From contig SKCR01021404.1 of NCBI GenBank assembly GCA_019454045.1, positions 1 to 64,000 of the forward strand: a stretch of 64,000 nt of DNA. The letters run 5' to 3'. Positions 1-64,000 of this stretch are shown here, piece by piece. Both the position numbers and the translations under genes were made by a program. This DNA comes from Zanthoxylum bungeanum. Lineage: Eukaryota > Streptophyta > Magnoliopsida > Sapindales > Rutaceae. Each line of letters opens with the position of its first letter. Within the stretch, counting starts at the first letter, position 1. The notes beneath the pieces were generated by a model. It was given only the letters and a program-made list of their open reading frames with translations. It searched no databases and was not told the origin of the DNA.

Positions 1-1506
1 AGGGCTTAAAATTTGGGAAAAATCATTTTGAGCATGATTTTGTGAAATTGGATGAATGAATATGCTTAAATATGTTTGAATTGAAGTTTTATTGGATCAA
101 TTTCAAGAAAATGGTTTGGAACAATTTTTCCCCCAATGCTTGTGTTGGCCGAATGGTGACATAGCCCTAATGTCTTGGAATTTTGATTTGTTGATTCATT
201 GGATGAGTTAGAATCATGTTGGGATTGTTGATTTAAAAATTAATTGGATTGAATTTTTGAATTGGACAAAAACCCTAATTGCCGAGACCTTGATGAGCAT
301 GTATTGGGTTTGATTTTAAATTAAATTGTGTTGGACATGATTTAATATTAAAGAGCATGATTAATTAGGCTAATTGGTGTTTTGGAAATGTTAATTGGGT
401 AATTTATTGTGTAATACACTTTGGTTAATTAAATATGAAATTTGGAATTTTTGTGTTTAATTAATTGTGCCTTAAAATTGGATTTGGGCTTGTTATGTTG
501 TAATTGGGCTTGTTGGGCTTTGTTGTACAAAGATGGGTTTAGGCAAAATTGGTTGGATCCAATTAGGCCCAAAACCGCTTCCATAAAGCCCAAATGTGAT
601 TTAATGGACCTTTAAAGTTTAATTGGGCCTAAGGGGCCAAAATTGATTTATGGGCTTATGGGATAACTCCCGGATTGGATTTTGGTTATTCGGTTTGACC
701 CGAGTTGACCAAAAGTCCACGCCTTAAGAAATTAATTAAAAGCCCATTGGACTTTAATTAAATTGATGTTGGACGTTAATCGGGCATTGAGACCCGTAAC
801 GATTAAATTTGGAATTTAAGTCGTAAAGGTTCGTAATTAAAAGTGTAGTATTTAATTTGGAATTAAATAGTGAATTAGAATTGAATGCATATTAAATTGG
901 ATTCAATGATGTAGTTTAATTTAATTCGGGAATTCGTACTTTGAGTACTTATTCGCAAAAATGAGTTTGACTCGAGCAAAATCAAATCGTTGTTTGAACA
1001 TTGGATCGTCAGTAATTATCAGATTAATTAATTTGATTAGATTGATTGATAACATGCTTGTGTGAATACATGGTTGCGATGCATGAATAATGTATATCGG
1101 ATGGATATTAGATGGGTGGGACAATTTTAGAAATTGTTGTAATAAATTTGATTTATTAATTGGACATGCATGTCCAGCCTTATTACCTCTCTATTCTTTG
1201 TATTCTCTTCTCACATATTCCCCTCAATGTAAATGAGGTTTCTTTAGAAGTGTAGTGTAACGGGTAGAAGTAAATACTTGTGCTAGCGGGAGAGAGAAAG
1301 GGAGAGATTTGATCTAGGATCAATTGTGTAAAGTATCCATCCGCATATCATTATTATTTTATTCATATGCGCTTTATTATGTGTTTAGAATGCATGTTTA
1401 AGGGTGTATGATGATGAGACCTTAACAAAGATAATAAATTGGTTGCCAATTTGCACGCGAAAAACCCTCAAATATATTAAGCGTTTTTCCTTCCATTGAG
1501 TGATTC

Positions 1507-1713
1507 TTACTCAAGATCTAATACGGCATTGGTTTGTTGGCCAAAGTCAAGGCGTTTGTCTGTCAAGGATGTGTTTGAATCACGAAGGCTTTGTTCTATA
1601 TTAGTGTCTTGTCCAAGTTGTGGTTTGTTGGCCAAAGTCAAGACCACTTCTTGTCCATCGACATGTATTACGAAGCTTTCCATGGTCAATGGGTCGCGCT
1701 TGACTGGGATCAC
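1507..1713 (-). other. Antisense open frame conserved in the leader of A1 and A2
   Basis: A 68-codon frame beginning MIPVKRDPLT runs antisense to the retrotransposon. The A2 copy carries the matching 67-codon frame on the opposite window strand (50352-50555). Both contain recognisable blocks VDGQEV, EQSL, DSNTS and FGQQT. The frame spans three of the leader repeats. I recognise no protein family. It could be an accident of a stop-poor repeat region or a captured exon. Confidence 0.35.
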
Positions 1714-1911
1714 TAAGTTTGTTGTGCCAAAGCCAAGGCTTAGTTGATTCAGAGGAAAAAGGTTAGGTAATACATTGGATGTATTGGCATATATAAGATA
1801 TATGATTCGGACTTGGATGTCCCCCTACCGGATCTATGAATTGGATTGGATCCAATTGATCTTAGAGATCTACCTAGTTAATTATCATACAATTTTTTGG
1901 CCAAAGTCAAG
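1533..1911 (+). repeat. Interspersed 19-bp leader repeats of family A
   Basis: TTTGTTGGCCAAAGTCAAG occurs at 1533-1551 and 1624-1642. A TTTTTTGG variant occurs at 1893-1911 and a diverged form (TTTGTTGTGCCAAAGCCAAGG) near 1717-1738. The same four motifs are kept, reversed, in copy A2 near 50155, 50326, 50423 and 50513. GGCC in the middle gives a partial dyad. Confidence 0.7.
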
Positions 1912-2627
1912 ATTGTGTGATATTTAACGGGATCCTAGCCCACTAGGAAACACGGATTCCCGAGTACTCGACAGAGGGTTAGAGGCTCGCCGAAAAATAG
2001 TGGGAGGCAAGAATTGAATTTGCAATACTCGTTTAATTACTTGCCATACGCCCTCATTCAACTATCATTCGTCAAATAAATTAAATGTTAGTTGGACTAA
2101 TATTTAAATTGTTGTTTTAATATATAGTTGGACTATATTCAAACAATTCATTTATAGTTGATTTTATAATTAGATTATAGTAATCAATATAATTGATTTT
2201 AATCATTATATTAAATAGTACCAATATCGTTGATTAAATAGTTGGACTATTAAAATCAAGATAAAATTGAAAGATTGACATTTAAAACATAATCCTAGGA
2301 AAATGTATTTAAATGGTTTAATTTTCAAAATTGGGAATAAATTCCAGGATGGTCCTCGAAAAATAATAAGTTACTTTATTTGATAAAATAACATATTATG
2401 CCTAAGCTCGGAGTTAAGCAAATAGTATAGCCTAATCTTTGGAAGATTTATGTGATGATAACTTTAGTGCTTAATCCATTAAGCTTGTCGCAGTAGACTC
2501 CTTAATTTCTGAATCAGAACTAAGGATTAGATCCTTAAAGTATGATAAAGAATTTGAAGGATCTTCATAAATCTATACTTAGATTTTAGAAGTACTAAAA
2601 TTGCAATAAATAACTCTTGGAGAGTTA

Positions 2628-2950
2628 ATGACTATTCTCAAGGAGATAAAGTCAAAGTTTGCAATTAGGCAAGTAGCGCAAGGCGCACCATACTTCGATA
2701 TTCTAGAAGGCCAAGGCTTGGCCAAGGCTTCTGGAGTGTTGAAACTGGCAAAGGCAAAATCATTATTATCTTCTAGGAAGATAAATGACATATCCCAAAA
2801 TGTCTGCCTAAATTGTGGCAAACGGGATCGCGTAAGCGTGACTGCCGTTTGAACAAAGCAGACATGAAGGAATTGAAGACGAGTAAGGCTCTGACTTCAA
2901 ATATGTTTGTCAACATTATGTTCACAGCTAGTATTAAAATTATATTTTAA
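2628..2950 (+). pseudogene. Copia A1 gag C-terminus (zinc knuckle), frameshifted
   Basis: The frame carries DISQNVCLNCGKR, the start of a CX2CX4HX4C nucleocapsid zinc knuckle. A frameshift follows, and KRDC plus a lysine-rich tail continue in another frame up to about 2950 (TSNMF block). The intact order is visible in A2 at 48953-49222, where all four zinc ligands are present. Gag would package element RNA into cytoplasmic virus-like particles; this copy cannot. Upstream gag sequence is not recognisable. Confidence 0.7.
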
Positions 2951-5690
2951 ATACTTAGTGTGGTAAATATATGTATTGATGTTCAGAATCTATTTTGAAC
3001 AGGATACTGACTTCAATTGAGATAAATCTGCGAATCGGAAACGGGACGAAAGTCGCTGTTTTAACCGAAGATACCTAATTTTAGGAATTACCCTCGGGTG
3101 TGTACCTAAATTTGGAAACTGTTATAATGTAACTAGTTTGACTAGATACATTATCTTTATATCAGTGTTTAAACCCCGTGCTGGGAACCTTTATATTCTA
3201 GAACACTAAGTGTTTTATTATATAAAGATGATATTGAGATAAACGCATTAGATGTGAATAACAGAATTTATATTTTGAATATAAATAAATCTCAAACATA
3301 TAACATGACAAACAAATAGCTCAAACTGATTTGATCAGATGAAACTTAATTGTGACATTGTTGTCTGGGACACAATTAAACAAGAATCGTATATCCACTC
3401 TTTCGCAGAGTGGGTACTAGGACACATTTGATTCCAATCAAATAAAGTCTATGAATCTAGTTTATTGGGCAAAGTGCCTATAACACTATTTACTTGGTTA
3501 AAGTGCAAATGCCACCTATCTATTAGCCCTAGTTCATAGTGAAGCAAGTGGGCCCATGTCTAACTAGGATAGATTGGATATGAATATTTCATGACCTTTA
3601 CGGATGTGGCATCGCGTTATGGTTATGTGTTTCTTTGAAGAACACAAATCGGAAACTTTTAAAGTTTCGACACGAAATAGACAAACAGATCGGCTAAAGT
3701 ATTAAACCGTCACGGTGAGACCGTAATGGAAAATACTTAAGCAATAAGTTTCTAAAATACTTGAAAGAGTATAGTATTCTTTCAATGAGGACTCCTCCCG
3801 AAACACGTCAATTAACGGTGTGTCCGAACGGATAAACCAATTTTGTTGGACATGATAAGGTTAATCAATAGTCGCTCTGAGCTACCATTTCCTTCAACGG
3901 ATAAGCATAAACAGTGCAAGAACTTATTTAGAATAAGGTTCCATAAAAATCTGTTAAACATATTTCATATTAGATATGAACGGGAAAGAAACTGGGTTTC
4001 TCATTCCTGATAATTTGGGTATGCTAGGCATATGTTTGGATGATACCAAACTAGAACCCAAATTGGGTAAGTACCAATTGTAGGTTATCCTAGGGATACC
4101 ATAAGTATAGTACTTATACAACTCACTAGAGAACAATGTGATTGTTGCTCACTATGCGGTTTTCCTAAGAGGAATACCGATATGCAGTGGTAAGTGGGAG
4201 GATAGTAAAACTCGATGAAAATCGGAGTAATACTATTCTAGGCATCGATTCCTAATGGAACACAAATAGTTCATCAAGGATGTAACTATACCATTGATCT
4301 TCGAATACACAAGAACCACGTAGGTCGGAGAGGAGTCAGAAAACAACCTGGGGTATGGGTTTCTGATCTCACCTCATAAAGATTTCTATCTTATTGAGGT
4401 ATACCAACTGACTACGTATGAGGAAGTGATACAAAGTATCGACTCCCTATTATGGCAAAGTGTCATGAGTCCGAATTGGATTCCATGTATATCAACTATG
4501 TTTAGACACTAGTTGATGTACCGCAAGGCATTGTGCCTATTGGTACTAAATAAGTCTTCAAGGAAGACATACATAGATGGCAACATACCAACGTATAAAG
4601 CTAGGCTTTTATCGGAAAGGTATCGTTATCAACATTGTGTTGATTAGGATTCAACCTTTTACCTGTTGCCACGGTAAATCCATTTGGATAATGCTTGCTA
4701 AAGCTGCGTATTTCATTTATGAAATATGTCAGCTTAACGGGAAAATCGCTTTCCTGAAAAGAAACCTTTTGGAGGATGTTTACAACATCCTGTCGGTTTT
4801 GTCGTACCAAAATTAGCAAACGAGATTTGCGGGTTAATCGATCCATGTTTGGATTGAAGCAAGCATTAGGTTCTTGGAATTATCGTTTTGATGTGATCAT
4901 AATGGTTTATGATTTAATTCAAAACGAAATGATTCTTGTGTATATAAAGAGGTTAGTGGGAGCGCACTGACAGTGGCTGTCCTAAATAAATAATGATAAC
5001 ATGTCATTTCTTGGAAATGATATTCCCATAAAAACTATCGGTGAAAGCTTGGCTTTCGAGAAAACTCTCCGAGAACTTATACATTGAAAAATGTATGCGA
5101 CCTGGTGTCTCATACGCTTTGAGCATATGAAGTCACAAACATGCCAATCCGAGTGATAGTCACTGGATTGATGTTAAGAACATCCGTTAGTATCTTAGAG
5201 AACTAAGGATGATGTCTTAATCTGAGGAGAATGAGAACTTGAAGTGACTGGGATCACTATAGCAAGTTTCCTAAACCGATAAAATGACTATAAGTCGTAA
5301 AACGGTACTAAAAAGTTTGAATAACGGTATAGTAAGCTGGAAATCTTCCAACCAAGATACTGTTACCGAATAAACAACAAATGCGAGTTATTGTTGTAGC
5401 TGAGGCGGCAATAGAAGCCTTCTGGGTCAATAAAAATCTAATTAGATTAGATATAATTCTGTTAGCAGCTGAGCTAGGCGTCAGCACAGGCTAAAGAATT
5501 AATGGTCTCATCAACGATCCAGATACATACTTCGATAATCATCTGATTCGTTCGGATTATACATCGTGGCGATGTGATGATCGAATAAATCGCATCAGAC
5601 GATAATCATGCAAATCCGCTGACGAAAGCATTTCTCAGCAGTTTGAGCCAACCGTACATAGTTCGGGTGTTAAGCACTCGAGTGACTGGC
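2951..5690 (+). pseudogene. Copia A1 pol (PR-INT-RT-RNase H), heavily decayed
   Basis: Short blocks survive in shifting frames. There is a pre-integrase region near 3050-3150 and integrase-like pieces to about 3700. RT-like blocks lie near 4440-4970, including ELDSMY, LVDVPQG, KVSL, the SMFGLKQALGSWN block at about 4840-4890 and IQNEMILVYIKR. An RNase H piece lies near 5330-5640 (SWKSSNQDTV, SHQRS). The domain order (integrase before RT) is the Copia order. Stops and frameshifts every few dozen codons rule out function. Similar decay in A2 suggests both are old copies of a family mobilised in trans or long silent. Confidence 0.7.
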
Positions 5691-5698
5691 TATAGGCC

Positions 5699-5709
5699 AA
5701 GTGGGAGAT
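5699..5709 (+). other. Polypurine tract of Copia A1
   Basis: AAGTGGGAGAT lies directly before the 3' LTR start (TGTTGGACAA at 5710). The identical arrangement, reversed, stands beside the 3' LTR of A2 at 43491-43505. This would prime plus-strand DNA synthesis. Confidence 0.8.
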
Positions 5710-7535
5710 TGTTGGACAATTATGACCCATAGCGTCACTATTTGTACAGATCATGATGTTGTTGTACAAATTAACTATGTGACAAATGAGATTGTACTCT
5801 TATCATTTGTGATTAGATCACCTAGATGTATAAATGATGAGAGGTCCCTGTGATTTGTTCCTGGACGGAGAATGATATGAGACAGTATCAGTCCACGAAG
5901 GATAAATCATTAAATATCCCTAGTCAGAGCATTGTCGAGATTGGACATCGATAAATGCGTAAAAGACTAGTATTACACTTGTGCGCGTTGTGAGGGCACA
6001 ACGGCATAGTTCTCATATATTTGGGTATAGGATACTCATGCAAGTGTAATAGGAGGTTGTTTTTACCGATGGTACGGGAAACAGCTTCGCTCTGGATAGA
6101 CCCCCTCGGAATTCCATTGGTAGTATGACTATGTGTCTATGGAAGTCCGAAATCAGGGTAGGTGTATTTGGTCTTAATCTGAGACTTGCACCGCTAATAC
6201 TTGCGACAATCAATATACTTTGGTTGAGGTCGTCCAGGGCTTTAACAGATTCTGTGTACGCCAATACTGGGTATATTGAGAATCGTAGTGTGTTGGGGGT
6301 GATGTCAAGACAGAAGTGTCAATCCAGTCATATGGAGATGATGGTCACGTAAGATACGGGACTGGTTCTCTTAAATGCTGCAGCTATCGGGATAAAATGA
6401 CAAGGTCATGTTTATCCGATTATGGAGACTAGTCACCAGACATCCGAAATGTGCTTCGTACGGGGCAGACACAATTCCAGCCCCAAGCCTAGCACGTGAT
6501 CATCCGATACTGGACAGAAATACGCAATACTACGTATACTATGCCTGATATAGATCCTTTTATTCCTGTAAGGATATTTCCGGAGAATTGGGAAGGCATG
6601 GCGCTTTGCTAGAAGCCAACATTGTCTTGTAAATCGGTATAAAATATCATTTAAAGAGAGATAACGATTAATTTGGAATTAATCGATTGAATAATATATT
6701 TGATATATTATAAGAAATTGGATTTCGATGCGGAATTAAAATTAGATTTTAATTCGGGTGAACGAATTAATTTAGAATTAATTCGTTAGCGATGTGAATA
6801 GTGATTTCGCTAGGCATAATCATTTAATTACGACGCAACGGAAAATTCGTTAATTTGGAATTAGCGAACCCGAGCCCAAGATTATTCGCGAGCGCATTCG
6901 CATTTCGAATTCAAGTGCGGCACGCAAGTCAAATCAAGCGTCAAATCGCTAGTCGCATCTAGCGTCACTTCAAGTGTCAAATCACTTGTCACTTTGAGTG
7001 ATATGACTTGACAACTTGATGTGAGTTGATGGAAGTAGGTGTGGCCTTTAATTGTTTGACTTTTGAAAGGAAAAATTCATTCCAAATGAATTTGAAATTC
7101 ACATTTGTGTATAAGATACACAAATTTGGAACACATCTCACAACTCTCTCTTTCTCTCATTTTTTTCTCTTCACGCCCAAAATGGCTAAATTTTCTGTTT
7201 TCTGGTTTTTGAAACCGTGAGCAGTGAGGGAAGCAAGAGTGGATTTTGTGGCAAAATCACAAGATCTAACACACTTACGAGACTTGCGAATGTGATAGGG
7301 AAGTCCACCCATGAGCCGGGAATCGTTCGACGAAGCTTGGAGCTTGACGAAGGACCAAAACCGAGCCAAAACCAGTAAGCAGAAAGAGCTACTGCCGAAC
7401 TAGTTAAGAGGAGCAGAATTTCGTTTTTGTTCGTCAAAAGCGTCGCTTAACCGATCGATGTGAGTATTCTGCAACTTCTTCGATTGTTATTCACACATGT
7501 TTTCATGCTTATTATTGATCTTGGGACCTTAATAG
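5710..7535 (+). repeat. 3' LTR of Copia A1
   Basis: It starts TGTTGGACAATTATGACCC right after the polypurine tract. It is collinear with the A3 solo LTR (24896-26427, reversed) and both A2 LTRs (41807-43490 and 52071-53980, reversed). The 3' end resembles the A3 end up to GATCTTGGGA, but the terminal ...CCAACA is not preserved, so the boundary with the Gypsy pol remnant is blurred. Open frames inside it are not conserved between copies. Confidence 0.8.
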
Positions 7536-7938
7536 AAACGAATATGAACAATATGCCTCGCATGCCAACAAGGGTAGACATCGTGTCTCTTTCGAACCCG
7601 GTGATTGGGTTTGGGTGCACATGTGAAAAGAGCGCTTCCCAAAGCAACGACAATCCAAACTCCAACCCAGAGGCGATGGCCCGTTTCAGATTCTTCAGAA
7701 AATAAATGACAAAGTGGATTTGCCATGTGAGTATAATGTTTCTGCGTCATTTAATGTTTCTGATCTTTCTTTGTTTGATGCAGATTCGAGGTCGAATCAT
7801 TTCAATGAGAGGGGGAATGATGAGGGCAAGGATGCAGCCCATGATGGACGGACCACCACAGTGTAAGTTCCAGAGGGTCCAATCATGAGGTCTCGAGCTA
7901 AGAAGATCCATGAAGCTCTGCATGGATTCATACAGTAG
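7531..7938 (+). pseudogene. Ty3/Gypsy pol C-terminal end (integrase tail), broken
   Basis: One frame reads through the end of a Gypsy polyprotein: an NEYEQYASHANKGRHR block, the GDWVWVHM segment typical of the region after the integrase core, a GDGPFQIL segment, a tail ending in RSRAKKIHEAL, and a stop at 7936-7938. Two in-frame stops (7624 and 7864) break it. The upstream part is displaced by Copia A1, which inserted here. No chromodomain is seen, unlike the chromovirus at 18533. The clade is not certain. Confidence 0.75.
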
Positions 7939-8295
7939 ATTGTATCTGACTATTCCTGCACTTCTACTTCATTGAGTATGGGCTTGAAGCTGGACGAACC
8001 CAAGAGAATGAATCTTATTCAGGTCGTGAAGCAACGACTTACTTAGGCCTATTTTATTATAGTTATTTGACAATTGTTATTAATATATTTAGGGGTCGAC
8101 ATTTGTTTTATTTCGGCCCTTTATTTATGTTTGAATGTTTTTCTTTAGATTATTATTTTATGTTTGGGAATTAGGTTAAGCATGCAGGGTTTGCACGTGG
8201 GGATAGCTTAGCTTAGTTTTAGGATACGCGCCTGTTGGCGTGTGGGTAGTTTCGTCTTTTATCCTTTAGGGTTAGGGTTTTGGTTGCAGCCTCCT

Positions 8296-8303
8296 TATAA
8301 AAG
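8296..8303 (+). promoter_or_regulatory. TATA box of the Gypsy LTR
   Basis: TATAAAAG in a GC-richer context, 43 bp before an AATAAA signal, as expected for the U3/R part of a short plant Gypsy LTR. Confidence 0.5.
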
Positions 8304-8338
8304 GCTAACTTTTTGGTTATGTTTAACAACTTTTTTTC

Positions 8339-8344
8339 AATAAA
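8339..8344 (+). terminator. Poly(A) signal of the Gypsy LTR
   Basis: AATAAA followed by an A-run, a short distance downstream of the TATA box at 8296. Confidence 0.4.
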
Positions 8345-8679
8345 AAAAATTATATCAATTTATGTGAGCATTGGGGACCCTCGATTTGTTCTCACTGGTT
8401 TTGGCTTATCAAAGTTCTGCTAACCCTTTGTGTCACCTTAATTAGCACTCTATGATCCTATTGCTTGTTCTTTAGAAGTTTAGAGTTTTTATCCGAACTG
8501 TCTTGGCTTTCTTGGTAACGATTTCAGTCTTGTGTGGGTTTGTCTCGCTTTGCTCCAAGCAGGTTCTCATCATCATCACCTACCACTGTTTTACTGATCA
8601 TGCAGCTCTTAAGTAGCTCCTTTCGAAGAAGGACGCTAAGGCAAGATTGATTACGTGGATTTTGTTGTTACAGGAATTT

Positions 8680-9048
8680 AATCAAAACAAAATGACAAGA
8701 AGAACTATGTACGGCATTGAGAAAAAATAATACTCACTACCGTGAATCAAAGAACAAAAAGAAGAAGATGGATTTTGGTTCAACACCAAAAGGACTTTCG
8801 TGCTATGTCTCGTAATTAACGGAAACTAGTATGGGCTAGACTCACAAAACTAATCCATAAACACTTTAGAGATTAAAATCACACAAGGTTTTCTTTTTAA
8901 TTTTTTCTTTTGTTCTTGCTTTTTTTTTATCACAACAATTGAGAGAGTTTGAAAAACAAGAAAGGTGGCTATGGTTAGAATGAGAGGCTTTGGCAAAAAA
9001 GAAAAATAAAATTCTTTTTATACTTAGGGTTTATTATTTCTAAGATAT
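8680..9048 (-). repeat. Truncated LTR fragment of Copia family C
   Basis: It is clearly similar (by eye well above 80 %) to 14690-15060 within the family C LTR; for example the ACTATGTRCGGCA block and the GAGAGAGTTTGA block occur in the same order. Both ends are missing. It lies directly beyond the broken protease region of the same element, which suggests that RT and integrase were lost in a deletion joining protease to a 3' LTR piece. Confidence 0.65.
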
Positions 9049-9049
9049 T

Positions 9050-10192
9050 TAATTAGACCAAGTCTAAGTTATTTTCTGAGTTCATGTGCATATGGTTAAT
9101 CCATTTCTATCAATAATAACCAAATTACTATTAAAAAAACAGAAAAACCATCATCCAAAAGTTTGGAAATTGAAATCAAATTCCTGTGAAAATATGAATG
9201 AATAACACATTGTTCAAATTTAAATAACTATTATTCATAAAGTTTAAAGTGGAAACTATCACTACTCTTACTGAAACAACATCAATTGTCCCGACCCTCA
9301 TAATTTAGTCACATTCAGCAAGGTCCCTCTACGAGTCAAGTAGCTGCAAAGAAGAACAAATATTGTTAATGGCTTCAGAATCAACAATCCATACGGATTT
9401 ATCATCCTCCACTAATAGAGATTCGATAACAAGTAAATCGTATTTACCTGTAGCCTTCTTCTCTTTCAGCTCGATAAGGTATTTAGGACAATTCCTTTTC
9501 CAATTCCCGTCCTTGTTGCAATGGAAACGCTTTCCCTTGGGCTTGGCATCCTTGGAGTCTTTCTTATTTTTCTTCTTCATGGGCTTAGCCTTAGCCTTCC
9601 CAATATTATTCTTCTTCTTCTTTGCAGATTTAGAAGACTCGATAACATTTTCCTCAACACTAGGCTTACGATGATCCACAAGCATGGACTCATAGTGGTT
9701 GAGCTCATTAGGCAGTTGGGTTAAAGTAAAAGTCAACTTGTTCATAACATAATTGCTTTTAAACTGTAGTAAACTCTTCGGAAAACTTTCTATAATCATG
9801 GTCACCTGGCTACGCTCGTCAATACGAGCACCATGGGTTTATGCTTTATTGAGGTAGGTCATCATCCTCAAGACGTGCTCTCGAACTGATGTCTCATCCT
9901 TCATCCTATCAGTCATCACGGAGACCATGGCCTTATAACGTTGACGCTCCGAAAGCTGCACAAACATGCCCAGCAATGATTTCATCATCTGAGATGTTGT
10001 AGCCATAGGCTCATGTTTTGCAGCAAGAACCTCGGACATCCCTGCTGGAAAGTAGTAGCGAGCCTTCTCATTAGCCGCGATCCATTTTTTGGAGGCGTCG
10101 CGCACAGCTTGGCCAGCATTTCTGGCCGGATCGGGAGGACACTCCTTCGTCAAGAAAAATTTTAGGTTTTCACAGACCATGATAGCGTTCAT
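9050..10192 (-). pseudogene. Copia family C gag-protease remnant
   Basis: The - strand frame starts MNAIMVCENLKFFLTKECPP at 10192. After a stop near 9839 it continues to about 9329. It carries a UBN2-type gag helical region (YFPAGMSEVLAAKHEPM, LRMMTYLNKA), a lysine-rich linker, a zinc-knuckle relic with the first Cys and the His lost (FHCNKDGNWKRNC), and a protease-like WIVDSEAI where DSGA is usual. A stop at about 9329 and decayed pre-integrase sequence (LNNV block) continue to about 9050. RT and RNase H are absent. Gag would coat element RNA, but this copy is non-functional. Confidence 0.8.
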
Positions 10193-10902
10193 GTTACTTT
10201 TCCATTTAACATAGTTTTCTCATGTTAATTTATCATTTTAAAGAATGGAAATAATTGGAGAAACCATAGTTGAAAAATAAAATAAACATGCATTTAATAT
10301 TCATTCATCGCATACTAAATTATCAAACAATTTTGGCATAAAATTAAACATGATGCATGAACTATGAATAATTAATTAGAAACCTAAGAGAATTATTATG
10401 CCACAGAAATCTATCATCCCAAAAATAAGTGTCGACGTAGGGTAGGTCAAGTATTTGCATGATAGATTGAGACAATCTCAATTGATTAATATATACGGGA
10501 ATAACTCTTATTCATATATTAACCAACCACCGTTTGATTTAATCAATGAATTTTGATTAACATTTAATCATTCCTTTGTGAGTGTGACCCGTCGTTTCAG
10601 ATCTATTGGACTTAACTAGTGACATGCCACCGTAGGGTAGGTCAGTTCACTAGATACATCTAGAGTCTCTATCCTCTCGGAACCCAAACTTGATACTGAC
10701 CCAAAATGGACACCATCCGTAGGGGTCGAAAATAAAGACGTCTCGAGGCGTCTTTTGAATCTCACGTTTTCGGACTAACAACGGAGATCGCTGGATATAC
10801 TATTGTATATCCTTATCCCGCTCACTATTTAAAAAATAAGGTTTCTATTTTAAAATATCTAATATTTCATTTTACTAGTATGAATAAATTTATGGCGGCT
10901 AA
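10193..10902 (-). other. Leader of Copia family C, part 1
   Basis: This non-coding stretch is between gag and the B1 solo LTR. It contains two copies of a CGTAGGGTAGGTCA word (about 10436 and 10633). It continues beyond B1 at 13303. No gene seen. Confidence 0.55.
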
Positions 10903-13302
10903 TGTTGGGGTTTTTAGGGGCAAATCCGGGTGAACGCAGCAGAACACGGAAAATCAAAATTTTCCAATTTCAATAATTTTCACGGGTAATTAAAATAAAC
11001 ATATTTTTTCTAATTACTCAATACTCAAAAACATAATTTTTTACCCAAAAATCAGATTTATTCATTATTGTCGAATGACTCCTCAAAGTTTGTATTTTGT
11101 TCATTTTGGTCCTCAAATTGTCAAATACAATTTTAAGTGATTCCAAATCAATCCCAAAATGATTTTTACATGTCCAATACATCAAAATATAAATTGCAAC
11201 AAAATTTCCACAATTTTCCACAATTGCCAAGAGGTCCCTTAATTTTCCAAGATTTACATTTTGGTCCAATCTTGTTCAAAACAAGTCCATATGAAATCCA
11301 ATCAGCACCAAATTTAATATACATAATATATACATCATTAATCGACACATATATGAAAAGCCCCAAATTTAGAAAAGGTTAAGAACCCTAATCTTACAAA
11401 TTCTTCATTTGAATAAATTACACCGAATTAAATAAATTCAACACTTTAATTCAATCTTCACAATACCAAACAAGTCTCACCATTTTGAAACAACACAAGA
11501 ACAATTTTAGGTCATCAATAAGTGGCCTAACAACTCTAGAATGGCAACATGATTATCAAATAACCAAAAGAGAGCTAATGAACTCATTTCAAGCTTTCTT
11601 TATTAATAATACATGCAAATATCTTTCAAACAAGTTTCCAACAATTTAATTACAAACTAAAAGAGTAGAGACAACATCCTAGCAACACATGTTGAAGCCA
11701 AGAAATGATAGAAATAATTTCTTAGTTGAAGAAAGTAAGAAAAACTTATAAAATTTCATGTTTTGCTTAAGGTTTCTCTTTTTTTCTTCAACCTTTTTCT
11801 CTCAAACTTTCTTTGTAATATGTTATGGTGGCTTAACCTAATGAAAGAAAATGAAACAAAATAATTTATACTTCTCATTTGCCCTTGGCCGAATTTTGGA
11901 AGCAAAATAAATATCTAGATATTTTTGTTTCAATTAATTAAAGCTAGTTTACTTGTTGTATTTGATCATTATAACATTTAATGAATTACAATAAGTCAAA
12001 CCAATCAAAAAAAATCATTTCCTAATGTAATCATAACTTAAGATATTTATATTTTAATTACTTTAATTATTTAACAATTAAATAATTAAATAATTATTTA
12101 AATATAAATATTTTAAATATATGTATTATATTTACTTTAAATATTCAAATACATATACATTAATGATTTATGTCAGATATCACAATTTGCTATTTAATTA
12201 ATGTGTATTTAATAAAATCATTCATTAAATACAAATACACATTAATTAGGAAATGACCATTAGGTCTCTTTGCGTGTATCTTTCGTTTAACCGTTAAACG
12301 ATTTATTAATAATCAGTATTATTAATAAAAATTTTCCCTAGTGCTCTACGAGTATATTTCATTAGTGAGACTCTCTAGGTTCAGGCATATCCGTCACGAA
12401 ATCTAATTTCGTGTACATAATTTACCCACTCGTAAATTATGACGGACACAGATAAACTCTCTGAACCATACAAGCCGAGGTCATTGCATACGTGTAATCC
12501 CTCCGTCATAGGTATCCGGATTATTCCAGAGATATAGATATAAACGTCAAATCTCTATAGATATAATCACGTCGACGTTTCTATTAACAATATCTTAATA
12601 ACACTTAGAACTAATTTCGACAATGTACCATGGGCCCATGGATTTAACAGATTGCTAATTTCATATTGAATACATATGCTCTATACACAGAACTGACATA
12701 TCCTTTCTTGATACACACATGATATCATGTGTATAAGTCAACACCCAATGAATAGATGGAGATCTGATCTAAATAAATCGTTGACGTGACTGTCATCTAA
12801 GTGTGGAGGATAACTCAGATATCCACAGTGGTATCTCAAGTCAAAGAATCATTATTCTCACTCAAACTGAGAAGATTCTTATTGACGTTGGTGTACCATC
12901 CATTAAGAATCTTCGGTGAGTCGTTCAGTGTTTATCCGCTATAAACACCTACACGTCTATACGAGTCTCCAAGACTCATGGTTCATTGAGAAACCATTGG
13001 AATCCATTATTCCAATATACGACATGCACCAGTCTCAACGGGTTTACTTTACTGACCAAGTAGTGTAAACCTTGACCAGGAACTGTCTCAGAATGACAAC
13101 ATCATGATACAACTCAATGTCAGTTGCGACGCTTTTACAACAGTATCATAACTAATCATTCTAAGATCATTTACATCTTTACTATAAAAAAAAAGAGATG
13201 TTATATATTAGAAACTGTTATTTTACTCATAATAAAATGTTATATAAGTATTTATAGGGAAATAAATAATAAAATTGGCGCTCTGAGCACAAACCCTAAA
13301 AG
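10903..13302 (-). repeat. Solo LTR B1, with perfect 5-bp target duplication
   Basis: This 2.4-kb LTR is flanked by GCTAA on both sides (10898-10902 and 13303-13307). It starts TGTTGGGGTTTTT; the other end is CCCTAAAA, a decayed form of CCCCAACA. It matches B2 (45820-48440) in the opposite orientation throughout. No internal element sequence remains, so it is a solo LTR left by recombination between LTRs. Short frames inside (such as 11018-11382) are not coding. Confidence 0.85.
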
Positions 13303-14356
13303 CTAAATCATAACTCTTATTTACACTAATATATTATTAGTGACCTAACCAATTTTAACTCTTAAAATTTAACTCACTAATATCCATTAGTCTCTACTAA
13401 TTAATTTACTCAATTAAAATAATTTAATTGATCTAGTTTTAGTGACCTATTATATTTTAACTCTTAAAATATTAGAACATTAACTAGTTTAAAATTTTCG
13501 AAATTCTGAAGTGGTCAAGATTTTAATTAAACTGTTTAATTAATCTAAGTGCGTTATAAAATCCAATGGTACGTGGAATTGTATCACGAGTGCAAACCAC
13601 ATTACCGTCCATTCGGTGTCAGCTATGGAATTTATATCCGGATTTTCATCCTATATACCAATGAAATTTATGATGCATTTATTAAGCCCATTATATTAGA
13701 ATTTCTAATTTTAAACTATAAAACCAATTAATCAAATTAATCATTTTTCCATGCATAACATATTCTAATTTAAATATTTTAAATCATAAAATCACATTTC
13801 ATGTCTAGAATGAATATGCAACCAAAACATGTTATGGCATGTGAAAATGCAAGAGTATGTACCCTAAGCTATATGACACGTTATTCAAACATTTCAAATA
13901 AAACAAACATGAAACATAAAAATATTTTGCATTGACGAGGCTCTTATTTTTCCTATACTAATCTAATTAGTACAAAAAATCACAAGACATCCCTTGGTCT
14001 TCAAATCTCGCTCCAAGGTGGTGTTGGCTCTTTTTGCGACTTCGGTGCTCCAAATTACAACAAATGAATTTTTATATAGGAAAATTAAATTACAACATTT
14101 GTAAACAATGTCCTTATGACCATAGATCCCAAAATCAAAACCAACATAAAAATAAGAGCCGGAAAAATTTACGACCAATGCAAAATCTATTCATCACATG
14201 AAACAATAAAAATCATTCATCTCATGAATATTATTTTGTGCCTACTCAACTAAACATGCAAAATAATATTTATAACTCATATAAATATATAAAACAATAA
14301 CTTTAAATCAAAAAAGAAGGGCTAAGAACACTTTTCAACTTTTGCTCTCGGTCAAT
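13303..14356 (-). other. Leader of Copia family C, part 2
   Basis: This is the non-coding continuation of the family C leader. Near 13567-13665 it holds a block of about 95 bp also found, at roughly 75 % identity, in the LTRs of element D (29464-29560 and 37457-37553). A degenerate initiator-Met primer-binding site may lie at 14340-14356 next to the LTR (ATTGACCGAGAGC on the - strand), but it is weak. No gene seen. Confidence 0.5.
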
Positions 14357-16095
14357 TGTAGGAACCATTTTCCTAGCGCAGCGGAAACACGTTAGGCACC
14401 CGGGATCGAACTATAAAAAAAATTTCAGCCCTTCTCTCCTTAAAGCCGAATCTGACCAGCTCCACCACTAAAATTTTGCTTCTGTTTTGGATAAAATTTC
14501 AGCCCTCGAATAGCAGTGAAAGTTTGGATTGTTTTGGACTCGAAATGCTCCCAGCTCACTTCCCAAATCAGCCCATATTTACGTCAATTACCACTGAGTA
14601 TCTGATCTGATTTTCCAGTTAAAAATAGCCCCAACACAGCCCCAAAACATCCCTTAATATTCCCTAAAAATTATGGATTGAAACCAAAATAAATCGAGCC
14701 TCAAAAACACAAAACTATGTGCGGCAGTGAGCAAAAATAATGCTCACTGTCGCGAACCAAAGAACAAGAAGAAGAAAAAGGATTTTGCTTCAACGCCAAA
14801 AGGAATTCCGTGCTATGTCTCGCAACCAACGGAAACTAGTTTGGGCTAGACTCACAAAACTAATCCATAAACACTTTAGAGATTAAAGTCACACAAGGTT
14901 TTCTTTTCAATTTTTTCTTTTGTTCTTGCTTTTGTTTTTCTCAAAACTTGAGAGAGTTTGAAGAACAAGAAAGGTGGCTAGGGTTAGAATGAGAGGCTTA
15001 GGAAAAAAATAAAAATAAAAAATTATTTTTATACTTTGGGTTTATTATTTCCAAAATAAACAAAACCCTCCCTCATCCACCTTTGTGTATTTTCGGCCAA
15101 GGCAATGATTTTTAAAAAAATTTATAACATCAAATTTTCAATTACCGTAATTGAAAAGATGTTACAAAAATTAATAAGTTATCACCTAATAAAAAGTGTA
15201 ACTTCCAAATTGAATCCAAGGGTTTCCAAAACCCAAAATTTGGGAATTCCAAACTTTACCTTTATTAAATTATATCTTATATAGTTTAATAACATGTGTT
15301 TAATTATCGAATAATTATTAAAACCATATATTAAATTTTAACATATAGTTTCAAGTGTGACAAAATCATATTATTAATCATATTAATAATATATATATAC
15401 AAATGTGAGTATATAATTGGACTATCCAATTATATTTAATCTGCTATAGTATATCGAGCTAGCATGGGGACCAAATGGAACTACAGTTCCGAGCTCCAAT
15501 AATCTCAGAATATTAAATATTCAGAATTATTAACTCCGGGTTATTCCACTAAAAACCTGAAGTTGCACTCTCGTTGTCGCAGATTGATAAATTATATCAA
15601 ACCACGTCGGTGTCCATCGATATAGTCATTACATACGGATTAACCCTTCATGAGTATCTTGTAATTAGAGTCGGGTCATAATATTCGTTATACCCCTCTA
15701 ATTATTTTTACCTTAAGTACCATTGATTCTCTAATGAATGATTTATTCATAACCATTATGAATTTTAATATTTCTATTCGTAATAGAAAGATTTGAGCGC
15801 TCTAACCGTTCAAGTACTAAATCAACCCTTAAGTAAGATATTCATCTACTTCTCGCAAGAAGGAGTGAACTCCATATCTATGTAAAACGTCCCTAGCTAC
15901 ACACCAAATCATGTCCCCAAAGTACGTAGTTATTGGTTAGGATTGCTACACCAACCTCACCTTTGTAAATCAAGAACATAGTATGCCATGCAGGAGTTCG
16001 TAGTACACTTAGGATTAAGATCAATCCATCTATGATCATCTAGTAGATCGAAATGAATTTTTTTATTTAACGGATATTATAAGAAACTCATTTCT
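14357..16095 (-). repeat. Copia family C 5' LTR, left part (interrupted at 16095)
   Basis: It begins TGTAGGAACC at 14357 and runs until the chromovirus inserted at 16096; the rest continues at 56713-57351. The total without the insert is about 2.38 kb. Segment 14690-15060 is repeated in the fragment at 8680-9048. On the - strand the LTR reads from 57351 (TGTTGGGGCA) to 14357 (TTCCTACA). Confidence 0.65.
16091..16095. other. Target-site duplication of the chromovirus (left)
   Basis: TTTCT here is repeated at 56713-56717, directly beyond the far LTR some 40 kb away. It proves that 16096-56712 derives from one insertion. Confidence 0.85.
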
Positions 16096-18449
16096 TGTAA
16101 CATCCACAATCCGGAAATGATATCGGCAGATGACAGATTTCCACAGCCACTTAAGCCTCTGACTGAAACCAGAAATCAACAATTTATTTAAACACCCTCT
16201 CATCAAAATAGATTAACTATGTGAAACATTAAACATGACACGTACACAACCCAGATGCGGTACAACCACACATATATACATAGGTTATACATCATAGAAA
16301 CTCAAAGAAACTACATCTTATATGAATATAGACACAACATGATGAACCTATAGAACTAGTGACTGCAATGCTGCTCATGTATCTGATCAATGTCTCCCAA
16401 AATAAAGCCTTGGCTCACCAATAGAAAAGTCCTACAAAATCTGGAGAGTGGGGGTGAGTCCTAAAGAACTCAGTGAGTGGAGCAATAAAACCAGAAAACA
16501 AACAGTATTACAAATACTCATATTCAGTGCAATAAATTTCAGAATTCTTAAATCATAAACCAAAGTTTTCCCTTTCAAAACTTTTGTAAATCAATTAAGA
16601 AAACATTTGTATCATCATCAGAAAAATCATCGGTCAATCTGTACATAATCATGTGGCATTGGGGAGATGTACGCACAGTCCCCCAAGCCACTAAACCAGT
16701 AAACAGTGGTGTTATCAGTGCCACCAACATGTCTCTGAATATCCGGGTCTAGGGGCATCGCTATCTCACTAGCCTAATACTCAAGATCTAGAGGCATATG
16801 TCATCTCTAGTCTTGTATCTTGTGTGGACACGTCTATATATGGTATCAATACCGATACCCATCAATATCATGTCTGTCAATTCCATATCTGTATCAAGTT
16901 ACATCTGAGGTGGATTTTTCCCCCAGGCCTCTAAAATTACAAAATCATACTTTGAAATCATTTTCATCATGAAAGTATTTATCGGAAATCAAGCTTTATC
17001 AAAAGCTTAAATCATTTGTTTCAACTCGAGAGAAATCAATATTTTAATTAAATTCAAATGAATTGCAAAATTATATCCAAAATCATATTCAAAAACTCGG
17101 AAATAAGTACACCACTCACAATGCTAAGGCAAGTCGGGTATGGTATGCGGCGTCGGTGACCTCTGAGTGGCTTGTCGTTGATCTAATGCCAAAGAAACTG
17201 TTAGTTTTCCTTGTAATAAATGGGAAAAGTATATACAATCAAATGTCGATGGTCATACTTATGGTAAGACTTATCATGTGGTTACACATCTATAGAAAGC
17301 CCTTCGAGTTTCCCCATACGTCTTAGGATTAAACTAGAATGGTTTTAAAAAAAATCTCGGAATAGTGCCTCGCGTCACGACGCAGCCCTTTGGGAGTTGC
17401 GACGCGCATCTAAAATGAAACCAGTAACCATCCTCCTTTTTGGTATCGTGACGCCAAAGGTTGGGCATCGCGACACATCTCACAAATTACAAAATAGTAT
17501 GCCTCATTTGTTCCTCGCATCGCGATGCTCCCTCATGCGTGTCGCGACGCTCATCGCCCAGATCAACCCAGAACCAATATTTCTAGAACATGTCGCGACA
17601 CCAGGGAGTGGGAGTCGCGACGCTAGGCCATTTTCCAGGCCAAAAATCAGCTTCACTTGTACATATCACTTCTTCAATAGAATACAAACCATAAACACAA
17701 TGTAACTTCCATTTCACTCTTATCACCATTTCATAACCAAGTCATAACAATAACAAATACACAACATAACATCAATTACACCATTTATAAACCCCAACTT
17801 AATTTCCATTTAAATATTACACAAATTATGGGTTTCACAACCCTAAATTTTTCTAACTCAACAACCATAAACACATCACTAAACTCAAGTTACCAACACT
17901 CTTCAAGCTTCAAATCATCAAAATTTCAGCAAATCAATATATGGGTTTAAATTTTCTCACCTTAAAACTAATTAATCCTTCACAAGTACGGTCCCTTAAG
18001 CTCCTTTATCACACTACTAAGCTTGCATGTGGCTTTAGAATACTTGATTTTGAGTAAAAATGGTGAGGAAATTTCTGAAATCTTGGCTATGGAGTTGGCT
18101 TGATGATTAAACAATGAAAGAAAGAAGAAGAGTAGGAGAAAACGTGAGGTGTGTGTGGGAAGCTTTTTTTTTTATACTAGAGATGATGGACATTTGTTGA
18201 TGAGGCTTGACAAATTATTTCAAGCCTTGTTAACAAATATTCACAAGTCTAGGTACAAATAAAAATAATGGTATTGATGCAACTCTTATAATCCTTACCG
18301 GACACAATGATTTAACTCAAGTATTATAAACATTACTACTAAAATCAGGCCTTTATGCCATCTCTAAATTTATTCACTACCCCTCGGAATAATTTAATCC
18401 CAATCGCTAATTACTACTCTAATCGAGTTATGAAATTCGAGTTGTTACA
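16096..18449 (-). repeat. Chromovirus 3' LTR
   Basis: TGTAACATCC...GTTGTTACA, 2354 bp, collinear with 54335-56712. Around 17372-17625 it contains a cluster of GTCGCGACGC-type CpG-rich palindromic words. The - strand start (18449) directly follows a polypurine tract. Small open frames inside (such as 17063-17705) are not conserved as proteins. Confidence 0.85.
17372..17625. repeat. CpG-rich palindromic motif cluster in the chromovirus LTR
   Basis: About eight variants of GCGTCGCGACGC occur here, for example GCGTCACGACGC at 17372-17383, CATCGCGATGC near 17518 and TGTCGCGACGCT near 17539. Many differ by C-to-T or G-to-A steps. The homologous cluster is at about 55612-55870 in the other LTR. The same word is found in the LTR of element E (about 21227-21260 and 21770-21806). 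Confidence 0.6.
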
Positions 18450-18470
18450 AATTATCCCCCTTAAAATGAT
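18450..18470 (-). other. Chromovirus polypurine tract
   Basis: On the - strand AAGGGGGATAATTT runs directly into the 3' LTR start TGTAACAACTCG. This is the plus-strand primer site. Confidence 0.75.
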
Positions 18471-18532
18471 TCGTCCTCGAATCAAAATGCTTAAAATATA
18501 AGGAACATACATTCTACAAATAAATGAGGACA

Positions 18533-19821
18533 TTATTCTTTCATGACAGCTTTTGGCTCCCAAGTTGTCTCTTGGCCCTTGTGGTGTTGCCAAACCACCT
18601 TAACCGAGGGAATCCACCTCGATCGTAACTTCCTCGTCTCTCTGTCCACTATAGCTATTGGGAGTTCCAAATAGGATAGATCTTGACAGATATCCAATGT
18701 CTGAGATTCTAAAACATGAGATTTATCGTATAAGTATTTCTGTAGCATAGACACATAAAACATCGGATATATCTTATTCATAATAGGTGGAAGTGCTAAC
18801 TCATATGCTCTACCTCCAACTATGTGAAGTATTTGAAATGGCCCAATATATCTAGGGCTAAGCTTACCTCTTTTTCCAAATCTCATAACTCCTTTAAAAG
18901 GAAATGCCTTTAAAAACACTGAATCACCTACTCGAAACCCCAAATCTTTTCTTTGGCGATCCGCATAACTTTTCTGGCGACTTTGAGCAGTTTTCATCCT
19001 TTCTCTAATCAACTTCACCTTTTCCACCATATCTTGTACCAAGTCAGGTCCAAGCATCTTTTGTTCTCCCATTTCGAACCACCCCACCGGGGATCTACAC
19101 TTCCAGCCATATAAGGCTTCAAAAGGAGCCATCTGAATACTCGTCTGATAGCTATTGTTATAGGCAAACTCTATAAGTGGAAAATGTTGGTCCCAACTAC
19201 CTTCAAAATCTACCACACAAGCTCGTAACATATCCTCCAAAGTTTGAATGGTTCGTTCTGATTGTCCATCCGTTTGAGGGTGAAACGTCATACTAAAACG
19301 TAACTGGGAAACCAAGGCTTCTTGGAATGATTGCCAAAACTTAGACGTAAACTGAGAACCTCGATCAGAGATTATTGAGATGGGTATTACATGCAATGAT
19401 ACTACCTTATCCAGATACAGCCTGGCATACTGATCTACTTAATTAGTCTTTACGGACAGAAAATGTGCGCATTTCGTCAATCTGTCTACAATCACCCAAA
19501 TAGAATCATAACCTTTCGAGGTACGAGGACGCCCAACTACAAAATCCATAGTAATCTTCTCCCACTTCTATTTAGGGACATCCAAACTTTGAAGTTTCCT
19601 TGCTGGTCTCTGATGCTCAGTTTTAACTTGCTGACAAGTGAGGCATTTTACAACAAACTCCACTACATCTCTTTTCATACCGTCCCACCAATAGAGATCT
19701 TTTAGATCATGGTACATCTTGGTAATTCTATGGTGTATAGTATAGGATAAGGCGTGGGCTTTCTCTAACAATGAGTTTCTCAACTCAGAAATTTGAGGAA
19801 CAATAATTATGCCCTTCTTTC
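18533..19821 (-). pseudogene. Chromovirus integrase with chromodomain, broken
   Basis: From 19821 down to about 19568 there is the zinc-binding part: His residues in the HALSYTIHH segment and the CLTC pair. After a degraded stretch (19397-19567) comes the catalytic core with ISDRGSQFTS (second Asp), HPQTDGQSERTIQTLEDML (Glu) and the GPFQIL region. A C-terminal chromodomain (RSRWIPSVKVVWQHHKGQETTWEP) ends at 18533. Chromodomain and sequence type point to the Tekay/Del kind of chromovirus. The chromodomain would steer insertion toward marked chromatin. The N-terminal end is cut by element E at 19822, and stops between the blocks make it a pseudogene. Confidence 0.85.
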
Positions 19822-20719
19822 TAACCGGCGTAAACACACACGTATAACGCAAGCGCACGTTTCGTTCAAGTAGTATAAAAATATGGATCCCACGAGGACT
19901 TAATTCCTACTGTTGTTATTAATTATTGAATCTATTTATTTACAAATATCTAATTGAGGGTGAAGATAATGATTGTTTGATTGATTTGGTTGATTGTAGA
20001 TTTGCTAAATAAATAAAAAGACAAAAGAAAATACTGAGGAAACTAACAAAAGACACAAAGATCTAGGGTTGTGAATCCTTCTAATATCTTTTAAAAGATG
20101 AAGTGATTATTTTATGTTTGTGTAATAAATCGGTTTACTAACCTGGAACACGAAATTATGCGAAAGCCTCTGTCGATGGTCAGACGCAAATACCCAGTTT
20201 AACCCAATTGAACCAAATGTCTATGTCAACCAAATTATCTGGATTCATTAAGTTTGAGTTCCAATTATGGCTACCCCCGCCCGACAGGTATATGTCTATC
20301 CTGTAATGAAATCTATTAAAGGGTTATATATCCTCAATGAAGATCGTGGGCTATTAAGTCTAAGGCTGAAACCTAAAATCCCTATGTCTAGTTCATTTTA
20401 GATTTACCAGATCAATCTTATTGGTGATCAGACAACAAGAAGCATTAAGCTTAAGACTTAATAAGTAAACCTTTAAATTACCCAAACTATAAAATAACCC
20501 CTTATAAACCGGTGATATTAGAATTCATCACAACCCCAGATAACTAACACATAACTAGGGCTAGTAAAAACTTAAAAGTAAAAGATATAAAGTAAAAATG
20601 CTGAAAAGTAAAAGACATAAAGTAAAAACTGAAAAGTAAAATAAAATAAAATGCTAAGGTAAAAGGATCAACTTTTACTATTTAGATATCTCCCTTAATA
20701 TAATATATTAACTTGAGAT

Positions 20720-20930
20720 TATTTTACCAACCAGCCATATAGGCGGTAACCTGATTAAGTCAAATTAAGTCCAACCAGCCATAAAGGCGGAACCAAAATA
20801 AACCTGCCATATAGGCGGTAAGAAAATTTAATTACCAACCGACCAATCTGGCGGTATCCTTGATTAGTCAGGTTTAAACCAGATTAAAATGATTTACCAA
20901 CCAACCAATATGGCGGTATCCTTTTTAAGT
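20720..20930 (-). repeat. Array of CC(N5)GG dyad words in the E LTR
   Basis: Five words of the type CCAGCCATATAGGCGGTA lie at about 20733, 20773, 20803, 20841 and 20903; variants include CCATAAAGG and CCAATATGG. The 5' LTR keeps the same set (28320-28510), and solo LTR E' has four reversed counterparts (about 39810-39945). Confidence 0.6.
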
Positions 20931-21195
20931 CAATATTTTAAATAGTGAATATATTATTTTTAAGGGAGATTAATCTAAATAGTAACAGTAAAAGAATTAC
21001 CTTTCACCCTAGCTGGGGAAGTTACCTCCTCATGGTGAATAGTAAAAACTGTAAAAAGTAAGAAAGTAAATTACTATTATTACAGAACGTAATTAAAATT
21101 AATTACAAAACTAAAAACTAAAAGAAACTGGATAGAAAACTCCATATTTACATCAGAGAATTCAGAGAGAATGGTACATTTGAAACTGAAACATA

Positions 21196-21210
21196 GAGTT
21201 GAATTTATAG
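21196..21210 (-). promoter_or_regulatory. TATA region of the element E LTR
   Basis: The - strand reads CTATAAATTCAACTC. The same 15 bases occur in the LOG promoter of this element (24006-24020). The 5' LTR has the matching site at 28788-28802, right where element D inserted. Confidence 0.6.
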
Positions 21211-21275
21211 GCATCGGTAGGCTCTGGGCGTCGCGACGCCTAGGCCTTTGGCGTCGCTACGCCAGCTTCTTTTGG

Positions 21276-21688
21276 ACGTGGCATGCTGAGGTGATGACAC
21301 GTGGCGATTCTGGATAAGGTGATAAGGTGACACGTGGCAAGGTGGTTGGAGCTCAATTATTATGACATGTGGCGACTTCTGATTGGTCGGTTCAGATTCT
21401 TATCCACCACATGTCAGATAAGGATAAGTCAATCAATAATTGATGCTGACGTGGCGACACGTGGCAAAGTGAATGTCGGCACTATAGAATTGCGACACGT
21501 GGCACGCTGTGATTGGTTGATGATGACGTGGCAGCCACGTGGCACTTTGACTTGGTCAACATGTGATGTGGATGATGACGTGGCAATGATGTGGAGTGAC
21601 ACGTGGCGATGGCGACTGTCAGCACCGTAGGATGATGACACGTGGCACGGCGAATGTTAGTAGATTGGCTGTGATGGTGACACGTGGC
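21276..21688 (-). promoter_or_regulatory. G-box/ABRE array in U3 of element E
   Basis: CACGTGGC starts at 21298, 21331, 21458, 21496, 21536, 21600, 21639 and 21681. ACGTGGC without the leading C occurs at 21276, 21449, 21526 and 21578. The array ends about 65 bp upstream (- strand sense) of the TATA box. CACGTGGC is the classic plant G-box/ABA-response core bound by bZIP and bHLH factors (established for plant promoters). That it drives this LTR is inference. Confidence 0.65.
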
Positions 21689-21992
21689 ACGACGCACGTT
21701 AGCAAAGTCAAATTTTCTCAGATTCTAATTTATGGACCCGGAGCACATTAGCACTATTCGGTGCGTGTTAGGCGTCACGACGCCAAGGGCTTGTGCGTCC
21801 CGACGCTGAAAATCACCAAAATTCCCTTTTCGTCCAATTTTCACTGTTTTACTCCAAATCACCTCCAGAATGTCCTGAAACTTTATTTATCTACAAAATA
21901 ACACAAAACACATCAAAATATTCACAATACTCAAGAAACTATACAAAATATTAAGTTAAATGAGTGGGAAATAGTGATAGATTTACCACTCA

Positions 21993-22008
21993 TCACACCC
22001 CCAAACCT
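21993..22008 (-). other. Polypurine tract of element E
   Basis: On the - strand AGGTTTGGGGGTGTGA directly precedes the LTR start TGAGTGGTAAATC. Confidence 0.7.
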
Positions 22009-23317
22009 AACATTTTGCTAGTCCTCGAGCAAAACACAATAAAATAAACATCTTTAAAATAAAATTTAACTAAGCCACTTTCGTAGGGATCATGGTTGCA
22101 TTTAGCGTATGCAACAAGCCTTTAAACCCCTAGGTGTCCCTAATGGACGAGTTGTAGTCTCGTGAGGGTTTACAGTAATGATACCCACAAATATTTTACA
22201 AAAGTAAAAAGGTAGTGAAACTAATGCACACAAAAGCAAAATGACAAGCGAAAATAGAATAAAGAAGTTAGTGACTAATCAGGTGAAACTTCTACTCCAA
22301 GTTACTGGTTGTTTTGTTTCTTTCTAAATTACTGAATAAGTAAATTCTCCGATCATTTTTACCATTCTCCATATACACAGCCAACAAAATATTAAACAAC
22401 TCATTTTTGCCCACAACAGTCATAAGTGCAGTTGATAAGAGAGTAATATTTTTGTCCTAAAGTTTTATCGGAATTCACACCTATTTGTAGCAATGGAATA
22501 ATTTTTCTGATTTTTCTCTTTGATTTTTTTTTTATCTTTTATTTATACACAATATCTTCCGTCTATGTAGCGAGCTTTGGGCCGGTGGCTCCCAAACCAG
22601 TTGACTTTAGGGCACCAGGTGTTAAGACACCCCTACGGAATTAATTACTCAGACTTCAAATATATATATTTTTGCAGCATCTTTGATCCATGTAGCGAGC
22701 TTTGGGCCAGTGACTCCCAAACCAGTTGGTTTTAGGGCACTAGGTGTTAAAACACCCTTACAGACTTAATAACTCGGATCTCAGATTTTTTTTTTTTACT
22801 CCATTGCTTTTTGAGATGCTTCCTCCAATTAAACTAGAGCACTGAATATTACAAACTTTTCAATTTTAACTCATGTCCGTATGTTACTATGCCTGTTGAT
22901 AATACCTGCCAACTGAGTATATGAAGATCCATTTTAGTCAATTTTATGGAGAATTCACAAATTAAATAATTCAAAAGGAAATAAACAAAAATTAACTTGT
23001 TTCAAAAATGGTTTGAGATACGTCTCAGGAGTGGAAATTCCTTACACATCTATCTCTTACCAATTTCACTTTTTTAGTCAAAATAAAAACACAAAAACGC
23101 AAAATATTTTTGTAATTTTTTGAAAAATTTTCAATTTTTTTATGTATTTTTCGAAAAATTTTGGACTAAAAATAAAAATAACACACAAACTAAAAACAAG
23201 GTACTGATCAACTAATTCCCTCCCCCAAACCTAAATGAGACATTGTCCCCAATGTCTTAAACAGTAGAAGAAGAAGTTTAGAAGATAATACCTGGTTAGC
23301 TGAAATTCTACAGAAAA
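22009..23317 (-). other. Element E region between LOG gene and polypurine tract, with a 125-bp duplication
   Basis: No coding frame was seen. A block containing TGTAGCGAGCTTTGGGCC is present twice (starting near 22560 and 22685, period about 125 bp), each copy with TTAGGGCAC and CACCC blocks. The rest is AT-rich with short T-runs near 22528 and 22788. Confidence 0.6.
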
Positions 23318-23971
23318 TTAAAGGTTAAGATCCAGATTAATTCGACGCCTCTTACCACGATCGTCCTCGGACCAATTTATCTTTGAAAGGATAGGGTCAA
23401 CTTGTGGTTCATAGGCTAAGAGTTGGTCAATTAAATCCGGAGAAGTTCTGGCAGTAAAGAGGAGTTCTTTCATAGGTTTTGACACGAACCCATTTCTCTG
23501 AGCATCATCAAGAAACACACAAAGAAAATCATAAAATCCTTCAATGTTGTACAGTCCAAGCGGTTTCTGGTGTATGTTCAGGTTTGCCCAAGAGAGCACT
23601 ATAAAAATTTCCTCCAATGTGCCCAAGCCACCTGGCAAAGCAATAAAAGCATCGGCACGGTTAATCATTTCTACTAATCGTTCAGACATACATGGCACGA
23701 TCAGTTCATCTCCGTTTGATGATCCAACAAGATTTGCCTCTGCCAAGGGTTTTGGGATGATTCCCAAAACATGACTGCATCCTTCCTGTACGGCCTTTGA
23801 AACGATCCCCATTAGTCCAAGATTGACTCCGCCATATATTAAGTGCATATTCCTTGCAGCTAAGACTCGACCCAATTCATGTGCTGCCTCTACGTATTGT
23901 GGCTTAGTACCAACACTAGTACCGCAAAACACACAGATGTTTTCAACTCGTCTTCTTGAAGTGGCTTCCAT
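23318..23971 (-). CDS. LOG-like cytokinin riboside 5'-monophosphate phosphoribohydrolase, inside element E
   Basis: This is an intact 217-residue frame with an ATG in an A-rich context and no introns. It covers the usual full length of the LOG (lysine-decarboxylase-like) family. It opens with ICVFCG (12-17) and YGGVNLGLMG (46-55; the third Gly of the usual YGGG is Val), then GIIPKPL (70-76), Arg98 in MSERL, and the signature PGGLGTLEE at 113-121. Arg98 and Glu121 correspond to residues known to be needed for catalysis in LOG enzymes. The Lys that usually follows Arg98 is Leu. LOG enzymes release active cytokinin bases from their nucleotides in the cytosol. The C-terminus adds a basic GKRRR and an EAR-like LDLNL (213-217), unusual for LOGs. 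A second copy lies in element D. It has its own TATA box at 24006. Activity is inferred, not shown. Confidence 0.85.
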   Translation of the reverse strand: MEATSRRRVENICVFCGTSVGTKPQYVEAAHELGRVLAARNMHLIYGGVNLGLMGIVSKAVQEGCSHVLGIIPKPLAEANLVGSSNGDELIVPCMSERLVEMINRADAFIALPGGLGTLEEIFIVLSWANLNIHQKPLGLYNIEGFYDFLCVFLDDAQRNGFVSKPMKELLFTARTSPDLIDQLLAYEPQVDPILSKINWSEDDRGKRRRINLDLNL

Positions 23972-24005
23972 TTTTTACTTTGGATGTCTTCAAAAGTGCA
24001 ATGAT

Positions 24006-24020
24006 GAGTTGAATTTATAG
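24006..24020 (-). promoter_or_regulatory. TATA region of the element E LOG gene
   Basis: CTATAAATTCAACTC on the - strand, 35-49 bp before the ATG. Element D's LOG copy has TATAAATTCA at the same relative place (34233-34241). The 15-base string is identical to the TATA region of the E LTR (21196-21210). Confidence 0.6.
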
Positions 24021-24475
24021 AACCTGAAAGGGTGAGTAACAATAGCACTAGTATCTTCCAGAGGACGTTTGTTTGCTAAACAACAAAAGAAATCGTGAAA
24101 GGTAAAAAAGTATGGATCTTGTCTATGAAAATAAAGATAATTACAACAGAAAAACAAATCAAAGCAATAATTAAGGCAACGGCATTGTGTACGTAATACG
24201 CCACTAGCTTAGTATAAATTCATTAGGATGCGTCTCAAGAATCCATTCCTTACTCAGCCATTGCTAATGAATTGTCTCTTATCTTTGCCAAACACCATTC
24301 CTCCTGTCTTATGCTTTGGTTGAGCTTTTCCCTACAAAAATAACACACAAAATTAAAAACTCTACAACATGTATACACAAAATTTAAAAATAGAAATTAC
24401 AACAAAGTGCATGGGTTGCCTCCCTGCTAGCGCTAAATTTTTCATCTTCAGCCAGACGTGACTGAAATCTATCTG
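24021..24475 (-). other. Conserved upstream block of the LOG gene in E
   Basis: Non-coding, but clearly related to 34242-34930 in element D. Shared words include the TAATGAATT...CTTTGCCAAACACCA region, a 3'-splice-like TTATTTTTGTAGG on the - strand (about 24330), GGGTTGCCTCCCT (about 24413) and CTTCAGCCAGACGTGA (about 24448). The function is unknown; an untranslated exon or element regulatory sequence is possible. Confidence 0.55.
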
Positions 24476-27164
24476 TCAATGAGGTTTCAGCGTCGTTTTG
24501 GACGTCCGATTAACGACAATCCCGTGAGCGCTGCTTTTGAAGGGTCTTTTCCAACGGTAAAGTGGCAAAAAATATTTTGTCACATTCAGTGCTTGTGCCA
24601 CCTTTTTAACCTTTGTTGCTCCAGTGGTTCCTGAAAAGAAAGAAAGAAAATCAGGAGGTCTCGTATAGTGCTTGACTTTGAATGGAAGTTCCATTCTGTC
24701 AAGCTTCTGGGTGATATCTTTGATTTGTACTCCCCAAAACAGTGATGTTTCGCCTGAATTCACTGGATCTTCATTTTTGTCTGACAATTGCTCATCTATT
24801 TGCTCTGTTTCTATTTCCACCTTTTCTTCACAGATGAATTTTAAAATTTATGTATTCAATTCTTCATCTGTCATTTGTGAAATGCATGCTCCATATGTTG
24901 GAATTCTCTAAGCTTCCCAAGATCGAATCAAGCAATGAAAATACATGTGAATACAATCAACGAAGTTGCGGAATACTTACATCGATCGGTTGAGACGATG
25001 CGGTGATGAACAAAAACGTTATGTCCTCCTCCATGAAGTTCGGCAGTGACTGTTTTTGATGTCCCAAAATTCAACCATGTGTGGTCCTCCATGGAAGCTC
25101 CAAGCTCCAAGCTTCAACAATGGTGATTCCATGCACATGGGTGGGTTTCCCTATCACCTATGGACGACTCCGGAGTGTGCTAGCACCTTGATTTTGCAAC
25201 AAAATCACTCATTTTCTTCTCTTACTGCTCACGGTAGTGAGTAAACCAGAAGCTCAAGAACAGACAATTTTGGGCATGAGAATGGGAGAGAAGAGAGATA
25301 TGAGAGAAATGTTAGGTTGTTGTTTTTAATTGTGTATCTAATTTTCTCTCTCATCTAATTAATCCCAGATAAATAAAAGTGTGAGTCATACGTCATCGGT
25401 GAATCTTCGGGAAGTGACCCATGAGATCCCCGGATATGTTGGCAGTAAATTCGGTCGTCGGACTATCCGAACACGTAAGTACCTAGTACTATATTTATAC
25501 CGATTTACAAGACAATGTTGGCTTCTAGCAAAGCGCCATGCCTACCCAATTCTCTAGAAATATCCTTACAGGAATATAAGATCTATATCAGGCGTAGTAT
25601 ATGTAGTATTGCGTATGTCGATCCAGTATCAGATGTTCACGTGCTAGGCCTGGGGCTGGAATTGTGTCTGCCCCGTACGAATCACATGTCGGATGTCTGG
25701 TAACTAGTCTCTATAATCGGATAAACCTGACCTTGTCATTTTATCCCGATGACTACAGTACATAAGAGAATCAGTACCGTATCCTACGTGACCATCATCT
25801 CCATATGACTGGAGTGACACTTCCGTCTTGACATCACACCAACACACTAAGATTCATGATATACCCAGAAGAGGCGTACACAGAAACCGGTTAAAACCCT
25901 GGACGACTAAAACCAAAGTTTATTGATTGTCGCAAGTATTAGCGGTGCAAGTCTCAAGTAAAGACCAAATACACCTACCCTGATTTCGGACTTCCATAGA
26001 CACATAGTCATACTACCAATGGAATTCCGAGGGGGTCTATCCAGAGCGAAGCTGTTTCCCATACCATCGGTAAAACAAAACCTCCTATTACACTTGCATG
26101 AGTATCATATACCCAAATATATGAGAACTATGATGTTATGCCCTCACAACGCGCACAAGTGTAATACTAGTATTTTACGTATTTATCGATGTCCAATCTC
26201 GATAATACTCTGACTAGGGATATTTAATGATTAATCCTTCGTGGACTGATATTGTCTCATATCATTCTCAATCCAGGAACAAATCATAGGGACCTCCTAT
26301 CATTTATATATCTTGGTGATCTAATCACAAATGATAAGAGAGCAATCTCATTTGTCACATAGTTAATTTGTACAACAACATTATGATCTGTACAAATAGT
26401 GACGCTATGGGTCATAATTGTCCAACACCAAAAGTATCTGTCTGATGATGTAAAGATGTTTCTGACATTAGGTCGTCATCCTCTGATACGACTAGAATTG
26501 ATGGTTCAGGTAGATCTTCATCAAACATCATGGTAAAGCATGCTCCAAGATCTTCATTTTGAGGATTGAAAGTTTGATCCTCCTTTGTTGGTGCAGTTGG
26601 TACAAATAGCTCAGCTTTTTCATCCTCGTCAGAGTCAGAATAATAAAAGTCAAATAGAGACTTTGTTGGTTCAGGCTCCGGAGCTGATACTTCTGGTTGT
26701 TGATAATGCTCAGCCTCCTCCTCTGCTAAAGTGTCATCATGAAATGCTTGGTACTTGAAGGCTTCATCAGTGTCATCTGAAAATGGTCCATGAGGTATGT
26801 AGCTCTGATTTTCTGTTAATTGTCTCATCTGATCTGTCAGTCTCTGAATGAATTCTGATTGTCTCTGAATACTTTCAAATTGATTCTGGCATGTTTCAAG
26901 CATTGTATCCAACTTTTCGTCTTGTTTATTGACCCAATCTTTGAGCATGTCAATCATCTTATCTTCCTCTGATGGTTGATGAAGATCGTAGGTAGATGGT
27001 GGATAAGATGGAAAATATGATGGTTCTCCATACCTTGAATGATTCTGATAATTCTGCCACTCTGAAAAGTATATGCATTGATCTCTCGAGTGGTTACCAT
27101 CACAAATTACACATCTCCCCATTTCATTCTGATGAGCAAATGTAGTATTGCTTGATTCTGACAT
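24476..27164 (-). pseudogene. Zinc-knuckle ORF of element E, split by solo LTR A3
   Basis: Taking out the A3 insertion (with one 5-bp duplication) leaves 1152 nt in a single frame, 384 codons including the stop. One premature TAA lies at 24848-24850. The N-terminus (residues 18-30) has CVICDGNHSRDQC, a CX2CX3HX4C zinc-knuckle-like motif. A Tyr/Pro-rich stretch, a Gln/Glu-rich probable coiled coil (about 70-120) and a strongly acidic middle follow; the C-terminus is basic. The layout resembles a gag-like RNA-binding protein of non-autonomous LTR elements, but I do not recognise the family. It is the only other coding region of E and lies upstream of the LOG gene. Confidence 0.65.
24896..26427 (-). 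repeat. Solo LTR A3 (Copia family A)
   Basis: TGTTGGAATT...TGTCCAACA, 1532 bp, matching A1 and A2 LTRs along its length. The flanks CCATA (24891-24895) and CCAAA (26428-26432) are a 5-bp duplication with one mismatch. Removing the LTR plus one copy of the duplication restores the reading frame of the interrupted ORF, which confirms the boundaries. No internal sequence remains. Confidence 0.85.
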
Positions 27165-27389
27165 CTAGTGATAGTTGTTGGGTTGGTCAACAGGCCTCAG
27201 ATACCGGACTGTTGCTCCCAGATTTGGGGTGTATCTTCTAATAAAGCTTGTGATCTCTCAATCTCCCAATAATGTTCCATTTTTCAATCACCTGAAAAAA
27301 AAAAGAAATAAAAATTACAGATAAAAATAAAGAAAATTATATACAAGTAAATTAGATAGCTTCAAAATCAATAACTCAAGAAAAATAAG
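27165..27389 (-). other. Leader of element E
   Basis: A short non-coding stretch between the primer-binding site and the ATG of the zinc-knuckle ORF. A-rich; no further feature seen. Confidence 0.5.
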
Positions 27390-27407
27390 TCCCCGGCAAC
27401 GGCGCCA
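27390..27407 (-). other. Primer-binding site of element E
   Basis: The - strand reads TGGCGCCGTTGCCGGGGA, the site common in plant TAT/Athila-type and LARD elements, six bases beyond the LTR end. Confidence 0.8.
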
Positions 27408-27413
27408 AAAACT

Positions 27414-28802
27414 TGACCGGTGTAAACACACACGTATAACGCAAGCGCACGTATCGTTCAAGTAGTATAAAAATATCGATCCCACGAGGACTTAATTCCT
27501 ACTGTTGTTATTAATTATTGAATCTATTTATTTACAAATATCTAATTGAGGGTGAAGAGAATGATTGCTTGATTGATTTGGTTGATTGTAGATTTGCTAA
27601 ATAAATAAAAAGACAAAAGAAAATACTAAGGAAAATAACAAAAGACACAAAGATCTAGGGTTGTGAATCCTTCTAATATCTTTTAAAAGATGAAGTAATT
27701 ATTTTATGTTTGTGTAATAAATCGGTTTACTAACCTGGAACACGAAATTATGCGAAAGCCTCTGTCGATGGTCAGACGCAAATACCCAGTTTAACCCAAT
27801 TGAACCATATGTCTATGTCAACCAAATTATCTGGATTCATTAAGTTTGAGTTCCAATTATGGCTACCCCCGCCCGACAGGTATATGTCTATCCTGTAATG
27901 AAATCTATTAAAGGGTTATATATCCTCAAGGAAGATCGTGGGCTATTAAGTCTAAGGCTGAAACCTAAAATCCCTATGTCTAGTTCATTTTAGATTTACC
28001 AGATCAATCTTATTGGTGATCAGACAACAAGAAGCATTAAGCTTAAGACTTAATAAGTAAACCTTTAAATTACCCAAACTATAAAATAACCCCTTATAAA
28101 CCGGTGATATTAGAATTCATCACAACCCCAGATAACTAACACATAACTAGGGCTAGTAAAAACTTAAAAGTAAAAGACATAAAGTAAAAATGCTGAAAAG
28201 TAAAAGACATAAAGTAAAAACTGAAAAGTAAAATAAAATAAAATGCTAAGGTAAAAGGTTCAACTTTTACTATTTAGATATCTCCCTTAATATAATATAT
28301 TAACTTGAGATTATTTTACCAACCAGCCATATAGGCGGTAACCTGATTAAGTCAAATTAAGTCCAACCAGCCATAAAGGCGGAACCAAAATAAACCTGCC
28401 ATATAGGCGGTAAGAAAATTTAATTACCAACCGACCAATCTGGCGGTATCCTTGATTAGTCAGGTTTAAACCAGATTAAAATGATTTACCAACCAACCAA
28501 TATGGCGGTATCCTTTTTAAGTCAATATTTTAAATAGTGAATATATTATTTTTAAGGGAGATTAATCTAAATAGTAACAGTAAAAGAATTACCTTTCACC
28601 CTAGCTGGGGAAGTTACCTCCTTATGGTGAATAGTAAAAACTGTAAAAAGTAAGAAAGTAAATTACTATTATTACAGAACGTAATTAAAATTAATTACAA
28701 AACTAAAAACTAAAAGAAACTGGATAGAAAACTCCATATTTACATCAGAGATTCAGAGAGAATGGTACATTTGAAACTGAAACATAGAGCTGAATTTATA
28801 GG
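27414..28802 (-). repeat. 5' LTR of element E, truncated by element D
   Basis: Collinear with 19822-21210 of the 3' LTR, with only scattered differences. It stops right at the TATA region (28788-28802), where the D LTR starts. The U3 part with the G-box array is missing on this side, so its promoter is broken. Confidence 0.85.
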
Positions 28803-31190
28803 TGTAGACAACAGAAACTGGACGACGCTGTTCCGGGCTCGCGGCCCGATCGGGAGTACGGAGTAGCCCGCGGGGGACTGAACCGTACGAAATAAAATGG
28901 AGCCGCCACCCGGTGTGAACCGGGAAAATGAGATTTAAGGCCGCACTCACCCCTCGCAAGGGAAGACCTCAAACCGTTGGGTTCGGAATGGTCCCTTACT
29001 TGTGTCGTTTGTAATGAATGAATTTGTGCAATATTAACCAAGTCCACACAACATGCTTAAGAACAGCCTATTAACCATGCATTAAAACATCATCATGCTA
29101 AACAACCTAATCATGCATAGGAAAATAAATATCATACTAAACAATTACATCATGCTTAGAAACAACCAACTAATCATGCATTAAACATCATACTAAACAA
29201 CCTAATCATGCATAGGAAAATAAATATCATACTAAACAATTAAATCATGCTCAAGCACAACCAACTAGTCATGCATAAAACTATAACATATTAAACATCC
29301 TAATCATGCATAAAGCAATAATAAACTTAAACGACTACATCATGCTTAGAAAATAAATAACGGAAATAAATTAACTCATGCTTAAGAAATAAATAACATA
29401 CTAGCAACCTAATCATGCTCAAATACAAGGTTTGAGTGGAATGAAACATATGAATCTTTCAAGTGGTACGGGGCATTGTATCCCGAGTGCAAACCATATT
29501 ACCGTCCATTCGGATTCGGCTATGAAATTTATGTCCAGGTTTCCATCCAATATACCACAAAAAAGAACACATATTTCATTCACCTGAAATCACATCATAC
29601 ACTAATTCACAATACTCATGCGAAATACAATAATAAAATAACTAAAAATAAAGGATAATAAATAAAAGGGTGCCCTCAGGTCTTACCTTTTAAGTCGCTT
29701 TCCGGGAGTGCGTTCCACGGTGCCGGAAGGGATATCGTTTTGTTGTTTTCACTGGTCCACTTATTCTACTGTTTTCACAAGTTCACTGTTTTCTCTGTTT
29801 TCACTCGTCCGCTGTTTCCGTTGTTTTCACGGGTCCGCTGTTTCTACTGTTTTATCTATTTTCACTGTTCTCGTTGTTTTCTCGGGTTTCCGCTCACCGT
29901 TTTCTCTATTTTTCTCACTGTTTTAACTCGCCGTTTTCACTGTTTTGCTCAAATTCTCTCTGTTTCTAAATCCAATTTTTATTCTCTCTCTTGGGTAATT
30001 TTTGGATCAGTTTTAGGGTTAATTCACGTGGATTTAAGAGCTGTTTGCATGTGAATATGGAGAGGGGTTATAGAGGATGGTTTACGGCAATGATAGTGGG
30101 ATTCTCAAGTTATGTTTTCGGCTGTGGAGGCTTAATGGGCAATGAGGATGCGTGAAGGCAAGGTGCGAGGGGTGTGGTATGCTCAGCAGTGGCGTGCATG
30201 AGGTGCTCGGCAGTGAGGGGTGCTGTGCGTTCTAAATGGTTTTGGTCAGTGCTAGGCGTGATGGGCTGAGATTGTGGTGAGCTCGGCTTGGCAGTGGTTA
30301 GGGACGTGAGGGTGATGCTTGATGGGTTCTAGGGTTGTTAAGGGTGCTCGGCAATGAAGGGTTAGTTCACGGTTTTATTGATGGTGTGTGTACATGCAGA
30401 TGCACTGGTGGCTTTTGGCTGTGGCAGTGAATCAGCGTGTGTTGGCTGATGGAGTTCAAAAGGCGTTGTGGGTTATGTTCATGAGGTGGTGAAGGCAGTG
30501 GCGTATGCGTGAGTTGAAGGGCTTACTTGTGAGTTGAAGGGCGGCTAAGTGGCTGGGTTGAAGCGTGAAGGTTTAATGGTTACAGGGGCTGCCGAGAGTG
30601 ATGAAGAAGATAGGGGCTGAGTTGGGTGCAAGTGAAGGCTGATGAAAATGGCGTGGGTTCTCCCTTGTGCCTGAAGTCCTTGCCTCTATCATGGTTTCAT
30701 GGCAGTGACCTCATCAAGGAGGGCTGAATGATCCAGATCATGGAGATGATGGGGCGTGAATGTTAAGAAGATAATGGAGGAGATTCGGTGATGGGCTGGC
30801 TGGCGCATGCATGGGTGTTTGTATGGAGGGTGCAGGGAATAATGGTTGATTGTGGATGGGTGAGAAATGGGTTGTGATTTGTTGTTTTGTGTTTGGTTAA
30901 AGGTGACAATTGTTTATGGTTTTGTTTGTTTGGGCGTGGGCTTTGGTTTAGGTGGGCTTGGTGTTTGGGCCAAGGAAATGTTGCTTGCGAGGGTTTTGGG
31001 CAAGAATGATTTCAAAACTGAGACCGAACGAGCGAACCTGAAACTTGAACAAGCGAACCAAATCCAATAAAAATGTCGACTCTTGACCTTTCCCTTTCGA
31101 CGACCGCTTTCCGTAACTTCCGCAACTAAAAAGTAGTGCCTCCATACGAGGCTCATCATTGGGCTGGTATGCAAAAATGCAATGCCTACA
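28803..31190 (-). repeat. 3' LTR of element D (2.39 kb)
   Basis: TGTAGACAAC...AATGCCTACA, with the polypurine tract directly beyond 31190. It is nearly identical to 36790-38838 over about 2.0 kb. It contains recurring CATGCA words (29076-29310) and a stretch of CTGTTTTCAC-like words (about 29740-29950). Open frames inside (29476-30054, 30867-31070) also occur in the other LTR where it is present, but look like chance. Confidence 0.85.
29076..29310. repeat. CATGCA (RY-like) motif array in the D LTR
   Basis: CATGCA starts at 29076, 29112, 29176, 29208, 29270 and 29305, set in partly repeated AAACAACCTAATCATGCATA-like units. The other LTR has the same region at about 37060-37300. CATGCA is the RY core bound by B3-domain seed regulators; a role here is speculative. 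Confidence 0.5.
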
Positions 31191-31204
31191 GTCGCCCCCA
31201 CTTT
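31191..31204 (-). other. Polypurine tract of element D
   Basis: AAAGTGGGGGCGAC on the - strand directly precedes the LTR start TGTAGGCATTGC. Confidence 0.75.
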
Positions 31205-31354
31205 GATGGGACTTGTGCAGTGTGTGACAATGACAATTCTATCAAAGTACGTGCAATGTATTTTTACTTACCTGGCTCGCCAGCTGCCACCTGACTCACC
31301 TGTTGCTTCGAACTGAATTGATTTGGTGGTGAGGTACTGCGACCCCTGGGTCTT

Positions 31355-31955
31355 GTTCCCGAAGTGAGCTGAGGGTCTTGTTCCCTGAATTGCGGGTCTT
31401 GTTCCCGTGGGTCTTGTTCCCATTTTGAGCTGAGGGTCTTGTTCCCTGAATTGTGTTGTGGGTCTTGTTCCCGTGGGTCTTGTTCCCATTTTGCAGGTCT
31501 TGTTCCTGATTGTGGGTCTTGTTCCCAAATTGAGTTACAGGTCTTGTTCCTGATTGTGGGTCTTGTTCCCAAATTTAATTGCAGGTCTTGTTCCTAATTG
31601 TGGGTCTTGTTCCCGAATTGCAGGTCTTGTTCCTGATTGTGGGTCTTGTTCCCGGATTGCAGGTCTTGTTCCTGATTGTGGGTCTTGTTCCCGGATTGCA
31701 GGTCTTGTTCCTGATTGTGGGTCTTGTTCCCGAATTGCAGGTCTTGTTCCTGATTGTGGGTCTTGTTCCCGAATTGCAGGTCTTGTTCCTGATTGTGGGT
31801 CTTGTTCCCGAATTGCAGGTCTTGTTCCTGATTGTGGGTCTTGTTCCCGAATTGCAGGTCTTGTTCCTGATTGTGGGTCTTGTTCCCGAATTGCAGGTCT
31901 TGTTCCTGATTGTGGGTCTTGTTCCCGAATTGCAGGTCTTGTTCCTGTTTTGAGC
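31355..31955 (-). repeat. 39-bp minisatellite in element D
   Basis: Units of 39 bp are made of two related halves (GCAGGTCTTGTTCCTGATTG and GGGTCTTGTTCCCGAATT). Eight regular units start at 31620 and repeat exactly every 39 bp to 31932; looser units extend left to about 31355. Because 39 is a multiple of three and the unit lacks stops, open frames appear on both strands; they are by-products. Confidence 0.85.
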
Positions 31956-31969
31956 TGACTGTGGGCTTT

Positions 31970-32480
31970 GTTCCCAAAGACTGATACTGATATGGGCCTC
32001 ACCCCCGACTGATACTGATGTGGGCCTCGCCCCAAACTGATACTGATATGGGCCTCGCCCCCAGACTGATACTGATGTGGGCCTCCCCCCAAACTGATAC
32101 TGATATGGGCCTCGCCCCAAACTGATACTGATACGGGCCTCGCCCAAACTGATACTGATGATGCTGCAGGCCTCAGCCCTGAGACTCATCCCCGAAACTG
32201 ATAATGATGCTGATGTGATGTAGGCCTCGGCCCTGGAACTCATCCCCGAAACTGATACTGATATGGGCCTCGCCCAAACTGATACTGATATGGGCCTCGC
32301 CCCAAGCTGATGCTAATGTGGGCCCCCCAACTGATACTGACCCTGAACTGATGTGGGCCTCGCCCTCAGAATGCCATACCCGGCCGATACTGATCATGAA
32401 CTGATGTGGGCCCCGCCCCCAGGTTGAGATAGGCCTCGCCTTCAAACTGATACTGATGTGGGGCTTCGCCCCCAAGCTGC
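31970..32480 (-). repeat. 26-29-bp minisatellite in element D
   Basis: About 15 loosely conserved units contain TGATACTGATATGGGCCTCGCCCC. It adjoins the 39-bp array. Unit length and spacing drift, unlike the neighbouring array. Confidence 0.75.
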
Positions 32481-33519
32481 TATGATATTCTACTTCACAC
32501 ATTACACCACCTCTCACGAGATAATCTTTGATAGATAGACATATTTTTGTCCTCAACGAACGCTTCGTGTCGAAACCAGAGAACCTTCAAAGTACTTGAT
32601 ACACTCAATTCCGATCGTCTGAATGGGTGATCTGAGTTAGACTCCTCGTGTGTGTGTGTCAGGGCTCTTTCGCAGCTTAGTCCTTAAGTAAGCCAACTTG
32701 GTGATTTCGTTTCAGAGAATCGAACCAGTGGGTCTAACCAACCTGGATGTCTTAATCACATTCTGTGATTACTTCAGCATACTCAACATGATATGGTTTT
32801 CATTTTTTTTCTTTTGTCTCTTTCTTTTCATTTTTCATTTTTTTCTTTTTTTCTTTTCTTTCTTTCTTTCTCTTTTTTCTTTTCTCTTCTCTTTTTCTGA
32901 CACACCTACCCTTTAAGGTAGCATTTCTCCTCATGGTGGTCCTAATACTCGCCCATGGGTAGCTTCACGCTTATCGGTTATAGGTGGTCTATTTTTTTTT
33001 CAGAGACTTGTTTTTTATTTCAACCATATCATATATCATAGCATCAGCAAACAAGTGTGGACATTCTGGCAAACGGTCATTCACCAATACATCATCTCTT
33101 CAACTAGTCACCTAGCTAACCACTCAGGCTTCTACTGCTAGGATCCCATAATCAAGTGCTCGTGAGTCTAACTGAGATCAATCCATTCAAAATACTGGAT
33201 GAAAGCGCGTCTCGCACTTTTTGTTTCTAGGGTTTCTCCCTACAGCATGCAATGTCATCACAGGACATATGTCTAATTATCAAAGACTTCTCTCACTCAT
33301 TTTTTTTTTCTTCTTCTTTTTTTTCAATTTTTTTTTCTTTTCTTTTCATTTTTTTTTTTTTCACTCTCTTTTTTTCACTCTTTTTTTTTTACTTTTTCCA
33401 TTCTTTTTTTTTTCTTTTTTTTCAATTTTTTTTTTTTTTAATTAAAATGAAATACAAACTTTTCAAATAAAACACAAACTTTTCAAATAGGCCTTGGGAT
33501 ACCTGGTCAGCAGGGCACA
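32481..33519 (-). other. Element D region downstream of LOG, with purine-rich tracts
   Basis: T/C-rich tracts on the + strand lie at about 32795-32895 and 33296-33440, so the - strand transcript would hold long A/G runs. The rest shows no gene. Phe-rich frames on the + strand here are artefacts of the T-runs. Confidence 0.6.
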
Positions 33520-34174
33520 TTACCGATTCAGATCAATGTCCAATTTGCGCTTCTTGCCACGATCACTATCAGTCCAGTCCAATTTGGAGATGATAGGGTC
33601 AAGCTTCGGCTCAAAAGCCAGGATCTGGTCAATCAACTCTTCGGCCTTTGTTGCCGTCAGGAAAATGTCTTCCACAGATTTGGTGACAAATTCATGTCTC
33701 TTGGCTTCCGCAAGAAACACAAACAGGAAATCGAAGAAGTGCTCAATATTAAGCAACCCGATGGGTTTCCGGTGAACGTTTAGGTGTGCCCATGACGCCA
33801 CTGTAAATATTTCTTCGAATGTGCCAAGTCCACCTGGTAATGCAATGAACGCATCTGCAGTATTAATCATTTCATGGAGTCGTTCAGACATACCTAATAC
33901 AATGCGCTCGTCTCCATTTGTTGGCCCGATTAACTGTTCATCTGCCAAAGGTCTCGGGATGATTCCCAAAACATTACCGCCACCATCTTGAACGGCTTTT
34001 GAAACAGCTCCCATCATTCCCAGATTGCCACCGCCATATACCAAGTGCATGTTTTTTCGCAGCCATGACTCGCCCCAATTCCTTAGCAGCTTCCAAGAAT
34101 TTAGGTATGTTACCAGGGTTAGATCCACAGAAGACACAAATTTTCTTGAATCGTTGTTGTGAGGTAGCTTCCAT
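33520..34174 (-). pseudogene. LOG-like gene of element D, frameshifted
   Basis: The ATG at 34174 opens MEATSQQRFKKICVFCG. A run of six A (- strand; 34057-34052) in the codons after MAA shifts the frame by one base, and the rest (HLVYGGGNLGMMG, GIIPRPL, MSERL, PGGLGTFEE, down to 33520) continues in the next frame without stops. It shows about 63 % identity to the E copy over 177 residues by hand count. The C-terminus is GKKRK then LDIDLNR, so the EAR-like motif is altered. It has a TATA box at 34233. One recent lesion in an otherwise clean frame suggests late loss of function, or possibly a sequencing error in the homopolymer. Confidence 0.8.
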
Positions 34175-34232
34175 CTTTTTTTTTTTCTTACTTGGATGTA
34201 TATTTGAATGTGTTGAGGAGAGCAATGCCGCT

Positions 34233-34241
34233 GAATTTATA
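34233..34241 (-). promoter_or_regulatory. TATA box of the element D LOG gene
   Basis: TATAAATTC on the - strand, about 60 bp before the ATG, matching the position and sequence of the box in element E. Confidence 0.55.
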
Positions 34242-34930
34242 GGACCTGCAAAAGAGGTGAATAATAATTGCAATAACATATTCCACTGAATGACGGTTAG
34301 CTAGATCACAAAAAAGTCATCAGAAGTCAAGAAAGGCCATCGGATCATGTCTGCAAAAACAACGAGAGAAATCGTGAGATGTCAAAAGTTGTGGATTCGT
34401 TCCAGGAAAATAACATAAAATAACAAAGGAGATCGTGATACGTCAAAAAGCTGTGGATTCTTTCAATGAAAATAACAGAAAATACCAAAGGAAGCTCTAA
34501 AATGTCAAAAGTTGTGGATCTCTTCCACTTCAACATGTCGTGAATGGTCCAAACAGTTATAGATTTCTGCCACCATTAATGAATTATCTCCCATTCTTGT
34601 GATTGCCAAGCACCAATCCCTATGTCCTAACTTGCTCCGCCTTTGCTTTCACCTGCAAAAATAACACAAAATTAGAGATTTTACAAGAACTTGAAACAGG
34701 AATCACAGCAACTTGCATAGGTTGCCTCCCTTTCAGCATTAACTTCATTGTCTTCAGCCAGACATGATCGAAGTTCTTCTGTCAGTGTGGCATCACCATC
34801 GTCTTTAGTGCTTGCCGCTTTTGATCTTCGCTGCTTCCTTGCTCCGCCTTTGTTCATCGTCTTCAGCCAGACATGACCGAAATTCTTCTGTCATCGTGGC
34901 TTCACCGTCGTCTTTTTGTGCTCGCCGTTT
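34242..34930 (-). other. LOG-upstream block of element D, with internal duplication
   Basis: Related to 24021-24475 of element E. A segment with CTTCAGCCAGACATGA is present twice (about 34754 and 34860, period about 106 bp). Related GTTGTGGATTC and AAATCGTGAGATG words recur around 34365-34525. A 3'-splice-like TTATTTTTGCAGG lies on the - strand near 34655. Confidence 0.5.
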
Positions 34931-36120
34931 TTTTTTTTTTTTTTGCTGCTTTCTTTTCTTTCTCTCTTTCTTTTTTTTCTTTAAACCTGCAAATACAAAA
35001 CAACAGAATAAATACGTGTGCATGTAAGTATGCAAGTGTAGAGATACTCCCTTTTCGTGATGGGTTGGATCCTCATTGTGCTCATCGGCGCCATATGTCC
35101 CCGGTCGCCCCTTGATGGTTCCCATCTGTTTGAAATCTATAAAAACAAAACACAAAACAAGAATGCAAGTTACGTGTATGCATGTATGTATTTCCTATCC
35201 TGTTGGGTTAGGTCTTCCGCCTGTTCCCTCGGTGACCGCTCAATTCTTTTTTTTCCAGCAAAGTGCAGTTTCAATCTGCTTACGTCGACCGACTTGGTGA
35301 ATTCCTCATTTCCCAAATCTGGTAGTCTCATTGCCTTGTTTCCCAATCTTCTGTCTTTTCTGCTTTTTCTTCTGAGAATTCTCCATGTTTCAGATACCTC
35401 TGAACATCATAATACCAAGGCCTTCTGTCATCGGCTTCCACATCCGATATCTCTCATGTCTCATACACCGGCTTGCTTGCAGTTGTCAGCACAAGTGGTC
35501 CCATCACCAATTTCTCTGGATTTTCTCAAGCCGCAGCTAGTGTCACCAATGTGTCAGTCATCTGATTTTTTCCGACAAGTGCTGAAATCTAAAGTCAGAG
35601 ATTTTCTGTGCCAGACTTCTGAGGTAGAACAACAATTATCCCTTTAACTCTTATTCTCATTGCATCTTCAGTTTTTCAAACATCTTTTGACAACGGTTTA
35701 CTCAAACTGGAGAGTTGTCTGTTTCTGATAGGAGAAGTCTTGAGGAAGTAGACCCGGTCTTTGAAGGTTTCCCAATGATCTTTTCATTCTGGTTGCACAA
35801 GTCTCTGTTACTAGCTGTATAGGGCACGGTCAAACTGGTCACATCATTGTTCAGGACTTGCAACTGCTCAAAATCTCGGCTACCTTGGCTTCCAATTGAT
35901 CCAGGCGGGATTCTTCGTTGACTGCCTCACTTATTCTGGTTGGCGATTCTTTTGACGGATCTTTCTTCTTTCCTAATCCAACGGGAGTCTACTATGGCTT
36001 TTAAGACAAAAAGGGTTAACATGATGCGTGTATGCGTGACATGATGTATGATGTAAACAGATTCAAAAATAATTTACACTAATTGGCTCGTTATCATTTT
36101 AAAGTATTCAATCACACTAT
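34931..36120 (-). other. Element D region without recognised gene
   Basis: It begins with a T-rich tract (34928-34981). On the - strand two splice-acceptor-like sites (ending TTTGCAG near 34987 and TTTTATAG near 35138) bracket an open stretch. It could be remnants of exons or decayed gag, but no domain is recognisable. A 196-codon + strand frame (35057-35647) has no recognisable motifs and is not supported. Confidence 0.4.
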
Positions 36121-36124
36121 TGCG

Positions 36125-36690
36125 CAATGCAAACTTGTCCCAGTTGAAAAGGCCCAACAAGTTTACACTTTTGCGATAACAGGGCTAAATAACTTCAAAT
36201 GATAAAAGGCCCAAACACAAACTGGCCCATCGGCATTTCAGAAATTTCGGCCTAATTGTCAAAAGGACATGAACTTGTCCCGGTTTAAACGACAACGAGT
36301 TCACATCTTTTTAACAAATAGTCCAACTAAATCCAAATGACAACGGTCCAAAACACAAACATAAAACAAACTGGCCCATCGGCATTTCAGAAATTTTGAC
36401 CTAATTGTCAACAGGACATGAACTTGTCCCGATTTAAACGAAAACGAGTTCATATCTTTTAACAAAGAGTCCAAATAAATCCAAATGACAACAGTCCAAA
36501 ACACAAACATAAAACAAACTGGCTCATCGACATTTCAGAAATTTTGACCTAATTGTCAAAAGGACATGAACTTGTCCCGATTTAAACGAAAACGAGTTCA
36601 TATCTTTTAACAAAGAGTCCAAATAAATCCAAATGACAACAGTCCAAAACACAAACATAAACACAAATGACAACAGTCTAAAACACAGGC
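36125..36690 (-). repeat. Tandem repeat of about 148 bp near the D primer-binding site
   Basis: ACTGGCCCATCGGCATTTCAG-type unit starts occur at 36221, 36370 and 36518 (spacings 149 and 148). A diverged partial unit lies before (from about 36125) and a partial one after. Units 2 and 3 differ at few positions. Confidence 0.8.
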
Positions 36691-36768
36691 ATAAACACAG
36701 TAGTCATGATTAATTAAAACACAAATCACAAACATTACAAGATATCATTTCGGAGACAATTCTCTATA

Positions 36769-36786
36769 TCCCCAGTGGAGTCGCCA
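36769..36786 (-). other. Primer-binding site of element D
   Basis: TGGCGACTCCACTGGGGA on the - strand, three bases beyond the LTR end. This type is found in plant TAT-like Gypsy elements and differs from that of element E. Confidence 0.75.
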
Positions 36787-36789
36787 GAC

Positions 36790-38838
36790 TGTAGACAACA
36801 GGAACTGGGCGACGCTGTTCCGGGCTCGCGGCCCGATCGGGAGTACGGAGTAGCCCGCGGGGGACTAAACCGTACGAAATAAAATGGAGCTGCCACCCTG
36901 TGTGAACCGGGAAAATGAGATTTAAGGCCGCACTCACCCCTCGCAAGGGAAGACCTCAAACCGCTGGGTTCGGAATGGTCCCTTACTTATGTCGTTTGTA
37001 ATGAATGAATTTGTGCAATATTAACCAAGTCCACACAACATGCTTAAGAACAGCCTATTAACCATGCATTAAAACATCATCATGCTAAACAACCTAATCA
37101 TGCATAGGAAAATAAATATCATACTAAACAATTACATCATTCTTAGAAACAACCAACTAATCATGCATTAAAACATCATACTAAACAACCTAACCTAATC
37201 ATGCATAGGAAAATAAATATCATACTAAACAATTAAATCATGCTCAAGCACAACCAACTAGTCATGCATAAAACTATAACATATTAAACATCCTAATCAT
37301 GCATAAAGCAATAATAAACTTAAACGACTACATCATGCTTAGAAAATAAATAACGGAAATAAATTAACTCATGCTTAAGAAATAAATAACATACTAGCAA
37401 CCTAATCATGCTCAAATACAAGGTTTGAGTGGAATGAAACATATGAATCTTTCAAGTGGTACGGGGCATTGTATCCCGAGTGCAAACCATATTACCGTCC
37501 ATTCGGATTCGGCTATGAAATTTATGTCCAGGTTTCCATCCAATATACCACAAAAAAGAAAACATATTTCATTCACCCGAAATCACATCATACACTAATT
37601 CACAATACTCATGCGAAATACAATAATAAAATAACTAAAAATAAAGGATAATAAATAAAAGGGTGCCCTCAGGTCTTACCTTTTAAGTCGCTTTCCGGGA
37701 GTGCGTTCCACGGTGCCGGAAGGGATATCGTTTTGCTGTTTTCACTGGTCCACTGTTTCTACTGTTTTCACAGGTTCACTGTTTTCTCTGTTTTCACTTG
37801 TCCGCTATTTCCGTTGTTTTCACGGGTCCGCTGTTTCTACTGTTTTATCCATTTTCACTGTTCTCGTTGTTTTCTCGGGTTTCCGCTCGCCGTTTTCTCT
37901 GTTTTTCTCACTGTTTTAACTCGCCGTTTTCACTGTTTTGCTCAAATTCTCTTTGTTTCTAAATCCAATTTGTATTCTCTCTCTTGGGTAATTTTTGGAT
38001 CAGTTTTAGGGTTAATTCACGTGGATTTAAGAGCTGTTTGCATGTGAATATGGAGAGGGGTTATAGAGGATGGTTTACGGCAATGATAGTGGGATTCTCA
38101 AGTTATGTTTTCGGCTGTGGAGGCTTAATGGGGGGCAATGAGGATGCGTGAAGGCAAGGTGCGAGGGGTGTGGTATGCTCAGCAGTGGCGTGCATGAGGT
38201 GCTCGGTAGTGAGGGGTGCTGTGCGTTCTAAATGGTTTTGGTCAGTGCTAGGCGTGATGGGCTGAGATTGTGGTGAGCTCGGCTTGGCAGTGGTTAGGGA
38301 CGTGAGGGTGATGCTTGATGGGTTCTAGGGTTGTTAAGGGTGCTCGGCAATGAAGGGTTAGTTCACGATTGTATTGATGGTGTGTGTACATGCAGATGCA
38401 CTGGTGACTTTTGGCTGTGGCAGTGAATCAGCGTGTGTTGGCTGATGGAGTTCAAAAGGCGTTGTGGGTTGTGTTCATGAGGTGGTGAAGGCAGTGGCGT
38501 ATGCGTGAGTTGAAGGGCTTACTTGTGAGTTGAAGGGCGGCTAAGTGGCTGGGTTGAAACGTGAAGGTTTAATGGTTACAGGGGCTGCCGAGAGTGATGA
38601 AGAAGATAGGGGCTGAGTTGGGTGCAAGTGAAGGCTGATGAAAATGGCGTGGGTTCTCCCTTGTGCCTGAAGTCCTTGCCTCTATCATGGTTTCATGGCA
38701 TTGACCTCATCAAGGAGGGCTGAATGATCCAGATCATGGAGATGATGGGGCGTGAATGTTAAGAAGAGAATGGAGGAGATTCGGTGATGGGCTGGCTGGC
38801 GCATGCATGGGTGTTTGTATGGAGGGTGCAGGAAGGAT
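36790..38838 (-). repeat. 5' LTR of element D, truncated
   Basis: Nearly identical to 28803 to about 30845, but it lacks the last 350 bp or so of the complete LTR. It ends at a scar next to chromovirus gag sequence. Confidence 0.8.
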
Positions 38839-38970
38839 GGTAACTGATATGCTGGTACTTGGCAATCTCTCTTCAGATGACCTATTTATCCACATTGGTA
38901 ACAACTCCTACCCTCAAGTCGGAAAACTTATGTATGAGGTCGCCCACAACTCAAACATGGTGGGGGTACC
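38838..38970 (-). pseudogene. Chromovirus gag zinc-knuckle segment
   Basis: On the - strand a frame with an in-frame stop reads PPCLSCGRPHT, then CYQCG*IGHLKRDC, a CX2CX4HX4C zinc knuckle. It is the continuation of the gag at 40776-41806, from which it is separated by solo LTR E'. Protease and RT, which should follow, are absent. Confidence 0.7.
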
Positions 38971-40775
38971 TGATGAGCGAAAAATATATCAATATTTACC
39001 TCCCTTTTGACCTAATATTTTGTATAGTTTCCCAAGTTTTATGAACGTTTTGATGTGTTTTTGTTTATTTTATAGATAAAATAAAATCAGGACTCAATGG
39101 AATCAATCAGGATGAAATATGGAACAAATAATGGCAAAAACTGGACTTGATATTTGGATTTTGGAGGTTGGAAACTTGAAATGGCGTAATTCATTAAGTA
39201 CAATTTCGAAAATTTCAGTTTTGTGTAATTTTCGTATTTTAACCATAACTTTCTACTCCGATATGGGATTGAGGTGATTCAAGTTCCAGATTAAAGAAAA
39301 TGCAAAGATCTACAACTTTGACGTTCATAATAATTTCGAATTCTGAAGCTTTCATGACCGAAAGTGATAAAATATCTGGAACTATGTTATATGTAATTAT
39401 TAAAGTCATTTTCAAAACAAAAATAAAATAAAATAATGAAAATTGTCAAACTTCCACCAAACATGTTTGGTGGAGGATTTGGTGCCATGTTTGGTGGAGA
39501 ATTTGTGGAGAAATTGGTGGAGGCAAAATGTTGCCTATAAATACCAAGCCATTTCATTTGTAAATTTCATACTTTCCTTGGTTTCTTGATAAGGAATTAA
39601 GGATTGTATCTTGTGTGTTTTATTTAGTAGTTTTGTAATGTATTTTTATTTTTATTTTTAGTAATAATAGTTTGTGTGATTTTACATTCTTTTATGTTTA
39701 GTAGTTAATTTCCGCTGGGGAAGGGTGAAACCTTTAATATGATAAGGTAGATTTTTCACACTTAATTTATAATATGGAAATTGTAATTTAATAATATGGA
39801 TTAAAGTTGATACCGCCTTAATGATGGTTTTATTTATTTGACATAATGTGACACCGCCTATATGGTCGGTCTTTAGGTCACAGATGATTACCACATATAT
39901 GGCTGGTTTATGGGCAAATAATAACACCGCCTTTATGGCTGGTTTGACTTAAATGGGTAACACTGACAATTTCTATATTATAATAAAGTGAGATTTCTAC
40001 ATTTGAAATATTAAAGGTGGATCCCCTAACCCCAGCATTTTATTTTTATTCTAGGGAAGTGATGAAGCATAATATTCACGAGTTTTATAATTGATTTAAT
40101 TATATTTTGTTAATGCTTTAGTTTGTTTATTGAATCTTAAGTTTAATGCTTCTTGTTGCCTGATCACCAATAAGATTAATGTGGTAAACTTAAAATGAAC
40201 TTGGAAAAGGGATTTTATGTTTCAGCCTTATATTCAATAGCTCACGATCTCACATTGGGGTAAAAGTCTCTTAGGTGGATTTTCTTACAGGATAGGAATA
40301 TACCTGTCGGGCGGGGGTAGCCACAATTGGAATTTGAACTTAATGAATTCAGATAACTTGGTTAACAATAGAATATGATTAATTAGGTTATTTTGGATGT
40401 TTGCATCTGACCATCGGAAGAGGCTTTTGCATATCTTCGCGTTCCAGGCTAGCAAACTGATTTATTATACATATATAAGAGAATCAATTCGTCATTAGAA
40501 TAATATTGTGTGGAATCATAACCCTAGATGTTTGTGTCTTTTGTTTATTTTCCTTAGTATTTTCTTTTCTATTTTTATTTATTTATTTATTTAGCAAACC
40601 TACATTCAACCAACCAATCAAGCAATCATTCTCTTCTCCCTTTAATTAGATACATGTAAATAAATATAATCAATAATTAATAACAATAATAGAAATTAAG
40701 TCCTCGTGGGATCGATATTTTTATACTACTTGAGCGATATGTGTGATTGCGTTATGTGTGTGATTTCACTGATCG
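38971..40775 (+). repeat. Solo LTR E' (relative of the element E LTR)
   Basis: This 1.8-kb LTR has GTACC on both sides (38966-38970 and 40776-40780). It is collinear with the E LTR in the opposite orientation, but diverged. The start TGATGAGCG parallels TGAGTGG of E; the end CTGATCG differs from E's CCGGTCA only by transitions. It has four dyad words of the ACCGCCTATATGG type. No internal part remains. Confidence 0.8.
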
Positions 40776-41806
40776 GTACCTCGCCCTGGTTGGGCTACCG
40801 ACGGAGAAGAAACCGTATGGGACACAGTACTCTGTATAGGCCTACAATCTGAACCTCCCTGAATCGGTCCCATATCACGTCGTGTAGGGAGAGGGGAGGA
40901 CATCTATTTGCATCTACTCAAATCACTATGTTGTGGTCTAACTCTCTCGTCTGACCTCGGTCTCTTCCGGGACTCTCTCTCAGCCTGTCTCTTCCTAATC
41001 TGAGCCTCAAATCGGAGAGCAATATCTAAAACTTGAGTTAAGTGGTTGTCTCAGTGAAATGAATAGATTGAAATAAGTAATCCCGAAGTCCATCTACAAA
41101 CCATTTTACTATCATTTCTTCAGTACTAACCAAATGTGGGGCATATCGGGACAGTCGGGTAAACTGTATGTCATACTCATAAACAATCATCTGATCTCCC
41201 TAAACCAGCTGCTCAAACTCCCGAGCTCTGACATCTCTAATGCTCTGAGCAAAAACCTACTCAGAAATGTTGTACTAAACTCAGCCCAAGTCACTGGAGG
41301 AGTACCATGCCGCCAGTTACCTCGGAAAGCCATAAACCAAGTATTAGCGACATCCATCAACTAAAAACTAACCAACTTCATTGCCCTCTCTGATGAACAT
41401 CCCAAAGCCATACATATACGATCTGATTCCTCAATAAATCCATAGGGATCGGGGGAGGACACTACTCCCGAAAATATAGATGGATAAAGTTTCAGAAAAT
41501 CATGTAAGGAAACTGGCATCTCATACTGCTGAATCACCTGAGCTGTCACTGGAATAGGTCTCTAAGAAGGTCATGTCTGATGAGCTATAATATCTGGTAT
41601 CACTGGGTGAACTACAGTCTGGTGAGCCAAATGAGGTTCTGGTGGAGGTGGTGGAATAGGAACTGCAGGTTCTGCAGCTCTCGGCCATGGGCCTGGTGGC
41701 TGCTGTTGTCGCGTAGCTAACTATACAATGGATGCTAAGGCACGCTGAAGCTGCTGAAATCCCGCAGATAATTCTTCATAATCCTGAACTATCGGTCATG
41801 CCTCAT
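40776..41806 (-). pseudogene. Chromovirus gag, main part
   Basis: - strand blocks include YPSIFSGVVSSPDPYGFIEE and ALGCSSERAMKLVSF near 41361-41500, then an Arg-rich ALRFEAQIRKRQAERESRKR stretch near 40950-41010 before the zinc knuckle at 38838-38970. These are typical of chromovirus gag capsid regions. Stops are present. Its first part lies beyond Copia A2, at 53981-54133. Confidence 0.75.
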
Positions 41807-43490
41807 TGTTGGGTTTTCTAGGTCAAACCAAGATCAAATTAAGCAAGAAATCATGTGAATACAACAAAGTAAGAATGCGGAAAATTCTCACTTTGATCGG
41901 ATATTGGATGCGTCAAATACTCACTTTGAGTTGATTTCAAGCTCAAGGATAGGTTTCCCTATCACCTTAGATGATTCCATGAATGTGTTAGCATTTAGTA
42001 TATGTCACTCAAGCCATCAACTTTACCAAGTGTGTTGAACAAGTCTTCACCAACTCACCAAAACTCATCAACTAAAGTGACAAGTGATGTGACTTGTGAT
42101 GTGACATGTGGGCCCCACTTGATACAAAATCTGAGTGGGCCCGCAAACACTCTCGGGCTCGGGTTCACTAATTCTGAATTAACGAATTTTCCGTTGCGAC
42201 GTAATTAAATCAAATTTAATTAAATAATTATGCCTAGTAAAATTACTATTCACATCACTCGCGAATTAATTCTAAATTAATTTGTTCGCCCGAATTAAAA
42301 TCCAATTTTTATTCCGTTATGAAATCTAATTTCATTTAATATATCGAATATATTATTTTATCGATTAATTCCAAATTAATCGTTCTCTCTCTTCAAATAG
42401 TATTTTATCCCAGATAAAATCTCTCCGTAATTAATCCCAGATTAATTATGTTCGAATCATACGTCATCGGTGAATCTCCGGGAAGCGACCCATGAGATCC
42501 CTGGATATGTTGGCAGTAAATTCGATCGTTGGACTATCCGAACACGTACGTACCTCGTACTACATTTTTACCGATTTACGAGACATGATTGGCTTCTAGC
42601 AAAGCACCGTGCCTACCCAATTCTTCAGAAATATTCTTAAAGGAATATATAATCTATTTCAGGCGTAGTATACGTAGTATTGCGTATTGCGATCCAGTAT
42701 CGAATGTCACATGCTAGGCCTGGGGCTGGAATTGTGTCTGCCCCGTACGAAGCATATATTGGATCTCTGGTAACTAGTCTCTATAATCGGATAAGCATGA
42801 CCTAGTCATATTATCCCGATAACTGCAGTACATAAGAGTACTAGTTCCGTATCATACGTGATCATCATCTCCATATGACTGAAGTGATACTTCCATCTTG
42901 ACATCACACCCAATACACTACGATTCTCAGTATACCCAGAAGAGGCGTACACAGAACCTATTAAATCCTTGGACGATCAAAACCAAAGTATACTGATTGT
43001 CGCAAGTATTAGCGATGTAAGTCTCAGGTTAAGACCAAATACATCTACCCTGATCCGGACTTCCATAGACACATAGTCATACTACCAATGGAATTCTGAG
43101 GGGTCTATCCAGAGCGAAGCTGTTTCCGTACCATCGGTAAACACAACCTCATATTACACTTGTATGAGTATCCAATACCCAAATATATGAGAACTATGAC
43201 GTTATGCTCCCACAACGCGCACAAATGCAATATTAGTCTATTCCGCATTATCGATGTCCAATCTCGATAATACTACGACTATGGATGTTTTAATGATTAA
43301 AACTTTGTGGATTAATATTGTCTCATATCTTATTAATCTGGAACTAATCATATGGACTTTTATCATTTATATATCCCGGTAATCAAATTACAAATGATAA
43401 AAGAGCAATTTCCTTTGTCACATAGTTAATTTGTACAATAATACCATGTTCTGTACAAATAGTGATGCTATGGGTCATAATTGTCCAACA
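41807..43490 (-). repeat. 3' LTR of Copia A2
   Basis: TGTTGGGTTT...TGTCCAACA, 1684 bp. Compared with the 5' LTR it lacks two blocks of roughly 70 and 170 bp that are present in 52180-52490; elsewhere it is very similar. Confidence 0.85.
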
Positions 43491-43505
43491 ATCTCCCACT
43501 TGGCC
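43491..43505 (-). other. Polypurine tract of Copia A2
   Basis: GCCAAGTGGGAGAT on the - strand next to the 3' LTR, as in A1. Confidence 0.75.
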
Positions 43506-45819
43506 TATAGCCAATCACTCAAGTGTCCTACACTTGAACTATATACGGGTCGCTCAAACTTCTGCTGAGAAACAGCTTTCGTCAGCGGATCTACAAGGTT
43601 ATCATCTGATGCAATTTATTCGATCATCACATCGCCACGATGTATGATCTGACGAATCAGATGAAATAGTTGAAGTATATACTTGGATCATTGATGAGAC
43701 AATTAATTCTTTAGCCTGTGCTGTAGTCTAGCTCGGCTGCTAACAGAACTACTCCAATCCAATTAGGATTATATAGATCCAAAGTGATTCTATTGCTGCC
43801 TCAGCTGCAGCAATATTCCGCTTTTGTTGTTTATTCGGCAACAGTATCTTGCTAGAAAGATTTCCAGCTTATTGTTCTGTTATTCAAACTATATAGTACC
43901 CTTATTGCGACTTACAGTCGTGATTGTCGGTTTGGAAACTTGCAGCAGTGAACCCAGTCACTTTAAGTTCTCATTCTCCATAGCTTAAGAAGCATCCTTC
44001 GTTCCTCTAAGATACTTAAGGATGTTCTTAATCTCAATCCAGCGACTATCAGTTGGATTGGCCTGATTTTGACTCCATATGCTCAAAGCCTATGAGACAC
44101 CAGGTCACGTACATTTTTTCAATGTACGAGTTCTCGGAGAGTGCCAACAACATTTAGATATATCCCATTAGATCCTTATTCCTAGAATAAAGGTTGTCTC
44201 TCACAAGTAATCTACGAAGAATTTTCATGAAAGTCAAGCTTTCACCGATTGTATTATGGGAATGTCATTTCCAAGAAATGATATGTCATCATTATATAGG
44301 ACAATCATTGTCAGTGCGCTCCCACTAACCTCTTTATATACACAAGAATCATTTTTCGTTTTGAATTAAATCATATACCATTATGATTACATCAAAACGT
44401 TGGTTCCAAGAACGCAATGTTTGCTTCAATCCATAAATGGATCGATTTAACTTGCAAACCTTGTTTGCATATTTTGGCACCACAAAACCGTCAGGATGTT
44501 GCATATAAACATCCTCCAAAAGGTTTCCGTTAAGGAAAGTGATTTTGGCACCCAGTTGTCATATTTCATAAATGAAATACGCATCATTAGAAAGCATTAT
44601 CCAAATGGATTTAATCATGGCAACAGGTGAAAGAGTTTCATCGTAGTCGACACTATATTGTTGACGATACCCTTTATGTACAAGCCTAGTTGTGTACATT
44701 TGTATGTTTCCATCCATGTATGTCTTCCTTGAAGACACATATAGTACCAATAGGCACAATGCCTTCTGGTACATCAACAAGTGTCCAAACTTAGTTGGTA
44801 TACATGGAATCCATTTCGGACTTAATGGAACTTTGCCATAAAAGGAGTCGATACCTTGTATCATTTCCTCATACGTAGCCGGTTTGTCTTCCTCAATAAG
44901 ATTGAGGTCTACATGAGGTGAGATCAGAAACCCATACCTCTCAGGTTATTTTCTGACTCTCTCTGACCTACGCGGTTCTTGTCTATTCGAAGATTATGGT
45001 ACAGTTTCATTCTTGATGAACTGTTTATGTTCCGTAAAGGAGTCGGTGGCTTGAATAGTATTACTCTGATTTTCATCGATTTTTACTTTCCTCCCACTTA
45101 CCACTGCATATAGGTATTCCTTTTAGGAAAACCGCATGGAGAGCAACAATTAAATTGTTCTCTTGTGAGTTCTATAAGTACTATACTTTGGTTACCCTAT
45201 GATAACCTACAAATTAGGCACATATCCGATTTGGGTTCTAGTTTGGTATCATCCAAACATATGCCTAGCATTCCCAAATCTTCAGGAATGAGAAAACCCG
45301 GTTTCTTTCCTGTTCATATCTAATATGAAGTATGTCCAACAGATTTTTATGGAACCTTATTCAAAATAAGTATTGCATTGTTTAATGCATATCCCTAGAA
45401 GGAAAATGGTAGCTCAGAGCGACTCATAATTAACCTTACCATGTCCAACAGAGTTCGGTTTCTCTAATCGGACACACCGTCAAATTGAGGTGTTCCGAGA
45501 AGAGTCTCTATTGAAAGAATACTATACTCTTTCAAGTAGTTGAGAATTTTATCGCTTAAGTATTTTCCACTACGGTCTAACCGTGACGGTTTAATACTTA
45601 GCAAGTCTGTCTATTTACTTCGAGTTGAAACCCTAAAAGTTTCTAACTTGTGTTTCAAAAAAAACACATAACCATAACGCGATGCCACATCCGTAAAGGT
45701 TACGAAGTGTTCATATCCACCTCTAGCCTAGCTAGACATGGGCCCACTTACGTCACTATGAACGAAGGCTAACAGATCGGTGGCACTTGTACTTTTACCA
45801 AGTAAAAGGTGTTTTTAGG
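43506..45819 (-). pseudogene. Copia A2 integrase/RT/RNase H remnant
   Basis: The best-preserved piece is 44864-44559: a KTYMDGNIQMYTTRLVHKGY block and DYDETLSPVAMIKSI, the N-terminal RT motifs of Copia elements. RNase H-like words follow near 43600-43900, and a pre-RT region runs to 45819. Stops and frameshifts are numerous. It continues at 48441 beyond solo LTR B2. Confidence 0.75.
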
Positions 45820-48440
45820 TGTTGGGGTTGGTGCTCAGAACGCCAATCCGGACCGTATTTATGTCTGATTCATGAATACGAACATCCCCTTATTCCATAA
45901 TATTACTTATTTATGGTTGCACCTCTTGTTCTTATATATGTATTTGATCTAATTACTATTAGATTGAAACTAAATGTGGTTTAGTGATATGTATATATTA
46001 CACAAAGGCCCGATAATATATAATACAGTACACAGTTACAAAGGGAGTTTGTAATTGACATTGGGAAGTGTCACTGTTATATATATATTATCAAACATAG
46101 TTCCTGGTCAAGATTCACTAACACGGGTCGGTTAGTCAAATCCGTTAAGACCAGTACATGTCGTATATCGAGACTTGGTCTGATGGTTTATCCCAGTGAA
46201 CCATGAGTCTGGGGAGACTCGTATAGACGTGTAGGTGTTTATAGTGTATAAACACTGAACGGCTCACCGAAGATTCTTAATGGATGGTACTCCAACGTCA
46301 ATAAGAATCTTCTCGGGTTGAGTAGCATAGTGGTCCTTCGACTTGAGATACCACTGTGGATGTATGAGACATCCTCCACACTTAGATGACAGTCACATCA
46401 CCGATCTATTTAGACCAGACCTCCGCATGTTCGTTGGGTGTGGACCGATCCTCAGGATATCCTGTGTGTATCAAGATAGGATCCTCAGTTCTGTGTACAG
46501 AGCATAGGTAGTCCATATATAATTAGCAGTCTGTTAAATCTGTGGCCACAGTATACATCGGAAGTAAGTTCCGAGTGTTATTTAGAGATTGCTAATAGAT
46601 ACGTCGACGGGATAATACCTATAGAGATTTGACGTTTACATCTATATCTCTGGTATTATCTGGATACCTGTGACGGATGGATTATACGTATGCAATGACC
46701 TCGACCTGTATGATTCAGCGAGATTATCTGTGATCGTCATAATTTACGGGTGGATAGATTATGGACACGAAATTGGATTTCGTGACGGATATACCTGAAT
46801 CTAGAGAGTCTCAATAATGAAACATACTCGTAGAGCACAAGAGCAACATTTATGAATAATGATGATTATTTATAAATCGTTTAATCGTTAAACGAAAAAT
46901 ACATGCGAACGGGCCGAACCGCCATTTCCTAATTAATGTGTATTTGTATTTAATATATGATATTATTAAATACACATTAATAAATAGTCAAATAAAGGTA
47001 TTTGACATATATCATCAATATATGTATTTGAGATATTTAAAGTAAATATAATACATATATTTGATATATTGTATTTAATTAATTATTTAATTATTTAATT
47101 GTTAAATGATTAATATAATTAAAATATAAATATATAACCAAATGATAAAGTTAGGAAATGATTATAAGTGTAAATGTTTGACTTTACATTAAAGAAAAAG
47201 GTTGTCAAATTGATTTTGACTTCTTAAGATATTTGTTCAAAATTGTTTGAAAAATGAAAATATCTTTCTCTTTATTTCTTGCTAAATTCGGCCATACACT
47301 TAAAATATAAGAGTTATATTTTTCTTAGTTGTATTTGTTGACTTAATTAAATGTCTTTAAAGTTGTTTTTAGATATTTAACCAAGTTGATCAAATGTAAA
47401 GTGAAATGAAATTGAAATTACAAAACTTGTATTTCCTTTAGTGAATTTCGGCCAAGGCCATTATGATACAAGTATATATTTTTTTTCATTTCATTCTTCT
47501 TAACCTAATATACACTTTAAAAGAAAACTCCATTAATGGAAACCAAAGAAAGCTTGTGAGAAAGAAAGAAGAAACCAAAGAAAGCTTGGATTTTAGTAAG
47601 TTTTTCCAACTTACTATTAGAAAGGAAAATGTTCCTTAGGATCTAGGCTTTAACATATGATGTTCTTAGGTTATTTCTTTCTTTATTCTTTGTGTTTTTT
47701 ATGATGGAAGTTTTGGTGAAAGTGTAGAGCATGTATGATGAAGGAAGCTTATGGTTATTGTAGTAATAAGTGTTCTTTTATGGTTTTGGAAAACTTGTTG
47801 CTAATATAGAGTTGTTGAACCACTATTAGATGACCTAGATTTGATCTTGAGTTGTTTCATTGTGTTGAGACTTTGATTTGATGGAAGAAACATGATTGAA
47901 GTATTGGATTTAACCAATTTGGTCTAATTTGTCCAATTTGAAGAAATTGAAAAATTAGGGTTCATAACCAATTCCAAATTTGGGGCTTTTCATATATTTT
48001 GTGTATTTGGATGTGTATATGATGCATATAAAGTTTCATGTTCATTGGATTACATCTTGATGTGTTTTGATGCATGAAATGACAAAGTGCACACTTTGGC
48101 ACCAAAGTGGTGCATTCGGCCAAATGAAGAAAAATGGGGATTTATGTTGCCCTTGGTGTTTTGATGTTTTGAACATGCTAAGTTCATCTTATAAATGATT
48201 TAGAATCATTCAAAATTGATTTGATCAATTTCGGACTAAAATGGACAAAGTACCAAGTGTAAGGGCAATTCGGTAAATTCACTTAAATATGATTTATTTG
48301 AATTTTATTTCATAATTTGATTATTGGATAATTAAATAAATGTGTTTATTTAATTAATCCGAGAAAAATTTTTGAAATCGGAAAATTTGATTTTCCACCG
48401 CTTCCGCTGCGTTACCGGATTAACCCATAAAACCCCTACA
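45820..48440 (+). repeat. Solo LTR B2 with perfect 5-bp duplication
   Basis: TGTTGGGGTTGG...ACCCCTACA, 2.62 kb, flanked by TTAGG at 45815-45819 and 48441-48445. It is the same family as B1 (10903-13302) in the opposite window orientation. It cuts the A2 pol region. Confidence 0.85.
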
Positions 48441-49480
48441 TTAGGTACTTTGCCTAATAAACTAGATTCGTAGACATCATTTGAATAGAATCAAATTCGT
48501 CCTAGTACCCACTCTTCGAAATGGTGGATATACGAGTCTTGTTAATGTGTCCCAGACAACAATACCACAAATAAGTCTCATCTGATTAAATCAGTTTGAG
48601 CTATTTGTTTGTCATGTTATACGTTTGAGATTCATTTATTTTCAATATATAAATACTGTTATTCACATCTAATGTGCTTATCTCAATATCATCTTTATAA
48701 AATAAAACACTTAGTGTTCAAGAATATAAAGGTATACCTGCAACGGGTTATACTAGATATAGAGATAATATTTCTAGTCAAACTAGGTACATTATAACAG
48801 TTTCCTAATTTAAGTACACAACCGAATGGTAGTTCCTAAACTTAGGTTTCTACGGTTAAAACAGTGACTCTCATCCCGTTTTCGACTCGCAGGTCGATCT
48901 CAACTGAAGTCAGTCTCCTGCTAATCAGCAGATTCTGCACTTCAATACATATTTATATACCACATCTAGTATCAAAAATCCAATTTTTGAAACTAGTAGT
49001 GAACTTGTTTATGACAAACATGTTTGAAGTCGGAGCCTTGCCCGTCTTCTCTTCCTTCACGTCTACCTTGTCCATACGGCAGTCACGCTTCCAGTGACCC
49101 CGTTTGCCACAGTTTAGGCAGACATCTTGGGATATGTCATTTGTCTTCCCAGAAGACTGTGATGATTTTGCCTTTGCCTCTTTTAGAAGCTCTGGCTCTG
49201 CCTCCTTGAGCATAGCTATCAACTCTCCAAAAGTTTACTCTTGGTTCATAATGAACCTGCCCCAGCTTTCGGGTAGAGACTATAAGATCAAATCTTTGGT
49301 AGTCTCAGCCACATAGGTAATGCCCAGCTAACCTAGCTGATCGATGTCAGCAATCATATGCGACACCTAGTGCTCGACAGATGTACCCTCTGACATAAGC
49401 GAGCGAAATAGCTTTTTGCAATTTGTACTTCTAAGATCTAAGAATAGATCTATTAACATCCTTTAATTTCAACATCATGG
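48441..49480 (-). pseudogene. Copia A2 gag C-terminus and protease
   Basis: The frame 49222-48953 holds a complete zinc knuckle CLNCGKRGHWKRDC (CX2CX4HX4C), a Lys-rich tail and FDTRCGI, where a Copia protease normally has the D-T/S-G triad (Arg replaces Gly). Pre-integrase sequence continues to 48441. The sequence before 49222 shows only broken gag. It corresponds to 2628-3160 in A1. Confidence 0.8.
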
Positions 49481-52058
49481 TATAAGGATCTAATCCTTAG
49501 TTTTGACGACAAAATTAAAGTGTCATTGTACTAAGCATAAAGGATTTAGCACTAAGGTTATCATCACCATGAGTCTTCCAAAACTCATGCTCCACTTATT
49601 TGCTCAACTCCGGGCTCAGGACCGAGAGGTTGTTCTATCAAATAGAATAACTTCTCAGTTCCCATGACTATCCTGAGGTTCTATTCCCAATCTGAAAATT
49701 AAAGTCGTTTAAAGACATTTTCACCCAGGATTATGTTCTAAACGTTAATCTTTTAGTTATCTTGATTCCAATAGTCCAACTATCCAATCAACGATTTCGG
49801 GTACTATTGAATATAATGATTACTATAGTCTAACTATATAATCAACTATAATTTGATTGGTTAAATTCAAATATATTGATTACTATAATCCAATTATATA
49901 ATCAACTATAAATGAAGTAGTTTGAATACAGTCCAACTATTTAATTAAAACAGCATTTATATATTAGTCCAACTAATATATTTATTAATAAATAATGACG
50001 AAAATGAAATGAGCGCGTATTGGCAAGTATCTAAACGAAATTGCAAATTTAATACTTGCCTCCCATTATTTTTCGGCGAGCCTCTAACCCTCTGTTGATT
50101 ACTCGGGAAACCTAGTTTCCTAGTGGGCTAGGATCCCGTTAAACAACACACAACCTTGACTTTGGCCAACAAGCTGTATGATATTTAACTAGGTAGATCT
50201 CTAAGATCAATTGGATCTCATCCAATTCCTAGATCCAGTAGGTGGACATCCAAGTCCGAAACATATATCTAATATATGCCAATATATCCGATATATTCCC
50301 TAACATTTTCCTCTGAATCAACTAAGCCTTGGCTTTGGCACAACAAGCTTAATGATTCCAGTTAAGCGAGACCCATTGACCTTGGAAAGCTTCGTAATCG
50401 ATGTCGATGGACAAGAAGTGATCTTAACTTTGGCCACAAATCACAACTTGGACAAGACATGCGATATGGAACAAAGCCTTCATGATTCAAACACATCCGC
50501 GATGGACAAAGGTCTTAACTTTGGCCAACAAACCAGTGCCAATCTTGGATCTTGAGAATGAATCATTCAATGGAAGGAAAGCGCTTAATATTTGTTGAAG
50601 GTTTTTCGCGTAATTGGCAACCAATTAATTATGTTTGATTAGGTCTCATCATACACCCTTAAACATGCATTCTAAAAGCATAATAAGGCGCGATAAATAA
50701 ATTAATAATGATATGCAGATGGATATATAATATAATTTGTTCCTAGAACAAATCTCTCTCTTTCCTCTCCCGGCTAGCACTATTCTTATTTCTACCCAAT
50801 TATATAACACTTCTAAAGAAACCTCATTTACATTGAGGGAATATGTGAGAAGAGAAATACAAAGAATCAAGAGGTAATAGGCTGAACACGCAGGTCCAAT
50901 TTAATAAATTCTAAATTTATTACAACAATTTCCAAAATTGTCATCACCCATCTAATATCCATCTGATATACATTATTCATACATCCATGTATTCACACAA
51001 AGCATGTTATCAATCAATCTAATCCAATTAATTAATCTTTGATTAATGACCATCCAATGTTCAAACAACGATTTGATTTGCGCGAGTCCAACTCGTTTTA
51101 AGAATAAGTACTCAAAGTACGAATTCTTGAATTATATCAAACTACAATATTAAATCCAATTTAATTCGTATTCAATACTAATTCTTTATTTAATTCCAAA
51201 TTAAATAATTACACTTTATTAATGAGCCTTTGCGACTTAGATTCTAAATCTAATCTTAACGGGTCTTAAAGCCTAATTAACATCCAATGTCAATTTAATT
51301 AAAGTCCAATGGGCTTTCAATTAATTTATAAGGCATAGACTTTGGCAACCAAAGCCCAATAAGGAATCACCATTTGCCAAAAACCAATTTAGGCCCATTA
51401 GGCCCAATTAAATTATAAAGGCCCAATTATCATATTTGGACTTTATAGAAATGGTTTTAGGCCCAATTGGATAAAACCAATTATCCTAAACCAAACTTGG
51501 GCCAACCAAGCCCATTAAGCCCAAATACAACATTTTAGCCCAATTCCAAATTAAGCCCAATTAATTAAATTCCAATATTCCTAATATCAAAATTCAATTA
51601 ACTAAAGTGTATTGCCATAATTAATTAGTTAAATCAATATTTCCAAAACACCAATTACACTAATTAATCATGCTTTATATTATCAATTCATGTCCAACAT
51701 AATTGAAGCAAAATCAATCCAACATACTTATAAGGCTCTCGGCAATTAGGGACTTTTTATATCAATTTTGATTTCAATCCAATTAAATCACAAACTAATA
51801 TATCCCATGCATTTTAAACACATCCAATTGTCTAAAATTCAAAAAATCACCAAGAGCTAGGGTTCTAGTTACATTCGGCCTTCATAAAGAAATAGGGAAA
51901 AATTTTCTAATCAAATTTTATCCAAATTAATCATGCATAACTCTAAGTTATCATAATCCAAACATAACCAAACACTTAATTTGACAAAATCAAGCTCCAA
52001 GCAAAATTACCCAAATTCAAGTATACAAACCCTAAGTCAATTTCATGTTCAATTCTCA
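49481..52058 (-). other. Long leader of Copia A2
   Basis: Non-coding and collinear with 1-2620 of A1, with the same four GGCCAAAG-type motifs. AT-rich, with no gene except the antisense frame noted next. Confidence 0.7.
50352..50555 (+). other. Antisense open frame in the A2 leader
   Basis: 67 codons starting MIPVKRDPLTLESFVI, the partner of 1507-1713. It is antisense to A2. About 60 % of positions agree with the A1 frame, and both are free of stops. Family unknown; may be chance. Confidence 0.35.
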
Positions 52059-52069
52059 CTCTGATACCA
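52059..52069 (-). other. Primer-binding site of Copia A2
   Basis: TGGTATCAGAG on the - strand, one base from the LTR end; complementary to the 3' end of plant initiator tRNA-Met. Confidence 0.85.
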
Positions 52070-52070
52070 A

Positions 52071-53980
52071 TGTTGGGTTTTCTAGGTCACACCAAGATCA
52101 AATTAAGCAAGAAATCATGTGAATACAACAAAGTAAGAATGCGGAAAATACTCACTTTGATCGGATATTGGATGCGTCAAATACAAAACTTTCCTCCTTG
52201 AATTTTCGGTCAATGTCTCCTTTGAATGTGAAATCCAAGCTCCAAGCTTTTGAGTTGATTCCAAGCTCAAGGATAGGTTTCCCTATCACCTTAGATGATT
52301 CCATGAATGTGCTAGCATTTAGAAAATTTGCAACAAATTTCCTTGTTTCTTCCTTGTTGTATTCGGCAAAAGAAGAAAAATTTTGGAGAAAAATGGCTCA
52401 AAGCCGTGAGCATGAGAGAGTGAGAGGGAGTGAATGACTTGTGTTAATTGATTTCAAAAATCAAAAGAAAGATATACCAAACATTTGGTATATGTCACTC
52501 AAGCCATCAACTTTACCAAGTGTGTTGAACAAGTCTTCACCAACTCACCAAAACCCATCAACTAAAGTGACAAGTGATGTGACTTGTGATGTGACATGTG
52601 GGCCCCACTTGATTCAAAATCTGAGTGGACCCGCAAACACTCCCGGGCTCGGGTTCGCTAATTCCGAATTAATGAATTTTTCGTTGCGATGTAATTAAAT
52701 CAAATTTAATTAAATAATTATGCCTAGCAAAATTACTATTCATGTCGCTCGCGAATTAATTCTAAATTAATTTGTTCGCCAGAATTAAAATCCAATTTTA
52801 ATTCCGTTATGAAATCTAATTTCATTTAATATATCGAATATATTATTTTATCGATTAATTCCAAATTAATCTTTCTATCTCTTCAAATAGTATTTTATCC
52901 CAGATTAAATCTCTCCGTAATTAATCCCAGATTAATTATGTTCGAATCATACGTCATCGGTGAATCTTCAGGAAGCGACCCATGAGATCCCTGGATATGT
53001 TGGCAGTAAATCTGAATGTCGGACTATCCGAACACGTACGTACCTCGTACTACGTTTTTACCGATTTACGAGACATGGTTGGCTTCTAGCAAAGCCCCGT
53101 GCCTACCCAATTCTCCAGAAATATTCTTAAAGGAATATATAATCTATTTCAGGCGTAGTATACGTAGTATTGCGTATTGCGATCCAGTATCGAATGTCAC
53201 ATGCTAGGCCTGGGGCTGGAATTGTGTATGCCCCGTACGAAGCATATATCGGATCTCTTGTAACTAGTCTTTATAATCAGATAAGCATGACCTAGTCATA
53301 TTATCCCGATGACTGCAGTACATAAGAGTACTAGTTCTGTATCCTACGTGAACATCATCTCCATATGACTGAAGTGATACTTCCATCTTGACATCACACC
53401 CAATACACTACGATTCTCAGTATACCCAGAAGAGGCGTACACAGAACCTGTTAAAGCCCTGGATGACCAAAACCAAAGTATATTGATTGTCGCAAGTATT
53501 AGCGATGTAAGTCTCAGGTTAAGACCAAATACACCTACCCTGATTCGGACTTCCATAGACACATAGTCATACTACCAATGGAATTTCGAGGGGTCTATCC
53601 AGAGTGAAGCTGTTTCCGCACCATCGGTAAACACAACCTCTTATTACACTTACATGAGTATCTAATACCCAAATATATGAAAATTATGTTGTTATGCTCC
53701 CACAACGCGTACAAGTGCAATACTAGTCTATTCTGCATTATCGATGTCCAATCTCGATAATACTACGACTATGGATGTTTTAATGATTAAACCTTAGTGG
53801 ATTAATATTGTCTCATGTCTTATTAATCTGGAACTAATCATATGGACTTTTATCATTTATATATCCCGGTAATCAAATTACAAATGATAAAAGAGCAATT
53901 TCCTTTGTCACATAGTTAATTTGTACAATAACACCATGTTCTGTATAAATAGTGATGTTATGAGTCATAATTGTCCAACA
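52071..53980 (-). repeat. 5' LTR of Copia A2
   Basis: TGTTGGGTTT...TGTCCAACA, 1910 bp, the fullest family A LTR here. It is flanked on the inside by the primer-binding site. Confidence 0.85.
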
Positions 53981-54133
53981 TTCATCTGCTCTCATAACCT
54001 CCTCTTATATCGGTTCATCTCTATGTCCCATATCTGCATCAGGGAGAGGTGTCATTGATCCCTGGTCTAGGTTTACATCCTGAGATGCCCTATTACGTCT
54101 GGGTCTACCTCTGCCTCTGGTTCTAGGTAGCAT
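53981..54133 (-). pseudogene. Chromovirus gag, N-terminal part
   Basis: The - strand ATG at 54133 opens MLPRTRGRGRPRRN, a basic start common in chromovirus gag, followed by an acidic stretch and a stop near 54003. It is cut by Copia A2 at 53981 and continues at 41806. The leader to the primer-binding site spans 54134-54318. Confidence 0.7.
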
Positions 54134-54318
54134 GATATCTAGGTGATCAAGAAAGAAAATAGTCAATTGAATTCAAAAGGAGTTATAATCAATCAGAATG
54201 AGACATTCCTCGAGACATAATACTGGAGAATCAGCCCCTTATATATTATTACCTCGAGTATACTACATATATAAGACACTGTTAATCTCCTACTGCAATC
54301 ACTGACTCCCTAGACCAT

Positions 54319-54330
54319 GCTCTGATACCA
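54319..54330 (-). other. Primer-binding site of the chromovirus
   Basis: TGGTATCAGAGC on the - strand, four bases from the 5' LTR; initiator tRNA-Met type, usual for chromoviruses. Confidence 0.85.
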
Positions 54331-54334
54331 TCTT

Positions 54335-56712
54335 TGTAACATCCCCAATCCGGGAATGATATCGACAGATGACAGATTTCCACTGCCACCTAAGCCTCTG
54401 ACTGAAATCGAAAATCAATCATTCATTCAAACACCCTCTCATCAAAATAGATTAATTGTGTGAAACATTAAACATGACACGTACACAACCCAGATGCGGT
54501 ACAACCACACATACATACATAGGTTATACATCACAGAAACTCAAAGAAACTACATCCTATATGAATGTAGACACAATATGATGAATCCATAGAACTAGTG
54601 ACTGCAATGCTGCTCATGTCTCTGATCCATATCTCCCAAAATACAGCCTTGGCTCACCAATAGAAAAGTCCTGCAAAATCTGGATAGAGGGTGAGTCCTA
54701 AAGAACTCAGTGAGAGGAGCTATAAAACTAGAAAACAAACAGTATTAGAAATACTAATATTCAGTACAATAACTTTCAGAATTCTTAAATCATAAACCAG
54801 AGTTTTCCCTTTCAAAACTTTTATAAATCGATTGAGAAAACATTTGTATCGTCATCAGAAATATCATCTCGGTCAATCTATACATAATCTCGTGGCCTTG
54901 GGGCGTTGTACGCACAGTCCCCCAAGCTATTAAACTAGTAATAAATGGTAATATCAGTGCCACCAACCTGTCTCTAAATATCTCGGTGTAGGGGCCTCCC
55001 TATCCCAATAGCCCAATACCCAGGATCTAGAGGCATCTGTCATCTCTAGTCATGTATCTCATGTGCACACGTCTATATCTGGTATCAATATCGATACTCA
55101 TCAATATCATGTCCGTCAATTCCATATCTGTATCAAGTTACATCTGAGGTGGGTTTTTCCCCCATGCCTCCAAAATTACAAAATCATACTTTGAAATCAT
55201 TTTCATCATGAAAGCATTTATCGGAAATCAAGCTTTATCAAAAGCTTAAATCACATGTCTCAACTCGAGAGAAATCAATATTTCAATTAAATTCAAATGA
55301 ATTGCAAAATTATATCCAAAATCAGATTCAAAAACTCTGAAATAAGTACTCCACTCACAGTGCTAAGGCAAGTCGGGTGTGGTATGAGGCGTCGGTGACC
55401 TCCGAGTGGCTTGTCGTTGATCTAATGCCAAAGAAACCGTTAGTTTTCCTTGTAATAAAAGGGAAAAGTATATGCAATCAAAGGTCGATGTTCATGCTCA
55501 TGGTATGACTTATAATATGGTTAAACATCTATACAAAGCTCTTAGAGTGGCCCCGAACGTCTTATGATTAAACTGGAATGGTTTTAAAAAATAAATCCTA
55601 GAATAGCGCCTCGCGTCATGACGCAGCCCTTTGGGCGTCGCGACGCGCATCCAAAATGAAACCAATAACTATCCTCTATTTTAGGTGTCGCGATGCCCAA
55701 CCCTTGGCGTCGCGACGCGTCTCGCAAATTACAAAACATTATGCCTCATCTATTCCTCGCGTTGCGACGCTCCCTCATGCGTGTCGCAACGCTCATCGCC
55801 CAGATCAACCCAGAACCAATATTCTAGAACGTGTCGCGATGTCAGGGAGTGGGTGTTGCGACGGTAGGCTATTTTCCAGGCTAAAAATCAGCTTCTCTTG
55901 TACATATCACTTCTTCAATACAACACAAATCATAAACACCACAATACACAACATAACTTCCATTTCACTCTTATCACCATTTCATAACTAAGTCATAACT
56001 ATAACAAATACATAACATAACATCAATTACACCATTTATAAACCCCAACTCAATTTCACACTTAAGGATTACACAAATTAGGGGTTTCACAACCCTAAAC
56101 TTTTCTAACTCAACAACCACAAACACATCACTAAACTCAAGTTACCGACACTCTTCAAACTTCAAATCATCAAAATTTCAGCAAATCAAGATATGGGTTT
56201 AACTTTTCTCACCTTAAAACCAATTAATCATTCACAAGTAGGGTCACTTAAGCTCTTTTATCACACTTCTAAGCTTGAATGTGGCTTTAGAATACTTGAT
56301 TTTGAGTAAAAATGGTGAGGAAATTTCTGAAATCTTGGCTATGGAGTTGGCTTGATGATTAAAGAATGAGGAAGGAAGAATAGGAGAAAACGTGAGGTGT
56401 GTGTGTGAAGCTTTTGTTTTTTATTTTTTTATACTAGAAACATGCATGTTGGACATTTGTTGATGATGCTTGACAAATGGTTTCAAGCCTTGTTAATAAA
56501 TGTTCACAAGTCTAGGTACAAATAAACATAATGGTATTGATCCAACTCTTATCATCCTTACCGAACCCAATGATTTAACTCAAGTATTATAAACACAGCG
56601 ACTAAAATCAGGCCTTTATGCCACTCCAAATTTAGAAGCTACCCCTCAGAATAATTTAATCTCAGTCACTAAATTACTACTCTAATCGAGTTATGAAATT
56701 TGAGTCGTTAAA
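54335..56712 (-). repeat. Chromovirus 5' LTR
   Basis: TGTAACATCC...GTCGTTAAA, about 2.38 kb, collinear with 16096-18449. The terminal ACA is mutated to AAA. TTTCT follows at 56713-56717. It contains the same CpG-rich palindrome cluster (about 55612-55870). Confidence 0.85.
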
Positions 56713-57351
56713 TTTCTATCTGTGTTCAGTTTTATATGATCACATCATATAACAGAAATGGGAGGTGATGCGCGAGAAGTTTAGACAATTCAGTGGTGCT
56801 CTAAATTACCTTTGGATTCATTCTCATGTCTTCACATGGATGATCCCGGATCATGATCATCATACAATTATAGAATAGACCGCTACTATAGATAAACCAC
56901 AAATAAAGTACCCATTTGGTTTGCTCTCTATGGACTATTTTAGATTACTAACTTTAGACTTAAATCCTCTTGTGTATGACACTCATACACTAAGTCTGAA
57001 GGCACATGAGTAATCTAGGGTAAACAAGATAATTTACAATATGCGATATTAAAACAAACACTTTGATAAATGAATAATGCATCATTTTATTTCATAAAAT
57101 ATAATATTGTTTACATTACATGAAGCTCTAGTGCATATATCTCAACACGCACAATGTTGATTCTTGTTTCTCTCCGTTGTTGAGATTTCAGACTTTGATT
57201 CGTTCCGGATTTTATCCTATGGACTCGTAATGAAGTATAGTATTCTATTTAATATTTAAAAATACACGCATACTCTATATTCACTAGTTTGACCAGTTTT
57301 CATTGTGCGAGGCCACGATCCGACCCCAGGGGTTTCAGATCTGCCCCAACA
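56713..57351 (-). repeat. Copia family C 5' LTR, right part
   Basis: This is the continuation of 14357-16095 after the chromovirus. It ends CTGCCCCAACA at 57351 (LTR start TGTTGGGGCA on the - strand). It carries an unexpected 65-bp MULE fragment at 56751-56815. Confidence 0.6.
56751..56815 (+). pseudogene. 65-bp MULE transposase fragment inside the C LTR
   Basis: It matches 63839-63903 of the transposase gene with about five differences in 65 bp and no gap. It corresponds to the segment encoding QKWEVMREEFRQFNGAINYLW. The flanking sequence is not MULE-related. Confidence 0.75.
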
Positions 57352-58590
57352 ATATCACCAAAGGTAGTCATAAGGTTATAATCAAAAGTAAAGTTTAAAT
57401 AAATTTTAAACAAACCATTATCCATAATCTCATCCCCAAAAATAACATAATTTTTTAACAAATGAAAAGTGTTCCAATGAAACTGAAACTAAAACCTTGA
57501 GGTATAAGTTTTGAAACGAAAATAAGATTTCTTTAAAAAATGGAATATAAAAAGTTTTATTTAGATTTAAAACAAAGTCAGAATTAAGAACAAGTTTATA
57601 TGTCCCGACAACTTCCATATGTGAAGGCATTATGTTTCCTGAATAGATTGCACATTTATTTTCCATCATTTTCTTTAGTTTTAGAAGCCATGCATGGTAT
57701 TGGAAACATGGATTGTAGAACCAGAGTCATTCCACCAAGTATTATGATAAACATGAATCATATTAAATTCATAACACACAAGAGAGATGTGATTACATGT
57801 CTTTTCAAGCCAAGTCTCGTATTTGGTGCAAGGTTTTTTCATTTATCCTTTCTTCTTGTAGAAAAAACACTTAATAGAGTCCTTATTAACTTGATTAAGA
57901 GACGTTTTTCCTTTTCCATTTTCCTTCTTGTCATATTTCCTTCCACGGGTCACTATATAGACATTTTTCATCCTTTCTTGATTCAGCCTCTCTTCCTCTT
58001 GCACACAAAATGTCAAAAGCTCATTGATTGATCATTTTTCCTTATGTGTGTTATATGAAATTTTGAAAGGTCCATATTCATTAGGGAGAGAGTTAAAGAT
58101 GAAGTGAACCAAAAATGACTCAGAAATATCAATCTCCAAATACTGGAGTTGTGTAGCCAAATCCCTTATTTCCATAATGTGCTCACGCACTCTTTTGGTG
58201 CCATTAAATTTCAATGATGACAATTTGTTCATCAGAGTGCTTGTCATTGCCTTGTAAGACGTCTCAAATTGTTGCTCAATAGCAATAAGATAATCATTCA
58301 CCCTAGCATAATCAGGAATAGACCCACAAATATTTTTCTCAATATGAGTCTTGATGAGCATTATACTTAAGTGGTTGGATCACTCCCACCATTCATAAGA
58401 TGCTCTATCTTGTTGAGTGCTTAATTTTGTAGGTGTTGTTGTTCATCCACTCTAAATGCTAAGTCAAAATCCATGCACCCTAATGTAAGGAGAATTTTCT
58501 CCTTCCAATCTTTAAAATTATCAACATTCAAAAAATGATTACGAGATATATCATAATTTAGAATCACATTAGATTGAACATCTACAAAAC
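57352..58590 (-). pseudogene. Copia remnant F: gag and protease region
   Basis: - strand order: NHFLNVDNFKDWKEKILLTL near 58540 (gag start region), a UBN2-type gag frame 58361-58032 (ASTLMNKL-like core, REHIMEIRDLATQL, SFLVHFIFNSLP, FKISYNT), a zinc-knuckle relic (CFFYKKKGHMKK) near 57850 and a protease/pre-integrase part 57669-57430 (VVGTYKLVL, IPFFKEILFS). Stops separate the blocks. It ends at the family C LTR; RT and integrase are missing. It differs from families A and C. Confidence 0.75.
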
Positions 58591-59119
58591 AAATAAATAA
58601 ACATAATACTCACGAACAGTAATTGAGGCATAATGTAAGTGTGTAGAGAAAATCTATCCATATAAATAATTTCCAAAAAAAATCAATGTGTCATTATAAC
58701 TATCGTATGGGCAAAAGTTATAATACGCAATAGATTTAATTCTTCATAACGAGACTAATATCATACTTAATAATCATAATATTTCTAGGCCTTATGAAAA
58801 TAAATATGTGCTATCTCATTCTAATTAAATACAAATATAATAATTTTCCTATCGAGTTAAATTATGATATTCTCTTGTCTAATTATAATATTTGATGCTA
58901 ATAAAATTTAGGTGAGTCAATTATTCATCACTTAACATTTTTTTAATAATTAAAGGTGTTATGGCTATCCCTGAATTAATCAAATGTAGAAACTTTAGAA
59001 ATCACATCAAATATAATAGTGCATATATGAATAATAACAGTAGACATAACTCATGTAATCCTATATGTATATGCGAGTGAAATTAACTTTTTTAACTCAT
59101 CAAACTCTGATATATACAC
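58591..59119 (-). other. Probable leader of Copia F, AT-rich
   Basis: No gene seen. It lies between F gag and the SINE. Confidence 0.4.
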
Positions 59120-59302
59120 TTTTTTTTTTTTTTTTGGAATCGTTGAAAATTTCGTCGTCAAACTACTTCTTTCGGGTTTAAGCGGAGCAAGTAAATTTTT
59201 CGACTATCACAGGCTCTTATAAGAAACGCATTCCCTAAATTTGAATTCAGGACCTCAAGGTGGGATCCTGAATCCTACACCATCAAATTATGTCTCTTGG
59301 AG
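59120..59302 (-). mobile_element. tRNA-type SINE
   Basis: On the - strand it starts near 59302, has a tRNA-like head (GGTGTAGGATTC as possible A box; GGTCCTGAATTCAAAT as a decayed B box) and ends in a poly(A) tail (poly(T) 59120-59135 on the + strand). The flanks ACTCTGATATATAC (59104-59117) and ACTCTGTGATATACC (59303-59317) look like an imperfect target duplication. Length about 180 bp fits plant SINEs. Confidence 0.6.
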
Positions 59303-59317
59303 ACTCTGTGATATACC

Positions 59318-60142
59318 GAAAATTATATTATGTGCCGGATGTATATGTCATCTCTCTCACAGCAGGCTCGTGATACACACACATATCACCGTTTTACCGA
59401 ATTCTCACCGCTAATAATTAAATATAATAGGTCATATCAAGAATATTTATTACAGAAAACATGCAAATTACAGTATTTGAATTTTAGTGAAACTCCAGTT
59501 ATCCAATACAATTTCAACTCAACTATCAATCGCATTGTGATTAATTGAAAATTATTTTATCAATCTTCCAGCATGCATCAAACAATTAACTCTCCTTCAA
59601 TTTGCATGCGTATATAATATTTCCTTTGCCCGAGCACTTATGATTTTACAACAAGTGGATGCATCATCAACAATTATCATTACTATAACAGTGGCCCAAA
59701 CTATTATTTATAAACAAATTCTTGAAGTGTTAAAATTCATTTTGGCTTTAAAAGCTATTATTACAAGTATATAAACCCCTACAAAGATTTGCCAGACATA
59801 ATAACAATTAATATATTGCCATGCATACTGCAGGCTCAAATATTTTATATTTGACTAAAATTAAGAAGTATGATATTTATTATCCACCAACTAATATCCG
59901 GTATGCTATTTAAACGGACACACAAATTCTTGCAGAGAACGAAAGTTAGTATTGGATCCCCTCATGTAAAATCTAGGTAGTTAGATTTTGATCCAATAAT
60001 TCAGATTTTAAGATTAAAATAAAAATTGGAGATTGAAATTTTTTTCTCTCTCCATATGATCCAACGGTCGAGGTTTGATTGAAGCGAGCTCTGATACAAA
60101 ATCTATTGGAGCCCTCTCAGGTCCAAGCCATAGTGGAGCATA
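59318..60142. other. Non-coding stretch, probably Copia F leader
   Basis: No gene recognised. A second primer-site-like GCTCTGATAC occurs near 60089, which hints at local rearrangement. Confidence 0.35.
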
Positions 60143-60153
60143 CTCTGATACCA
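60143..60153 (-). other. Primer-binding site of Copia F
   Basis: TGGTATCAGAG on the - strand, two bases from a TG that opens an LTR-like sequence. Confidence 0.6.
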
Positions 60154-60155
60154 AA

Positions 60156-60720
60156 TGAAAATAATTAATGACAGATATAACATGATTATTAAAATCATAG
60201 CGGAAGCCAAGAACTTACCTCCAATCATAGCAATCAGATTCTTCAAGCTCAAATAACACAATCCAAGATGTTTCTGGCTAGATCAAAAGCCAGAAGGAGT
60301 AATTTGTATTTTAGTGATATCACCGTATTTTTCTAGTCTATCCAACAATATAAGATTCATATGACTTGATGGAATGCACATACTATGTTATTAGACCAAG
60401 ACCCTAATATATTTTCTGAAGACCGTATTAGAACCACGTGTCTTCTCCCATCAAGAAGACAATATATAATAGGGGAAAAGATTGGCCATTATCCCTAAAC
60501 TTAAGATAACCAACCAAGAGAGAGCATGGGAGTTACAAATTACGTGGGAGTGGAATGAGGTTATTTTAATTTTAAACTTTAACAAATAAGAGATAAAGTT
60601 GCGATGATCGATGAACTTCATTATTTAAATAAATTATTTAAAATTTAGTGGACCACTATAAGACACATAAACAATATATATGTGTAACAATAAATATTTA
60701 TTGGAGAATAAGTACAAACA
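60156..60720 (-). repeat. Probable 5' LTR of Copia F
   Basis: It starts TGAAAATAATTAATG next to the primer-binding site. On the - strand a TATTATATATTG box lies near 60462-60470. The outer end could not be fixed and no second copy is in the window, so 60720 is a guess. Confidence 0.45.
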
Positions 60721-60734
60721 TAGAACCAATGACT

Positions 60735-61215
60735 TAAAACCACTGATCCTCTGGCCGGTTCGGGTGACCCCAAAAATCCGCCAGTAATTGACCTGGTCCA
60801 AGACTCAATGACTCGGCCGGTTGAACAGTGATCCGGTCGAACCGATCACGAGTTGGACGAATTTTTGACTTTTTTTTAAAAAAATATTCAAATTAAAATA
60901 AAATTGTGGAAGTTCTCTTAGTAAGGATGTTATTACTGATCATTTTACTTGAAATTTCTAGAATATTCTATGTATGGATCATAATATCATATATGTTTTA
61001 ACACTTCAGCTCCGATAAGATTGGGAGAGCAAGAGTCAAATCAAACCTATATAAACCCCGTGGTTGGCAATTACATAAAAGAATTAGAGAGAGACAATGT
61101 TTTTAGGACCGAACCGGTGATCGAATCAGTGATTTAAAAGGTTTAATGGGTCACTAGTTCGATATGGATTACTAGTTCAACTGGTTGAACCGTTCCGAAA
61201 AAGTAACTGACGTCA
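60735..61215. mobile_element. MITE-like element with CCGGTT-rich inverted arms
   Basis: The left arm (about 60743-60870: CCACTGATCC, GGCCGGTTCGG, CCGGTCGAACCG) and right arm (about 61090-61200: CCGAACCGGTGATC, AATCAGTGATTT, GGTTGAACCG) are inverted and similar. The middle is unrelated AT-rich DNA. Ends and target duplication could not be set. Confidence 0.4.
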
Positions 61216-61775
61216 TAAATAATTTTATTTAATAAAAATATTCATTTTTGATTTTTTTTTATTTTTTAAAAAAACAAAACAAAACAAAAATGAACCAATC
61301 TGGTCCGGTTTATCGATTTTTTTGAAGACCAATTTTTAATGAAAATTGATCTTCCCCCCTGCCAACTGACACATTCCCCCCCCTTGTCTCCTCTGGAATT
61401 TACAAAAAAACCCTTATCAATATTTACAATTCCTTTTTTTTTTTTTTGAAAATTTACCCATTATAAAATTTAAATATTTTATTAATAATTAATAAAATGT
61501 TAATTATTTTTTTATTTTTTTTATTTTTTTTATTTTTGTTAATAAATATTACATATTTTTTATCTATTCATTTAATTTTTTTAATTCATTTTAATTTAAT
61601 TATACTACTATGTATAAAAAAAATATTTTAAACAATATAATTTTTTTATTATTTTCGAAATTTAAAAAAAAAAAAAAAAAAAAACCAAAAATTGGTGTCC
61701 CCCCCTTCCCTTTTTTTTTAATTATTATATATTATTTTTTTTAAATTTCGAAAAAAAAAGTTTAATAATTTTTAA

Positions 61776-61811
<36 letters not shown>

Positions 61812-61814
61812 TTT
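61216..61814. other. AT-rich low-complexity DNA
   Basis: Long A and T runs (for example 61664-61683), a (TA)n run at 61781-61808 and short C-runs near 61370 and 61700. No gene seen. Confidence 0.7.
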
Positions 61815-62430
61815 AAAGTTGTGTTGATTTTGATTCTGATTTCGATTTCGATTTTATATTTTCTTTATTAAAATTTTTTTATCTTATTTAATTTCGTAAA
61901 TCAGTATCCATATCTACTTTTACTTTTTTTTTTTTAAAATATTTTATTAAAAGTTGTGTTGATTTTTATTCTGATTCTGATTTTAAATTTTATTTATTAA
62001 AAGTTTTTTGTCTTATTTAATTTCGTAAATCAGTATCCATATCTACTTTTTTTTTTAAATATTTTATTAAAAGTTGTATTGATTCTGATTCTGATTTTAT
62101 ATTTTATTTATTAAAAGTTGTTTGTCTTATTTAATTTCGTAAATCAGTATCCATATCTTCTTTTACTTTTTAAAAAAAATCTATTTTATTAAAAGATGTG
62201 TGATTCTTATTCTGATTCTGATTTTATATTTTATTTATTAAAAGTTGTTTGTCTTATTTAATTTCGTAAATCAGTATCCATATCTTCTTTTACTTTTTAA
62301 AAAATCTATTTTATTAAAAGATATGTTGATTCTTATTCTGATTCTGATTTTATATTTTCTTTATTAAAAGTTATTGTCTTATTAATTTCGTAAATCAGTA
62401 TCCATATCTACTTTTATTTTTTAAAGTTAT
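61815..62430 (+). repeat. Five tandem repeats of 120-135 bp upstream of the MULE gene
   Basis: Unit starts (AAAGTTGTGTTGATT-like) lie at 61815, 61950, 62070, 62192 and 62317. Each unit contains AATTTCGTAAATCAGTATCC. The last unit ends about 25 bp before the TATA box. Confidence 0.85.
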
Positions 62431-62456
62431 TTGTTTTATTTGTGTTTATTTCTTAT

Positions 62457-62464
62457 TATATAAA
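62457..62464 (+). promoter_or_regulatory. TATA box of the MULE/FAR1-type gene
   Basis: TATATAAA, followed by a pyrimidine-rich leader (CTCTCTCATCTCATTCTC-like), about 170 bp before the ATG. Confidence 0.55.
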
Positions 62465-62583
62465 GAGGTAGTTTGTAAGTTTGAAGGTAATATCATTTGA
62501 GCCTCTCTCATCTCATTCTCTTTTTCTCCTTCAACATATCATTCTCTCTTCTTATAATATAGCTATCATCTTCGGGAAACATT

Positions 62584-62622
62584 ATGGATAACTGTAACTT
62601 GGGTTCATTTTCAGATAGTTGA
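62584..62622 (+). other. Short upstream ORF
   Basis: ATG plus 11 codons (MDNCNLGSFSDS) and TGA, ending 10 bp before the main ATG. It may lower translation, or the annotated exon structure may be more complex (TTTTCAG at 62606-62612 could be a splice acceptor). Confidence 0.4.
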
Positions 62623-62632
62623 TCAGGCGAGA

Positions 62633-64000
62633 ATGAAGTTCGAAGTGGGGGAAAGCATCTACAGCAATAGTCGTGATTATACAACTGAATTTACTACAGA
62701 CCAGGTTATTTTTATGTTTGTATTATGTACATTCGTTATTTATTTTTAAAGTGTAGTAAATTAAATATATTTGTTATTTATATATCTTCATTATTTTGTA
62801 TATAGATCTTTGAAAGTAGAGAAGATATGATAAATTGGGCGAAAAGAGTTGGTCTAGATAATAATATTGCGATAGTAATTAAAAATTCTGCTAATTTGAA
62901 AGGCGGCAAGCTGCCAAAGTGTCATCTTATGTGTGAAAGAGGAGGAAAGTACAAACCACCGCGGTATCTTGTTGAAGGTCAATCCATAGTAAAAAATAGT
63001 GGGACAAAAAAATGTGAATGCCCATTTGAGCTGCGAGGTATACCAAAACCTCCAGACGGTATTATGTGGGGATTAAAGGTTACATGTGGTTTCCATAACC
63101 ATCAAGTTGCAGAATATCTTGATGGCCATGAATATCCGTCTAGGCTAAAACCGTTAGAGAAACAATTTGTGCTTGATATGGCCAACAGCACCGCACCTCG
63201 TGAAATTCTTAGTGTTTTAAAGGAAAGAGACCCGTCAAATAGTACGGACATCAGAAGCATTTACAATGCTATTTCCAGAAATAAAGAAGCAAAACGGGGT
63301 GGTCTAACTGCTATTCAATATGTTTTGGATCAATTGATTAAGAAAAATTATCTTCATGATTACCTTACAAATCCAGACACCAATGAAATTACAGATATTC
63401 TTTGGGTTCATCCAAAAAGCTTAGAGCTGTCTGTTAACTTTCCTTCTGTGTTAATCATTGATGCAACATACAAGACCAACGAGTATCGGATACCACTATT
63501 GGAGGTTGTTGGTATCACATCCACAATGCGAACTTACTCGCTTATGTTCGCATATCTTAGTAATGAGACGGCTGGGCAACTAACATGGGCATTATCAATC
63601 TTGAAGAAATGGATGGTTGAAAAAGGAGCATCATTGCCATCAGTTTTTGTTTCAGATCGGGATTTGGGGCTTATTAAAGCCATTGAAACATGTTTTCCCA
63701 TGGCTCGTCACATTCTTTGTATTTGGCACATAAATCAGTGGGTAATGAAGAAATGTAGTCCTCTGTTTGGTATACAATGGAAACACTTTTATTCATCATG
63801 GCACTCCCTTATTAATTCATCAACACAATGGTCTTACCAACAGAAATGGGAGGTGATGCGCGAAGAGTTTAGACAATTCAATGGTGCTATAAATTACCTT
63901 TGGGAGACATGGTTACACCCTTACAGAGACCGATTTGTTTCAGCATGGATTGATACATGTATGCACCTGGGAAGCAATTCAAGTCAGAGGTACAATATTT
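62633..64000 (+). CDS. MULE transposase / FAR1-related protein, runs off the window
   Basis: Exon 1 (62633-62704, 24 codons) is joined across a 101-bp GT-AG intron (62705-62805) to an exon open to the window end; about 420 residues are visible without a stop. The N-terminal half has a WRKY-GCM1/FAR1-like zinc module: CHLMC, CECPF and the HNH of GFHNH (about 60-130). The MULE transposase domain follows: first catalytic Asp in IIDATYKT (about residue 243), second in VSDRDLGL (about 307), then the C...W..H block of ILCIWHI. The third acidic residue should lie beyond 64000 or near the window end. It could be an active Mutator-like element or a domesticated FAR1-type regulator; terminal inverted repeats were not found. 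A TATA box and tandem repeats precede it. Confidence 0.85.

Follow-up and report, generated by a model that had tools for sequence, protein, structure and literature searches.

In Zanthoxylum bungeanum, an Athila-like lineage of Ty3/gypsy retrotransposons appears to maintain a gene of the cytokinin-activating LOG family as a conserved accessory gene in its 3' part; element E, described here, would be a pol-less derivative of this lineage. This assignment follows from the LTR pairs and primer-binding sites (PBS) that surround LOG, together with the pol domains found in one of the copies (L023). The gene is in the element sense and follows the gag-pol region, ahead of the polypurine tract (PPT) and the 3' LTR. 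Taken as a whole, with the inferred steps discussed below included, a long-kept accessory LOG of this lineage appears to us quite probable as the best explanation.

The window, that is, the entire stretch of 64,000 nucleotides that was analyzed (contig SKCR01021404.1), contains two adjoining LTR elements, E and D, with direct repeats at 19824-21211 and 27416-28802 in E (98.9% identity, 1388 bp) and at 28803-30846 and 36790-38841 in D (98.0% identity, 2053 bp). As proposed in the initial annotation, the two elements differ in their LTRs and in their PBSs, TGGCGCCGTTGCCGGGGA vs TGGCGACTCCACTGGGGA, which we take to be of the tRNA-Asp and tRNA-Arg type, respectively (Table 1). Both LTR pairs exist but, on reading of the sequence, the 3' LTRs are longer than first given (E ~21995-19822, D ~31190-28803, up to a PPT-like run) and the 5' LTRs are incomplete. 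Since the start of each 5' LTR is missing, 28802/28803 marks a truncation and not the meeting of two intact elements and, with the 5' ends of E and D gone, a target-site duplication is not to be expected. The reported lack of protease, RT and integrase was reproduced, with no match in the scanned minus-strand ORFs of at least 60 aa, which were 5 of the 9 in E and 9 of the 16 in D (LOG included in both; the other 7 D ORFs sit in or beside a tandem-repeat array). Despite its PBS, D is not assigned to Ogre/Tat, since a Tat-type RT with dual RNase H was found in none of the 9 of 16 D ORFs scanned; Ogre elements use tRNA-Arg as primer (PMC9289625). The 5' ORF of E is without a Pfam match in the profile scan and is related to ORFs of four genomic LOG loci (L022, L017, L021 and L009).

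Table 1. Features of elements E and D in the window (positions are those of the window)
Feature	Position	Strand	Remarks
E 3' LTR	19822..21995	-	repeat 19824-21211, extended by reading to TGATGAG after PPT-like run
E PPT-like run TTTGGGGG	directly upstream of E 3' LTR (19822..21995)	-	read
E LOG	23318..23971	- (element strand)	intronless, open 217-aa frame
E TATAAATTCA motif	24010..24019	-	48 nt before LOG start codon, directly after pyrimidine-CAG run
E 5' ORF	26412..27164	-	250 aa, stop to stop
E PBS TGGCGCCGTTGCCGGGGA	27390..27407	-	presumed tRNA-Asp type; read from sequence
E 5' LTR	27414..28802	-	first ~785 bp missing
D 3' LTR	28803..31190	-	TGTAG...CTACA; repeat 28803-30846, extended by reading
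D PPT-like run	~31204-31191	-	read
D LOG	~33520..34174	- (element strand)	intronless, one frame change near codon 40
D upstream block	34174..34805	-	homologous to E ~24499-23978
D TATAAATTCA motif	34232..34241	-	before D LOG
D PBS TGGCGACTCCACTGGGGA	36769..36786	-	presumed tRNA-Arg type; read from sequence
D 5' LTR	36790..38841	-	first ~343 bp missing

The initial annotation had also placed a LOG-family gene, preceded by a related block, on the element strand of both E and D, and both observations were borne out. The PF03641 profile matches the minus-strand LOG of E with 115 bits and that of D with 114 bits (cut-off 27), both proteins match the plant LOG-family structures 2a33 and 1ydh, and the domain retains the PGGxGTxxE and MxxR residues, among which, presumably, are the catalytic residues of LOG. 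In the E protein, V takes the place of a usual Gly of YGGG, and C that of a usual Gly before MSER. The best local alignment of the upstream blocks (~520-630 bp) scores 224, whereas 100 mononucleotide-shuffled controls reach 37 at most. Judging from this shared stretch of more than 500 bp and from the dN/dS of 0.13 between the two LOGs (dN 0.234 and dS 1.84 over 177 codons, dS being near saturation), E and D appear to carry one old, constrained cassette, and the common origin of the two cassettes (upstream block plus LOG) is, at the sequence level, clearly indicated. The motif TATAAATTCA is exact in 21 of 22 LOG copies, behind a YAG acceptor-like site and before the start codon. It is also present in the E LTRs; the LTR core promoter was rejected as the origin of the motif, given that, among the 20 genomic loci described below, extra copies occur only in L021 (near the 3' LTR, at 8097) and L022 (at 478, where a partial LOG copy follows upstream of the main one); the likeness to the LTR therefore looks E-specific.

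LOG is not restricted to the E and D loci: the genome (3.96 Gb) holds at least 150 scored PF03641 matches, all above the cut-off and drawn from 47,331 loose first-look candidates, and at least 40 scored DNA copies, window included, that are 95-100% identical to E LOG (6,299 candidates). An internal stop in the listed open-frame stretch was seen in 3 of the 150 scored matches. Twenty loci were fetched, picked at steps from the best 150 profile matches, so the sample is tilted to conserved copies; in all 20, LOG is 79-90% identical to E LOG across the entire gene or the greater part of it, and the copies examined are intronless. An LTR pair around LOG, along with a tRNA-Asp-type PBS, was recognized in 12 of the 20 loci (the other 8 were read only in part upstream), namely, in 10 on first reading and in L023 and L027 with 5 kb further upstream; in the latter two, the LTRs are 98.1% and 98.5% identical, respectively, and the PBS is exact. 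The E 18-mer PBS is found with 0-1 mismatch in 10 of the 20 loci and is exact in 2 upstream pieces, E-LTR-like sequence lies downstream of LOG in 19 (in L028, the stretch read lacks an E-like LTR), and a junction like that between the PPT-like run and the 3' LTR of E is also present in L016, L017, L021 and L024-L027. In 9 of the 12 loci with paired LTRs, the two LTRs show 94-98.5% identity over their longest aligned segment, which suggests that much of the LOG divergence there is older than insertion; the remaining pairs are less similar (L009, 89.4%; L021, 88.0%, with a second, 517-bp segment at 98.1%; L010, 80.7%). In L027, the one copy in which the outer flanks were compared, inspection by eye revealed no clear 5-bp target duplication. 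Matches to the D LTR were short and confined to three of the 20 loci (L019, L023 and L024), none of them forming a pair around LOG, and none of the 20 loci is D-type.

The lineage itself, initially thought to be pol-less, is not: RT, RNase H and integrase matches in the Ty3-type pol order, split into separate ORFs, were detected in L023 and L015, ruling out that possibility, and a gag match was found in L026. By contrast, the proposal that a lineage of LTR elements has LOG as its stable cargo gains strong support from the genome-wide copies, the LTRs and PBS in 12 of 20 loci and the E-D dN/dS. Neither of the two findings that the initial annotation named as refuting it, LOG at these two loci alone or elements inserted into a host gene array, was borne out. 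A scan of viral contigs found no LOG relatives.

Judging from the coding sequences, LOG is evidently subject to purifying selection, the median dN/dS over 171 pairs (E and 18 loci) being 0.20 at a median dS of 0.21, with an internal stop in 6 of the 18 fetched copies used. Phylogenetic analysis placed 135 clade rows in one clade apart from 22 canonical LOGs (SH-aLRT 100), with the E and D LOGs in two sub-clades. Members of this clade are found in Populus, Reevesia, Paulownia, Xanthoceras and Diplodiscus, and in these other plant families, too, they are likely to reside in elements. The PGGxGTxxEE motif and the Arg of MxxR are invariant or nearly so in the clade, whereas the Lys that follows the Arg in MHxRK of canonical LOGs is often replaced. 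Moreover, the clade is marked by a C-terminal tail that consists of a basic stretch and LxLxL (KKR...LxLxL, EAR-like), is not seen in the canonical LOGs compared and ends in KRRRINLDLNL in E and in a variant, LDIDLNR, in D. Of 165 clade rows, 120 have LxLxL, a form of the EAR motif, among their last 9 residues, vs 0 of 22 canonical LOGs (1.4 expected by shuffling); the early-branching rows P0033, P0035, P0036, P0086 and P0102, which represent clusters with as many as 35 sequences, are without it. A literature search found no account of this tail of the element LOG clade.

In 16 of the 20 loci, LOG is adjoined by a carlavirus-type (NABP-like) gene, an arrangement for which the literature search likewise found no account. 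Viral members of the carlavirus-type cysteine-rich nucleic-acid-binding proteins suppress RNA silencing, and one is a transcription factor. The AlphaFold2 model of the NABP-like protein (mean pLDDT 62.8) was too poor for use, and the single match of its profile to solved structures (E 0.99) was taken as chance.

We infer that the element is active, that LOG is expressed and that the element benefits. E would be a non-autonomous derivative of the Athila-like lineage, and D would represent the same cassette within a different LTR/PBS frame. Expression of LOG may rely on an internal promoter or on a spliced subgenomic RNA, and the enzyme could turn cytokinin nucleotides into free cytokinin where the element is active, which would favor dividing cells that transmit new insertions; the tail might target a share of the protein to the nucleus or bring it to TOPLESS-type corepressors. 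Speaking against this reading are the substitutions in E LOG, the broken frame of D LOG and the internal stops in some copies, as well as the frequent loss of the MHxRK Lys, the separate pol ORFs of L023 and L015, the missing E-like LTR in L028 and the lack of a clear target duplication in L027. Conceivably, although we advance this only tentatively, this old lineage has a cassette of two genes for reprogramming the host, the NABP-like gene and the tailed LOG, that would jointly counter silencing, push division and raise germ-line entry of new copies.

The absence of introns would also be expected had a spliced LOG mRNA been caught once and passively copied along, of no use to the element, and Bs1 is an example of a plant LTR element with cargo of retroposed origin (PMC7264820). 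Such a history seems rather improbable given the strong constraint between E and D, the clade members in the other plant genera and the conserved TATAAATTCA. It is also unlikely that the protein no longer activates cytokinin and acts as a nuclear regulator via its basic, LxLxL-bearing tail or has a structural role: the prevalence of the tail in the clade and the frequent loss of the MHxRK Lys fit this view, but the near invariance of PGGxGTxxEE and of the MxxR Arg, as well as the sizeable early-branching clusters that lack LxLxL, do not.

That E and D captured LOG independently might be surmised from their different LTRs and PBSs and from the two sub-clades, but the homologous upstream block, along with the YAG/TATAAATTCA motif and the tail common to both, makes this highly improbable. 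The two LOGs, ~10 kb apart in the window, could also be viewed as a host gene array into which E and D inserted. However, LOG lies within each LTR pair, LTR pairs enclose LOG on other contigs as well, and the intronless LOGs cluster apart from the canonical ones in the tree, so that this candidate was ruled out and we accord it a negligible probability.

LOG within a Ty3/gypsy element is not without precedent. Elements of this group with a LOG (YgdH) domain are already published from Citrus and Populus (PMC9289625), so the impression in the initial annotation that no such element had been described did not hold. Those elements share with ours a LOG ORF within a Ty3/gypsy element; the available part of that account does not extend to the features seen here, namely, at least 150 LOG matches in one genome, non-autonomous derivatives and a second LTR/PBS frame (D), nor to the tail, the upstream motif and the NABP-like neighbor (PMC9289625). 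Athila and Bagy-2 carry env-like or additional ORFs between pol and the 3' LTR (PMC7264820), and LOG resembles these in sense, element position and possible spliced subgenomic expression, but encodes a recognizable enzyme of host type, not a transmembrane protein. In orchid Ty3/gypsy elements, a host enzyme domain, an m6A demethylase, is similarly retained as an accessory gene (PMC9289625); that enzyme acts on RNA whereas LOG works on hormone nucleotides, and the LOG clade has members in several plant families, where the element context is presumptive. Intronless sequence derived from the host also lies between the LTRs of Bs1 and further plant elements that transduce genes (PMC7264820), but there as sporadic fragments, whereas LOG here is conserved, high-copy and constrained. 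Beyond the published LOG-Ty3/gypsy pairing, interest attaches to the scale, the partner gene and the unusual protein tail. Steinbauerova et al., in 2011, are said to have described two Athila-like elements similar to LOGL4.

If it stably encodes a hormone-activating enzyme, a retrotransposon would be a selfish element that acts on host development, beyond its own copying. Manipulation of cytokinin or of transcriptional corepressors by mobile elements of plants can be tested directly here, owing to the many copies with an open frame, the occurrence of related genes in unrelated plants and the conservation of the tail. Annotation also calls for caution, in that some genes named LOG may be transposon-borne, an example being Populus LOGL10, which is placed within the element LOG clade in our tree.

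The genes of the LOG family (cytokinin-activating enzymes) carried by E and D, the two abutting LTR elements of the window, are far from isolated in the Z. bungeanum assembly (3.96 Gb, 51,709 contigs). A search with the PF03641 profile, in which 150 of 47,331 loose candidates were scored, recovered at least 150 LOG-domain matches genome-wide, not confined to the window, so the initial annotation was right to see more than a one-off capture. All 150 scored above the cut-off and nearly all span the full 131 positions, with a stop listed in three; host LOG genes bear introns and are expected to match exon by exon. At the DNA level, the E LOG has at least 40 near-identical copies (95-100% over essentially full length; the window itself is one), 40 of 6,299 candidates having been scored; 150 and 40 are lower bounds, and the candidate totals are not copy numbers. 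The E LOG is an open frame of 217 aa, whereas a single frame change around codon 40 interrupts the D LOG; both lack introns, match PF03641 (115 and 114 bits, respectively; cut-off 27) and match Arabidopsis LOG-family structures.

Twenty further loci (L009-L028) were picked at steps down the 150 matches; two initial picks, too close to a contig end, were replaced, and the L012 and L013 pieces were short. All 20 encode a LOG 79-90% identical to that of E (in two pieces for L015, and across 211 of 217 residues for L028). When each locus is oriented with LOG on the plus strand, ten show a direct-repeat LTR pair around it and a tRNA-Asp-type primer-binding site (PBS; 0-1 mismatch) at the 5' LTR end, which in L017 and L022 was set by match to the E LTR; in L023 and L027, extended 5 kb upstream, the LTR pairs are 98.1% and 98.5% identical and the PBS is exact. 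E-LTR-like sequence follows LOG in 19 of the 20 loci, with none in the L028 piece. Among the loci whose pol was scanned, separate ORFs of L023 and L015 match reverse transcriptase (RT), RNase H and integrase, and L026 has a gag match, so the LOG-carrying lineage is not pol-less as originally proposed. The longest match of the E internal region in each locus covers LOG wholly or partly (~82-93% identity), and the 5' ORF of E is common to L022, L017, L021 and L009. Therefore, LOG occupies a 3' accessory position in a gag-pol lineage, and E is one of the pol-less derivatives of that lineage. None of the 20 loci is of the D type; the D LTR matches L019, L023 and L024 over short stretches, which do not form a pair flanking LOG. 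D, seen here as a single copy, is a candidate second lineage with a LOG cassette.

LOG is very likely a conserved accessory gene carried by an Athila-like lineage. LOG in Ty3/gypsy elements is a known kind, because PMC9289625 describes a YgdH (LOG) domain in consensuses from Citrus sinensis and C. clementina and, once that study's filter was dropped, Populus trichocarpa, in line with Steinbauerova et al. 2011. The two Athila-like elements of Steinbauerova et al. 2011 are reportedly similar to LOGL4.

Within the window, E and D are both on the minus strand. The site at which they abut, 28802/28803, is a truncation junction, since the starts of both 5' LTRs are missing (~785 bp in E and ~343 bp in D, with ends read from the sequence). 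As initially annotated, no protease, RT or integrase was matched in E or D, where the scan covered 14 of their 25 minus-strand ORFs of at least 60 aa. We take the PBS to be of the tRNA-Asp type in E and the tRNA-Arg type in D. According to PMC9289625, tRNA-Arg is used by Ogre elements. The outer end of E lies inside an integrase-like ORF that we read as chromoviral; the zinc knuckle-like stretch beyond D is perhaps the other side of that integrase-bearing element, which E and D would have interrupted.

Features of elements E and D and their surroundings (window positions unless a locus is named)
Feature	Position	Strand	Details
E direct repeats	19824-21211 / 27416-28802		98.9% identity; window self-comparison
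D direct repeats	28803-30846 / 36790-38841		98.0% identity; window self-comparison
E 3' LTR	~21995 to 19822	minus	TTTGGGGG run precedes; ends by reading sequence
D 3' LTR	~31190 to 28803	minus	AAAGTGGGGGCGAC precedes; ends by reading sequence
Integrase-like ORF	19568-19906; 18533-19438		PF17921; PF24626 (Pfam scan)
Tandem arrays	31499-32355		~39-bp and ~28-bp units, between D LOG and D 3' LTR
gag zinc knuckle-like translation	38842-38975	minus	by eye
E-LTR-like sequence	38961-40769	plus	~80-82%; opposite orientation; adjoins D
Four-copy repeat	25356-26427 (inside E); 5710-6646; 42428-43490; 52918-53980		other copies ~87-92% identical to E copy; also in L018 and L028
NABP-like ORF, example	L010:4552-5094		carlavirus-type nucleic-acid-binding families PF05515, PF01623

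The upstream block suspected to relate the two LOG genes is genuine: ~520-630 bp preceding LOG are shared by E and D, with a score of 224, where 100 shuffles reached 37 at most. Between the two genes, dN is 0.234 and dS 1.84 (ratio 0.13; 177 codons). Across 171 pairs from E and 18 loci (L015 and L028 excluded for broken matches), the median ratio is 0.20 at dS 0.21, with dN lowered because the loci were chosen among top profile matches, unlike E and D, which were not chosen by profile rank; six of these 18 loci have an internal stop.

A tree was built from 157 rows, comprising E, part of D and 155 of 187 database proteins, namely those of at least 195 aa minus three fused Xanthoceras rows. In it, 135 rows formed one clade apart from 22 canonical LOGs with an SH-aLRT of 100 (quick method, without bootstrap), the canonical rows being labelled by name (one nameless) and drawn from the weakest part of the D match list. 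E and D belong to different sub-clades, both supported, with 5 and 8 rows. The named clade members are from Reevesia, Populus, Paulownia, Xanthoceras and Diplodiscus, and the clade proteins of other plants presumably reside in retrotransposons. Three database proteins named Populus LOGL10 (P0043, P0052, P0071) also group here and may be transposon genes.

Ahead of the LOG start codon, TATAAATTCA follows a pyrimidine-YAG run in 21 of 22 copies (L009 is one base off), the YAG being TAG in L011 and L025 and CAG in the others. This motif had been read as a TATA box, but a splice acceptor would account for the YAG part equally well. At the other end of the gene, LxLxL lies within the last 9 residues in 120 of 165 clade rows versus none of 22 canonical LOGs (shuffling expects 1.4 rows); many of the remaining 45 are truncated or one-residue variants, e.g. 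LDIDLNR, and early-branching rows lack LxLxL, terminating in KRRRLD or KKRRLA. A basic pair occurs in the last 20 residues of 146/165 clade and 5/22 canonical rows. LxLxL is a form of the EAR motif, which binds TOPLESS, and the tail may have a nuclear or corepressor role. The element LOG may activate cytokinin in the host cell, and its carriage may benefit the element.

Shortly upstream of LOG, 16 of the 20 loci (L010-L016, L018-L020, L023-L028) contain an intact or broken ORF of ~182 aa, missing from L009, L017, L021 and L022, that resembles carlavirus-type nucleic-acid-binding proteins (NABPs). The L010 ORF scores 29.9 bits with Viral_NABP (cut-off 23) and 18.7 with Carla_C4, under its cut-off of 20.9; that of L018 scores 22.8 with Carla_C4 and 21.5 with Viral_NABP, under the cut-off. 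The window gives no match to this ORF at an E-value of 0.001, so E and D are without the gene. Among the papers listed by literature searches, with subscription journals mostly outside the coverage, no title or abstract opening describes this LOG tail or an NABP-like gene in retrotransposons. Carlavirus-type viral NABPs suppress RNA silencing, and one is a transcription factor causing hyperplasia (PMC12172455). Precomputed PF01623 annotation is present in all of the 120 best of 334 relatives of the NABP-like ORF, and the named relatives, among the matches listed, are from Populus, Xanthoceras, Acer, Rhamnella and Orobanche.
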